Origin: Ianthella basta
Taxonomy: Eukaryota; Porifera; Demospongiae; Verongiida; Ianthellidae
Length of the DNA stretch: 64,000 bases
Direction: 5' to 3'
NCBI GenBank assembly: GCA_964019415.1
Contig: OZ025879.1
Span: 1,269,810-1,333,809, forward strand
Under the pieces are notes generated by a model. The model did not search any database, was not told the origin of the DNA, and saw only the letters and a list, made by a program, of their open reading frames with translations. Within the stretch, counting starts at the first letter, position 1. Every line of letters starts with the position of its first letter. The translations under genes were made by a program, and so were the position numbers. Positions 1 to 64,000 of the stretch are shown here, one piece after another.

Positions 1-1082
1 AGTAATCAAGTAGCAGTGGCTTGGAGCATCTATGATGCAAGTTTCATGATTGTTGTAGCTGGAGTCTGGCCTCTCGCTGTTCCGTAGTTTGCGCGGCTTT
101 CCTATTTCTATCGCAAGTGCGCCTGTTTGCCAATCGCTGCTCTTCTTACTACGCAACTATACCTGTTTGCAGAAGATGACGAAAGCATTGAACTGATCAT
201 TAATTTTAAATACTTCATTTCTAATCATTGTTTATGCCTATTTTTTGCACTGACAATACAACTACTGCAATCTTGCAAGGGTTACCTCTGGCACAGGAGG
301 TTATGCCAACAATATATAGAAATCATCACATGTGGGACATGTTCTGTGTAAACAACTGCTCAACAATGATGGCTGATTTTGTACCTCTGTATAATTGCTT
401 ATATCTCCTGCAAATTTTGTTTGATCTAGGTGTGACGAGTACCAGACGAAAGACCACACTCAGCTCTCTGACGGAAAGGCTAGCATGTGAAACTAGCCAT
501 CAACGTGCCTCTTCCTGCCAACACCAATAGCCAGAATGATCTTTTTGCAAACAATCTCAGCAACCCTCCCACAGGGGCAATGTCTTGCGACATCCTTGTG
601 ATACTTCTCAAAAATGGCTGATGGCATTATAGCAAATTGCGCTGTAAGGCACTTCACTCGAACGAATAGATCAAGACTGTGCGTTTTTTCCTTAGGTACA
701 TACCTAGCTGCCAGATACGTTTTATAGGATGATTTCTTTCCTAAGATCATCACAGATTATGTGCCCATCACATGACATTGCGCGCGTAGCCACAGAAACA
801 GAGGAATTCACATCTTTATGTTATGATTTCCCTTATGTAAACAAAACTGGACATGTCCTATAAGGGATTCCTTCATTCAGTCAACAAAGAAATTGAAACA
901 GAAACGCAATTATTATCAAATCCATTGTGACGACCTTGCCAACAAAAGTCAATAGCCTGAATGTCAAAGGCCATGTTGAAAGCCCACAACTTTTCCCATT
1001 CACTTTACTCAGTTGGTACTTACAATTAATCTTCCCCTCCACCCACAACACCAAACACAAAATCCTCTTCGCATAACCATAC
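1..1082 (-). other. Gene Z intron 2 (partial), with mobile-element remnants
   Basis: No exon is visible here. The segment lies 3' of gene Z exon 2 and must be intron, because the giant exon 3 expected next is not in the window. Positions about 140-310 and 999-1028 match intron 2 of gene C (about 60340-60480 and 60528-60556), showing common descent. Positions about 500-860 hold an inserted element in minus orientation whose end matches the element starting near 57470 in gene C. An 86-codon minus-strand reading frame at 493-753 lies in that insertion; I do not recognise its product and treat it as element-derived. Confidence 0.6.
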
Positions 1083-1347
1083 CTGTGAGATGATGAACGG
1101 ACTGGAAGCCAAGTCCAAACCGACCAACTTTCAGCAGCTCCTCCTCCTTTTGGCTCTGGTGCAACTTGCCAATGTTCTTCCAGTCACCTTCACTGAAGAC
1201 ACTGTTGTTCCAGGCGAGCAGGGCTGGGCCCTGAAATGGAGCGAGGGATGGCTTCCATAGGCCACCAGGGTCGCGAGGGTGTTGGCGGGAGTCAATGAGG
1301 AATTTGACCTTGCTGGCTCCAGCATCGTCGGCATTTTGAATGAGCTC
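1083..1347 (-). CDS. Gene Z exon 2: sacsin-like N-terminal ATPase motif (partial gene)
   Basis: This is the 265-bp second coding exon of a sacsin-like gene running off the left edge. It is open throughout and begins after a TAG acceptor with ELIQNADDAGAS, the N-box of the GHKL/Hsp90-type ATP-binding fold. It continues through the FQGPALLAWNN and GRFGLGFQSV motifs typical of the first sacsin internal repeat. It ends with CTCACAG before GTATGG, phase 1, exactly like exon 2 of genes A, B and C. Where the other genes read VYHLT it reads VHHLT, a single substitution. The remainder of the gene, including the giant exon 3, lies left of position 1, so intactness cannot be judged. Confidence 0.85.
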
Positions 1348-1430
1348 CTATGAGAAAAGAGGAACGGAGACAGTCAGCAATGCAAACGGATTCCAAGTTG
1401 AGAACTACTTAATTCGCCGACGTAACGCAC

Positions 1431-1526
1431 CTTCAGAATCTGTCCGCCGTCTGTGTAGCGCTGGAGTAGGTTCTTAATGAAGTCTGTCAATGGGGGCTGT
1501 CTTGTTCCAAAGTCGTCGTCACACAT
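1431..1526 (-). CDS. Gene Z exon 1: sacsin-like start exon
   Basis: This 96-bp exon encodes 32 residues from an ATG at 1526-1524 (MCDDDFGTRQPP...) to QILK at a GTGCGT donor, phase 0. The same exon of the same length is present in genes A, B and C. The segment TPPL-type/DFIKNLLQRYTDGGQILK corresponds to the opening of the first sacsin repeat in human sacsin, so the protein starts directly at that repeat with no ubiquitin-like domain in front. It is joined to exon 2 across an 83-bp intron (1348-1430). Confidence 0.85.
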
Positions 1527-1539
1527 ATCTGAGAGGAAC

Positions 1540-1660
1540 GCCGAAGCTGAATAGCTTCTCTTTTCCTTTGAGGGCTATACTGTTACGCTACCAGGAAAAT
1601 AAGAGTCTCACTATAGCCAGCGCGTGCCCACGTGCACGTGGTTCCTGCCGCATAAATTTT
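1540..1660 (-). promoter_or_regulatory. Gene Z upstream block with tandem E-box
   Basis: CACGTGCACGTG at 1629-1640 lies about 100 bp upstream of the gene Z start codon. Next to it, around 1556-1600, is a conserved pyrimidine-rich block (TTTGAGGGCTA with TGTTACG) that is also found upstream of gene C near 61254-61295. The same E-box pair or a close variant precedes genes A, B and C. Overlapping CACGTG motifs are known targets of bHLH-ZIP factors; which factor acts here is not known. The transcription start is not mapped. Confidence 0.5.
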
Positions 1661-2042
1661 AGGCTGCGTCCAGGTCGTTGGCTATAATTTATAGCTAAAA
1701 TAATTATAAATAAGTCCTCCAAGTGTATAAGCAGTGCAAAATACAGGCCGACATGTAATAATTTTGGAAACGTCATATGAATTCTGAGAATCATTCCAGC
1801 CGTACAATTGAACACAGAGTTAGCCATACAGAATTTGTGAAAATGAACAAGGAACAAAGTACTGCCAACACGCATGTACATGTGCCACATGAGTGAATGC
1901 CTCAACAAAGTTGCTATCTTCTACATCGATATCGCTGGTGCAGCCTCATCCCAATGACCATGAATACTGCTGTAGAATAGGAAAGAACACACAGGCAATG
2001 GCATTTAGAATTAACAATTTTGTACACTTTAACCTGTTACAC
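1661..2042. other. Intergenic between gene Z promoter and membrane-protein remnant
   Basis: No coding exon is supported. The segment near 1780-1990 is similar to 61500-61700, upstream of gene C, so it belongs to the duplicated unit. The short reading frames here are not conserved in frame. Confidence 0.4.
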
Positions 2043-3046
2043 CTACTTCTTCAAAGCCTGCAATCTGATGAACCATGCTGGGCACAGAACAGTGATCACC
2101 AGAACTGCCGACAAGTAGAAGAGATCAGCAGTTAGGGAAATGCTGGCCAGAGTCGTCATAGTAACACAGAATAAGGCTGCCGTGAAGGCAGGCAGTCCAT
2201 AGTTAGGGTAGTCCTCCTACAACAAATGACACAAAGCAAAATAACTGACCTTGTAAGGTCATGTTAAACAGGTTACCTTCTTTGTCATCACCTGATAAGA
2301 GCATTATCAGCTACCAGAAGTGTACACAACTGAACAACCTCAGATACAGACCTTTACTGGGCGCCTGGGAGAATAGCCTATGGCTAAAGGCTCCCCAGTC
2401 TAAATAATGATCCCCTGACCCTGACCTGACATTTTTGGGTTGGTTGTCCACACCAGGCATCGGGTACCATAGTCAAAATCATGGTATTATACATAAACAT
2501 GACCAATATGGCTGTATAAAATCTCTAGCTCGCATTCTACGTCAACACTAGATTTTGCAATTATACTGTATGTGTATGAATCCGTATAATATCATGCAAG
2601 TGCTTACCGATACTAGTATGCAGTGTGGACAAGCAATTCAAAAAGGTCTGTATGTATTTCAAATGGTATAGTTCCCTGTACAGCAGCTTAGAGTGTACAT
2701 GCAGTGTTGTGGAATGTCTGGCCAGAGGAGGCTTGCAAGAAGCCAGAGATGCCAACTGCCTAGGAGAACTTGCTCAATAACTGTGAACTCTAGCACATGC
2801 ACTATACACACAGTACAAGTTTCATGCACTTCACAACTGAAGGAACACCACCTTGTGCCCATCAAAGCTATGCTTTCAACTGTATTATTATTATTGTGTG
2901 TAGCTATTGATGCGCATGGTGAGGACGTGCACACCTTCAGAGACCCTAGCATTGGGTAACACTGTAAACATGGCCACTGCAGTCATCAGTGCTAAGACGT
3001 GGAGAGGGGAGAGGAGAAGTGAAGAAAGACGCACAGCGCCAAACAT
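2043..3046 (-). pseudogene. Broken A-side copy of a small membrane-protein gene
   Basis: Three blocks match the copies near 41.4-42.1 kb and 61.8-62.5 kb. Exon 1 is 2935-3046 (MFGAVRLSS..., one hydrophobic segment, then a GTGTGC donor). The middle exon is split over 2292-2759. The last exon is 2043-2216 (LPAFTAALFCVTMTTLASIS... with two hydrophobic stretches, ending LQALKK and a stop). In this copy exon 1 is 5 bp shorter than in the other two, which shifts phase. The middle exon has a one-base insertion near the ACTCTAAG segment, and a 304-bp element interrupts it at 2347-2650. I do not recognise the family. Loss of function is inferred from these three lesions; the intact hydrophobic last exon suggests the loss is recent. 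Confidence 0.5.
2345..2652. mobile_element. MITE-like insertion with TA target sites
   Basis: Perfect 12-bp inverted ends ATACAGACCTTT (2344-2355) and AAAGGTCTGTAT (2642-2653) bound about 304 bp with no coding capacity. A TA dinucleotide at each end fits a Tc1/mariner-type target duplication, with CAGACC as the element end. The sequence sits inside what is a continuous exon in the sister copies at 41671-41827 and 62029-62185, which is direct evidence of insertion. Assignment to a superfamily is inference. Confidence 0.65.
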
Positions 3047-3112
3047 GGTAGCGTTGAGAGATGCCACCAACCCCGCGCGCACTATATGCCGTGAACTTCC
3101 TCCACTTCATAT

Positions 3113-3225
3113 TTAGTCTCGCTTGGCCGACCGCTTCCTCACCTCCATTTTTGTTGGTGACGTCATAAGTCGGCCTATGACGTCACCAAAAAAAGGCGAG
3201 GAAGCAGTCGGCTAAGTGAGACTAA
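3113..3225. mobile_element. Foldback element, TAGTCTCG ends
   Basis: A near-perfect inverted repeat of about 113 bp: TTAGTCTCGCTTGGCCGACC at the left pairs with the GGCTAAGTGAGACTAA region at the right. The inner arms hold GGTGACGTCATA and TATGACGTCACC around a short centre. It has no coding capacity. The ends resemble those of the longer foldback element at 59076-59544, so the two are probably related non-autonomous DNA elements. Confidence 0.65.
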
Positions 3226-3229
3226 TTTT

Positions 3230-3378
3230 ATCCAGCAAATTTATGCAACCTTGCAACAGTTCCCATATCATGGACAGTCGTTACCTAGTACACAACTATT
3301 ATGTCACCCTGTTCGTATCCTAAGTAATGACTACCCAGGTATGGGGTACTGTTGCAAGGTTGAATAAATCCGCTGTAC
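3230..3378. mobile_element. MITE copy 1, GCAACCTTGCAACAG ends
   Basis: A palindromic element whose arms (TTTATGCAACCTTGCAACAG and CTGTTGCAAGGTTGAATAAA) match the better preserved copy at 22100-22265. The left terminus is degraded (CAGCAAATT instead of CAGCGGATT). Confidence 0.65.
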
Positions 3379-3848
3379 TTCATCCTTATCAGTTATGACA
3401 TGAATCCAACTGGCACAGGAGTGACAAATTGTCCAGGCCATATATGGACTGCAATGCACTACCTATACCTCACTGTAGCTAGTACAAGCCACGCCGCTAA
3501 GTCAAAGAAAGTTGTCTGTCGAAGTCTTGCAATGATCATCCCCCGTGCATTTGTACTCCAGTGCACCTACTTTAATTAGTGCTCATCCATATGTGTCCCT
3601 GTTCCCATTTCCATTTCATTCGCATCACCCAGTGATTCACTTACTGGTAACATAGATACTGTGACTACATTATAAGTGTATGTAAAGAAGCTAAGAGTCT
3701 CCAGTTAGCTATCACCATCAATTCCATATATATTCTACAAAGCTTGAAAAAGCTAGTTAAGGTGTTCTATTTAGCTTCGTATGTAGCTACCTAGCTAGTT
3801 AACTGCATAGCGAATGGTCATATGTGTTAGCTACTAGTACCTAGCTAC
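3379..3848. other. Non-coding flank of PARP exon A
   Basis: Similar to 42165-42622 and 62525-62992 beside the other PARP exons, so it is part of the duplicated unit, probably 3' UTR and spacer. I see no reading frame conserved among the copies. Short TAGCTA-rich runs near 3770-3850 are simple sequence. Confidence 0.4.
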
Positions 3849-4468
3849 CTAACGATGAACAACAGCATCATCACGGTATGTGACGATGTATGCTGGATAA
3901 GTCTGGTCGTTGTTGTGAACAACGTAGATGGTGCCACTGCCAAGTTGTCCCTGGATGCTGTCGTAGGAGACTGCCAGTCCTCCCTCTTCCTGTGGCTTCG
4001 TTGGAGGAGAAGCGGTGTTGGACCTCCTATATGAGATATCCCCCAGGGCAGCCTGGACAACCAGCATCTGGCAGTAGCCTTGTGCATCCACATGGCGGTA
4101 ACCGTGAGACACAGTTGCATCCTTGGCGAGGTAGACACCCTTACCATATGCTCCCCACTCACTCCTGATGACGTCGAGCCCTCTTGTACCACGAACTATG
4201 TCATTGGGGTCATTCCCACTAGTGCCATGAAACACGAGTTTCTCATTGCAATAGCCCAGTCGCTGTCTCATCAGTTTGCAAGCCGAAGTGTACTTCCTCC
4301 ATAGGACCACATTCTGGATGCAGTCTATGCTGTATATGCGCACATTTAGTGTGCCCATGGTAGCATTGAACAACTCAGCCACAACATCATAGTCATAGCT
4401 GTCCTCAAGAGCTGGCACCTCCTTAAACAAGTTGTCCCCCTCGTGTGGTAACCATGTGGGAGGTAGAC
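3849..4468 (-). CDS. Gene A PARP catalytic exon (mono-ADP-ribosyltransferase type)
   Basis: This 620-bp exon starts after a CTCAG acceptor in phase 1 and encodes 206 residues to a stop. It opens with LPPTWLPHE and contains RIQN-like and VVLWRKY segments, then LVFHGTS (His81), GAYGKGVYLA (Tyr113) and GTIYVVHNN (Ile181). These match the H-Y-x catalytic triad of PARP enzymes. Ile at the third place is the pattern of mono-ADP-ribosylating PARPs rather than polymer-forming ones. It is fully open. The matching exons in genes B, C and D have exactly the same length. It follows the HEPN-coding end of gene A by about 0.4 kb. The furthest downstream donor of gene A is lost, but an in-phase donor at 4938/4937 could still join it. 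A separate single-exon gene is less likely because there is no good start codon before the domain. Confidence 0.8.
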
Positions 4469-4884
4469 CTGAGTACAATGCACGGTGAAGGCATATCATC
4501 ATCCATCTGTCATGGTCTTACAAATTCAGGGTAGCTAAACCACTACTGCTGTGCATATGCAAGCACATCATGCTTGCCATTGGAGTCACATACCAGCCTG
4601 CTGTGTGGTGCACAGTATACCTCATTGAAAGAGGTGAAAGCTCCCTTTGACTCTCTTACAGCCTCAAAGTGCGTGTTAGTGATACCACAGGTGGACAGTG
4701 ACAAAGAGCTACACTGTGAAGTCTATAGGCCACACATTAATGTGAGACAGTCTGGGTGTAAGGGAAATATGGTACGAGGTGGGTAGGCATGAATGCACCC
4801 ATGACTAACTCGCTGGGTTCACTCAGGCTCACCCCAACCAGCTACATGCAGTGCATGACAGCTACATATATTTTATATTGTATA
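4469..4884 (-). other. Gene A intron 3 / 3' spacer
   Basis: Lies between the gene A stop and the PARP exon. Under the fusion model it is intron; otherwise it is 3' spacer. It is longer than in gene B because of a segment at about 4500-4740 that gene B lacks and gene C shares. No reading frame is conserved between A and C here. Confidence 0.5.
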
Positions 4885-7800
4885 TTAGTTGTCAAAGATA
4901 TACAAATGTAGTAGTGTGAACAATGTGTGCAGCTCACTGTTGGGGTCCATCTGCCTTTCTGCTTCCAGTGGCATGCTGTGGTCAATGGCATCAAACATCT
5001 GGGTCACTTCTTCCTTTGGCAATTCCCTCACAGTTCGCAGGAATTTCTCAACAGCAGACACAGCTTCAATTGCCTCCTCAAAGTTGTATCTGTATGCCTC
5101 TGCAGGGGCCATTTTGGGGATGTTGTGCTCTGGGTAGCGGCAGCGAAGGAAGTGGCTGGACACCACAAGGACTTGGGGCATCAAGTCAACAGGAGGGTTG
5201 TGGAACCAGTGCTGGTTGTCCTGCAGCTCCTTGCACAGATCAGCTACATTGGTGTGTTCTGCAAGCCTTCGTCTCAGCCCAAACAGTGCAAGGAAGAGGG
5301 CCTTCAGGCACTTCTCCATGCTCTCATGTGCCAGGAAGCACACCTGAGCAGGAAAGACCTGTACAAGCAAAGGGAGGCTCTCCTCAGCCTGCTCTTCAAG
5401 CTTATGCTTTGAATCCTCCAGTAGCACCTTGGCCGCCTCATAATCATTGAGTGCCTGGATCAGCCACATCTTTGCATCCACTAGGTTAGGTTCTGGTGGT
5501 GGCTCAATGGCAGGAGGCTGCCAGACAGGAGCAGTGACACCTGTGTACCCACGATAGCCACCTCCATATCCATGATGGTGGCTAGCACTACTTCCATATC
5601 CATGATGGTGCCTAGCACTACCTCCATATCCATGATGGTGCCTACCACCACCTCCATATCCATGATGCTGCCTACCACTACCTCCATATCCATGATGGTG
5701 CCTACCACCACCTCCATTCCATACAGATACACTGTTACCCGTGGGGAAATACCCGCCTCCGCCCCCACCATACATAGGTGCTTGAGTTTGGACACTTGGC
5801 TGTGGTTCTTGGGAATAGCTGACTTCTAAAGGGATTGTCTCTGGAGGCAAGAATGCCTTTATTTCCTGTTTAACCCTCTGGAGGATACTGGGATCTCTCA
5901 CTACATTCTTAAGTACCAGGAGGAGTTCATCTGTTGAGGTTTTGTATTTGTTGACACAGTGTTTCTTGGTGCAAAGGTAATGGAGATGGTGTACCAAACG
6001 TATTGATACATGCTGAAGTTGGGGCTGTGAGACTTTGGCCATCATTGCAGTATACAATTTTGTTAGCTCTTCTTTCAGTGTTATGCTGTTTTTCACAGCA
6101 AGAGGGAGCACTGAAAGTGGCTGCAGGTTAACATCCGCTCCTCCTGTGGAGTGTGCCACTTCCACTTGCCATTCACTGGCAATGTATGCTCTCTGTTGTG
6201 AGTACAAGTACTTGCTCATTACAAGAGGAGACATTACCATTTCTACAATCGATGGCGCAGAATTGCTCAATTTTACACGTAGTCTACAGGTTTGGAGTTC
6301 ATTTCGCCTTTCACTTGAAATACTAACTACCTGAGCATTGATGAGCTGTCCCTCTGCATTGCAAAACTTGACAATCTCTTCAGCTCTGAATGTGCACACA
6401 ATCACATTGTCCAGCTGGTCGGTATACTTGACTGCCTGGCCTATCTTGGATGGAGATGGCTGCTGCTCAGAACCATGCACATAGTTAGGTATACCAGCAC
6501 TAGTCAACACACCATCGATCAGGTGAGGACTAGGACACATGAACATCTTGACAAGTAATCCATTATCCCTTATGATGTTTCCAAGGTATTGGTTCAGTCC
6601 ACAGGCCAGCTGATGGAGTAGATGGTAAAGATCGTAAAAGTCTGAGTGTGGAGCAATGTAGACTGTGGCACCACTCTCTTCACCTTCCAACACAAGACAG
6701 AGGATAGACTCATTTTCAGAGTTGGGAAGTTGGCGATTGTCCTCTTTGTACAGCAGAACAGTCTTGATAACTTGCACACACTTGACAGTCACCTCCTGTA
6801 GTTTCCCTTTGATGCCCTCCACAGTTTTGTTTGATGGAGGTTGCTGGTTATCATGCTTGACAATCCTGACAATGCCCCTAAAGAAGTCACCTGAAGTTAG
6901 CATTTCAATTGCAGCTGTCACAAACTCACATCCGTGCTCCTTCCCTTCTGCTGCAGCTCTCCTTTCCTTGGTGCAGGCATTCTTGTCATGCAACATGTGG
7001 GGATGAGGGTGCTCTGCAATAATTGAGCTGAGCAGATGTACTCCAAGACAAGCAGGGAGGGAGTGATTGCCATTGTCATCCTTTGGAGGAGGCATTACCA
7101 GCTTAAATCCAGGCAGTGACTCTGGAGTGACTCTCTTACTGTATTGCTGCACATCATCCAGGATCAACTGAGAGGCAGGCAGCAGTTGTTGATCTTTGGA
7201 GAGCAGAGGGACTACATCTGCTTCCAGACATTCCACGACAGCTTCTTCCAAATTCGATTCAGACTTTCGAAGCAGTTTGACAAGATTATTGTATACCGCT
7301 GTTGCACATGATAGGCTGTTTGGATTGTTCTGGATACCCTCTTTGAATACATGTCTCAGAACAAAGAGGCAGTGGGATACTTCTAATCCATCAGCCACAC
7401 CAGCCATCCGTAAGAAAACTATCAGTGTCTGAAACTCTTCAGGAACTGGTTGAATGAGTGGGAAGAACATTTCTTCCTGCTTCTGCATGTCCTTCAATCC
7501 CTTGGCCACGACTTGATTGCCTGGAAGCAATTCAAAAGTAGAGCCATCTTCACTCCTCACCAAAATGCACTTTGCACCTTGCAGAATGGGCACAATCTTT
7601 TCTAATGAAGAATGTGCTAGATTCAAGTATTCATAGTGTGCCTGAAACAACTTGTGAAGTTCTCTGACTGTGTGTGATCTATTCGCAAAGGAAAGCTCCT
7701 TGCAATCCTCGAGCATATGTGTCAACTCAACAAGGTTTCTGGCCACTATTGTGGGGTGCAATTCAAGGCTCCTCACACCCAACAGCTTCAGGGCATTATC

Positions 7801-10800
7801 AGGCCAAAGGGGAGGGTTGAAGTATCTAGGCAAGACTGGGCAATAGAGACTTGCAAGTTGGTAATCGGAGTCTTTTACTTGAAGGACACTACCACGCAAG
7901 GTAGTCCACCCTTGATGTGGCAGTTGAAAATCAGGAAGAGCCTGTTGCAGGGTCTTGCAAGGTTCAAGTTTATTCTCGCAAGGTACAAATTTGATTACAG
8001 CTGCATTACGCAGGAACTGTATGAAGGTTTCAGGTGGATTTCCATATTGCCAAGCTGTCATCTTTGATGCCAGGTCTTCTAGTAAGAGTTTGGCTTTAAG
8101 TTTACACTTCTGAGCACCATCTTCATTCTGCACGTCGTCTGCAGCAACTGTTGCAAGCTGTAGCCAAAGATTCTCAGAAACCACACAGCAAAGATCCATT
8201 TTCATGAAAAATTTCAGCCACTCATCACTGTCCCATGGTGGAGGTGGGAAACTGTCCTCAGGAAGGGATGCCTTGAGCAGGGCATTCCGTGGATCATACA
8301 ACCCTTTCACACACTTTGGTCCACTACATGTTTCAATGAAAGGTGTTTCGGCAAGGATACGTAAGATACTACGCCACTGACCACTTGTACGTCTACTACT
8401 GTCTACTTCTGCTGTTACTGTAACAGTAGACAATTGGTAGAGTTTCTCTAGTTTCTTTACATGGAGATTCAGTAGCTTTGGAGTATCCACTGTGGGTATG
8501 TGCTTAAAATTAGGCACCAATTCATTTAGATACAACTCCAGTATTTCCTGTGCAGAAGAGGCCATATGCACTCCAACTCTTCGCATGAAATGATCACAGT
8601 ATGCTGGGATAATCACAAATGCTGTGTTGGTAACACGACTTATCTGAGCCAGTCCATCATGTGGTATGTTGCTGACATCGTATGCTTCCACGAAAAAGCT
8701 AAGTGCACTGAGCTCACCACTAAACAGTTTGAACAGGGGTAGACTCTTCATCCAACGAATATCCTGCCTGTTCTCTCTGACTTCTTCACTTCCTTCAAGA
8801 AAGTGAAGAAGCTCCAGAATATCAACATCCTTTGGTGTGATATTTCTCTGCAGGATCTCATTCTTGTACACAGTGAGCAAGTGCATGATGTCATCAGGGT
8901 TTTCAGCTTTTGCAAAGTAAGGTGAGAAATTCCTGCACATTTTTGTTTGTAACTGGTCCTTCAAAATACAGCCAAAATCTACAATTGGGAAACAGAACAT
9001 GTTGATCAGTGCCTTACTGGATGCCTGGAACAAAATGTTCTTACACTCAGAAAAGGGAAAGAGCTTGCCATCTGTTGTTGGTACCACAGAAAATGCAACA
9101 AACAAATGCCTCCAATTCTCATGAACTGCACTGAAAAACTTCCAGAAGAGTGCTAATGTCTGTTTGAATTCATTGCCTTCTGGCAAATTGATAGTACCAT
9201 TACAAGGAATAGCCAAGTGCCGAGCAACAAACTGTGGGGACTGCTCCAGTGGTTTGATGATGCCTAGCTTTTGTAGAGCTGCAAAAACGTCAGATTTCTC
9301 AGAGATGCTCTCGTGTACAAACTCATCCTTGCATTCAGGAAGAAGACCAGCATATTGATCCCCAAACACTTCACACATCATCTTCAGCTCATCATCTTGC
9401 GTTAGCATCAATGGTACACCTTCAAAGATCTCCTTCCACTGGACTGGTTGTACTAGGTTTACATCCTTCAAACAGTAGGTTAAAAGGGATGCTATTGCTT
9501 CAACAATGGCAGCTTTGTATGCTGCAAGTCTTGGGCAAAGGGTCCTTAGGTGGTCTCTTAAGACTGCTGCGGTCATTCTTCCTGTATATGTCACCTTTGG
9601 ATTGTTTCTCAGTTTAGAGAGTGAAGTTTCAACATTGGATGCAAATTGCAGGGGTGCAGCCGTTAGCTTCATTCCCAGCTTCAGCAGAGTACTTTCCTTC
9701 AGTTCACAGCACTCACTGTAGAACCACCCTTTGGTGGGCCCATCTTTGTTGGTGAGGGCTAACCACTGGGCACATGCTTCTGGTTGATCCTGCAGTGCAA
9801 GCAGCACATTGGCATGATGGACAAGGAGGAGGCAGTAGAGGTGTTCTGGTAGAAGAAAATCCTTTGGAAAGCCAGAAGTGCTACATTCTGGAAAGAGCTT
9901 GTAGTACCAGTCTTCTACAAACTCCCCTTTCTCTGTCCTCACATCTCTGCAATACAACAGTAGCTCTGCATAGGCTCTGCAGATAATATCATTGCAAATA
10001 GCCTTATTCCAGTCCTTCAGTGGTTGTTCTGGTTTGTCACTGAACTGCAGCTCCCGCCTTGAGTCATTTAGCCAGAAGTGTCCATTCACATGAACTGGCA
10101 TGCCTGATGACTTAGGAAGTGGAAGATAACAGAATACCTTGCTTTCCTGAGGATTATGTGCAAACACATCAACCCTCTGTGGGGACTTTGGCCCTTGGGC
10201 TGCAACTCCACCTAGGGGGAGAAAACTGTGCTTAAATCCAGTTGCTAAAAGGTTGGGATCCACATCTCTAACTCCAAACCGTTTGCTGATAATCCAAGAG
10301 CTGGAAAATTTAGTTGAGGACTGTGGAGAAAGGCTTCTACTGGGAAGCTGTCTTGATCTCAATTGCGTAGATGCAGCTTCATTGTGAGAGAGCTCTGCTT
10401 GTATGCCACTGATTTTAATTTGGTAGACAGTCTGCACAGTTTGTAGAGTGGATGCTTGGTCTTTCTCGAGCTTCCTCTTCTCTTTCCTTGCCCTCTGTGC
10501 AAAGTCACTGCACTTCTGTTGGTCTTCAGGTGATGCTTCTGCATGGCATGACCCAATCACGGTACACCTGCCTTCAGCTGAAATCTCAAAAATGGAGATT
10601 CTTTTGACAGAATTCAAAAATAGCAATGTATGGGCAGCTTCCTGTGAGAATTCAATCAGGTTCTTCTGCAAATTGATTGTAGTTGTTCTATTGCCCTCTC
10701 TAAGTCGAGATGCAGGGCACTGGGTTGATCCTCTGGTCAAAGGTAGCCGGAAGAGAACGTAGCCATCTTTCCATTTCTGCGGTGATCTCAATTGTGCAAA

Positions 10801-13800
10801 CGAACCAGGGTCTGCTTTTTGCAACTTCAACAAAGTTTCCTCAGAGTATGGTTCCATCTGATCCACCACAATGGTGTCCAGCTGTCTCTGGTCCTTGGCT
10901 AGCTCCCATCTGCGACCAGGTGGGCTTCTTCTAGGAAGAGGTGCATATGCACAATTAGGGTCAAACACACAGAAGTGCTCTGGCTGTCCTCCTTCCTTGT
11001 GGGACACAAACATGGGACAGTCAGTGACGTGGTAGGCCACATTGAAGCCAATTCCAAACCTGCCAATGGTCTCAGGAGTGTCCTGCTTCCCTCCTCGGCC
11101 CAGCTTGGTGATGCCTTTGATGTCCTCATCAGAAAACTTTCTGTCATTGAATATCATCAGTGATGGCATCTCTTGTAGCTTTTTCCAGTTTGTCTGCTTA
11201 GAGAATAGTCTTTCTGTTTTGAACTTTCTCTGGTCAAGGATGAAGGCTATTTCAGAGGCTCCTGCATCATCAGCATTCTGCACAAACTCCTTGAAAATGG
11301 AGGTATCAGCATGGTACCCACGAAGGATTCCATTTAGTCTATCACACAGATCCTCACACTGACCATAGTCCAGACCACCCATAAAACTGCTGTCACTATA
11401 GCTCTCCAGAAGTGCCTCAAGTGGACTCTCTATGCCAAGTGAGGAAGCAATCTCCCATGAAATATTGGGGTGAAGATAATATCGCTTGGAGCCATCACAT
11501 TCAGAAAAGGCGAGGAAAGTCTCATTGTTCTTCAGCCATTTCAAGTCACGACTGTCCATGTACATCAAACAAGAGCATTGTCTCATAACAGATTTATTGT
11601 CAGGCAGGTACAACTGCTTTATCATATCTTCATTGTTGACATCACTGATTTGGTCGTTGGGATCAGCATAGCTATCACTATCTGCACCAGGCTCCTTCCA
11701 ATGAGGTGACAACCTAGTAGCTACCATGGTCACAAACTGAATCATTGTCTTTGAAACTGGTTTCTCCTCAAAATCATTTGCAATTTGCTTCAACATGTCC
11801 ACAAGTTGGTCATCTGATGCACGCTGCTTCACCCCTAGCTTGGGAAAGAGAGAGAGACAATGTTTAGATACATCTTGTAGGTGAACAAGGTATGGAGGGC
11901 ATTCAAGGGATTCATCCAGGAACACATGACTAGCCAAATGAAAGCCATCCTTCCAAATGAATGCCGCACCATCCAACATTTGCTTTATCTCAGTCAGTGT
12001 CTGTGTCTCCTGCTGTTGCATGGTACCAGCACGGGTAGCAGGGACTTGGGATGAAAGGTTGAAATAAATGCTTTGTGTTGCAAGTGATATTATCTCTTTC
12101 TCCTTTGCAGACAGCAACTGGTTTTCCCTCTCCTTCCACCATTCAACAATACACTTGAGCTGAAGAAGCACATTCTGCACACTAGGGCTGCAATGAAAGA
12201 GTAAAAGTCTATCAAGGTCAGTGAAGTTTGTTTGCTGAAACTGTGTGCTATCCAGGAGCTGACTGGTTGCAAATACTAAATTCTTCCATGCTGGAAGGAA
12301 GAGGTCCTTAGAGCATGCAAAGGTCTCTGCATTTCCAGACCAGCAAATGGATGTGTCAGCTGGTTGTCCCATCACTGGAAGAAATGGAATAGTGGACAGT
12401 TCCTTAGTCAGTGCCGCATCTTCAGAAGACATTTTACAGTGTCCTTCTCCTTGTCGCACCAGCATGTGATGATAGTGGCATGACACAAGGTAGGTTACTA
12501 GATCACAACTTCTCTTGCTTGCTCTTTCAAAACCCTCAGCTTCCAATAACTGCTGAACACTTGTAGCTCTGTTGGATACATCATTGCTCTTCAATGTGTG
12601 AACTGCTGCTCCCAATAAGCCCAGGACTGATGAGAATTTCTCATACTCAGCTGCTGGGAAACGTCCTTCCCATTCATCAAACAAGTTTGCCAAAAGTGGT
12701 TCACTAGGCATCACTAGGTTATCTGGCTTGCACAGGTCATAATGGGGTTTGCGTGGGATACAGTGGGTGTCACTGAGGAGGCCCTGCAGCCAGTCATAGT
12801 TCACAGACAGCAATTGTAATTTCTCCAAGATGAACAACATCAACTGGTCTCTGATGTCTGATGGGACCTGGAGGATCCTACCCAGGAAGTGAGTCTTACA
12901 GAATTCCTCAAATTCCATCCTCCTGAGATGCTTTTGCAACACTGATGGTACTTGTGCAACAGGCTCATTTTGTTGTACAAGAAGAGCAAATACCATATCA
13001 TACTGCTTCTTAGTGAAAGGTTGTTTTGTGAAATGACTTCCTAACACTACTACTTCTGATGGCCTCAGCCAACAACCATCATCACAAGCCGACCATATCA
13101 AGGCCTCTGGGTGATTTGGCAGCCTTTTCTCAAATTCTTCAGCAAGGAATGGTCTCACACTGTCAGGTTTGTCTGCCGTGGAATGCTTTAGGGGAAAAAG
13201 GCTGTAATAGGCTGAAAGAAACCTTTCCATGGCTGCACTGCTCTCAACTGGTGCTTTCTGAGTAAGGGCAACTAAGAGTGTGAACACAGCCTCAACCAGT
13301 GCATCCTTCATCAGCATCACATTCCAGGTGTCACAGCTGGAGCTTTGAACACCTTTCAATAGGCGTCTGTCTTTGGAGACATCAAAAAAGGCATTCACGA
13401 CAAAGTTGAGTCCTGTCTCAATATCAGATAAAGGGAGGAAGCAAGACACTGCACCCTGGGTGCTCTCAATGGCAATCGATTGTTCTTCCTTCCTGATCTT
13501 CACAGCTACCTCAGCGACAGGGACTAGACCCTGAGACCTGCCATCTTGACTGTTGGCATGTTGAAGACTGGGCCCTCTCCCCATTGCAGAAGACACTTGC
13601 CACATCGTCTCCTGTGGCTGCTGCCTACCACTCCCCACTGAAGTGACTAACTTCATCTTCTGTGAGCAAGGTCTCACACTGCTGAAATGTTCTCTGGGAA
13701 TCCTGAATTGCCTTTCAAAGGCTCCTCCATCAGGGTTTGATCTGGTGACCTGAAAGACCTTGTGCATCCTGTTAAGGGTATGGTCTCTTCTGCACTCAAA

Positions 13801-16800
13801 CAGTTCCACCTTGTTCACATTCTGGAGGAACAACAGTAGTGTGTCAGCAGTTTGAAGCAAGGACTTCTTCAGGGAATCCATTGTTTTTGATCCTTCAGTG
13901 AACACTTCAGTTGAGATTTCACTGACAATCCCCTGTTGACGGAATGGGAATCTGAAGAGTGTTCCATTGAACCCATTCTGGTCAGTGCCAAACACATTAC
14001 AACCAAAAACACCCTGGTAGGGAGCAAGCTGGTCAGAGAAGTAATTCTTCAGTCCTTCTCTCTGCTTCACAAAGTCAATCTGCATGCCTGGCTTGGTAGG
14101 TTGCACACGCTCCCCTAGGTACTTCAGGTGTGGGTCAAATACCTGCAGCCATCTTCGTGTGATGAAGCTGGGGACATCAGTGAGGTGGTATGTGGCACAG
14201 AAACCAACTCCAAATCGGCCAATCTTGGTGTGGTCTTGCTGTTTTGTGGCACCTGCCACTTTGCTGATGTTCTGCAAGTCTTCATCAGAGAAGGTCTTGT
14301 TGTTGTAGGCATACAGAGCAGGTCCTTGCCAATTGGCCATGTCTTTTGTGAGCAGTTTTCTTGTGTTGTGTGTTCTCCAGTCAATCAGGAACTTCACTTC
14401 CGTGGCTCCTGCATCATCTGCATTTTGAATCAACTCTTTGAAGACATCAATACTGTCTCCATAGTCCTCGACCAACCCCTTGATCCTGTGTGTGATTGAC
14501 TCATAGGGTCCAGTGCACTCATAGTCAATGCCAAGTGGTTGTGAGGGAGCAGCACGAATACTCAATGACATTACACCAAAGAAACGGGCAACATCAGAAG
14601 TGATCCTGGGATGAATGAAGTTCACTCCTTGTTCTGACTCAGGTATGTCCAGGTAGTGGTCATGGTATGTGAGGTCTTCTGGTTTGTGCAATCTGCACCT
14701 CTTGCTTGGGAGGTACATGCCCTCAACATACTGCAGCTTTTTCTTCTCCTTTAAGAAATTGGCAACATTCACAGCTATTTCCAAATCTCTGGCATTCAGC
14801 TGCTCTGACAATTCTTGGATCTCACTGACCACCTGTACCCCATCTTCAACTGTGAGGTGGTGCTTCACTCCACTGGCAAGCCACATGCTCTTGTACTTCT
14901 GCAAACAAGGCAGGTCCTGGACAGAGTATCTGTAGGGTGCAAGGGAGCAGCCTTTCAAGGGCCTATGGGCCACTTTGGATTTATCCACAAATCGGTAGTG
15001 TTCATTGCTCCAGACACAAGGACGAGTCCATTGTTGAAAGCACTTTACATCTTTACTGCCCAAGAATTCATAAATGTGCTCCACCGTGTCATTTATTGAC
15101 ATCTGTCTTCCACCAATGTAGCCTAGGCTGCTGGACTGAGTTGCCAATCCACTTGCAGGGAGATCAGTGATGTTCATGAAATGCTGGAGCACTTGCTGGG
15201 CACTGACTGAAAGAAAATAGCCACTTCCACCAACTTGCTCAAGCCTCCTCACACTGTCTTCATATGAGCTGTCAAGGATGGGGCACACAGATCCCACCAA
15301 ACTTGCCAAACGGAACAAATCACTGCCTGCACATAATTCAGAAGGGCAGAATAAGGGTGTTTTTGCTTGGCTTCCAGCCCAGTGTAACTGCTCAGGGTAG
15401 CCACTGGGACGTGAGTGCTCACAGAAGAGGAACTTCTGTCCCTGCACATATTGCAGCAGCTGCTGGCACTGTGCATGATTGGCTACTGTCTGAAGGATGA
15501 GCCTTGAACGCTGTCTTGCTTCCTTCTCCATGTTGCAAGAAAGGAGAAACTGAACTGACTGTGATCTATCTTGCAGAAACCTTCCAAATGTGTCAGCCCT
15601 CTGTGTGACAGTACGCCATGTTCTCAGGCCAAACTGTCTCAGCTTGTGGAAGACTGGTTTAAAGCCATCAGCTGGAGACTTTGCTTCACAACTATGGAAG
15701 AATTCTTGCAGCTTGCTGTCCTCTGGGTCATACAGGGCATCCACTCTACACAGCGTGTTGTCACTAGCTGGAATGCATTCACTACGCCTGATGAACTGTT
15801 CTAGTTCTCCATTTTGCTGTGGTTGAGACATTTCAATAATCCACATTAGAATCTGGTTCCTCGTTTCAATGTTCCACTGAGCGGTGGCATGGTTGAAGAT
15901 ATGCTGCTGCACAAGAGCTCCAAGGGAAAGTGGTGGCCTTCGAAGGACTGCTTGAATTAGCTGCTGATCAGATTCACCTACCTTGACTATCTGAGATGGA
16001 AATGCCAGGTTACTGGGAAATGTAATGGAGTAGTGTGGAAAGATAACTTGACTGTAGTAGCCTAGTTGCATAAAGGTCACACTTTGACTTCCAACTCCAA
16101 TCTCAAACACTGGTAGAGACTGTAGAAATGTGATCTGCTGCCCACTGAGGGGACCCATCATGGATACAGCCTCTGCAAGGTACCTTCGTAAGTATACTTT
16201 CTGAGCATTGTCAAGAATAGCGACTGTTCTTGCTACATTAGGAATCAACTGCAGAGCAGTGAAGAATGTAGTGGAGGACAATACTGGAAGGTACTGGTCG
16301 AGTTGCCAACCAAAAGGTGCATACAAGTGGGAGTCGTTCACTAGAGTGCAGCCAAGGGTCTCAGCAATGCTTTGCATCTGTTTGGAGCTGGCTGATGTCT
16401 TCCTCAACACTGTACTTCCAGAGCTTTTCAAAGCATACAAGGTGACTGAACCCTTTCTGGGTACTTTATCAGGTCCATTCACTGCAATGAGTGGTAGCCC
16501 TGTTACACTCTGCAGCTTCCCATTGTTAGCAATGTACTGCCACACACAGGACAACCAGGAGGCAGGGGGTTGGTTGTACTCACTGGGGTTCCAAGCGATA
16601 CTGGGGACATTGGGATTGTGGCACCAGGCTTGAATAGCAGCTCTCAGGAGGTTGGGGCAGATCACATCTGCAGTAGCTAGCTGTAACCGAAACTGACTGG
16701 AACGAGCCAACCGGAGGAAGTGAGCTTGCAGGTCAGAAGGGAGGCTATTTGAAACTATCTGGCCCTCCAGACCATGCAAAACTTGACTGGCAAGCATGTC

Positions 16801-18365
16801 ACCCTTTGGGAGCACATAGAATGTCTGACTGGAAAATGTGCCCACTCTCCCTGCCTGCTGCAAGGGTACTAGGGGAAGTCCCTGCAAATTGTTAATTCCA
16901 TTAGAAAACACATAGCGAAGAGTTTCTTCAAGGATACCTTCATTCTCTGCGAGGATCCTTGTGGCTGTGTCAGCATCCCTTCTCAGACACTCTCTTGCAA
17001 CATCTGGAGTGATCAGTTTACAGCCCAGAGAGGTGCAACTCTCCTGAACATTTCTGGGGAGGCACACAATGGGGCAATTCAATTGAAGAAGAAAGTCCAC
17101 TACAGAAGTGGGAACTGTGGCATCCAGTGGGACGAAGTAAGCATTAGGTGGCTTGACCCACATGCCATTGTTGGCTGCAGTCCAAAGAACAGGCAAATGA
17201 GACAGGAGAGGTTGAACTCTGTGGATGAGATGCTTCCACACCTCCTCCCTTACCTCACTCATTACTGGGAGGAGTGCATATTGGTCAGCACTCTTCTGAA
17301 GTGTGGTATGTGCCAGGGGAAATCCCTGATATGCTGTCATCATGCACCTTGCTGTCATGAGGATGGCATATGAAGGAGCAATGAGGTGCTCTACAAGGTG
17401 CTTGTTCCAGTTGGCTTCGTCACTGTTGTCATCTGCATCTGGCCAACGCACTCTCCTGCGGTTGTCTGAGAGAGTGAAGTAGCCGTGGATGTGAACTGGA
17501 AGGCCAGTGGAAGCAGTTGTGGACATGGGCAAGAAACAGAAGGCAAATCCACAATTGTTCAGCGTTGAGGGAGGATCAGTCCAACCAATGGACCTACGGT
17601 AGCGTGAAACTACATGGCTTACCTGGTTCTCAACTGAAGCACAATTTACTTGCAAGCATGCTTCATTCTGCAGACGAAAGTCTCCTACAGCAATTGCAGA
17701 AGAAATCGGAGCTGCCAGACCCACCCAGGGGATCACCTTCAACCCACATGCCAGTTCTACCACTTGACGGTCCCTGACTCCAATTGTACTGCACATCAAC
17801 CAGGAGGAGGTGCCTGCTGTTCCAGCTTTCTCAGCAAGTTTGCCTTCCACAGTGACTGTGCATTTGTTGAGGTAGGTGTCTACACAGCCTTGGTTTTGAC
17901 GGAATGAAGTGCATGCAGATCTATACCATTCTCTGCTGCCTTGCACTTCCTGACTATTGACTGTAACTCGCAGTAGGGGTTGGTCAAGTGCACATGGGTT
18001 GCCATCATACAGCTCCAAATCAGTCACATGGTTCAGAAAGAGAAGCACTCGATGTGCCTCTTGGGCAAGGGAATTATAGAGTACCCTCAAAGCTTCTTCA
18101 CGGGTGTATGTGCGCTGAGATATTCCTGAGTGAAACTTCCTATTGCGAAATGCAAAGCGAAACAGTGTCCCCTTATATTTAGAGCTAGATGAGCTAAAAC
18201 CCAGTATACCATCAAATGCTTCCAAATGACCTCGGTACTGACAAAATTCTTTCATTGGGAATTGTTTTCCTGCCATTCTATCACCTCTGGAGTCACGACA
18301 GTCGAGTATGGTCTTATGAGGATCCATCAAACCAACATGGTTATTGCTGACAATGACTGGCAAAT
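4885..18365 (-). CDS. Gene A exon 3: giant sacsin-like body with HEPN domain
   Basis: One uninterrupted exon of 13,481 bp follows a TGTAG acceptor. With exons 1 and 2 it gives 4,613 residues to the TAA at 4885. The join restores HLT-D-LPVIVS, the sacsin repeat signature. Three GHKL/Hsp90-like ATPase motif sets are visible: one in exon 2, a second near residue 1435 (ELIQNADDAGATE...GRFGVGFCATYHLTD) and a third near 2480 (EFVQNADDAGASE...GRFGIGFNVAYHVTD). Each is followed by an FRFPFR-like segment. A Gly/His repeat at about 4320-4390 precedes a HEPN domain at about 4410-4578 (LNDYEAAKVLLEDS, HESMEKCLKALFLALFGL). I see no HPD motif, so the J domain of human sacsin appears absent. Known sacsin is an Hsp70/90-linked co-chaperone; the role here is inferred. 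The distal donor used by B and C is replaced by AAC TAA. An upstream in-phase donor ACA/GTGAGC at 4938/4937 would give a 4,802-residue PARP fusion. Confidence 0.9.
5560..5720 (-). repeat. 30-bp coding minisatellite (Gly/His decapeptide) in gene A
   Basis: About five tandem 30-bp units (plus strand CCTCCATATCCATGATGGTG core) encode repeats of the form GGGGRHHHGY inside the reading frame just before the HEPN domain. Unit length is a multiple of three, so the frame is kept. Genes B and C have only a short Gly/Tyr stretch at the same place. Confidence 0.9.
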
Positions 18366-19401
18366 CTACAATGCAAGCACACGCATGTCATACATCACAT
18401 TAATAGACCTACTAGTGCAAATCAATAGATTGAATTTCATTCTAGTGCAAGTACAGATTAAACCTCTCAACATAACGACATGTCTGTAAATGACTGTATA
18501 TAGCTACGCTTATTATACAGTTTCAATTGGTTACAACACTCAAATTTCGTACAATAGGCTGGGAACCCGCTGAAGGGCTGGTATTCAGCTAGTACAAAAT
18601 GAAAAGCCAACATGATTCACAGTCCAGGTGGACATGGCAAAACCAGACATGGCACAGTGGACTTGTGGTTACAAGGTTATTTGATTGACACTTTGAGGCA
18701 TAAATGTGTTTGCATATAAGTGTCACATGTGTAACTACTCAGAATAGATGCAGACACACTTCACACATATTCTTCAAGCATAGATTGTGTTAAACCCTTC
18801 AAGGATGGATGTATATACCTGGCTGAGAATGCCTTTGCAGTCCTATGCCACTCCAGTGAGCCTGCTATTCTGGTCATGCAGCCATGCACATATACTCCAT
18901 GTAACTTAATTGTGTAACCGTATATACCAGTATACACACAGTGTGTCTTGGGTCACCTGACGCACCCCCAGTCTCTGTTTGAGCCCAGCTTCTGTACAAA
19001 CAAATACAATACTTATGATTGGCTTTATGTGCAGGAGACCCAGTCACCATTTGTTAGGTTCTTATGGATTAGCAGCCTTAGGAATTTACAAGTAGTCTCC
19101 TACCCAGACCCTACCCATTCACCAGCCATTCAATTGTGACCTTATGCAACATTTTATGAAAATGGAGGCGATGAAAGCAGTCTAGATACAAGACTAATCT
19201 GTAATACAATCATAGATTCGAGTTGATTGTTGAGAATGGGGCTATCGCAATAATTTCATAATGATTCAGCAAATTGTAAACTGCAAAGTCCACAACTGAT
19301 TCACATTCATGATAAATCAAGCACCAATTACATGGGTTGGGCTATTTCATGTATAATGAAGACACTGTTATGTCATACCCTCTACATAATCAGCGTCTAA
19401 C
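18366..19401 (-). other. Gene A intron 2
   Basis: A 1,036-bp intron with donor CACAG/GTTAGA at 19402/19401 and acceptor TGTAG at 18366. The phase-1 join restores an aspartate codon in the sacsin signature. I see no other gene inside. Confidence 0.85.
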
Positions 19402-19666
19402 CTGTGAGATGATAAACTGACTGGAAGCCAAGTCCAAATCGGCCAACTTTCAACAACTCTTCCTCCTTCTGGCTCTGGTGCAACTTGCCAATGTTCTTCC
19501 AGTCGCCGTCACTGAACACACTGTTGTTCCAGGCAAGCAGGGCTGGGCCCTGAAAGGGAGCGAGCGATGGCTTCCACAGCACGCCAGGGTCGCGAGGGTG
19601 TTGGCGTGAGTCAATGAGGAATTTGACCTTGCTGGCTCCAGCATCGTCAGCATTCTGAATGAGCTC
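19402..19666 (-). CDS. Gene A exon 2: first sacsin ATPase motif set
   Basis: 265 bp, open throughout, starting after AATAG with ELIQNADDAGASK and ending with FQSVYHLT in phase 1. It supplies the N-box Asn/Asp residues and the glycine-rich GRFGLGF lid motif of the first GHKL-type nucleotide-binding site. Its residues 29-30 read VLW where gene Z has GLW. It joins exon 1 over a 111-bp intron and exon 3 over a 1,036-bp intron. Confidence 0.9.
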
Positions 19667-19777
19667 CTATTGAAGAGAGAGGAATACACGAAGGAAAATA
19701 GCCAAGTAGTTAAAGCGAATGACGAAGTGCATATGCAGAAGTGAACAACATACTTTTTGCTAGTCGCTGTAACGCAC

Positions 19778-19873
19778 CTTCAGAATCTGTCCGCCATCTG
19801 TGTAGCGCTGGAGTAGGTTCTTAATGAAGTCTGTCAGTGGAGGCTGTGTTATGCCGAAGCCGTCGTCAGCCAT
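19778..19873 (-). CDS. Gene A exon 1: start exon
   Basis: 96 bp from the ATG at 19873-19871 (MADDGFGITQPP...) to QILK at a GTGCGT donor. It has the same length and phase as in genes Z, B and C. I chose this ATG because the frame is conserved from it in every copy and the protein then begins at the first sacsin repeat. An upstream non-coding first exon cannot be excluded. Confidence 0.85.
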
Positions 19874-20340
19874 GCCCGAAAGTCTGAAGCGGGTATCGGA
19901 GGGTAGACGGTGGCATCAGCCTAAAGTATAGCTAAATAGACTATATAATAGTCCTTGTGCTCGCGATGTGTGCACCAGATCTTACCTTTTTGCGAAGTCG
20001 TGTACTACAAAAAGATCTATAGCTGTCAGGCATTCACACACGATGAGCAACTACCTTTATTTTAGGGATGAAAGTCAAAGCGGACTGTTTTCTCTTCTTC
20101 TTTTGAGGTCAGGTCACGCTTTTAAGGATTTCCGAGAATGGGAGCGGGAGGGAGCGTACGTCACGTGCACACGGTTCCTAGAATACCGATGCAAAGTGAT
20201 TATCCCATTATGCCTCAGTGTTGTCCCTACATGGTCAGTTCGGGGATCACAATTTATATCATCTTAGCATCTTAGCTCTATGTGGTGTGCCCGTTTCGGC
20301 GTGTAAGTGCTTATACTAAGTAACATGCTTTTTGGTCCAC
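19874..20340 (-). promoter_or_regulatory. Gene A upstream region with E-box pair
   Basis: CACGTGCACACG at 20162-20173, about 290 bp upstream of the start codon, is the gene A version of the motif shared by all four visible promoters. A pyrimidine-rich TTTCTCTTCTTCTTTTGAGG block at about 20087-20106 corresponds to similar blocks in genes Z and C. Exact promoter limits are unknown. Confidence 0.45.
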
Positions 20341-20362
20341 ATCCCTAGCTCTGTTCTTTTTA

Positions 20363-20385
20363 GGGGCTGCCGCAGGCAGCCCCTA
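20363..20385. repeat. GC-rich hairpin
   Basis: AGGGGCTGCC and GGCAGCCCCT form a perfect stem around a 3-nt centre. A related GGGGCGGCAGCCCC core occurs in the hairpin at 21503-21558, so the two may bracket one inserted segment. Confidence 0.6.
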
Positions 20386-20539
20386 TATTGTTTTCAAATT
20401 GACGTTTTCATATGGCTTCATGTTACGGATATATATATATATATATAATACGCCAACCTACGGTTGTGCGTCAATGCTTACATTTATATTGAACGTATTG
20501 GGCGAAGTATTGGGTATAGGGAATTTATATTGTCGGCCA

Positions 20540-20743
20540 TTTTATTCGGCCGGAAGTAGACCGTGTGCGAGGCCAAGGGACTTTGAAAACCGGCTTCGAA
20601 ACGACGTCTTAGCGAACTTTGGACGTTCTCTTCCGCCTCTGATCCTGGAACAGACTCCTACAGCACTTCTGGTCGACGGACAAAGAGACAGCTTTTAGAC
20701 AGCGCCCAACAGGTCATCGACTTCGCCCGCGCCTTCTTCGATA
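20540..20743 (+). promoter_or_regulatory. Possible TATA-less plus-strand promoter
   Basis: GGCCATTTTATTC (YY1-like) and CGGCCGGAAGTAG (ETS-like) lie close together, followed by GC-rich sequence up to an ATG at 20744. This combination is typical of housekeeping-type metazoan promoters. It has not been tested and motif matches this short can arise by chance. Confidence 0.35.
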
Positions 20744-20940
20744 ATGGCCGCGCCCGCCTCGGAGGACTTCACTCCGCCGCCTGGAACACATGACAGGAGT
20801 AACGTAGAAACTGGTGAGCGCCGTGATATGTTGACGCTAACATTCTTTAACCATTTCTAGCGTTGAAAAGCTTAGCTCGCACGGTTGCCCTTCTAAATGC
20901 TCTTCAGAACCTGGCCCACGCGTACTGCGCTGTAGCAAAC
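20744..20940 (+). CDS. Candidate plus-strand gene start, two short exons
   Basis: Exon a (20744-20813) begins ATGGCCGCG and encodes 23 residues rich in Ala/Pro. A GT-AG intron of 47 bp (20814-20860, GTGAGC donor, TTTCTAG acceptor) leads to exon b (20861-20940), with the frame kept (KSLARTVALLNALQNLAHAY) and a GTACGT donor. Together they give 50 residues with a Leu/Ala-rich helical second half. Downstream lie long GT repeats and no obvious third exon, so the gene may be truncated, a relic, or continue past the repeats. I do not recognise the family. It is the only plausible plus-strand coding gene I see. Confidence 0.35.
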
Positions 20941-21087
20941 GTACGTAGCTTTTGCCACCACAGACCACTAGCTACTCTGGCGACTGTGGGTTCCTTGGTA
21001 CATTATATTTCTGTGAATATTCACGGTAAATGCATGTGCTATAAGCAGTCATGTGTCTGTCTTTGCTGGAGATTTCTCTGTGCATGT

Positions 21088-21166
21088 GTGGTGTGTGTGT
21101 GTGTGGTGTGTGATGTGTGTGTGGCCGGTGTGTGTGTGTGTATGTGTGTGTGGCCGGTGTGTGTGT

Positions 21167-21230
<64 letters not shown>

Positions 21231-21294
21231 TGTGATGTATGTGTGGCCGGTGTGTGTGTGTGTATGTGTGTGTGTCTGTGCGTTTGCACATGTG

Positions 21295-21371
<77 letters not shown>

Positions 21372-21375
21372 ACAT
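21088..21375. repeat. Compound (GT)n microsatellite
   Basis: Long GT runs at about 21130-21232 and 21297-21367, with interspersed GTGTGGCCGGTGT units. The long Cys/Val and His/Thr reading frames predicted across it are repeat artefacts. Confidence 0.95.
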
Positions 21376-21502
21376 GTGTATGTGTGTGTGTGGTCATGTA
21401 GCTATGTTTGGTGACTAGTGGTGTATGCATACTGTCACTGAGGTGTATGACACAATGTCATGTGTTACCAATCATGAGTGACAGAGCAGCGACCGAAGGG
21501 AG

Positions 21503-21558
21503 CAAGTATTTCGAGTTGGGGCGGCAGCCCCACGTGTTTTTTTAACTCGAAATACTTG
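21503..21558. repeat. Hairpin with nested stem
   Basis: Arms CAAGTATTTCGAGTT and AACTCGAAATACTTG are perfectly complementary. Inside them is a second short stem, GGGGC/GCCCC. No terminator role is implied in this eukaryotic setting; it is likely the end of a mobile element. Confidence 0.6.
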
Positions 21559-22099
21559 TCTTCTTCTGTTGAACTAGTCTTTATGCTTGTGTTCTTATGT
21601 TAGTGCTACATTGGACCTTTTGTGTCCTAGCACCATTCGGTGCGGTGCACTCTAATAATGATTAAACTGAATTGAATTGAATATAGTGCAACCCTTCCCC
21701 TATTGCGATAAATCATTTTTAATTCAAAATCAACATTCACACATGGCCACTCAGGGCCGTAGCACCCAGTCCGGCCGGTCCGGCCATGGCCGGACCAGTT
21801 TTTGCTGCTGGAACAAAATTCTAAATATTGAAGATATGCATTTTAAACACACTTTCAAATTGGGAGGGGGGTACTGGCCTAAGGTTAAACAACGTTCTAA
21901 AAGCAGAGTGGTCTTGTTACAGTGTTGCAGGACTTAGTTTGAACAAGGAATAGCCAGATACTTAGTCCTCTAACCAACCTTAACGGCGGCAGCCATTTTA
22001 CGGATGTTGCATGAAGTTTTTGACATTTTCTGATGCGTAAAATGGTGTGTTAATCAATCGCCATGCAAAATCAGACAGCACGGTAGCACTTCAGTCATG
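21559..22099 (+). mobile_element. Probable retroelement 3' tail and spacer
   Basis: Positions about 21560-21680 end in a short TGAATTGAATTGAAT array after TAATGATTAAAC. That is the style of 3' tail left by several non-LTR retroelements and SINEs. No reverse transcriptase is visible. The rest to 22099 shows nothing I can support. Confidence 0.35.
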
Positions 22100-22265
22100 T
22101 ACAGCGGATTTATGCAACCTTGCAACAGTTCCCACATCATGGGCAGTTGTTACCTAGGACATGGACTGGTACTGTACTCATCTATTATATATCACCCTGT
22201 TCGTATCCTAGGTAATGACTGCCCGGGTATGGGAACTGTTGCAAGGTTGCATAAATCTGCTGTAC
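22100..22265. mobile_element. MITE copy 2, TACAGC ends
   Basis: A 166-bp element with long inverted ends: TACAGCGGATTTATGCAACC at the left pairs with GGTTGCATAAATCTGCTGTA at the right, extended inward by TTGCAACAGTTCCCA/TGGGAACTGTTGCAA. CATG flanks both sides. A degraded second copy is at 3230-3378. Confidence 0.75.
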
Positions 22266-22475
22266 ATGGACGTATGCATGCAGCATGGTGGTAGATATTT
22301 GTACATGGGAACATGTACGTAGCTTGAATGAGCATATGCATGCAATAGGATAGTCTCTTGTGGCAACCCTTGTTATTGCACACTCACATGTACACTTGCA
22401 CTATAATATGCAGGCGGAGAAACAGAGGATGGTAGCAAGACCGCAAGCGTGGCAAAATATTGGCAGATGTAGGGT

Positions 22476-22531
22476 AGTCAGGCATCACGTGACCCCTCCT
22501 CACGGAAGGAGGGGTCACGTGACGCCTGACT
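22476..22531. repeat. Near-perfect 25-bp hairpin
   Basis: The arm AGTCAGGCATCACGTGACCCC plus TCCT, a loop CACGGA, and the complementary arm differ at one base pair. Both arms contain CACGTGAC. It is isolated from any coding sequence. Confidence 0.75.
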
Positions 22532-23207
22532 AGATGTAGGGATGGTGAAAATGTATTCAAAGTTAGCGCATGTTAATGACCTGGGTTTTGCATGGACCAG
22601 CCCTCCTTGTTGCATGGACCGGCTGCCCCCCCTCCTCTTTGCATGGACCGGCCCTTCTCCTGTTTTTGGAGGAAACATTTTTACACACCCTTTATATTGA
22701 TGGTGTCTTCTACGTAGTCAAGGGAAGGAGAGATTTGTGCTGCCTAGCATTGGAGAGACAGCCAAAAACCACTGGATTTCGATTTTTAATGCGCTATCTT
22801 CTTATTTCAATGCACTGTATTACCTGTTACATGGCACTTGATCGCCTTTCCTGCTGTAAGTGCCTGTTGGTCTATGTTACATTTTATCATACTCATTGAA
22901 GTGTTGATGGGCCTAGAATGGCTCCAAAAGTACCCACAGAACATCTAAATTTCAAAACTTTTCCTGGGGGGCATGCCCCCACCTCCCTAGTTTGCGTCAC
23001 GTCATCTATGGCCTGACCGCTTTTTATCTTGGTACTACAGCCCTGCCACTACTGTGAGGAGCAATTGCAATGCAAAGACATTGTACAGTAGCTACTAGCC
23101 ATGAAAGCTGCAGCTTCTAACAACTAAATGACCATAAGAGAGATATGGACAAGATTGGCTGTAACAGCATGCAATTTCACAATTCCTTGTTCCAATTGCA
23201 ATTGACC
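22532..23207. other. Intergenic, no gene seen
   Basis: Short reading frames only, none resembling a known protein or repeated elsewhere in the window. A CATGGACCGGC-type short repeat occurs near 22590-22650. Confidence 0.4.
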
Positions 23208-23372
23208 CCAGATGCTGTCATAAGAAACTTCTTCCTTTCTATGGTTTCATTGGAGGAGAAGCTGTGCTGGACCTTTCGTATATGAGATATCCCCCAGGGC
23301 AGCCTGGGCAACCAGCATCTGGCAGTAGCCTTAGTTGTGCATCCGCATGGCAGTAACCGTGAGACACAGTTA
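23208..23372 (-). pseudogene. Decayed fragment of a PARP exon
   Basis: About 165 bp match the 3' half of the PARP exons (the CCCCAGGGCAGCCTGG and CATCTGGCAGTAGCCTTA segments on the plus strand), with small indels that break the frame. It lacks the region encoding the LVFHGTS motif. It sits 0.3 kb beyond the intact gene B PARP exon on its 3' side, so it is a leftover of an extra duplication or an unequal exchange. Confidence 0.7.
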
Positions 23373-23700
23373 CAGCCGAAGAAAGTCGTCTGTCGAAGCC
23401 TTGCAACGACCTGTACATTTGTATTCCAGTGCACCTATACTTAAATTAGCGCTCACCTATATGCATGCTCATTCCCAATTCCATTCCATTCAAACCCCCA
23501 TGCAGTGATTCATTAATATTGTCTACATAATTATTCTCTATGCATCCAAGTGACTACATCATAAAAAGCTGTGCATGTGTATGTAAGTATCATCCATTCC
23601 ATATAAATTCTAAAAGGGCAGGTTAGTGGGTGTTCTATTCAGCTACGTAGCTAACTGCAAAGCAAATGGTTATATGTGTTAGCTACCAATACCTAGTTAC
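23373..23700. other. Non-coding flank of PARP exon B
   Basis: Matches the flank shared by all PARP exons (GAAAGTCGTCTGTCGAAG near 23380, as at about 42285 and 62643). No conserved reading frame. Confidence 0.4.
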
Positions 23701-24320
23701 CTAGCTATGAATAACAGCATCATCACGGTATGTGATGATGTATGCTGGATAAGTCTGGTCATTGTTGTGAACAACGTATATGGTGCCATTGCCAAGCTGT
23801 CCCTGGATGCTGTCATAAGAGACAGCCAGTCCTCCCTCTTCCTGCGGCTTCGTTGGAGGAGCAGTGGTGTTGGACCTCCTGTATGAGATATCCCCCAGGG
23901 CAGCCTGGACAACCAGCATCTGGCAGTAACCTTGTGCATCCACATGGCGGTAACCGTGAGACACAGTTGCATCCTTGGCGAGGTAGATGCCTTTACCGTA
24001 TGCTCCCCGCTCACTCCTGATGACGTCGAGCCCTCTTGTACCACGAACTATGTCATTGGGGTCATTTCTACTGGTGCCATGAAACACGAGCTTCTCGTTG
24101 CAGTAACCCAGTCGCTGTCTCATCAGTTTGCAAGCTGAAGTGTACTTCCTCCATAGGACCACATTCTGGATACGGTCAATGCTGTATATGCGCACACTTC
24201 GTGTGCCCATGGTAGCATTGAACAACTCAGCCACAACACCATAGTCATAGCTGTCCTCAAGAGCTGGCACCTCCATAAACAAGCTGTTTCGCTCATGTGG
24301 TAACCATGTGGGAGGTAGAC
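23701..24320 (-). CDS. Gene B PARP catalytic exon
   Basis: 620 bp after a GTAG acceptor, phase 1, open to the stop at 23701. It carries LVFHGTS, GAYGKGIYLA and GTIYVVHNN, the H-Y-I triad of mono-ADP-ribosylating PARPs, and ends in AYIITYRDDAVIHS. The interval to the sacsin-like exon is only 186 bp, with a phase-matched donor (GACA/GTAAAC), so the direct fusion HEPN-FDS-LPPTW is the simplest reading. A better-scoring donor by eye, GCA/GTGAGC at 24555/24554, is also in phase. The predicted full protein is 4,814 residues with the distal donor or 4,798 with the proximal one. Confidence 0.85.
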
Positions 24321-24506
24321 CTACGTACAATACAAGGTGATTATATGAAATAGTCCGGGTGTATAGGAAATATAGAATGAGCTTCAGGCATGCGTGAATG
24401 CATCCCTGACCAGCTCATTAACATGTACCCCTCACTTAGGCTCACCCCAACTAGCTACGTGCTGTCATGTAGTGTGTGACAGCTACCGTACATGAAGATT
24501 GTTTAC

Positions 24507-27500
24507 TGTCAAAGATATACAAATGTAGAAGCGTGAACAATGCATGTAGCTCACTGCTGGGGTTCATCTGCATTTCTGCTTCCAGTGGCATGCTGTGGTC
24601 AATGGCATCAAACATCTGGGTCACTTCTTCCTTTGGCAATTCCCTCACAGTTCGTAAGAATTTCTCAACGGCAGACACAGCTTCAATTGCTTCTTCAAAG
24701 TTGTGTCTGTACGCCTCTGCAGGGGCCATTTTGGGGATGTTGTGCTCTGGGTAGCGGCACTGAAGAAAGTGGCTGGACACCACAAGGACTTGGGGCATCA
24801 AGTCAACATGAGGGTTGTGGAACCAGTGCTGGTTGTCCTGCAGCTCCTTGCACAGATCAGCTACATTGGTGTGTTCTGCAAGCCTTCTTCTCAGCCCAAA
24901 CAGTGCAAGGAAGAGGGCCTTCAGGCACTTCTCCATGCTCTCATGTGCCAGGAAGCACACCTGAGCAGGAAAGACCTGTACAAGCAAAGGGAGGCTCTCC
25001 TCATCCTGCTCTTCAAGCTTCTGTTTTGAATCCTCAAGGAGCACCTTGGCGGCCTCATAATCATTGAGTGACTGGATCAGCCACATCTTGGCATCCACCA
25101 GATTAGGCTCCGGTTGTGGCTCAGCAGTGGGAGGGCACCAGACAGATGCAGTACCTCCTCCATAGTGCCTACTGCCACCTCCATACCAGACGCTGTTGGC
25201 TATGGGGGCATACCCCCCTCCACCTCCACCATACATATGATGTTGGACTCGCTGCTGTGCTGGGGAATAGCTGCTTCCTTGAGGGATCCTCACTGGTGGA
25301 AAGAACACCTCAATTTCCTCCTTCACCCTCTGCAAGATACTGTGATCTCTCACAACGTCGCTGAGTACACTGAGGAGTGCATCTGTTGAGGCCTTGAAAT
25401 TGTGAACACAATTCTTCTTGGTGCAAAGGTAATGGAGATGGTGTACCAAACGTATTGATACGTGCTGAACTTGGGGCGGTGAGAATGTGCTCATCATAGC
25501 TGTATACAATTGTGTTAGCTGGGCTTCTAGTTCAGTGCTGTCTCTTACTGCAAGACTGAGTACTGAAAGTGGTTGCAGGTTAACATCCGCTCCCCCAGTG
25601 GATTGTTCCACTTCCACATGCCATTCACTGGCAATGTACGCTCTCTGTTGTGGGTACAAGTACTTGCTCATTACAAGAGGAGACATGGCAATTTCTATAA
25701 CTGATGGGTGATCTTCCACATTGCTCAGATTCACACGCAGTGTACATGATTGGAGCCTGTTCTGCCTTTCACTTGAAATACTAACTACCTGAGTGTTAAT
25801 GAGCCGTCCCCGTGCATTGCAAAACTTGACAATCTCTTCAACTCTGAACGTGGACACAATCACATTGTCCAGCTGGTCGGTGTACTGGACTGCCTGGCCT
25901 ATCTTGGATGGAGATGGCTGCTGCTCAGAACCATGCACATAGTTAGGAATATCAGCATTAGTCAGCACACCATCAATCAGGTGAGGACTAGGACACATTA
26001 ACATCTGAATAAGCAATGAGTTATCCCTTATGGTGTTTCCAAGGTATCGGTTGAGTCCACAGGCCAGCTGATGGAGTAGATGGTAAGGATCGTAAAAGTC
26101 TGAGTGTGGAGCAATGTAGACTGTGGCACCACTCTCTTCACCTTCCAACACAAGACAGAGGATAGACTCATTCTCAGAGTTGGACACTTGGCAATTGTCC
26201 TCTTTGTACAGTAGAACAGTCTTGATAACTTGCACACATTTGACAGTCACCTCCTGCAGTTTCCCTTTGATGTCCTCCACAGTTTCGTCTGATGGTGGCC
26301 GCTGGTTATCATGCTTGACAATTCTGACAATGCCTCTAAAGAAGTCACCTGAAGTTAGCATTTCAATTGCAGCTGTCACAAACTCACATCCGTGCTCCTT
26401 CCCTTCTGCTGCAGCTCTCCTTTCCTTGGTGCAGGCATTCTTGTCATGCAACATGTGGGGATGAGGGTGCTCTGCAATAATTGAGCTGAGCAGATGTACT
26501 CCAAGACAAGCAGGGAGGGAGTGATTGCCATTGTCATCCTTTGGAGGAGGCATTACCAGCTTAAATCCAGGCAGTGACTCTGGAGTGACTCTCTTCCCAT
26601 ACCACTGCGAATCATCCTGGATTAGCCGAGAGGCAGGCAACAGTTGTTGATCTTTGGAAAGCAGAGGGATTACATCTGCTTCCAGACATTCCAAGACAGA
26701 TCCTTCCAAATTTGGTTCAGCTTTTCGAAGCAATTTGACAAGATTATTGTATGCTGCTGTTGCACATGATAGGCTATTTGGGTTATTCTGGATACCCTTT
26801 TTGAATACATGTCTCAGAACAAAGAGGCAGTGGGATACTTCTAATCCATCAGCCACACCAGCCATCTGTAAGAAAACTGTCAGTGTCTGAAAGTCTTCAG
26901 GAACTGGTTGAATGAATGGGAAAAACATTTCTTCCTGCTTCTGCCTGTCCTTCAATCCCTTTGCCACGACCTGATGACCTGGAAGCAATTCAAATGTAGA
27001 GCTATCTTCGCTCTTCACCAAAATGCACTTTGCACCTTGCAGAATGGGCACAATCTTTTCCAATGAAGAATGTGCAAGATTCAAGTATTCATAGTGTGCT
27101 TGAAACAACTTGTGAAGTTCACTGACTGTGCATAATCCATTCTCAAAGGAAAGCTCCTTGCACTCCTCGAGCATATGTGTCAACTCAACAAGGTTTCTGG
27201 CCACTATTGTGGGGTACAATTCAAGGCTCCTCACACCCAACAGCTTCATGGCATTATCAGGCTTAGGGGGAAGGTTGAAGCATTTAGGCAAAACTGGGCA
27301 ATAGAGACAGGCAAGTTGGTAATCGGAGTCTTTTACCTGAAGGACACTACCACACAAGGTAGTCCACCCTTGATGTGGCAGTTGAAAATTGGGAAGAGCC
27401 TGTTGCAGGGTCCTGCAAGGTTCAAGTTGATTCTCACAAGGTACAAAGTTGATTACAGCTGCAGCATGAAGGAACTGCTTAACATCTTCAGCTGGAGTTT

Positions 27501-30500
27501 CATGTTGCATAGTTTCCATCTTAGATGCCAAGTCTTCTAGTAGGAGCCTAGCTTTCTCCTTGCACCTCTGATTATCATCTTCATTCTGCACATCCTGAGC
27601 AACATCTCTTGCAAACTGGAGCCAAAGTTGTTCAGAAACCACACTACAAAGGTTCATGTTAGCAAAAAACACTAGCCACTTTTCATTGTCCCATGGCGGA
27701 GGTGGGAAAGTGTCCTCAGGTAGGCATGCCTTAAGCAGGATATTTCTTGGATCATACAAGTCTTTTATGCACTTTGGCCCACAAGCAGTTTTGATGAAAG
27801 GCGTTTCTGAAAGGTTATTGAAGATAACATGCCAAAGGCCTCTTGTCCGCTTGCTAATTCCCAATGTAACAAACAGATGATGCAGTTTGCTTACATGAGC
27901 GGCAACTAACCTCGGAGTATCCACTGCAGGTAAGTTCTTGAAGTTGGGTGCCAATTCATGTGCATACAATGTCAGTACTTCCAGTTCACTAGCAACCATT
28001 TGGACTCCAACTCTTTTCATGAATTGACCACAGTATGTTGGGATGATCACAAATGCTGTGTTGGTAACACGACTTATCAGAGCCAGTCCGTCATGTGGCA
28101 TGTTGTTCACATCATACGCTGTCGCGAAAGAGTTAATAGTACTGAGCTCACGACTGACTAGTTTGAACAGAGGTAGACTCTGCATCCAACGAATATCCCT
28201 CCTGTTCTCTCTGACTTCTTTACTTCCCTCCAGGAAGTGAAGAAGCTCCTGAACATCAACATTTTTTGGTTTGATATTTCTCTGTAGAATCTCATTCTTG
28301 TACACACTAAGCAAGCGGATGATGTCATCAGGGATTTCAGGATTTGCAAAGTAAGGCCAGAAGCTCCTACACATGTCTGTTTGTAACTGGTCCTTGAAAA
28401 TACAGTCAAAATCTACAACTGGGAGACGGAACATTCTGATCAGTGCCTTGCTGGATGCCTGGAACATAATGTTCTTACGCTCAGAATAGGGAAAGAGCCT
28501 GCCATCTGTTGTTGGTACCACTGAAATGTCATTGAACAAATGCCTACTGTCTGCATGAACAGAATAGAAGAACATCCAGAACACTGGTAGCATCAGTTTG
28601 ATATCTTCATTTTCTGGTAAATCAATAATACCACTGCGAGGAAAGTCTAAGTGGTAGGCAACAAACTGGGGGTTCTGCTCCAGTGGTTTGATGATACCCA
28701 GCATCTGCATTAGACAAATGTCTAATTTTGATGACTCAGAGATCCTCTCGTGTACAAACACATCCTTGCGCTGAGGAAGAAGTGCAGCATATTGATCTGC
28801 AAACACTGCACACATCATCCTCAGTTCATCATCTCTTGTCAGCATTAGTGGCACACCTTCCAGGAGTGTCGTCCAATGGATTGGATGTTCTTCACAATCA
28901 AATACATCACTCAAGCAGTAGGCCAAAAGGGGGGCTATAGCCTCAACAATGACAGCCTTGTATGCCATAAGGCTTGGGCAAAGACTCTTTAGGCGATCTC
29001 TCAAGACTGCTGGGGTTACTCTACCTGTGTAGATCACCTTTGGATCCTTTCTCAGTTCACCAAGTGAAGTTTCAATGTTGGATGCTATTTGCAGGGGTGC
29101 AGCTGTTAGCTTCATTCCCAGCTTCAGCAGAGTACTTTCTTTCAGGTCACAGCACTCACTGTAGAACCACCCTTTGGTAGGTCCATCTTCATTAGTGAGG
29201 GCTAACCACTGGGCACACACTTCTGGTTGATCCTGGAGTGCAAGCAGCACATTGGTGGCACAGTCAAGGAGGAGGCAGTAGAGGTGTTCTGGAAGAAGAT
29301 AAGTCTTTGGAAAGCTACCAGTGCTACATTCAGGATAGAGTTTGTAGTACCAATCTTGTACAAACTCCCCTCTCTCTGTCCTCACATCTCTGCAATACAA
29401 CAATAGCTCTGCATAGGCTTTGCAGATCACGTCATTGCAAATAGACTTGTTCCAGTCCTTCAGTGGATGTTCAGAGTCACTAAACTGCAGCTCCCGCCTC
29501 GAGTCATTTAACCAGAAGTGTCCATTCACATGAACTGGCATGCCTGATGACTTTCTTTTAGGAAGTGGAAGATAACAGAATACATTGCCTTCCCAAGGGT
29601 GATGTGCAATCACATCAACCCTCTGTGGTAACATTGGTCCTTGGGCTGCAACTCCACCTAAGGGCAGAAAGCTGTGCTTATATCCAGTCGCTACAATGTT
29701 GGTATCCATATCTCTACCTCCAAAACGTTTACTGATAATCCAAGAGCTGGAAATTGCAATTGAGGTCTGCTTGGTAAGGATTCCACTGGAAAGCTGTCTA
29801 GTGCTCAGTTGTATAGGGGTAACTTCAGTGGAGGAGAGCTTTGTCTGGATGCCACCAATTTGAACTTGATAAACAGTCTGCACAGTTTGAAGAGTGGATG
29901 ATTGGTTTTCCTTCAACTTTCTCTTCTCCTCTCTTGCCCTCTGTGCGAAGTCACTACACTTGTGTTGGTCTTCAGGAGATGCTTCTGCATGGCATGACCC
30001 AATGACAGTACATTTGCCTTCAGCTGAAATCTCAAAAATGGAGATTCTTTTGACAGAGTTTAAAAAAAGCAATGTATGGGCAGCTTCCTGTGAGAACTCT
30101 ATCAGGTTCTTCTGCAAATTGACAACAGTTGTTCTATTGCCCTCTCTAAGTCGAGTTGCAGGGTACTGTGAAGATTCTCTGGTCAAAGGCAGCCGAAAGA
30201 GAACATAGCCATCTTCCCACTTCTGGGGTGAGCTCAGTTGTGCAAACGAACCAGGGTCTGCCTTCTGTAATTTCAGCAATGTTTCTTGCGAGTATGGTTC
30301 CATCTGATCTGCCACAACAGTGTCCAGTTGACCCTGCTCCTTCGTTAGCTCCCACCTGCGACCAGGTGGACTTCTAAAGGGAAGAGGTGCATACATGCAA
30401 TTAGGGTCAAACACACAAAAGTGCTCTGGCTGTCCTCCTTCCTTGTGGGACACAAACATGGGGCAGTCAGTGACATGGTAGGCCACATTGAAGCCAATTC

Positions 30501-33500
30501 CAAACCTACCAATGGTCTCAGGAGTGTCTTGTTTCCTTCCTCGGCCAAGTTTTGTGATGCCTTTGATGTCCTCATCAGAGAATTTTCTATCATTGAATAT
30601 CATCAGTGATGGCATCTCTTGTAGCTTTTTCCAGTTTCTGTCCTTGGAGAATAACCTCTCTGTTCCAAATTTTCTCTGGTCTAGAACAAAAGCTATTTCA
30701 GAGGCTCCTGCATCATCAGCATTCTGCACAAACTCCTTGAAAATGGAAGTGTCAGCTTGGTACCCACGAAGGATTCCATTTAGTCTGTCACAGAGATCTT
30801 CACATTGGCCATAATCAAGACCACCCATAAAGCTGTTGTCACTATAGCTCTCCAGAAGTGCCTCAAGTGGACTTTCTATGCCAAGTGAGGAAGCAACTGT
30901 CCACGAGATATTGGAGTGAAGATAGTAGCGCTTGGTGTCATTGCATTCAGAAAAGGTGCGGAAAGTGTCGAGGGTCTTTAGCCATATCAAGTCCCGATTG
31001 TCTGTATACGTTAGACGAGAGCATGGCCTCATAACAGACTTATCATCAGGCAGATACAGCTGCTTTCTCATTTCTTCACTGCTGATGCCAGTAAGCCTGG
31101 TGTTGGAATCATCCTCACTACTACTATCTTGGCCTGCATCATGCTCCTCCAAGTGATGTGACAGAGTAGTAGCTACCCTGGTTGCAAAATCAATCATTTT
31201 CTCTTCTACAGGCGTTTCCTCAAAGTCATTTGCAATTTGTCTCAACATGTCCACAAGTTGGTCATCTGATGCATGCTGCTTCACTCCAAGCTTGGGAAAG
31301 AGGGAGAGACATGATGCAGATGCATCTTGTAGTTGAACAAGATAAGGAGGGCATTCAAGCTCTTCTTCCAGAAATACATGACTTGCCAGATGAAAGCCAT
31401 TCTTCCAAATGAAAGGCACACCATTTAACTCCTTTGTTATCACAGCCAATGCTTGTGTTTCCTGTTGCTGTACAGAACCACTAGTAAGAATGGAGGTAGG
31501 TATTCTGGATGAAAGGTTGGCATAAATTCTTTGTGTCACTTGTGACACTAACTCCTTCTCCTTTTCTGGTATTGACTGGTTTCCTCTCTCCTTCCACCAC
31601 TCAATGACACATTTGAGCTGAAGAAGCACTTCCTGCATACTAGGTCTGTGGCGAAAGAGCAAAATTCTATCCAGAAGGTCCACAAAGTTTGATCTTTGAA
31701 GCACAGTGTTATTCAGTATCCCATTGGTTGCAAATACCAAGTTCTTCCATTTCGGAAGATACAGGTCCTCAGAACAGGCAAATGTCCCTGCTTCTCCAAG
31801 CCAGCAAATGGTTGTGTCCGCTGGTCTTCCCATCACTGGAAGAAAGTGAATTGTAGACAGGTCCTCAGCCAGTGCCAAATCTTCAGGTGACATTTTATTG
31901 TGTCCTTCATCTCGTCGCATCAGTATGTCTAGATAGTGGCACGACAATAGATAGGTTACTAGATCAGAGCTACGTCCGTTTGCTCTTTCAATACCTTCGG
32001 CTTTCAATAACTGCTGAACACTTGCAGCTCTGCTGGATACATCATTGCTTCTCAATTTGTCAACAGCAGCTCCCAAAGTGCCCAGAATGGATGAAAATCC
32101 TTCATACTGAGATGACGGAAAACGCCCTTCAGATTCATCAAACAGGCTTGCCAAATGTGCTACAGTTTGCATGACCAGGTTACCTGGCTTACACAGGTTA
32201 TTGTCAGGCTTGCATGGAATACAGGGGGTCTCACTGAGCAAGCCCTTCAGCCAGTCATAGCTTGCAGACAGCGAATGGAAGTTCTCCAAGATGAACAACA
32301 TCAACTGGTCTCTGATGTCTGATGGAACCTGGAAGATCCCGCCCAAGAAGTGAGTCTTGCAAAACTCCTTGAAGTCCATCCTCCTAAGATGCTTTTGCAA
32401 CACTTTTGGTACTTGTGCAACAGGCTCATCTTGTTGCACAAGAAGAGCAAATATCATATCATACTGCTTCTTAGTGAAAGGTTGTTTTGTGAAATGACTT
32501 CCTAACACTACTACTTCTGATGGCCTCAGCCAACAACCATTGTTACAAGCCGACCATATCAAGGCCTCTGGGTAATTTGACAGTCTTTTCTCAAATTCTT
32601 CAGCAAGGAATGGTCTCACACTGTCAGATTTGTCCGCTGTTGAACGCTTCAGGGGGAAAAGGCTATAATAGGCTCTGAGAAACTTTTGCATGGCTGCAAT
32701 GCTCTCAATTGGTGCATTCTGAGTAAGGGCAACTAAGAGTGTGAACACAGCCTCAACCAGTGCATCCTTCATCAGCATCACATTCCAGGTGTCACAGCTG
32801 GAGCTTTGAACACCTTTCAATAGGCGTCTGTCTTTGGAGACATCAAAAAAGGCATTCACAACAAAGTTCAGGCCTGTCTCAATATCAGATAAAGGGAGGA
32901 AGCAAGACACTGCACCCTGGGTGCTCTCAATGGCAATCGATTGTTCTTCCTTCTTGATCTTCACAGCTACTTCAGCAACAGGGACTAGGCCTTGAGACCT
33001 GCCATCTTGACTGTTGGCATGTTGAAGACTGGGTCCTCTCCCCATTGCAGAAGACACCTCCCACATTGTTTCCTGTGGCTGCTGCCTACCATTCCCCACT
33101 GAGGTGACAATCTTCATCTTCTGCGAGCAAGGTCTCACACTGCTGAATTGCTCTCTTGGAATCCTGAATTGCCTTTTGAAGCCCTCTCCATCAGGGTTTG
33201 ATCTGGCAACCGCAAACACCTTCAGCATCTTGTCAAGACTGTCTCCACTTCTGCACTCATACAGTTCCACCTTGTTCACATTCTGGAGGAACAACAGCAA
33301 TGTGTCAGCAGTTTGAAGCAAGGAGTTCTTTAGGGAATCCACTGTTTTTGATCCTTCAGTGAACACTTCAGATGAGATTTCACTGACAATCCCCTTTTGA
33401 CGGAATGGGAATCTGAAGAGTGTTCCATTGAACCCATTCTGGTCAGTGCCAAACACATTACAACCAAAAACACCCTGGTAGGGAGTAAGCTGGTCAGAGA

Positions 33501-36500
33501 AGTAATTCTTCAGTCCTTCTCTCTGCTTCACAAAGTCAATCTGCATGCCCGGCTTGGTAGGTTGCACACGTTCCCCTAGGTACTCCAGGTGTGGGTCAAA
33601 TACTTGCAGCCATCTTCGTGTGATGAAGCTGGGGACATCAGTGAGGTGGTATGTGGCACAGAAACCAACTCCAAATCGGCCAATCTTGGTGTGGTCTTGC
33701 TTCTTTGTGGCGCCTGCCACTTTGCCAATGTTCTGCAAGTCCTCATCAGAGAAGGTCTTGTTATTGTAGGCATAAAGAGCAGGTCCTTGCCAATTGACCA
33801 TGTCTTTTGTGAGCAGTTTCTCTTTGCTGTGTGTTCGCCAGTCAATCAAGAACTTCACTACTGTGGCTCCCGCATCGTCTGCATTCTGAATCAATTCTTT
33901 AAAGACATCTATACTGTCCCCATAGTCCTCAACCAATCCCTTGATCCGTTGTGTGATTGACTCATAGGGTCCAGTGCACTCATAGTCAATGCCAAGTGGT
34001 TGTGAGGGAGCAGCACGAATACTCAATGACTGTACTCCAAAGAAGCGGGCAACATCAGAAGTGATTCCCGCATGAATGAAATTCACTCCTTGTTCTGCTT
34101 CAGATATGTCCAAGTAGTAGTCATGGTACGTGAGGTCTTCTGGTTTGTGTAGCCTGCAGCTCTTGCTTGGTAGGTACATTTCATTAACATAGTGCACTTC
34201 TTTGTTCTTTTTCAAGACGTTAGCAATGTTCACAACTATATCCAGATCTGTAGCATTCAGCTGCTTTGCAGAGGCTTTGATCTCATGGACCACCCATACC
34301 CCATCTTCAACTGTGAACTGGTCCTTCACTCCACTGGCAAGCCACATGCTCTTGTACTTCTGCAAACAAGGCAGGTCTTGGGCAGAGTATCTGTAGGGTG
34401 CAAGGGAGCAGCCTTCCAAAGGCACAAGGGCCACCTTCCATTTCTCAACAAACAGGCACTGCTCACTATTCCAGATACAAGGACGACTCCATTGTTGAAA
34501 GCACTTTTGGTGCTTACTGCTCAAGAATTCATAAATGTGTTCAACCATACCATCCACTACTACCTCTCCTCCACTAGCATACCCTAATAAGCTACTAAAT
34601 AGTTCACTACTGGGCACCTTGGTAGCCAGTGCACTTGCAGGGAGATCAGTGATGGTGTTGAAATGCTGCAGTACTTGCTGGGCACTGACTGAAAGAAAAT
34701 AGCCACTTCCACCAACTTGCTCAAGCTTCCTCACACTGTCTACGTATGAGCTGTCAAGAATGGGGCACACAGATCCCACTAAACTTGCCAAATGGAACAA
34801 ATCACTGCTTGCACATAATTCAGAATGGCAGAATATGCGTCCTTTTGCTTGGCTTCCAGCCCAGTGTAACTGCTCAGGGTAGCCACTAGGACGTGAGTGC
34901 TCACAGAAGAGGAACTTCTGTCCCTGCACATACTGCAGCAGGTGCTGGCCCTGTGCATGATTGGCTACTGTCTGAAGGACGAGCCTTGAGCGCTGCCTTG
35001 CTTCCTTCTCCATGCTGCGAGAAAGTAGAAACTGAACTGACTGTGTTCTGTCTTGCAGGAACTTTCCAAATGTGTCATCCCTCTGTGTGACAGTGTGCCA
35101 TGTGCTCAGGCCAAACTGTCTCAGCTTGTGGAAGACTCGTTTAAAGCCATCAGCTGGAGACTTTGCTTCACAACTGTGGAAGAACTCTTGCAATTTGCTG
35201 TCCTCTGGGTCATACAGGGCATCCACTCTACACAGTGTATTGTTACTAGCTGGAATGCATGCATTACACCTGATGAACTGTTCTAGTTCTTCATTTTGCT
35301 GTAGCTGAGAAATTTCAATGATCCACATTAGAATCTGGTTCCTCATTTCAGTGTTACACTGTGTGACAGCATGGTTGAAGATATGCTGCTGCACAAGAGC
35401 TCCAAGTGAAAGTGGTGGCCTTTGAAGGACTGCTTCAATTAGCTGCTGATCAGCTTCACTTACCTTGACTATCTGAGATGGAAGTGCCATGTTACTAGTA
35501 GGAAAAGAAATGGAATGGTGAGGAAAGATAACTTGACTGTAGTAGCCTAGTTGCACAAAGGTCACACTCTGAGCTCCAACTCCAATCTCATACACTGGTA
35601 GACACTGTAGAAGTGTGATCTGCTGCCCACTCAGGGAATCCATCATGGATACAGCCTCAGCAAGGTACCCTCGTAAGCATCTTTTCTGTGTATTGTTAAG
35701 ATTAGCACCTGTTCTTGCTTGCAACCTTTCATTAGGAATCAACTGCAGAGCAGCAAAGAGTGTAGCTGAGGACAGTACTGGTAGGTACTGATTGAGTTGC
35801 CAACCAAAAGGTGCATACAAGTGGGAGTCGTTCACTAGAGTGCAGCCAAGAGTCTCAGCAATGCTTTGCACTGGTTCAGAATTGGCTGATGTCTTCCTCA
35901 ACACTGTACTTCCAAAGCTTTTCAAAGGAAACAATTGCAAGTCAACTAATCCCTTTTTGAGTACAGCATCAGGGCCTGTGGTTGCAATAAGTGGTAACCC
36001 TGCTACACTCTGCAGCTTCCCATTGTCAGCAATGTATCGCCACACACAGGACAACCAGGAGGCAGGAGGTTGGTTATGCTGACTGGGGCTCCAAGTGATA
36101 CTGGAGTCATTGGGATTGTGGCACCAGGTTTCAATAGCATCTCTCAGGAGGTTGGGGCAGATCACATCTGCAGTAGCTAGTTGCAACTGATACTGATTTG
36201 AACGAGCCAACTGGAGGAAGTGAGCTTGAAGGTCAGAAGGGAGGCTACTTGAAACTATCTGGCCCTCCAGACCATGCAAGACTTGCTGACTGGCAAGCAT
36301 GTCATCCTTTGGGAGGACATAGAATGTCTGACTGGAAAATGTGCCCACTCTCCCTGCCTGCTGCAAGGGTACTAGGGGAAGGCCCTGTAAGTCATGGTTT
36401 CCATTAGACAATACATAGCGAAGAGTTTCCTCTAGAAGTCTTTCATTTCCTCGAGATCGAAGATTTCTTATGGCTGTGTTGTCATCTTTCCGCAGATAGT

Positions 36501-37970
36501 CCCTTGCAACATCTGGAGTGATCAGCTTACTTTCCATTTCTTCGAGGAGGTGTTTATTCTCTTCAAGGATTCTTGCAGCTGTTTCAACGTCCCTTCTCAG
36601 AAAGTCCCTTGCAACATCTGGAGTGATGAACATACAGCCCAGAGAGGTGCAACTCTCCTGAACATTTCTGGGGAGATACACAATGGGGCAGTTCAACTGA
36701 AGAAGAAGGTCTACTACAGAAATTGGAACTGAGGCATCCGGTGGGACAAAGTAGGCATAAGGTGGCTTGACCCACTTGCCATTGTTAGCTGCAGTCCAAA
36801 GAACAGGCAGTTGTGAGAGAAGAGGCTGAACTCTATGGATGAGGTGCTTCCACACCTCCTCCCCAACCTCACTCATTACAGGGAGGAGTGCATATTGGTC
36901 AGTACTCTTCTGGAGTGTGGTATGAGCCAGGGGAAATCCCTGATATGATGTCATCATGCACCTTGCTGTCATGAGGATGGCGTATGAAGGAGCAATGAGG
37001 TGCTCTACAAGGTGCTTGTTCCAGTTGGCTTCGACACTGTTGTCTTCTGCACCTGGCCAATGTATTCCCCTGCGGTTGTCTGAGAGAGTGAAGTAGCCAT
37101 GGATGTGAACTGGAAGGCCAGTGGAAGTGGACATGGGCAAGAAGCAGAAGGCAAATCCACTGTTGCTCAATGTTGAGGGAGGATCAGTCCAATCAATGGA
37201 CCTATGGTAGCGTGAAACAGCACGGCTTACCTGGTTCTCAACTGAAGCACAGTTTACTTGCAAGCATGCTTCATTCTGCAGACAAAAGTCTCCTACAGCA
37301 ATTGCAGGAGAAAGAGGAGCTGCCAGACCTACCCAGGGGATCACCTTCAGCTTAGATGCCAGTTCAATCACTTGACGGTCCTTAACTCCAATTGTACTGC
37401 ACATCAACCAGGAGGAGGTGCCTGCTGTTCCAACTTTCTCAGCAAGTTGGCCTTCCACAGTGATTGTGCACTTGTTGAGGTAGGTGTCTGCATAGCCTTG
37501 GTTCCGACTGAATGCAGTGCATGCAGATCTATACCATGCCCTGCTGCCTTGCACTTCATGACTGTTGACTGCAATTCGCAGTAGGGGTTGGTCAAGCACG
37601 CATGGGTCTCCATCATACAGCTCCACGTCAGTCACATGTTTGAGAAAAAGAAGCATCCGCTGTGCCTCTTTGGCCAGAGAATCATAGAGCTCCAAAGCCT
37701 TTTCGTGTGTATACATAACATCAGATATAATTTCTGAGTGAAATTCATTATTGCGAAATGGAAAGCGAAACAGTGTTCCATTGTATTCAGAATTAGATGA
37801 GTTGAAGTCCAGAATGCCATCAAATGCTGCTACCTGACCACGGTACCGATGGAATTCTTCCATTGTGAATTTCTTTCCTGTCGATCTAGGACCTCTGGGG
37901 TCAGGGTTGAGTATGGTTTCATGAGGATCCATCAAACCAACATAATAACCGCTGGCTATGGTTGGCAAAT
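24507..37970 (-). CDS. Gene B exon 3: giant sacsin-like body with HEPN domain
   Basis: 13,464 bp without a stop, from a TGTAG acceptor (D-LPTIASGYYVGLMDP) to a phase-1 donor GACA/GTAAAC. The reading frame continues past the acceptor upstream and past the donor downstream only by chance. The second and third GHKL ATPase motif sets lie near residues 1480 (ELIQNADDAGATVVKF...GRFGVGF) and 2540 (EFVQNADDAGASEIAF...GRFGIGF). HEPN lies from about residue 4410 (SLNDYEAAKVLLEDSKQ, HESMEKCLKALFLAL). The Gly/His repeat of gene A is reduced to a short YGGG stretch. A tandem internal duplication of about 45 residues (two ITPDVARD copies near 36430-36620) is unique to this gene. No J-domain HPD motif is seen. 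The role is inferred from sacsin: ATP-dependent chaperone-like scaffold. Confidence 0.9.
36430..36640 (-). repeat. In-frame tandem duplication inside gene B
   Basis: The segment beginning ITPDVARD(F/Y)LR(R/K)D and ending LLEE occurs twice in succession in gene B and once in genes A and C. The nucleotide core AGTCCCTTGCAACATCTGGA is repeated at about 36497 and 36603. The frame is preserved. Confidence 0.85.
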
Positions 37971-38849
37971 CTACATTGCATAACAAGAAAGACATGGTTA
38001 CATGGTGATGCCTATGACAAATACAGAAGCAATGCATACTAAGTGTGTACTAAGCAGACACGCATTTATGTGTTTATGCATAAATGTTACTTAAAGTGGG
38101 CTAGCCTAGCACTCCTACTATAGGGCTCCCAGTAGGAGTGCTTTATGTGATTTATGGCTCAAGGTGTGGAGGTTGAGTTGCTGATATCTAAAGCCTCAGC
38201 TCCACCTTGTGCTTCATCGTGCAACAAGACCTCCCTATCAAGGTTCATAAATCACATACTGCACTCCTAGCCCACTTCAAGTGATATAGAGTGATTTGTG
38301 CAGGTGGACAGTTAGCTGTTTCAAGTCTTTAATCAGCATCTAGTAATCTGATTGGCTGTCTGTCATTCCCAATTGCATCATCTGCAATCAGTTTGGTTGA
38401 TTGCATTCATTTACTGCGCACTCCAGTCATGTGGGAAGAAAGATGAAGCGAGTAGTTGTAGCAGTAATAGCATGTGAAAACACTCACTGGTGATTTACTC
38501 TCACTGAACCATAAAAGAATAATTTAAGTCTAGCAGCGCTTTGAGTCTTTTGTCACTAAGGAAGAACAGGCAGCTGCTGACATGGTCATTGTGCTCTTAC
38601 ATGCACATAAAGATTGTGAACCACTCGTAGTGATTAATGAATTGAAGAGACAAACCATAAAGGGGAAGGGCAAAGCACCCTCCATCTGCCATTAGAGCAC
38701 TTGTTATTTGATTTCAGAGGCAAAAGTGATGGATAACTGGCTTTAATTTATGGAGAGGCAGCCAGTCACACTTCGGCATAAGAATAGGAATTTTGAATTC
38801 ACAAACTCAGTGGACTGATGGATGCAGGATGGTAGGATGACTACCATCA

Positions 38850-38898
38850 GTACGCCACACTGATAAGCCCAAATTAGGGCAAAATAACATCTGTGGCC
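38850..38898 (+). ncRNA. Degenerate hammerhead ribozyme motif, copy 1
   Basis: CCACA CTGATAAG CCC AAATTA GGG CAAAAT AACATC TGTGG. Stem I (CCACA/TGTGG) and stem II (CCC/GGG) are intact and the cleavage triplet would be ATC. The core differs from CTGATGA and GAAA by single changes, so this copy is probably inactive. Confidence 0.55.
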
Positions 38899-39218
38899 CT
38901 TCCTTCTTTGTTGACTAGCAGGGGAAGACAATTCACTGGTTGTCATCAATAGGGCTATGCCCCCAGCCTCCTGCAACACCATACTGGTGTAGAAGGCTGG
39001 GTGGCATAGCTGGAACAAAATCCAGTGATTAAACCTCCTTCAACCTAGCCCGGCCTGTCCGATGCAGTGGCTTACTGCAAAGAACTAACCTTTCAACAAC
39101 TTAGCGCCAAGTCACGCCTTGACTTAGCCTTCCCCCATTAGTATTCGTTCTTGCTGAAACCACAAGTGTTTCACTGGTGGTGGATACAGGAGCAGCTAGT
39201 CATCCTACCATCTATCAG

Positions 39219-39264
39219 TACGCCACACTGATGAGCCCCATCAGGGCGAAACAGCTGACTGTGG
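39219..39264 (+). ncRNA. Hammerhead ribozyme motif, copy 2
   Basis: CCACA CTGATGAG CCC..GGG CGAAAC AGCTGAC TGTGG. The catalytic core CTGATGA and GAAA is perfect, stem I (CCACA/TGTGG) and stem II (GCCC/GGGC) pair, and stem III is minimal. The base before the cleavage position reads GAC rather than the usual GTC/ATC, so activity is uncertain although the architecture is clear. Confidence 0.65.
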
Positions 39265-40018
39265 TTCTTCCATCTCTGTAGGATGACTAGCAGGAGAAGG
39301 CTATTCACTGGTTGTCATCAACAGGGCTACAGCCCCCAGCCTCCTGTAGCACCATTCTGGTAGGAGTAAACCTCTTTCAAATGACATTGTGTTTTATGTA
39401 TTTCATTTTCATTTCTTAATAATATTGTAGATAAGGATAGTTCATTCCAAAGAAATTGAAAAGAAATTTTTTCATCAAAATTGTTGACAATCCTACCATA
39501 ACAGAATGTCACTATAATTAATAGGCTGTCACAGGGCTACATTCAAAGTCTACAACTCTTTTTCTCTCACATGTACACTACTAGATCACCACTTACTTTT
39601 GGATAGGTACAATCATGTTTAGAATTAGGGACTGTTTTCATTGTAGCGTTAATAGTCCACACATGACTGTTTCTAGTACTATTTGCTTCACATTCACTAT
39701 ACAATATAAAGCATTGCTTGCACAAGGTTCCTACTTACCTTTGGCTTCTCCATTAACTTTACAATAAACACAGTCCTTAGCTATAAACAAAAGTGTACCC
39801 ATGTCAAAAGATTCGAGGTGTACGCTATTAGTTAATCTGTTGTCAGTCCTACCACAAGCTGCCGAGGATGGTATGATGATGCCATAGCTAACTATTTGAA
39901 GTCCACACATGACTGTTTCTTTATTAAACTAGTACTGATTGCTTCACATTCACTTTACAATATAGATCATTGCTTACACAGAGTTCCTTCACTGAGAATG
40001 TGTAAAACCTATCCGTAC

Positions 40019-40283
40019 CTGTGATATGATGAACTGACTGGAAGCCAAGTCCAAACCGACCAACTTTCAGCAGCTCCTCTTCCTTCTGGCTCTTATGCAT
40101 CTTGCCAATGTTCTTCCAGTCGCCTTCACTGAAGACACTGTTATTCCAGGCAAGCAGGGCTGGGCCCTGAAAGGGAGCGAGGGATGGCTTCCACAGCCCA
40201 CCAGGGTCGCGAGGGTGTTGGCGGGAGTCAATGAGGAATTTGACTTTACTTGCCCCAGCGTCGTCAGCATTCTGAATGAGTTC
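40019..40283 (-). CDS. Gene B exon 2: first sacsin ATPase motif set
   Basis: 265 bp, open, after a CACAG acceptor, with the same start (ELIQNADDAGAS) and phase-1 end as the other genes. It encodes the first GHKL-type motif set including GRFGLGFQSV. It differs from A in reading KMHKSQ where A reads KLHQSQ. Confidence 0.9.
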
Positions 40284-40421
40284 CTGTGGAGTGAAATAAT
40301 GGAGTGGAAATAGTTACTCGTACATACGTAGCTATATATGAATGGCGAAGACCTTTCAAGTGGATTGCTGCACTTATTATTACCGGCAGCTGTTAGCTAG
40401 CTAACTAAGCTACGCACGTAC

Positions 40422-40517
40422 CTTCAGAATCTGTCCGCCATCTGTGTAGCGCTTGAGTAGGCTCTTAATGAATTCTGTCAGTGAAGGCTGTCTTGTGCCG
40501 AAGTCCTCGTCATCCAT
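40422..40517 (-). CDS. Gene B exon 1: start exon
   Basis: 96 bp from the ATG at 40517-40515 (MDDEDFGTRQPS...) to QILK at a GTACGT donor. Same length and phase as its paralogues, joined to exon 2 over a 138-bp intron. It has replacements (SLTEFIKSLLKRY) relative to the PLTDFIKNLLQRY of genes Z, A and C. Confidence 0.85.
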
Positions 40518-40659
40518 GTCTGCGCCTGTCCGTGTGGCTGCCTGCATAGTCTATGGTGCCTGCGTCGTGCAGCCCAAATGTTATAGAAGTAAAGTTGTGT
40601 AGCTATAGCTAGCTAGTACAGAAAAGAATGTCCACAGTCGACATTCGCATATGACCAGC

Positions 40660-40800
40660 AATTATACCTTAACTTCAGGAATGAAAGTCGAATCTGATTG
40701 GTTTCACCACTTTTGTAGGTCTACGCTATTACTCTTCCGTGAACGGGCCGGGGGAGCCTGATCAGCTTATGTCACGTGCACGTCTTTCCAAGGATTTATC
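40660..40800 (-). promoter_or_regulatory. Gene B upstream region with E-box pair
   Basis: CACGTGCACGTC at 40773-40784, about 255 bp upstream of the start codon, corresponds to the motif upstream of genes Z, A and C. The pyrimidine-rich companion block is only weakly preserved here (GGTTTCACCACTTTTGTAGG). Confidence 0.45.
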
Positions 40801-40880
40801 CTTGAGAAGTAGCTAAACGCCCACTGGGCCACAAATATTAGTTCTTAGTTAGTTAATCATAGGCGTTGGTTGAAAGCCAC

Positions 40881-40922
40881 CACACGCACACACGCACACG
40901 TGCACACACACACACACACACC
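40881..40922. repeat. (CA)n microsatellite
   Basis: CACACGCACACACGCACACG followed by pure CA. A second short CA run lies near 41126-41141. Confidence 0.9.
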
Positions 40923-40969
40923 TCCCCTCCTCCTCCTCTCATCTCCTTGTCCCTAGAAAGACGTAGGGC

Positions 40970-41004
40970 AGGTCCCAGGCCTTTGGCCTGGGGACCTGTT
41001 TCGG
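40970..41004. repeat. Inverted repeat
   Basis: CAGGTCCCAGGCC and GGCCTGGGGACCTG form a strong stem with a 3-nt loop. No associated gene. Confidence 0.6.
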
Positions 41005-41410
41005 AAGCCAGTCCATTCGAAAGGTGGGCTGGTTAGACTCACACTGGACACACTGGGCTGGGTGGCTGCTGGGGCCATGATTATTTGTAGTCATTGTTGG
41101 TCACCCACGGACACCATGGCCCAGACACACACACACACACTTTTTGCGACAATTTCCAAAAGTGAATGTTCATATTATTGAGACTGGTTGTATAGCTGAT
41201 TCAACAAGAAGGATGTGCAGTTTCCACAAAGGTGGATGTTATACAAAGTTTTAAACACATGACATTGTACATGTGTCATGGCAAATGCCCCCACTGCCTC
41301 TACATAGTTATCTTTAGTGCAGCCTCATCCCGACCATAAATATTACTGTAGAAGAGGAAACAACATACAGGGCAATGGTATTGAAGAAATAATACTTTAA
41401 CCCGTTACAC

Positions 41411-42105
41411 CTACTTCTTCAAAGCCTGCAATCTGATGAACCATGTTGGGCACAGAACAGTGATCACCAGAACTGCTGCCACGTAGAAGAGATCAGCAGT
41501 TAGGGAAATGCTGGCCAGAGTTGTCATAGTAACACAGAATAAGGCTGCTGTGAAGGCAGGCAGTCCATAGTTAGGGTAGTCCTCTTACAACAAATGACAA
41601 AAGCAAGCAACAATAACTGACCTTGTAAGGTTATGTTAAACAGGTCACTTTACTTAAAATTTGCCATCACCTGATAAGAGGTTACGCAGCCTCCAGAAGT
41701 GTGCACGAGTGAATAACCTCAGCCTCTTCAGGTGGTATAGTTCCCTGTACAGCAGCTTAGACATACATGCAGTATTGTAAAATGTCTGGCCAGAGGAGAC
41801 TTGCAAGAAGCTAGAGATGCCAACTGCCTAGGAGAACTCGCTCAATAACTGTGAACTCTAGCACATGCACTTTACACACAGTACAAGTTTCCTGCACCTG
41901 AAGGAACACCACCTTGTGCCCATCAAAGCTATGCATTTAACTGTATTATTGATGTTTGTGGATGTGCATGGTGAGGACATGTGCACACCTTCAGAGCCAT
42001 CCGAGCATTGGGTAACACTGCAAACATGGTCACTGCAGTAAGCATCAGTGCAAAGACGTGGAGAGGGGAGGGGAGAAGGGAAGACAGACACACAGTGCCA
42101 AACAT
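41411..42105 (-). CDS. C-side copy of an unidentified small membrane-protein gene
   Basis: Three candidate exons. Exon 1, 41989-42105, runs from an ATG in good context (MFGTVCLSS...) to MALK at a GTGTGC donor, 117 bp with one hydrophobic segment. The middle exon, 41671-41827, encodes a basic, helical stretch (SKLLYRELYHLKRLR). The last exon, about 41411-41583, encodes two hydrophobic segments (LPAFTAALFCVTMTTLASIS and LFYVAAVLVITVLCP) and ends LQALKK-stop. In this copy the acceptor TAAG/AGGAC keeps the frame from the middle exon. The same exons recur beside genes A and D. It sits between gene C's PARP exon and gene B's promoter, on the same strand. I do not recognise the family; a three-span membrane protein of about 145 residues is the best description. 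Confidence 0.5.
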
Positions 42106-42622
42106 GGCAGCTTTGAGAGACGCCACCAACCCTGCGCGCACTATGCTGTGAACCTCCTACACTTCATCCTTATGTCTTATGACACGGGTCCAACTGGCAC
42201 AGGAGGGACAAATCGTCCATAGCTGGACTGCAATGCACTACCTATACCTCAGTGTAGCTAGTACAAGCCGCGCCACTAAGCCAAAGAAAGTCGTCTGTCG
42301 AAGTCTTGCTACGACCATCTGCTGGTGCATTGGTACTCCAGTGCACCTACTTCAATTAGTGCTCACCTTTACGTTCCCATTCCCATTTCTATATGATTCA
42401 ACGCATGGCCATTGTTCATGCAACCGGCTGCAGTCAGCTATACCATTGACAACATACAAAGGTGTAGTATAGTATACAAGAGTCTTCAGTTAATTATCAT
42501 CTTTCTAAATTCTAAGAAAGCAAAGAAAGTTAGCTCACTAAATATGTAAAGGTGTGTTCAGTTTGGCTTATTTAGCTAGCTACAAAGTAAAATATGTTAG
42601 TTAACTACGAATGCCTAGTTAC
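42106..42622. other. Non-coding flank of PARP exon C
   Basis: Very similar to 62464-62992 beside gene D. Probably 3' UTR and spacer. No conserved frame seen. Confidence 0.4.
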
Positions 42623-43242
42623 CTAGCTATGAATAACAGCATCATCACGGTATGTGATGATGTATGCTGGATAGGTCTGGTCGTTGTTGTGAACAACGTA
42701 GATGGTTCCACTGCCAAGCTGTCCCTGGATGCTGTCATAAGAGACAGCCAGTCCTCCCTCTTCCTGCGGCTTCGTTGGAGGAGAAGCGGTGTTGGACCTC
42801 CTGTATGAGATATCCCCCAGGGCAGCCTGGACAACCAGCATCTGGCAGTAGCCTTGTGCATCCACATGGCGGTAACTGTTAGACACAGTTGCATCCTTGG
42901 CGAGGTAGATGCCTTTACCGTATGCTCCCCGCTCACTCCTGATGACGTCGAGCCCTCTTGTACCACGAACTATGTCATTGGGGTCATTCCCACTGGTGCC
43001 ATGAAACACGAGCTTCTCGTTGCAGTAACCCAGTCGCTGTCTCATCAGTTTGCAAGCCGAAGTGTACTTCCTCCATAGGACCACATTCTGGATACGGTCA
43101 ATGCTGTATATGCGCACATTTCGTGTGCCCATGGTAGCATTGAACAACTCAGCTACAACACCATAGTCATAGCTGTCCTCAAGAGCTGGCACCTCCATAA
43201 ACATGTTGTCTCCCTCGTGTGGTAGCCATGTGGGAGGTAGAC
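42623..43242 (-). CDS. Gene C PARP catalytic exon
   Basis: 620 bp after a GCGTAG acceptor, phase 1, 206 residues to the stop at 42623. It carries LVFHGTS, GAYGKGIYLA and GTIYVVHNN (H-Y-I triad). Upstream of the acceptor the frame happens to stay open for about 50 codons (to 43399), but that stretch is not open in the same frame in gene A and is absent from gene B, so I read it as intron. Joining to gene C exon 3 through GACA/GTATAC or through the in-phase ACA/GTGAGC gives proteins of 4,784 or 4,768 residues. Confidence 0.85.
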
Positions 43243-43687
43243 CTACGCACAATGCACGGTGAAGGCATAGCATCAACAATCTCTCATTGTCATGTAAATC
43301 CAGGGTAGCTAAACCACTACTGCCATTTACATGCAAGCGCTCCATGCCTACCTTTGGAGTCACATACCAGCCCGCTGTGTGGTGCAAAGTGTACCTCATT
43401 GAAAGAGGTTCAAGCTTCCTTTGACTCTCATACAGCCTCGTGCATACCGGTTATACCACAGGTGAACAGTGACAAAGAGCTACTGTGTGAAGTCTATAGG
43501 CAGCATGTACACATGTCTATAGACCACCTGTTAATGTGATTATGTGAGATAGTCTGGGTATATAGGTAGTATGGGCTTCAGGCATGCATGAATGCATCCC
43601 TGACCATGGACCTCACTTAGGCTCATCCCAACTAGCTACATGCTGTCATGTAGTGTGTGACAGCTACTGTACATGAAGATTGTATAC

Positions 43688-46600
43688 TGTCAAAGATATA
43701 CAAATGTAGCAGTATGAACAATGTGTGCAGCTCACTGTTTGGATCCACATGCATTTCTGCTTCCAGTGGCATGCTGTGGTCAATGGCATCAAATATCTGG
43801 GTCACTTCTTCCTTTGGCAATTCCCTCACGGTTCGCAGGAATTTCTCAACAGCAGACACAGCTTCAATTGCCTCCTCAAAGTTGTATCTGTATGCCTCTG
43901 CAGGGGCCATTTTGGGGATGTTGTGCTCTGGGTAGCGGCAGCGTAGGAAGTGGCTGGACACCACAAGGACTTGGGGCATCAAGTCAACAGGAGGGTTGTG
44001 GAACCAGTGCTGGTTGTCCTGCAGCTCCTTGCACAGATCAGCTACATTGGTGTGCTCTGCCAGTTGCCTTCTCAGTCCAAACAGTGCAAGGAAGAGGGCC
44101 TTCAGGCACTTTTCCATGCTCTCATGTGCCAGGAAGCATACTTGAGCAGGAAAGACCTGTACAAGCAGAGGGAGGCTCTCCTCATCCTGCTCTTCAAGCT
44201 TCTGTTTCGAATCCTCCAGTAGCACCTTGGCTGCCTCATAATCATTGAGTGACTGGATCAGCCACATCTTTGCATCCACCAGATTAGGCTCTGGTTGTGG
44301 CTCAGCAGTGGGAGGCTGCCAGATAGATGCAATACCACTGTACCCACGATAGTTACCACCTCCATAGTGCCTACGGCCACCTGCATACCAGACGCTGTTG
44401 GTTATGGGGGCATACCCACCTCTACCCCCACCATACATATGACATTGGACTTGCTGCTGTGCCGGGGAATAGCTGCCTGTTAGAGGGATTCTCACTGGTG
44501 GCAAGAACACCTCAATTTCCTCCTTCACCCTCTGCAAGATACTGTGATCTCCCACAACGTTGCTGAGTACACTGAGGAGTGCATCTGTTGAGGCCTTGAA
44601 ATTGTGAACACAATTCTTCTTGGTGCAAAGGTAATGGAGATGGTGTACCAAACGTATTGATACGTGCAGAACTTGGGGCTGCAAGAATGTGCTCATCATA
44701 GCTGTATACAATTGTGTTAGTTGGACTTCTAGTTCAGTGCTGTCTCTTACTGCAAGAGTAAGCACTGAAAGAGGTTGCAGGTTAACATCCGCTCCTCCTG
44801 TGGATCGTGCCACTTCCACGTGCCATTCACTGGCAATGTACGCTCTCTGTTGTGGGTACAAGTACTTGCTCATTACAAGAGGAGACAAGGCAACTTCTAT
44901 AACTGATGGCTGATCTCCCACAAGGCTCAGATTCACACGCAGTGTGCATGTTTGGAGCCTGTTCTGCCTTTCACCTGAGATACTGACTACCTGAGCATTG
45001 ATAAGTCGTCCTTGTGCATTGCAAAACTTGACAATCTCTTCAACTCTGAATGTGGACACAATCACATTATCCAGTTGTTCAGTACACTGAACCACTTGAC
45101 CTATCTTGGATGGAGATGGTTGCTGCTCAGAACCATGCACATAGTTAGGTATACCAGCACTAGTCAGCACACCATCAATCAGGTGAGGACGACTACACAT
45201 TAACATCTTAATAAGCAATGAGTTATCCCTTATGATGCTTCCAAGAAATCGGTTTAGTCCACAGGCCAGCTGATGGAGTAGATGGTAAGGATCGTAAAAG
45301 TCTGAGTGTGGAGCAATGTAGACTGTGGCACCACTCTCTTCACCTTCCAACACAAGACAGAGGATAGATTCATTCTCAGAGTTGGGAAGTTGGCAATCAT
45401 TCTCTTTTTGCTGAAGAACAGTCTTGATAACTTGCACACACTTGACAGTTACCTCCTGCAGTTGTTCTTCAATCCCTTCCACAGTTTCACCTGATGGAGG
45501 TCGCTGATTTTCGTGCTTCACAATTCTGACAATGCCCCTAAAGAATTCACCTGAAGTTAGCATTTCAATTGCAGTTGTCACAAACTCACATCCATGTTCC
45601 ATCCCTTCTGCTGCAGCTCTCCTTTCCTTGGTGCAGATGTTTTTGTCATGCAACATTTGGGGATGAGGGTGCTCTGCAATAATTGAGCTGAGCAGATGCA
45701 CTCCAAGACAAGCAGGGAGGGACTGATTGCCATTTTCATCATTTGGAGGAGGCATTACCAGCTTAAATCCAGGCAGTGACTCTGGAGTGACTCTCTGCCC
45801 ATACCACTGAGCATCATCCAGGATCAACTGATAGGCAGGCAGCAGTTGCTGATCCTTAGAGAGCAAAGGGATTACATCTGCTTCCAGACATTCCACGACA
45901 GATCCTTCCAAATTCGATTCAGACTTTCGAAGCAGTTTGACAAGGTTATTGTATGCTGCTGTTGCACATGATAGGCTGTTTGGATTGTTCTGGATACCCT
46001 CTTTGAATACATGTCTCAGAACAAAGAGGCAGTGGGATACTTCTAATCCATCAGCCACACCAGCCATCCGTAAGAAAACTATCAGTGTCTGAAACTCTTC
46101 AGGAACTGGTTGAATGAGTGGGAAGAACATTTCTTCCTGTTGCTGCGCGTCCTTCAATCCTTTTGCCACAACCTGATTGCCTGGAAGTAAATCAAACGTT
46201 GAACCATCTTCACTCCTCACCAAAATGCACTTTGTACCTTGCAGAATGGGCACAATCCCTTCCAATAAAGACTCTGCAAGATTCAAGAATTGATAGTGTG
46301 ACTGAAACAACTTGTGAAGTTCTTTGACCGTGCTTGATCCATTCTCAAAGGAAAGCTCTTTACAATCCTCGAGCAAATATGTCAACTCAGCAAGGTTGCT
46401 GGCCACTACTGTTGGATATGATTCAAGGCTCTCCACGCCTAACAGCAGGAGATTTGATGCATTAACAGTGGGTACTAGGCTAAAGTATCTAGGTAAGACT
46501 GGGCGATAGAGGCAAGCAAGTTGATAATCCGAGCCCTTCACCTGAAGGACACTACCACGCAAGGTAGTCCACCCTTGATGTGGCAGTTGAAAATCAGGAA

Positions 46601-49600
46601 GAGCCTGTTGCAGGGTCCTGCAAGGTTCAAGTTGATTCTCACATGGTACAAATTTGATTACAGCTGCAGCATGAAGGAACTGCTTAAAATCTTCAGCCGG
46701 AGTTCCACATTGCATAGTGTACATCTTAGATGCCAAGTCTTCAAGTAGGAGCCTAGCTTTCTCCTTGCATTTCTGATCATCATCTCCATTCTGCACATCC
46801 TGAGCAACATCTCTTGCAAACTGTAGCCAAAGTTGCTCAGAAACCACACTACAAAGGTTCATGTTAGCAAAAAACACTAGCCACTTTTCATTGTCCCATG
46901 GCGGAGGTGGGAAACTGTCCTCGGAAAGGCATGCCTTAAGCAGGATATTTCTTGGATCATACAAGTCTTTCACGCACTTTGGACCACTAGCAGTTTCAAT
47001 GAAAGGTGTTTCCGACAGGTTACTGAAGATAACATGCCACAGGTCATTTGTTTGCTTGGTGATGCCCAAAGTGACAGACAAACGATACAGTTTGTTTACA
47101 TGGGGGGCAACTAACTTCGGAGTATCCACTGCATGTAAGTTCTTGAAGTTGGGCACCAGTTCATGTGCATACAATGTCAGTAAGTCCAGTTCACTAGCAA
47201 CCATTTGGACTCCGACTCTTTCCATGAATTGAGCACAGTATGCTGGGATGATCACAAATGCTGTGTTGGTCATAGGACTTATCAGAGCCAGTCCTTCATG
47301 TGGTATGTGGCTCACATCATATGCTGTCACGAAAGAGTTGATAGTACTGAGCTCACCACTGACTAGCTTGAACAGAGGTAGACTTTGCATCCAGCGAATA
47401 TTGCTTGTGTTCTCTCTGACTTCTTTGCTTCCTTCCAAGAAGTGAAGCAGTTCCTGAACGTCCACATCTTCTGGTGTGATATTTCTCTGCAGAATGTCAT
47501 CCTTGTACACATTGAGCAAGTGGATTATGTCATCAGGGTTTTCAGCACTAGCAAAGCAAAGCACGAAATTCCTGGGCAGGTCTGTTTTTAACAAGTCCTT
47601 GATAATACAGCCAAAGTTTACAACTGGGAGACAGAACTTTTTGATCAATGCCTTGCTGGATGCCTGGAACATAATGTTCTTACACTCAGAAAATGGAAAG
47701 AGCCTGCCATCTGTTGTTGGCACCACTGTAAAGTCATTGAATAAGTATCTACTATCTTTATTGACAGCTTTGAAGAACTTCCAAAACAGTGCTAGCATCA
47801 GTTTGAAATCTTCATTTTCTGGTAAGTCAATAATACCACTGCGAGGAAGGTTTAAGTGGCGGGAAGCAAACTGGGGGTTCTGCTCCAGTGCTTTGATGAT
47901 ACCCAGAACCTGCAGTTTTAGACAAATGTCAAATTTTGATGAGATCATCTCATGCACAAACACATCCTTGCACTGAGGAAGAAGTGCAGCATAACAGTCT
48001 CCAAACACTTCACACATCATTCTCAGTTCATCATCTCTTGTTAGCATCAGTGGTACACCTTCCAGGAGCGTCGTCCAAGGGATTGGATGTTTGTCACAAT
48101 CAGATACATCACTCAAGCAGTAGGACAAAAGGGGGGCTATTGCCTCAACAATCACAGCCTTGTATGCCATAAGGCTTGGGCAAAGACTCTTTAGGCGATC
48201 TCTCAAGACTGCTGGGGTTACTCTACCTGTGTAGATCACCTTTGGATCATTTCTTAGTTCACTAAGTGAAGCTTCAATGTTAGAAGCTATTCGCAGGGGT
48301 GCAGCTGTTAGCTTCATTCCCAGCTTCAGCAGAGTACTTCTCTCCAGTTCACAGCACTCACTGTAGAACCACCCTTTGGTGGGTCCATTTTCATTGGTGA
48401 GGGCTAACCACTGGGCACACACTTCTGGCTGATCTTGCAGTGCAAGCAGCACAGTGGCATCATGGTCAAGGAGAAGGCAGTAAAGGTGCTCTGGTAGAAG
48501 AAACGTCTTCGGAAAGCCAGCAGTGCTGCATTTAGGGTAGAGCTTGTAGTACCAGTCTTGTACAAAATCCCCCCCTTTGGTCCTCACATCTCTGCAATAC
48601 AACAGTAGCTCTGCATAGGCCTTGCAGATCACATCATTGCAAATAGACTTATTCCAGTCCTTCAGTGGATGTTCAGAGTCACTAAACTGCAGCTCCCGCC
48701 TTGAGTCATTTAACCAGAAGTGTCCATTCACATGAACTGGCATGCCTGATGACTTTCTTTTAGGAAGTGGAAGATAACAGAATACCTTGCCTTCCCAAGG
48801 GTGATGTGCAATCACATCAACCCTCTGTGGTGACTTTGGCCCTTTGGCTGCAACCCCACCTAAGGGCAGGAAGCTGTGCTTAAATCCAGTTGCTAAAAGA
48901 TTGAGTTCCACATCTCCACCTCCAAAACGTTTACTGATAATCCAAGAGCTGGAAATTGCAATTGAGGTTTGCTTGGTGAGGCTTTCACTAGAAAGCTGTC
49001 TAGTGCTCAGTTGTATAGGGGTAACTTCAGTGTGGGAGAGCTCTGTATGGATGCTACTGATTTGAACTTGATAGACAGTCTGCACAGTTTGAAGAGTGGA
49101 TGATTGGTTTTCCTTCAACTTTCTCTTCTCCTCTCTTGCCCTCTGTGCGAAGACACTACACTTCTGTTGGTCTTCAGGTGATGCTTCTGCATGGCATGAC
49201 CCGATAACAGTACATTTGCCTTCAGCTGAAATCTCAAATAAGGAAATTCTTTTGACAGAGTTCAAAAATAGCAATGTATGGGCAGCTTCTTGTGAGAACT
49301 CTATCAGGTTCTTCTGCAAATTGACAACAGTTGTTCTATTGCCCTCTCTAAGTCGAGTTGCAGGGTACTGTGAGGATTCTCTGGTCAAGGGCAGCCGAAA
49401 GAGAACATAGCCATTTTCCCACTTCTGGGGTGAGCTCAGTTGTGCAAAGGAGCTAGGGACTTCCTTCTGCAATTTCGACAATGTTTCCTCAGAGTATGGT
49501 TCCATCTGATCTGCCACAACAGTGTCCAGCTGTCCCTGGTCCTTAGTTAACTCCCATCTGCGACCAGGTGCGCTTCTTGTAGGAAGAGGTGCATATGTGC

Positions 49601-52600
49601 GATTAGGGTCAAACACACAAAAGTGCTCTGGCTGTCCTCCTTCCTTGTGGGACACAAACATGGGGCAGTCAGTGACATGGTAGGCCACATTGAAGCCAAT
49701 CCCAAACCTACCAATGGTCTCAGGAGTGTCCTGCTTCCCTCCCTGGCCCAGTTTTGTGATGCCTTTGATGTCCTCATCAGAAAATTTTCTGTCATTGAAA
49801 ATCATCAGTGATGGCATTTCTTGTAGTTTTCTCCAGTTTCTGTCCTTAGAGAAGAGTCGCTCTGTTCCAAATTTTCTCTGGTCTAGAACAAAGGCAATTT
49901 CAGAGGCTCCTGCATCATCAGCGTTCTGCACAAACTCCTTGAAAATGGAAGTATCAGCCTGGTACCCACGAAGGATTCCATTTAGTCTGTCACAGAGATC
50001 TTCACACTGACCATAGTCCAGACCACCCATAAAGCTGTCATCACTGTAGTTCTCTAGAAGTGCCTCAAGTGGACTCTCTATGCCAAGTGAGGAAGCAACT
50101 TGCCATGAAATATTGGGGTGAAGATAGTAGCGCTTGGTGTCATCACATTCAGAAAAAGTGCGGAAAGTGTCGAGAGTCTTTAGCCACATCAAGTCCCGAC
50201 TGTCTGTGTACATTAGACGAGAGCATGGCCTCATAACAGACTTATCATCAGGCAGAAACAGCTGCTGTCTCATTTCTTCATTATTGATGCCACTAAGCCT
50301 GGTGGAATCATCCTCACTACCACTATCTTGGCCTGCATCATGCTCCTCCAAGTGATGTGACAGCCTAGTAGCTACCCTGGTTGCAAAATCAATCATTTTC
50401 CCTTCTACAGGTGTTTCCCCAAAGTCATTTGCAATTTGTCTCAACATGTCCACAAGTTGGCTATCTGATGCACGCTGCTTCACTCCAAGCTTGGGAAAGA
50501 GGGAGAGACAAGATGCAGATGCATCTTGTAGTCGAACAAGGTATGGAGGGCATTCAAGCTCTTCTTCCAGAAATACATGACTTGACAGATGAAAGCCATT
50601 CTTCCAAATGAAAGCCACACCATTAAACTCCTTCTTCATCACAGCCAATGCTTGTGTTTCCTGTTGCCATACAGAACCACTAGTAGGAATGGAGGTAGGT
50701 ATTCTGGATGAAAGGTTGGCATAAATGCTTTGTGTCACATGTGACACTAACTCCTTCTCCTTTTCTGGCATCGACTGGTTACCTCTTTCCTTCCACCACT
50801 CAATGATACATTTGAGCTGAAGAAGCACTTCCTGCATACTAGGGCTTTGACGAAAGAGCAAAAATCTATCCAGAAGGTCCACAAAGTTTGATCTTCGAAG
50901 CACAATGTTATTCAATAGCCCATTGGTTGCAAATACCAAGTTCTTCCATTTCGGAAGATACAGGCCCTCAGAACGGGCAAATGTCCCTGCTTCTCCAAGC
51001 CAGCAAATGGATGTGTCTGCTGGTCTTCCCATCACTGGAAGAAAGCAAATTGTAGACAGTTCCTCAGCCAGTGCTGAATCTTCAAGAGACATTTTATTGT
51101 GTCCTTCATCTTGCCGCATTAGTATGTAATGATAGTGGCATGACACAAGATAGGTTACTAGATCAGAACTACGTTTGTTTGCTCTTTCAATACCTTCGGC
51201 TTCCAATAACTGCTGAACAGTTGTGGCTCTGTTGGATACATCATTGCTTCTCAATTTGTCAACAGCAGCTCCCAAATTGCCCAGAACAGATGAAAATTTC
51301 TCATACTGAGATGATGGAAAACGCCCTTCAGATTCATCAAACAGTTTTGCCAAAAGTTCTACATTTTGCATGACCAGGCTACCTGGCTTGCATAGATTAT
51401 CATCAGGTTTGCGTGGGATGCAGGGGGTCTCACTGAGCAAGCCCTTCAGCCAGTCATAGCTCACAGACAGTGAATGGAAGTTCTCCAAGATGAACAACAT
51501 CAACTGGTCTCTGATGTCCGATGGAACCTGGAAGATCACACCCAGGAAGTGAGTCTTGCAAAACTCCTTGAAGTCCATCCTCCTGAGATGCATTTGCAAC
51601 ACTTTTGGTACTTGTGCAACAGGCTCATTTTGTTGCACAAGAAGAGCAAATACCACATCATACTGCTTCTTAGTGAAAGGTTGCTTTGTGAAATGACTTC
51701 CTAACACTACTACTTCTGATGGGCTCAGCCAACAACCATCATCACAAGCTGACCATATCAAGGCCTCTGGATAATTTGACAGCTTTTTCTCAAATTCTTC
51801 AGTAAGGAATGGTCTCACACTGTCAGGTTTGTCCGCTGTCGAATGCTTTAGTGGAAAAAGGCTGTAATAGGCTGAAAGAAACCTTTCCATGGATGCACTG
51901 CTTTCAATTGGTGCTTTCTGAGTAAGGGCAATTAAGAGTGTGAACACCGCCTCAACCAGTGCATCCTTCATCAGCATCACATTCCAGGTGTCACGGCTGG
52001 AGCTTTGAACACCTTTCAACAAGCGTCTGTCTTTAGAGACATCAAAAAAGGCATTCACAACAAAGTTGAGGCCTGTCTCAATATCAGATAAAGGAAGGAA
52101 GCAAGACACTGCACCCTGGGTGCTCTCAATGGCAATTGATTGTTCTTCCTTTCTGATCTTCACAGCTACCTCAGCAACAGGGACTAGGCCTTGAGACCTG
52201 CCATCTTGACTGTTTGCATGTTGAAGACTGGGTCCTCTCCCCATTGCAGAAGACACCTCCCACATTGTCTCCTGTGACTGCTGCTTACCATTCCCCACTG
52301 AAGTGACAATCTTCATCTTCTGTGAGCAAGGTCTCACACTGCTGAATTGCTCTCTTGGAACCCTGAATTGCCTTTTGAAGCCTAGGACATCTCCATCAGG
52401 GTTTGATCTGGTGACCTGAAACACCTTCTGCATCTTGTCAAGACTGTCTCCACTTCTGCACTCAAATAGTTCCACCTGGTTCACATTCTGAAGGAACAAC
52501 AGTAATGTGTCAGCAGTTTGGAACAAGGACTTCTTTAGGGAACACACTGTTTTTGATCCTTCAGTGAACACTTCAGATGAGATGTCACTGACAATCCCCT

Positions 52601-55600
52601 GCTGACGGAATGGGAATCTGAAGAGTGTTCCATTGAACCCAGTCTGGTCAGTACCAAACATATTACAACCGAAAACACCCTGGTAGGGAGCAACCTGATC
52701 AGAGAAGTAATTCTTCAATCCTTCTCTCTGCTTCACAAAGTCAATCTGCATGCCTGGCTTGTTAGGTTGCACGCGTTCCCCTAGGTACTTCAGGTGTGGG
52801 TCAAATACCTGCAGCCATCTTCGTGTGATGAAGCTGGGGACATCAGTGAGGTGGTATGTGGCACAGAAACCAACTCCAAATCGGCCAATTTTGGTGTGGT
52901 CTAGCTTCTTTGTAGCACCTGCCACTTTGCAGATGTTCTGCAAGTCCTCATCAGAGAAGACTTCGTTGTTGAAAGCAAAAAGAGCAGGTCCTTGCCACTT
53001 GGCCATGCCTTTTGTGAGAAGTTTCCCTGTGTTGTGTGTTCTCCAGTCAATCAGGAACTTTACTTCTGTGGCTCCTGCATCGTCTGCATTCTGAATCAAC
53101 TCTTTGAAGACATCAATACTGTCCCCATAGTCCTCAACCAATCCCTTGATTCTGTGTGTGATTGACTCATTGGGCCCAGTGCACTCATAGTCAATGCCAA
53201 GTGGTTGTGAGGGAGCAGCACGAACACTCAACGACATTACTCCAAAGAAATGGGCAACATCAGAAGTGATTCTGGAATGAATGAAGTTCACTCCTTGTTC
53301 TGACTCAGGTATGTCCAGGTAGTGGTCATGGTATGTAAGCTCTTCCGGTCTGTGCAACCAGCATCTCTTGCTCGGTAGGTACATGCCCTCAACATGGGCA
53401 ACTGCCTGGTTGTCGGTCAAGAAGTTGGCAACGTTTATGGCTATTTCTAAATCTCTGGCATTCAGCTTGTCTGATGATTCTTTGATCTCTCTGACAACTT
53501 GTACCCCATCTTCAACCGTGAAGTGGTCCTTCACTCCACTGGCAAACCACATGTTCTTGTACTTCTGCAAACATGGGAGGTCTTGGGCAGAGTATCTGTA
53601 GGGTGCAAGGTAGCAGCCTTTCAAAGGCCAAAGGGCCACCTTGGACGTATCTACAAACAGGCACTGCTCACTATTCCAGATACAAGGACGAGTCCATTGT
53701 TGAAAGCACTTTGGGTGATTACTGCTCAGGAATTCATAAATGTGCTCGACCATGTCACTCACTACCGCCTGTCCTCCACTAGCATAGCCTAGTAAACGAC
53801 TAAATAGTCCACTACTGGGAACCTTGGTAGCCAGTGCACTTGCAGGGAGACTAGTGACGTAGTTGAAATGCTGCAGTACTTGCTGGGCACTGACTGAAAG
53901 AAAATAGTCGCTTCCACCAACTTGCTCAAGCCTCCTCACACTGTCAACATATGAGCTGTCAAGAATGGGGCACATAGATCCCACTAAACTTGCCAAACGG
54001 AACAAATCACTGCTTGCACATAATTGAGAGGAACAGAATAAGTGTGCTTTTGCTTTGCTTCCAGCCCAGTGCAACTGCTCAGGGTAGCCACTGGGTTGCG
54101 AGTGCTCACAGAAGAGGAATTTCTGTCTCTGCACATATTGCAGCAGGTATTGGCATTCTGTATCATTGGCTACTGTCTGAAGGATGAGTTTTGAGCGCTG
54201 CCTTGCTTCCTTCTCCATGCTGTGCAAAAGGAGAAACTGAACTGACTGTGATCTATCTTGCAGAAACTTTCCAAATGTGTCATCACTCTGTGTGACAGTG
54301 TGCCATGTGCTCAGGCCAAACTGTCTCAGCTTGTGGAAGACTCGTTTAAAGCCATCAGCTGGAGACTTTGCTTCACAACTGTGGAAGAACTCTTGCAGCT
54401 TGCTGTCCTCTGGATCATACAGGGCATCCACTCTGCATAGTGCATTGTCACTGGCTGGAATGCATGCATTACACCTGATGAACTGTTCCAGTTCTCCATT
54501 TTGCTGTGGCTGAGACATTTCAATGATCCACACTAGAATCTGGTTCCTCATTTCAGTGTTGCACTGTGTAACAGCATGGTTGAAGATATGCTGCTGCACA
54601 AGAGCTCCAAGGGAAAGTGGAGGCCTTTCAAGAACTGTGTGAATTAGCTGCTGATCAGCTTCACTTACCTTGACTATCTGAGATGGAAGTGCCAGGTTAC
54701 TAGGAAAAGAAATGGAATGGTGAGGAAAGATAACTTGACTGTAGTAGCCTAGTTGCACGAAGGTCACACTCTGAGCTCCAACTCCAATCTCATACACTGG
54801 TAGAGACTGTAGAAGTGTGATCTGCTGCCCATTCAGGGAACCCATCATGGATACAGCCTCTGCAAGGTACCTTCGTAAGAATCTTTTCTGTGCACTGTTA
54901 AGATTAGCACCTGTTCTTGCTTGCAACTGTTTATTAGGAATCAACTGCAGAGCAGCAAAGAAGGTACTGGAGGACAGTACTGGAAGGTACTGATTGAGTT
55001 GCCGACCAAAAGGTGCATACAAGTGGGAGTCGTTCACTAGAGTGCAACCAAGGGTCTCAGCAATGCTTTGCACCTTTTCAGAGTTGGCGGATGTCTTCCT
55101 CAAAACAGTACTTCCAGAGCTTTTCAAGGGATACAAAGTGACTGACCCCTTGCTGCGTATAGCATCAGGTCCATTCACTGCAATGAGTGGTAGCCCTGCT
55201 ACACTCTGCAGCTTCCTATTGTTAGCAATGTACTGCCACACACAGGACAACCAGGAGGCAGGAGGTTGGTTGTACTCACTGGGGCTCCAAGTGATACTGG
55301 GGACATTGGGATTGCGGCACCAGGTTTGAATAGCAGCCCTCAAGAGATTGGGGCAAATCACATCTGGAGTAGCTAGTTTTAACTGAAACTGATTCGAACG
55401 AGCCAACCGGAGGAAGTGAGCTTGCAGGTCAGAAGGGAGGCTACTTGAAACTATCTGGCCTTCCAGACCATGCAAAACTTGACTGGCAAGCATGTCACCC
55501 TTTGGGAGCACATAGAATGTCTGACTGGAAAATGTGCCCACTCTCCCTGCCTGCTGCGAGGGTACTAGGGGAAGTCCCTGCAAGTTCTTTGTCCCATTAG

Positions 55601-57061
55601 AGAATACATAACGAAGTGTTTCTTCAAGGAGGTTTTCATTTTCTTGAAGAATTCTCATGGCTGTTTTAACATCCCTTCTGAGATAGTCCCTTGCAATATC
55701 TGGAGTGATCAACTTACAGCCCAGAGTGGTGCAACTCTCCTGGACATTTCTGGGCAAGCACACAATGGGGCAATTCAGCTGAAGAAGAAGGTCCACTACA
55801 GAAGTGGGCACCATTGCATCCAGTGGGACAATGTAGGCATTAGGTGGCTTGACCCATTTACCATTGTTAGCCACAGTCCAAAGAACAGGCAGCTGAGAAA
55901 GAAGAGGCAGAACCTGTCGAATAAGACGCTTCCACACCTGCTCCCCAACTTTACTCACTACAGGGAGGAGTGCATATGGATCAGTACACTCCTGGAGTGT
56001 ACTGTAATTTAGGGGAAATCCCTGATATGATGTCATCATGCACCTTGCTGTCATGAGGATGGCATATGAAGGAGCAATGAGGTGCTTTACAAGATGCTTG
56101 TTCCAGTTGGCTTCGTCACTGTTGTCATCTGCATCTGGCCAACGTACTCTCCTGCGGTTGTCTGAGAGAGTGAAGTAGCCGTGGATGTGAACTGGAAGGC
56201 CAGTGGAAGTGGTTGCCGACATGGGCAAGAAGCAGAAGGCAAATCCACAATTGTTCAGCGTTGAAGGAGGATCAGTCCAATCAATGAACCTACGGTAGCG
56301 TGAAACTGCACGGCTTACCTGGCTCTCAACTGTAGCACAGTCTAACTTCAAGCTTGCTTGATTCCGCAGCCAAGAGTCTCCTACAGCAATGGCAGGAGAA
56401 AGAGGAGCTGCCAGACCTACCCAGGGGATCACCTTCAGCTTAGATGCCAGTTCAATCACTTGACGGTCCTTAACTCCAATTGTACTGCACATCAACCAGG
56501 AGGAGGTGCCTACTGTTCCAACTTTCTCAGCAAGTTGACCTTCCACAGTGACTGTGCACTTGTTGAGATAGGTGTCTGCATAGCTTTGGTTCCGACTGAA
56601 TGAAGTGCATGCAGATTTGTACCATGCCCTGTTGCCTTGCACTTCATGACTATTGACAGTGATATGCAACAAAGGTTGGCCAAGTGCACATGGGTTGCCA
56701 TCGTAAATCTCAACATCAGTGACATGGTTGAGAAAGAGAAGTACTCGATGTGCTTCTTGAGCAAGGGACTCATACAGCACCTGCAAAGCTTCTTCACGGG
56801 AGTACGTACGATCAGATATTTCTGAGTAAAACTCCCTACTGCGAAATGGAAAGCGAAACAGTGTTCCGTTGTACTTAGAGTTATATGAGTTGAAACCTAG
56901 GATGCCATCAAATGCTGCCGCTTGACCATGGTGCTGACGAAACTCTTCCATTGTGAATCGCTTTCCTGTCACTCTAGCACCTTTGGAGTCACGGTAGTCA
57001 AGTATGGTCTCGTGAGGATCCATCAGACCAACATGGCTACCGCTGGCAATGATTGGCAAAT
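43688..57061 (-). CDS. Gene C exon 3: giant sacsin-like body with HEPN domain
   Basis: 13,374 bp without a stop, from a TGTAG acceptor (D-LPIIASGSHVGLMDP) to a phase-1 donor GACA/GTATAC at 43688/43687. An alternative donor, ACA/GTGAGC, is at 43736/43735. ATPase motif sets two and three lie near residues 1447 and 2502 with intact ELIQNADDAGATE, GRFGVGF, EFVQNADDAGASE and GRFGIGF motifs. HEPN begins near residue 4377 (SLNDYEAAKVLLEDSKQ, HESMEKCLKALFLALFGL). The linker before HEPN is short and Gly/Tyr-rich. No HPD motif is visible. Compared with A and B it has its own changes in the segment just before the fourth quarter (NDENGNQSLP rather than KDDNGNHSLP), where A and B are nearly identical to each other. 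Confidence 0.9.
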
Positions 57062-57467
57062 CTACATTGCAAAAGGCATGAGCAATTGCAAAGCAACAGT
57101 ATGTATCTAGTACCGATTAAATTAATGACAATGCAAAACTATTGATACGTATTCTAACACATACATACATTCATACTTGAAGGTAAATCATTTAATATGC
57201 ATTTAAAACCTCTTAAAATGAATAAGAAACTCTGGTGATTTTCGCTTGATACCCACTGCAAAAATGGGGACATTGCTAACTCCCATGATGCCATTGGGTT
57301 TGCAAACCTCCAAGGTATATTATGTATCATCATAGAGGCTCATTTCTATGCTGTTTGATCATACGTATATCCACAATGCAAGTTAATTTTGGGCAAATAC
57401 GTAGGAGATCAAACTAACTGCAGCAGGCCTAGAATGATTTGGCCTTTTAGGGCTTCATTCGCTGGTG

Positions 57468-58385
57468 GGACATGTCCACTTCGTTTACATAAAGTGAACT
57501 TTGAGGAATTCACACCTTGAGGCGTGAAATTCCTGTGTTGCCATGGCTACGCTTGCGCTGCATGTGATGTGCTTGTGACTCTAGAGGCTAGTGAAATCAA
57601 ACGTCATATCCGGCGATACCAAGAAACTAAATTTGAGAGGACAACAAAGAGTATTGGTAAAACGAAGACAGAGCTGATGTCTTCGATGTTCTCAAACTGC
57701 GAAGAGATCAACGTTTCATGCCTCTATAAGAACGAATCCTGTACTTTGAACACGGCAAACGTTTTATGACGTCATACGATTGCTTCCGTTTCTTACTCCA
57801 TATATGGCAGGTCACAAGATTGTCGTGTGACTCAAGCTGTTCGAGAAGGCAGAAAAGAGTTTGCCGCAAATCGCCTTCCCGACGGTTCAGAACGCCAGAT
57901 TTTCGCACGATGAGACCAGATTTGGTAATGCAATCATGCTTTACAACTTCTCCATGTGGGGGCATTTGGTCCAAGGTTCCGATCGTCAGAAATCAAGTGC
58001 CAAAGATTCGGCCGTGAAGGTAGAATTCAGTTTTCGCAATGTAACTCACCAACGGATTGGTTTATCAAAGGCCCCCACATGGAGAAGTTAGATGATGTGA
58101 GTGTGCATGGTTCTGTGGTATTTGAATCGCTTTAAGCCTCTCCACCGAGGTCGATTCGGCGATTTTGTGCGCTTACACAGGTACTCTTGTAAGCGGCGAT
58201 TCTTTGCCAAGGAAACCGTCACTGGAATACTTGTTACGCAGAATTGAAGCTTCAATTACATACACGAATGGAGCTTCAATTACATACACAAATGTTTCGT
58301 GCAAATCCTATCTGCAGGAGAAAGAGCACAGAATACGTAGGTCAAAAATCGGCCTGCATTGTTTACATAGGACATGTCCCACGTG
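57468..58385 (+). mobile_element. Possible DNA element shared with gene Z intron 2
   Basis: GTGGGACATGTCC near 57468 and GGACATGTCCCAC near 58369 are inverted ends about 0.9 kb apart. The first about 100 bp (GTTTACATAA, GAATTCACA, TGGCTACGC) match the reverse complement of about 760-860 in gene Z intron 2, showing an interspersed element. No transposase is recognised. A 25-bp tandem duplication (GCTTCAATTACATACAC) lies near 58246-58295. Confidence 0.45.
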
Positions 58386-59075
58386 CGTTAAGGTAGTAGG
58401 TACAGCTAAAGTGACCAAATCAGTTGGCCTTCATTTTTAATGGCTGAGTTATCTTCATCATCAGAAGTCTTAACTGAAAGTTCCAAGTCTGTACTTTCAC
58501 GCTGTCACAAGTTATGAAAGAATGAAAATTCGGCGATTTGTGGCAAACTCTAAGTGTTAATGGTCTGAATTGTAATTGCTGGCTGTTGGCAGCAGGGATG
58601 TTTATACGTACGGTACGGAAGGTGACAGGTGTGGAATGAGGTGTGAAACCACAACTATTTGACCTTCCAAATCAACGGCGAGGAAGTATAGCAGGCTTCG
58701 GCCTCTTGTGGGCGATCGTTCCACTTGCAAAGCTTGAAAGTTACTGGATTCTGCGTTATAAAGGTTGTTCCTAGCGTTGGGTTAGGTAGCGAGTACGAAA
58801 AGTTGCAATGGCACTTACTCTGGCATACCACTGTGCGTGCTAAAGGTGTTGCAGAGCTATCTAGTCTGCAGCGTTACAACCGATCCAAACGCAGTTTGCT
58901 TCGTCGTGTAGAGCATTATGTACAGGAAATTGTGCAACCTTTGCAACAAACGAAGTAGTTTTAGTCACGTGCACCCACACAAAGGGATACACTAGTGCTA
59001 TACGTCACCTCATTTCATTGGTGAACGTGATCAACCGCTTTTCGGTTTGCATTGCAAAGATTCCACAATCTCCTG

Positions 59076-59544
59076 TAGTCTCGTTCCCAGCCCACCACTT
59101 CCGCTAACAAAATGGCCACGGAAAAGGTGGTCTGGTATCTTTGGGCCCATTCCTTGGCTCGCCTCGACGTATCTCGAATACTTTTGGCCAATCAGATCGC
59201 CGCTTGATCACGTGCTTACGAAATCACGCGTGAGCCTCGTACGTGAAGATATGGAAGATGACTCTCAAACGTTCTTTTATGGATTCTGGATATGCCACAG
59301 AACTGAATCCCAATCGTGAACTATCCATAATCCGAGAAAGAACGCTTACACTTTGAGACTCCTCCCAATTCAGCTTCGCATACGAGGTTCGTGCGTGGTT
59401 TTCAGCAGACACGTGACCAAGCAGCGATCTGATTGGCCAGAACTATTTGGGATGGCGAGAACCAAGGAATCGGCCCAAAGATACCAGACCCACCTTTTCC
59501 GTGGCCATTTTCTTAGCGGTAATGGTGGGCTGGGAACGAGACTA
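59076..59544. mobile_element. Long foldback element, TAGTCTCG ends
   Basis: The left arm TAGTCTCGTTCCCAGCCCAC and the right arm GTGGGCTGGGAACGAGACTA are inverted, and complementarity extends inward for about 130 bp with indels (GGCCACGGAAAAGGTGG, GATACC, CCAATCAGATCGC). No protein is encoded. The ends resemble the small foldback at 3113-3225. Confidence 0.7.
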
Positions 59545-60182
59545 AGCATTATGGTGGGCAGATTCCTATGGCAGCGATAACGGAAAATCGTTTCTGTGAT
59601 CGAGTTATCGCAAATTTCGTAAGTTAAAAGGAGATCGAGAATAACTCCACAACGAGATGGAAACTAGTAAATCGCTGCCATACGTTTGTGCACACATGTC
59701 TATAGATTGTATATCCCAGGTTTGGTCCATCTCAGCCTTTGGGGGTAGAAGAAGATCGAATTTCCCTGGAGTTGCTTGACTTCAATTAAGGTGATAATTT
59801 TTCACTTTCACTTAGATTATCTCAATAAGGGAATCACCAATCAATTAAAAAGTGGCACCAAATTATGGGAAATTTACCTGTTTATCACATTTGTAACAAT
59901 CATCATTGGTGGATTTATGGTTTGAGAGTTGCATAGGCAAAAGTAATGTACCCTAAAGAAAGCTTTTAGCCGTACCTACTACCTTAACTTTTGCATGCAG
60001 ATAATGAAGGCATACGGAGCCAAGATGGTAATCATTCTGCTGGCTGGCTACATACATAATTGCTCAATATTTATTCACGTCTTTATCACAGTGTGTGGCT
60101 GAAGGAAGTTCTGATTACTCAGTCCTCTTCACCTCCCAATGACATTCTGTGATGTCACAATTATTATTGCACAAGAATTGTT

Positions 60183-60200
60183 CCCCCCCCCCCCCCCCCG
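60183..60200. repeat. Poly-C tract
   Basis: About 18 consecutive C. A second C-rich tract lies at 60557-60594. Both are likely to be length-variable and error-prone in assembly. Confidence 0.9.
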
Positions 60201-60628
60201 GCTGTCGATACCAAGTGAAGATCATTGAAAACGGCATGAACGAACCATTTGTACCCACTGCAAGGGTAGGCAGTTTGATAATATGTTCAGTGGCATCTTA
60301 AGGAAGTTTCATAACAAAGGAACTCTTCTTATTATGCAGCTCCTCCTGTTTGCAGAAGATGATGAAAGCATTGAACTGGTCATTAATTTCAAATACTTAA
60401 TTTCTTTGTTTATTCTACACTGACAGGTCAACTACTACGACTCTTGTAAAGGTTACCTCTGACACTGGAGGCTATGCCATTCAATCATAACAAAGGAGTC
60501 GAAGCTGAAAACCCACAACTTTTCCCATTCACTTTACTCAGTTGGTACTTACAATTCCCCCCCCCCCCCCCCCCCCTCCCCCCACTAACAGCAAGCATAA
60601 ACACTCTTCACATTATAGCTAACCATAC

Positions 60629-60893
60629 CTGTGAGATGATGAACGGACTGGAAGCCAAGTCCAAACCGACCAACTTTCAGCAGCTCCTCCTCCTTTTGGC
60701 TCTGGTGCAACTTGCCAATGTTCTTCCAGTCGACTTCACTGAAGACACTGTTGTTCCAGGCAAGAAGGGCTGGGCCCTGAAAGGGAGCGAGGGATGGCTT
60801 CCACAGCCCGCCAGGGTCACGAGGGTGTTGGCGGGAGTCAATGAGGAATTTGACTTTGCTGGCTCCGGCGTCGTCGGCATTCTGAATGAGCTC
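60629..60893 (-). CDS. Gene C exon 2: first sacsin ATPase motif set
   Basis: 265 bp, open, between a CACAG acceptor and a CACAG/GTATGG donor. It encodes ELIQNADDAGAS... and GRFGLGFQSV, the first GHKL-type motif set, and reads VHHLT at the end like gene Z. It joins exon 1 over an 85-bp intron. Confidence 0.9.
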
Positions 60894-60978
60894 CTGTGTG
60901 AAGGAGAAGGAGCAGAGACAGTCAGCAATGCAAAGGGATTCCGAGGTGAGAGCTACTTAATTTGCCGACGTTACGCAC

Positions 60979-61074
60979 CTTCAGAATCTGTCCGCCGTCT
61001 GTGTAGCGCTGGAGTAGGTTCTTAATAAAGTCTGTCAGTGGCGGTTGTCTTGTGCCGAAGTCGTCGTCACACAT
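60979..61074 (-). CDS. Gene C exon 1: start exon
   Basis: 96 bp from the ATG at 61074-61072 (MCDDDFGTRQPP...) to QILK at a GTGCGT donor. It is identical in predicted protein to gene Z exon 1, so Z and C are close paralogues at the 5' end. Confidence 0.88.
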
Positions 61075-61239
61075 GTCTGCAGTGAAAGAAAAGTTGGATG
61101 CAGAGTAGTTAGCACCTGCTTGGCAGCTTGCGCGCTCCAGATGATAACTAGCTAGCTAGCTACCTCTAGGGCAAAGTTCTGTATTCAATTTTGGCTTTGT
61201 CAGATGAAAAGAGTTACTACCTTCACTTCTGAGATGTAC

Positions 61240-61360
61240 GCCGGAGACGAATGGTTTCTCTTCTCCTTTGAGGGCTACACTGTTACGGTTCCGGGAACAG
61301 ACGGCTCGTATTTATAGCTAGCGTGCCCGCGTCCACGTGCACGTGGTTCCTAGAAAACTA
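61240..61360 (-). promoter_or_regulatory. Gene C upstream block with tandem E-box
   Basis: CACGTGCACGTG at 61334-61345, about 260 bp upstream of the ATG, with the conserved TTTCTCTTCTCCTTTGAGGG block at about 61256-61275 between it and the start codon. Order and content match gene Z. Confidence 0.5.
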
Positions 61361-61772
61361 TCGCATTTCCGCAAAACTAAGCGCCCAGCCGCACAAATTT
61401 TAGAATGTAACCAGGTATTATAGCCGATTATATAAGATCTATGTTTGTACCTAAGAGAATAAGCCATGCAGAATAAACGCACACATGTAGTATCCCGGAA
61501 AAGTCACATAAATTCTGAGAATCATTCCAGTTGTACAGCTAAACACAGAGTTAGCCATGCAGAATTTGTGAATATGAACAAGAACAAAGCAGTGCCAACA
61601 CATTCATGTTCCACACGAGGGAATGTTCCAAAGATGTTGCTGTCTTCTACATCGACATCTTTGGTGCAGCTTCATCCCAAGGACCATAAATATTACTAAA
61701 GATAAGCAGAAAGAACACATAGGGCAAAGGTATTGAAGGATGAACAATTTCGTACACTTTACCCCGTTACAC
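61361..61772. other. Intergenic between gene C promoter and membrane-protein gene
   Basis: Matches the corresponding interval of gene Z (about 1660-2040) and of gene B (about 41290-41410). No supported gene. Confidence 0.4.
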
Positions 61773-62463
61773 CTACTTTTTCAAAGCCTGCAATCTGATG
61801 AACCATGCTGGGCACAGAACAGTGATCACCAGAACTGCCGCCACATAGAAGAGATCAGCAGTTAGGGAAATGCTGGCCAGAGTCGCCATAGTAACACAGA
61901 ATAAGGCTGCTATGAAGGCAGGCAGTCCATAGTTAGGGTAGTCCTCCTACAACAAATGACAAAAGCAAGCAACAGTGACCTTGTAAGCTCATGTTAAACA
62001 GGTCACTTTACTTAAAATTTGCCATCACCTGATAAGAGGTTACGCAGCCTACAGAAGTGTGCACGACTGAATAACCTCAGCCACTTTAGGTGGTATAGTT
62101 CCCTGTACAGCAGCTTAGACATACATGCAGTATTGTAAAATGTCTGGCCAGAGGAGGCTTGCAAGAAACCAGAGATGCCAACTGCCTAGGAGAACTCGCT
62201 CAATAACTGTGAACTCTTGCACATGCACTTTACACACAGTACAAGTTTCCTGCACCTGAAGGAACACCACCTTGTGCCCATCAAAGCTATGCATTTAACT
62301 GTATTATTGATGTTTGTGGATGTGCATGGTGAGGACATGTGCACACCTTCAGAGCCATCCGAGCATTGGGTAACACTGCAAACATGGCCACTGCAGTAAG
62401 CATCAGTGCAAAGACGTGGAGAGGGGAGGGGAGAAGGGAAGACAGACACACAGTGCCAAACAT
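61773..62463 (-). CDS. D-side copy of the unidentified small membrane-protein gene
   Basis: Exon 1, 62347-62463 (117 bp, MFGTVCLSS...MALK, GTGTGC donor). Middle exon, 62029-62185 (157 bp, SKLLYRELYHLKWLR). Last exon, 61773-61946 (two hydrophobic segments, ending LQALKK-stop). Nearly identical to the copy at 41411-42105. At the last acceptor it reads GTAGGAGGAC where the C-side copy reads GTAAGAGGAC. If the first AG is used here the join gains one base and frameshifts after the middle exon, so this copy may be impaired or splice differently. Family not recognised. Confidence 0.45.
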
Positions 62464-62992
62464 GGCAGCTTTGAGAGATGCCACCAACCCCGCACGCACT
62501 ATGCCGTGAACCTCCTCCACTTCATCCTTATGTCTTATGACACGAGTCCAACTGGCACAGGAGGGACAAATCGTCCATAGCTGGACTGCAATGCACTACC
62601 TATACCTCACTGTAGCTAGTACAAGCCGCGCTGCTAAGCCAAAGAAAGTCGTCTGTCGAAGTCTTGCTACGACCATCTGCTGGTGCATTTGTACTCCAGT
62701 GCACCTACTTCAATTAGTGCTCACCTTTACGTTCCCATTCCCATTTCTATATGATTCAACGCATGGCCATTGTTCATGCAACCGGCTGCAGCCAGCTATA
62801 CCATTGACAATATACAAAGCTGTAGTATAGTATACAAGAGTCTTCAGTTAATTATCATCTTTCTAAATTCTAAGAAAGCAAAGAAAGTTAGCTCACTAAA
62901 TATGTAAAGGTGTGTTCAGTTTGGCTTAGCTATTTAGCTAGCTAGCTAGCTACAAAGTAAAATATGTTAATTAACTACCAATGCCTAGTTAC
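62464..62992. other. Non-coding flank of PARP exon D
   Basis: Nearly the same as 42106-42622. No supported gene; probably 3' UTR and spacer of gene D. Confidence 0.4.
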
Positions 62993-63612
62993 CTAGCTAT
63001 GAATAACAGCATCATCACGGTATGTGATGATGTATGCTGGATAAGTCTGGTCGTTGTTGTGAACAACGTAGATGGTTCCACTGTCGAGCTGTCCCTGGAT
63101 GCTGTCGTAGGAGACTGCCAGTCCTCCTACTTCCTGCGGTTTCGTTGGAGGAGAAGCGGTGTTGGACCTCCTGTATGAGATATCCCCCAGGGCAGCCTGG
63201 ACAACCAGCATCTGGCAGTAGCCTTGTGCATCCACATGGCGGTAACTGTTAGACACAGTTGCATCCTTGGCGAGGTAGATGCCTTTGCCGTATGCTCCCC
63301 GCTCACTCCTGATGATGTCGAGCCCTCTCGTACCACGAACTATGTCCTTGGGGTCATTCTTACTAGTGCCATGAAACAAGAGCTTCTCGTTGCAGTAGCC
63401 CAGTCGCTGTCTCATCAGTTTGCAAGCTGAAGTGTACTTCCTCCATAGGACCACATTCTGGATGCGGTCTATGCTGTATATGCGCACATTTAGTGTGCCC
63501 ATGGTGGCATTGAACAACTCAGCCACAACACCATAGTCATAGCTGTCCTCGAGAGCTGCCACTTCCATAAACATGTTGTTCTCCTCGTGTGGTAGCCATG
63601 TGGGAGGTAGAC
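62993..63612 (-). CDS. Gene D PARP catalytic exon (rest of gene beyond right edge)
   Basis: 620 bp after a CGTAG acceptor in phase 1, open to the stop at 62993, with LLFHGTS, GAYGKGIYLA and GTIYVVHNN (H-Y-I triad). It is the last exon of a fourth array member. The sacsin-like exon would begin right of position 64000. Its closest relative in the window is gene C's exon (shared SNSYRH where A and B read SHGYRH). Confidence 0.83.
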
Positions 63613-64000
63613 CTACGTACAATGCACAGTGAAGGCATAGCATCATCAATCTATCATGGTCATGCAAATTCAGCTAGGGCAGTTACACCCCTACTGCTGT
63701 GTATATGCAAGCACCCCTGTTTTCCAAATGAGTTACAAACCAACCTGCTGTGCGGTGCACAGTGTACCACAGAAAAAGATGCATGCTCCCTTTGACTCTC
63801 TTAGAGCCATATTAATATTAGTGATACCACAGGTGTGCAGTGACAGAGAGCTACAATGTGAAGTCAATAGGCAGCATACTTACATGTCTATTGACCACCT
63901 GTTAATGTGAGATAGTCTGGGTATATAGGTATAGTATGAGCTTCAGGCATGCATGAATGCATCCCTGACCAGCTCATTAATATGGACCTCCTCAAAGGAC
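63613..64000 (-). other. Gene D intron 3 (partial)
   Basis: Corresponds to 43243-43687 of gene C (shared CCCTTTGACTCTC, GATACCACAGGTG and GGCATGCATGAATGCATCCC segments). No coding exon reached before the window ends. Confidence 0.6.

Follow-up and report, generated by a model that had tools for sequence, protein, structure and literature searches.

Tandemly arrayed sponge genes predicted to encode giant sacsin-HEPN-PARP fusion proteins

Do the giant sacsin-like genes of a sponge end with their own long open reading frames (ORFs), or do they continue across a small intron into the PARP exons that lie behind them? The question is raised by the window analyzed here (the whole 64,000-nt stretch of Ianthella basta DNA), which holds three giant minus-strand ORFs of 4500 aa (18387-4885), 4532 aa (38049-24451), and 4494 aa (57116-43632). 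The initial annotation had placed a PARP exon of 620 bp with a phase-1 acceptor behind the sacsin units on the same strand, and ORFs and Pfam matches bore this out, with units A to C present whole and unit D by its PARP end; the last exon measured 620 nt in all four and in U2, the fifth member of their subgroup. Units A, B, and C could be modeled as complete four-exon genes, each in frame from ATG to a single stop (4802, 4798, and 4768 aa), with three sacsin (Hsp90-like ATPase) repeats followed by HEPN and then by a PARP14-like catalytic domain in the last exon (Table 1). On these gene models, each unit is almost certainly a single gene for a sacsin-HEPN-PARP protein of about 4,800 residues, and the messages of the window's units very probably continue over the small intron into the PARP domain.

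Table 1. Predicted exons and features of the sacsin-HEPN-PARP genes in the window (^ marks the exon-intron boundary)
Feature	Length (nt)	Position	Strand	Remarks
Gene A exon 1	96	19778..19873	-	Start ATG, MADDGFG...GGQILK; sacsin repeat 1 begins
Gene A exon 2	265	19402..19666	-	ATP-binding part of repeat 1 (ELIQNADDAGA...); SACS match 19385-19669
Gene A exon 3	13428	4938..18365	-	Remaining repeat 1, repeats 2 and 3, HEPN; phase-1 donor AACA^GTGAGC
Gene A HEPN match		5023..5349	-	Rx5H motif RRRLAEH
Gene A intron 3	469	4469..4937	-	Separates giant exon from PARP exon
Gene A exon 4	620	3849..4468	-	PARP catalytic domain and stop
Gene B exon 1	96	40422..40517	-	
Gene B exon 2	265	40019..40283	-	
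Gene B exon 3	13416	24555..37970	-	Sacsin repeats (first split with exon 2) and HEPN; conserved donor AGCA^GTGAGC
Gene B exon 4	620	23701..24320	-	PARP
Gene C exon 1	96	60979..61074	-	
Gene C exon 2	265	60629..60893	-	
Gene C exon 3	13326	43736..57061	-	Sacsin repeats and HEPN; conserved donor AACA^GTGAGC
Gene C exon 4	620	42623..43242	-	PARP
Gene D exon 4	620	62993..63612	-	PARP; giant exon of D beyond the window (ORF C12:1334712-1348127)
Gene U3 exons 1 and 2		1431-1526, 1083-1347 (span 1083..1526)	-	Remainder left of the window (ORF C12:1255112-1268518)

The arrangement was not confined to the window: 16 giant sacsin genes were found in the genome, all with a PARP exon just downstream (same-strand PARP match within 9 kb behind 16/16). 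When the contig's 18 PARP matches were circularly shifted 10,000 times, the maximum was 6 and the mean 0.15, a figure that is not a probability because the copies are tandem duplicates; a chance neighborhood of sacsin and PARP was rejected on the contrast of 16/16 with that maximum.

The proposal that the giant exons end in phase-1 donors held at a conserved site, (A/G)CA^GTGAGC, found in A, B, C, D, and U2 (last exon base 4938 in A, 24555 in B, and 43736 in C). It failed for A at the donor originally implied, which lies 48 nt farther downstream and occurs only in B (24507, ACA^GTAAAC) and C (43688, ACA^GTATAC); gene A there reads AC instead of GT and then TAA. Since the upstream donor is common to all five genes, the pattern extends to A as well, and the later donor is a possible alternative site in B and C. 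Donor and acceptor were both of phase 1 at 16/16 loci, across five subgroups with differing site sequences; when the proteins were aligned, the residue at the junction shared one column in all 16 rows, with the database protein P0108 running through it unbroken. In 24/24 database ORFs extending as far as the donor, several of them from this genome itself, the codon at that point encoded S, R, or G, each through an NGT codon, and the next residue was E or K. On the other side of the intron, coding conservation started directly behind the acceptor. DNA identity was 0.86-0.95 over the last 90 nt of exon 3, 0.34-0.65 at the intron ends, and 0.82-0.92 at the start of the PARP exon; an intron pN/pS control gave 0.88-1.18, but it was computed without gaps, so that its closeness to 1 is partly misalignment and the drop in identity is the better measure.

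These data bear on whether two adjoining genes are present instead, one coding for sacsin-HEPN and finishing at the stop codon behind the giant ORF, the other a small PARP gene that starts independently. The giant ORFs do stop soon after the donor (8-43 codons past it among the eight genes of cluster 1 plus the singleton, 1 to about 51 codons in cluster 2), and an ATG in frame precedes the acceptor in the PARP ORFs of A, C, and D. Yet a start methionine is conserved nowhere among the 16 PARP exons, while the motif [LFI]PxxW stands at the acceptor in all of them, and identity falls before the acceptor. With the phase match, the conservation at the acceptor, and the single frame of P0108 all against it, the two-gene arrangement was rejected as extremely improbable.

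The best sequence-based evidence for the predicted fusion is the comparison of P0108 with the ORF P0085. P0108, a JGI hypothetical protein of 4823 aa, carries three SACS stretches and PARP in a single frame and is unbroken at all three intron positions, unlike the frames of A, B, and C, which introns interrupt. Up to the predicted donor, the two were identical at 200/200 residues; beyond it, P0085 reads G and soon stops, whereas P0108 reads D and enters PARP, the outcome that a phase-1 junction predicts. Over 3675 aligned positions, they were only 88% identical. P0108, known here from its protein sequence alone, is of the cluster-2 type (also in its tail) rather than of the window's subgroup, was 30-31% identical to A, B, and C end to end, and had no match in viral or prokaryote contig collections. 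A database protein combining sacsin, HEPN, and PARP, which the initial annotation had suggested looking for, was found as regards its sacsin repeats and PARP; its HEPN scored 14.6 bits, under the Pfam cut-off. The prediction of one polypeptide, some 4.8 thousand residues long, is upheld by the in-frame models, the 16/16 phase match, the conservation on the acceptor side in the absence of a conserved start, and P0108.

A fused gene might still yield two products, sacsin-HEPN-PARP after splicing and sacsin-HEPN alone if the intron is retained or polyadenylation comes early, a possibility that is compatible with the fusion and that we hold at modest weight. It would account for the stop behind the donor in every gene, for the deviation of the subgroup 1a donors (ACA^GTGAGC) from the consensus, and for the second in-phase donor in B and C; against it, the coding sequence past the donor is not conserved. 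The signals AATAAA or ATTAAA occurred in 6/16 introns and in 6/16 of the 400-nt stretches past the PARP stop and did not discriminate between the product forms.

What the predicted fusion joins was examined domain by domain. The Pfam SACS model matched three stretches in each giant ORF (E 2.7e-153, 6.6e-156, and 4.2e-154 and 509, 518, and 512 bits for A, B, and C, respectively; cut-off 32.8). HEPN was above the cut-off in the same genes (31-35 bits versus 22), and its nine matches genome-wide fell to the singleton and all eight genes of cluster 1; single genes tested from subgroups 2a and 2b of cluster 2 gave 22.3 bits and 12 bits (below the Pfam cut-off). As read by eye from the alignment, the Rx4-6H RNase motif of HEPN was kept in 5/16 genes, all of subgroup 1a (RRRLAEH or RRQLAEH), and was absent from the aligned place in the other 11. 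A HEPN piece compared with solved structures gave nothing relevant. The initial view of HEPN as a nucleotide binder is better replaced by that of a fold that binds RNA or acts as an RNase (PMC3710099). For A to D, the PARP ORFs scored 62-69 bits (E 8.2e-17 to 7e-19; cut-off 26.7), and the best relative of the PARP exon among solved structures was PARP14 (E 1.8e-18), with PARP12 (5.2e-18), PARP15 (1.8e-17), and PARP10 (9e-12) behind it. Mono-ADP-ribosyltransferases of PARP clade 3 are marked by a catalytic H and Y with a residue other than E at the third position of the triad. As in PARP14, PARP15, PARP12, and PARP10, which belong to that clade, H (16/16) and Y (15/16, with S in V4) are kept, and the third position, again by eye, is I in nine exons, L in four, and Q in three (Q being the residue of the subgroup 1b PARPs), never E. 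The fused protein is predicted, with good probability, to be an active mono-ADP-ribosyltransferase. A structure prediction for the PARP exon (13 sequences) was discarded at a mean pLDDT of 39.7, and a PARP-domain tree, aimed at a single origin of the fusion, held one non-sacsin (outgroup) row, no PARP14, and long branches.

Signs of decay raise the question of whether the PARP exons are relics in a degenerating array. The giant ORF is split across two frames in V3, V4, and V5 (all in cluster 2), 3 of ten genes assembled, V4 lacks the catalytic tyrosine, and the PARP frame of V2 overruns into tail-like sequence. Against this stand the open giant ORF in all eight cluster-1 genes and a pN/pS of 0.18-0.39 in the PARP exon past codon 20, on which a wholly dead array was rejected; a decaying array with relic PARP exons is very unlikely. 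Over the first 20 codons of the PARP exon, pN/pS was 0.7 in subgroup 2b and 1.2 in 2a, the latter from 2 synonymous and 11 other differences. For the five 1a genes, the median over the whole giant exon was 0.37 (highest value 0.59 among 59 windows), and by this measure the exon is under purifying selection along its full length.

No description of a sacsin-PARP fusion was found in the open literature searched, in keeping with the initial impression, and sacsin-HEPN-PARP is a new domain combination within a known class. Human sacsin, too, has a gigantic main exon. Three Hsp90-like ATPase repeats with a C-terminal HEPN are shared with sacsin (SACS) of animals and slime molds, and human sacsin additionally has ubiquitin-like and DnaJ domains (PMC3710099); neither of these was matched by Pfam at E 0.01 when the three giant ORFs of the window were scanned, and PARP is instead joined behind HEPN here. 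Ubiquitin-like and DnaJ domains are not general across the sacsin family. The sacsin-DEATH proteins of the sponge Amphimedon queenslandica likewise join a sacsin paralogue to a conflict-system domain (PMC3710099), as does P0119 of Dysidea avara, which carries the Death domain PF00531; their partner is DEATH, unlike the PARP found here, and Pfam matched no Death domain in any of the window's three giant ORFs. The same set of domains recurs in P0108, with its three sacsin repeats, weak HEPN, and PARP. PARP14, PARP15, PARP12, and PARP10 differ by macro, WWE, and RRM domains, none of which Pfam matched in A, B, or C, whether in the giant ORF or in the PARP ORF; the macrodomain is present in six of six Amphimedon PARP14-like proteins described in PMC4245714. 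Among the TRADD-N fusions of cnidarians and mollusks, whose partners include HEPN, macro, and PARP, those of cnidarians also combine HEPN and PARP within one predicted immune protein, and sacsin is a further TRADD-N partner (PMC8195603). In the passages of that source on these systems, however, sacsin and PARP are named as separate partners and not jointly, and no TRADD-N-like domain was matched by Pfam in the giant or PARP ORFs examined here.

How might such a protein work? The sacsin scaffold, with its GHKL/Hsp90-type ATPase modules, would bind misfolded or foreign material; ATP-driven changes in it could then bring together or expose HEPN and PARP, which might act on RNA and place single ADP-ribose units on nearby targets. 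The likely function would be that of a mono-ADP-ribosyltransferase gated by the ATPase and serving in stress or immune defense. Stress and immunity left aside, we lean toward the full combination of this architecture with an active enzyme under sacsin control; for the fused protein as a stress or immune effector, the balance is even. A tentative extension is that these proteins form a class of innate-immune sensors of early-branching animals, in which the sacsin ATPase would detect foreign or misfolded material and fire two effectors of the same chain, the HEPN RNase and the mono-ADP-ribosyltransferase of PARP14 type, the tandem copies being specialized for different triggers. Of comparably low probability is a fusion that is made but serves proteostasis, as a chaperone tagging misfolded clients with ADP-ribose and lacking any immune role. 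The description of human sacsin as a chaperone (PMC3710099) and the purifying selection over the whole giant exon of the five 1a genes fit such a role; sixteen arrayed copies and PARP14-type domains are commoner in conflict genes (general knowledge; PMC8195603).

The mechanism of human sacsin is unclear, and its loss causes the hereditary ataxia ARSACS. That a lineage would covalently join sacsin to an ADP-ribosyltransferase gives a functional hint that the sacsin scaffold can regulate an enzyme, with ADP-ribosylation as its possible output. The predicted fusion also ties together two families that recur in invertebrate stress and immune gene sets.

The initial annotation described three giant ORFs on the minus strand and four PARP ORFs, all of which were found where it had placed them (C12:1269810-1333809, within a 209-Mb assembly of 96 contigs). 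The presence of introns marks the sequence as eukaryotic. Pfam identified, in every giant ORF (genes A, B, and C), a HEPN domain together with three sacsin stretches and, in all four small ORFs (A to D), a PARP domain. When spliced in silico, the four exons of each gene yielded products of 4,802 (A), 4,798 (B), and 4,768 (C) amino acids with a sole, terminal stop, bearing out the predicted size of about 4.8 thousand residues. The donor first proposed for the giant exon was not the conserved one: at that position, A has AC instead of GT, followed by a stop codon. The conserved donor lies 48 nt upstream in the identical phase. Directly before HEPN runs a Gly/His/Tyr-rich linker of variable length (about 5450-5650 on the minus strand in A, with equivalents in other copies), and it accounts for most of the alignment gaps toward the end of exon 3.

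Exons of the complete window genes and clusters of giant sacsin genes on contig C12 (OZ025879.1)
Feature	Location	Strand	Size or gene number	Remarks
Exon 1	A, B, C	minus	96 nt	Begins with ATG; last residues GGQILK
Exon 2		minus	265 nt	Carries on from exon 1 with ELIQNADDAG
Exon 3		minus	13.3-13.4 kb	Giant exon
Exon 4		minus	620 nt	PARP exon
Cluster 1	C12, 1.16-1.37 Mb		8 giant genes	Includes those of the window; SACS matches
Cluster 2	C12, 2.46-2.64 Mb		7 giant genes	SACS matches
Singleton	C12, 3.27-3.30 Mb		1 giant gene	SACS matches

The genome held at least 72 SACS matches, every one on C12, which grouped by hand into at least 16 giant sacsin genes (both counts being lower bounds). The pairing claimed for the window, a PARP exon downstream of each sacsin unit on the same strand, extended to all 16, including V6, V7, and the singleton, whose giant exons were read only in part. 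Just 2 of the 18 PARP matches on C12 had no adjoining SACS match, as did 47 on other contigs; the latter (47 of 65 in total, on C5, C9, C10, and more) were in many cases clustered. The giant ORF was split across two frames in V3, V4, and V5 of cluster 2 (L038-L043; 3 of 10 assembled genes), for which decay, extra introns, and assembly errors are possible explanations. V4 and V5 stand head to head at C12:2569945-2573686, with near-identical copies of exon 2 about 3 kb apart on opposite strands.

In the 3' regions of all 16 giant genes, conserved coding sequence ended at a phase-1 donor, and an intron of 208 to 2,294 nt separated this donor from a phase-1 acceptor that precedes [LFI]PxxW. The donors were unlike across the five subgroups: (A/G)CA|GTGAG, CAC|GTGAG, CAG|GTAC, GAG|GTTAG, and CAG|GTATT. 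In all 24 database ORFs that reach the donor site (P0008-P0031, several of which are this genome's own genes; P0032 and P0033 end before it), protein conservation continued up to the donor codon and was then lost. The residue at that codon was S in 14, R in 8, and G in 2, precisely those encoded by NGT, C aside; the next was E in 23 and K in 1. Within the four multi-member subgroups (1a, comprising A to D and U2; 1b; 2a; and 2b), DNA identity, taken over 90-nt stretches, was 0.86-0.95 at the end of exon 3, 0.34-0.65 at either end of the intron, and 0.82-0.92 at the start of the PARP exon. The pN/pS ratio was 0.17-0.31 over the 200 codons upstream of the donor; beyond codon 20 of the PARP exon, it was 0.18-0.39. 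Codons 1 to 20 of that exon, taken alone, were constrained in two of the four subgroups, given values of 0.30 (1a), 0.31 (1b), 0.71 (2b), and 1.20 (2a, from just 2 synonymous and 11 other differences).

Six of 10 database PARP exons lay on contigs equal in size, to the base, to that of a listed sacsin ORF, from which we infer that exon and ORF share one contig; four did not. One of the six was the window's own contig, and since three others were just 47-53% identical to the C exon, sacsin-PARP linkage seems to hold in relatives. Sacsin repeats 2 and 3, used as a query, returned 1,789 matches; among the 120 listed, PARP was also present in one, P0108, a 4,823-aa hypothetical protein. Full-length alignment of P0108 with A, B, and C showed 30-31% identity and no break at any of the three intron positions. 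The nearest ORF to P0108 in the set compared was P0085 (longest contig, 1.54 Mb; 88% identity over 3,675 aligned positions). Upstream of the junction, the two were identical at 200 of 200 and 298 of 300 residues; past it, P0085 reads G-TCMLLL and then stops, and P0108 reads D-RPYNW and on into PARP. The change from G to D with the first codon base kept matches the predicted phase-1 splice. The P0108 contig, at 15,455 nt, fits an assembled transcript; alternatively, it could be an intron-free gene copy. In either case, transcript or copy, sacsin and PARP stand in a single reading frame.

In the five 1a genes, all 59 windows of exon 3 were under purifying selection (median pN/pS, 0.37; range, 0.12-0.59), which was strongest at HEPN and at sacsin repeats 2 and 3. 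Because no window along this exon suggested an arms race, an immune reading rests on copy number and domain company (PMC3710099 and PMC8195603), not on rates. No joining of sacsin to PARP was described in what was accessible of the open-licence literature searched by full text, which is not proof of absence, nor in the available portions of PMC3710099, PMC8195603, PMC6208414, PMC4245714, and PMC2964712.

The PARP exon was most similar to PARP14, PARP12, and PARP15. Polymerizing PARPs have E at the third catalytic position; here, the 16 copies have I, L, or Q, and with the catalytic H kept in 16 and the Y in 15, mono-ADP-ribosylation is the activity to be expected from these residues, though doubtful for the 1b copies, with their Q. 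The sole loss of the tyrosine, to serine, was in V4 (L020; GPGNSFA). The HEPN RNase motif Rx4-6H was retained in 5 of 16 copies, all of subgroup 1a, so copies may differ in RNA cleavage. In all three 1b loci (L009, L011, and L016), glutamine replaces the histidine of this motif and also occupies the third PARP position, HEPN and PARP active sites being altered together in one subgroup. The PARP frame of V2 (L018; reverse strand, 5262-6089) overruns the usual end by about 60 residues; tblastn at E 1e-3 gave no match between the overrun and the sacsin tail, though by eye its first part resembles the tail preceding the donor, as if a piece of it had been copied behind PARP.
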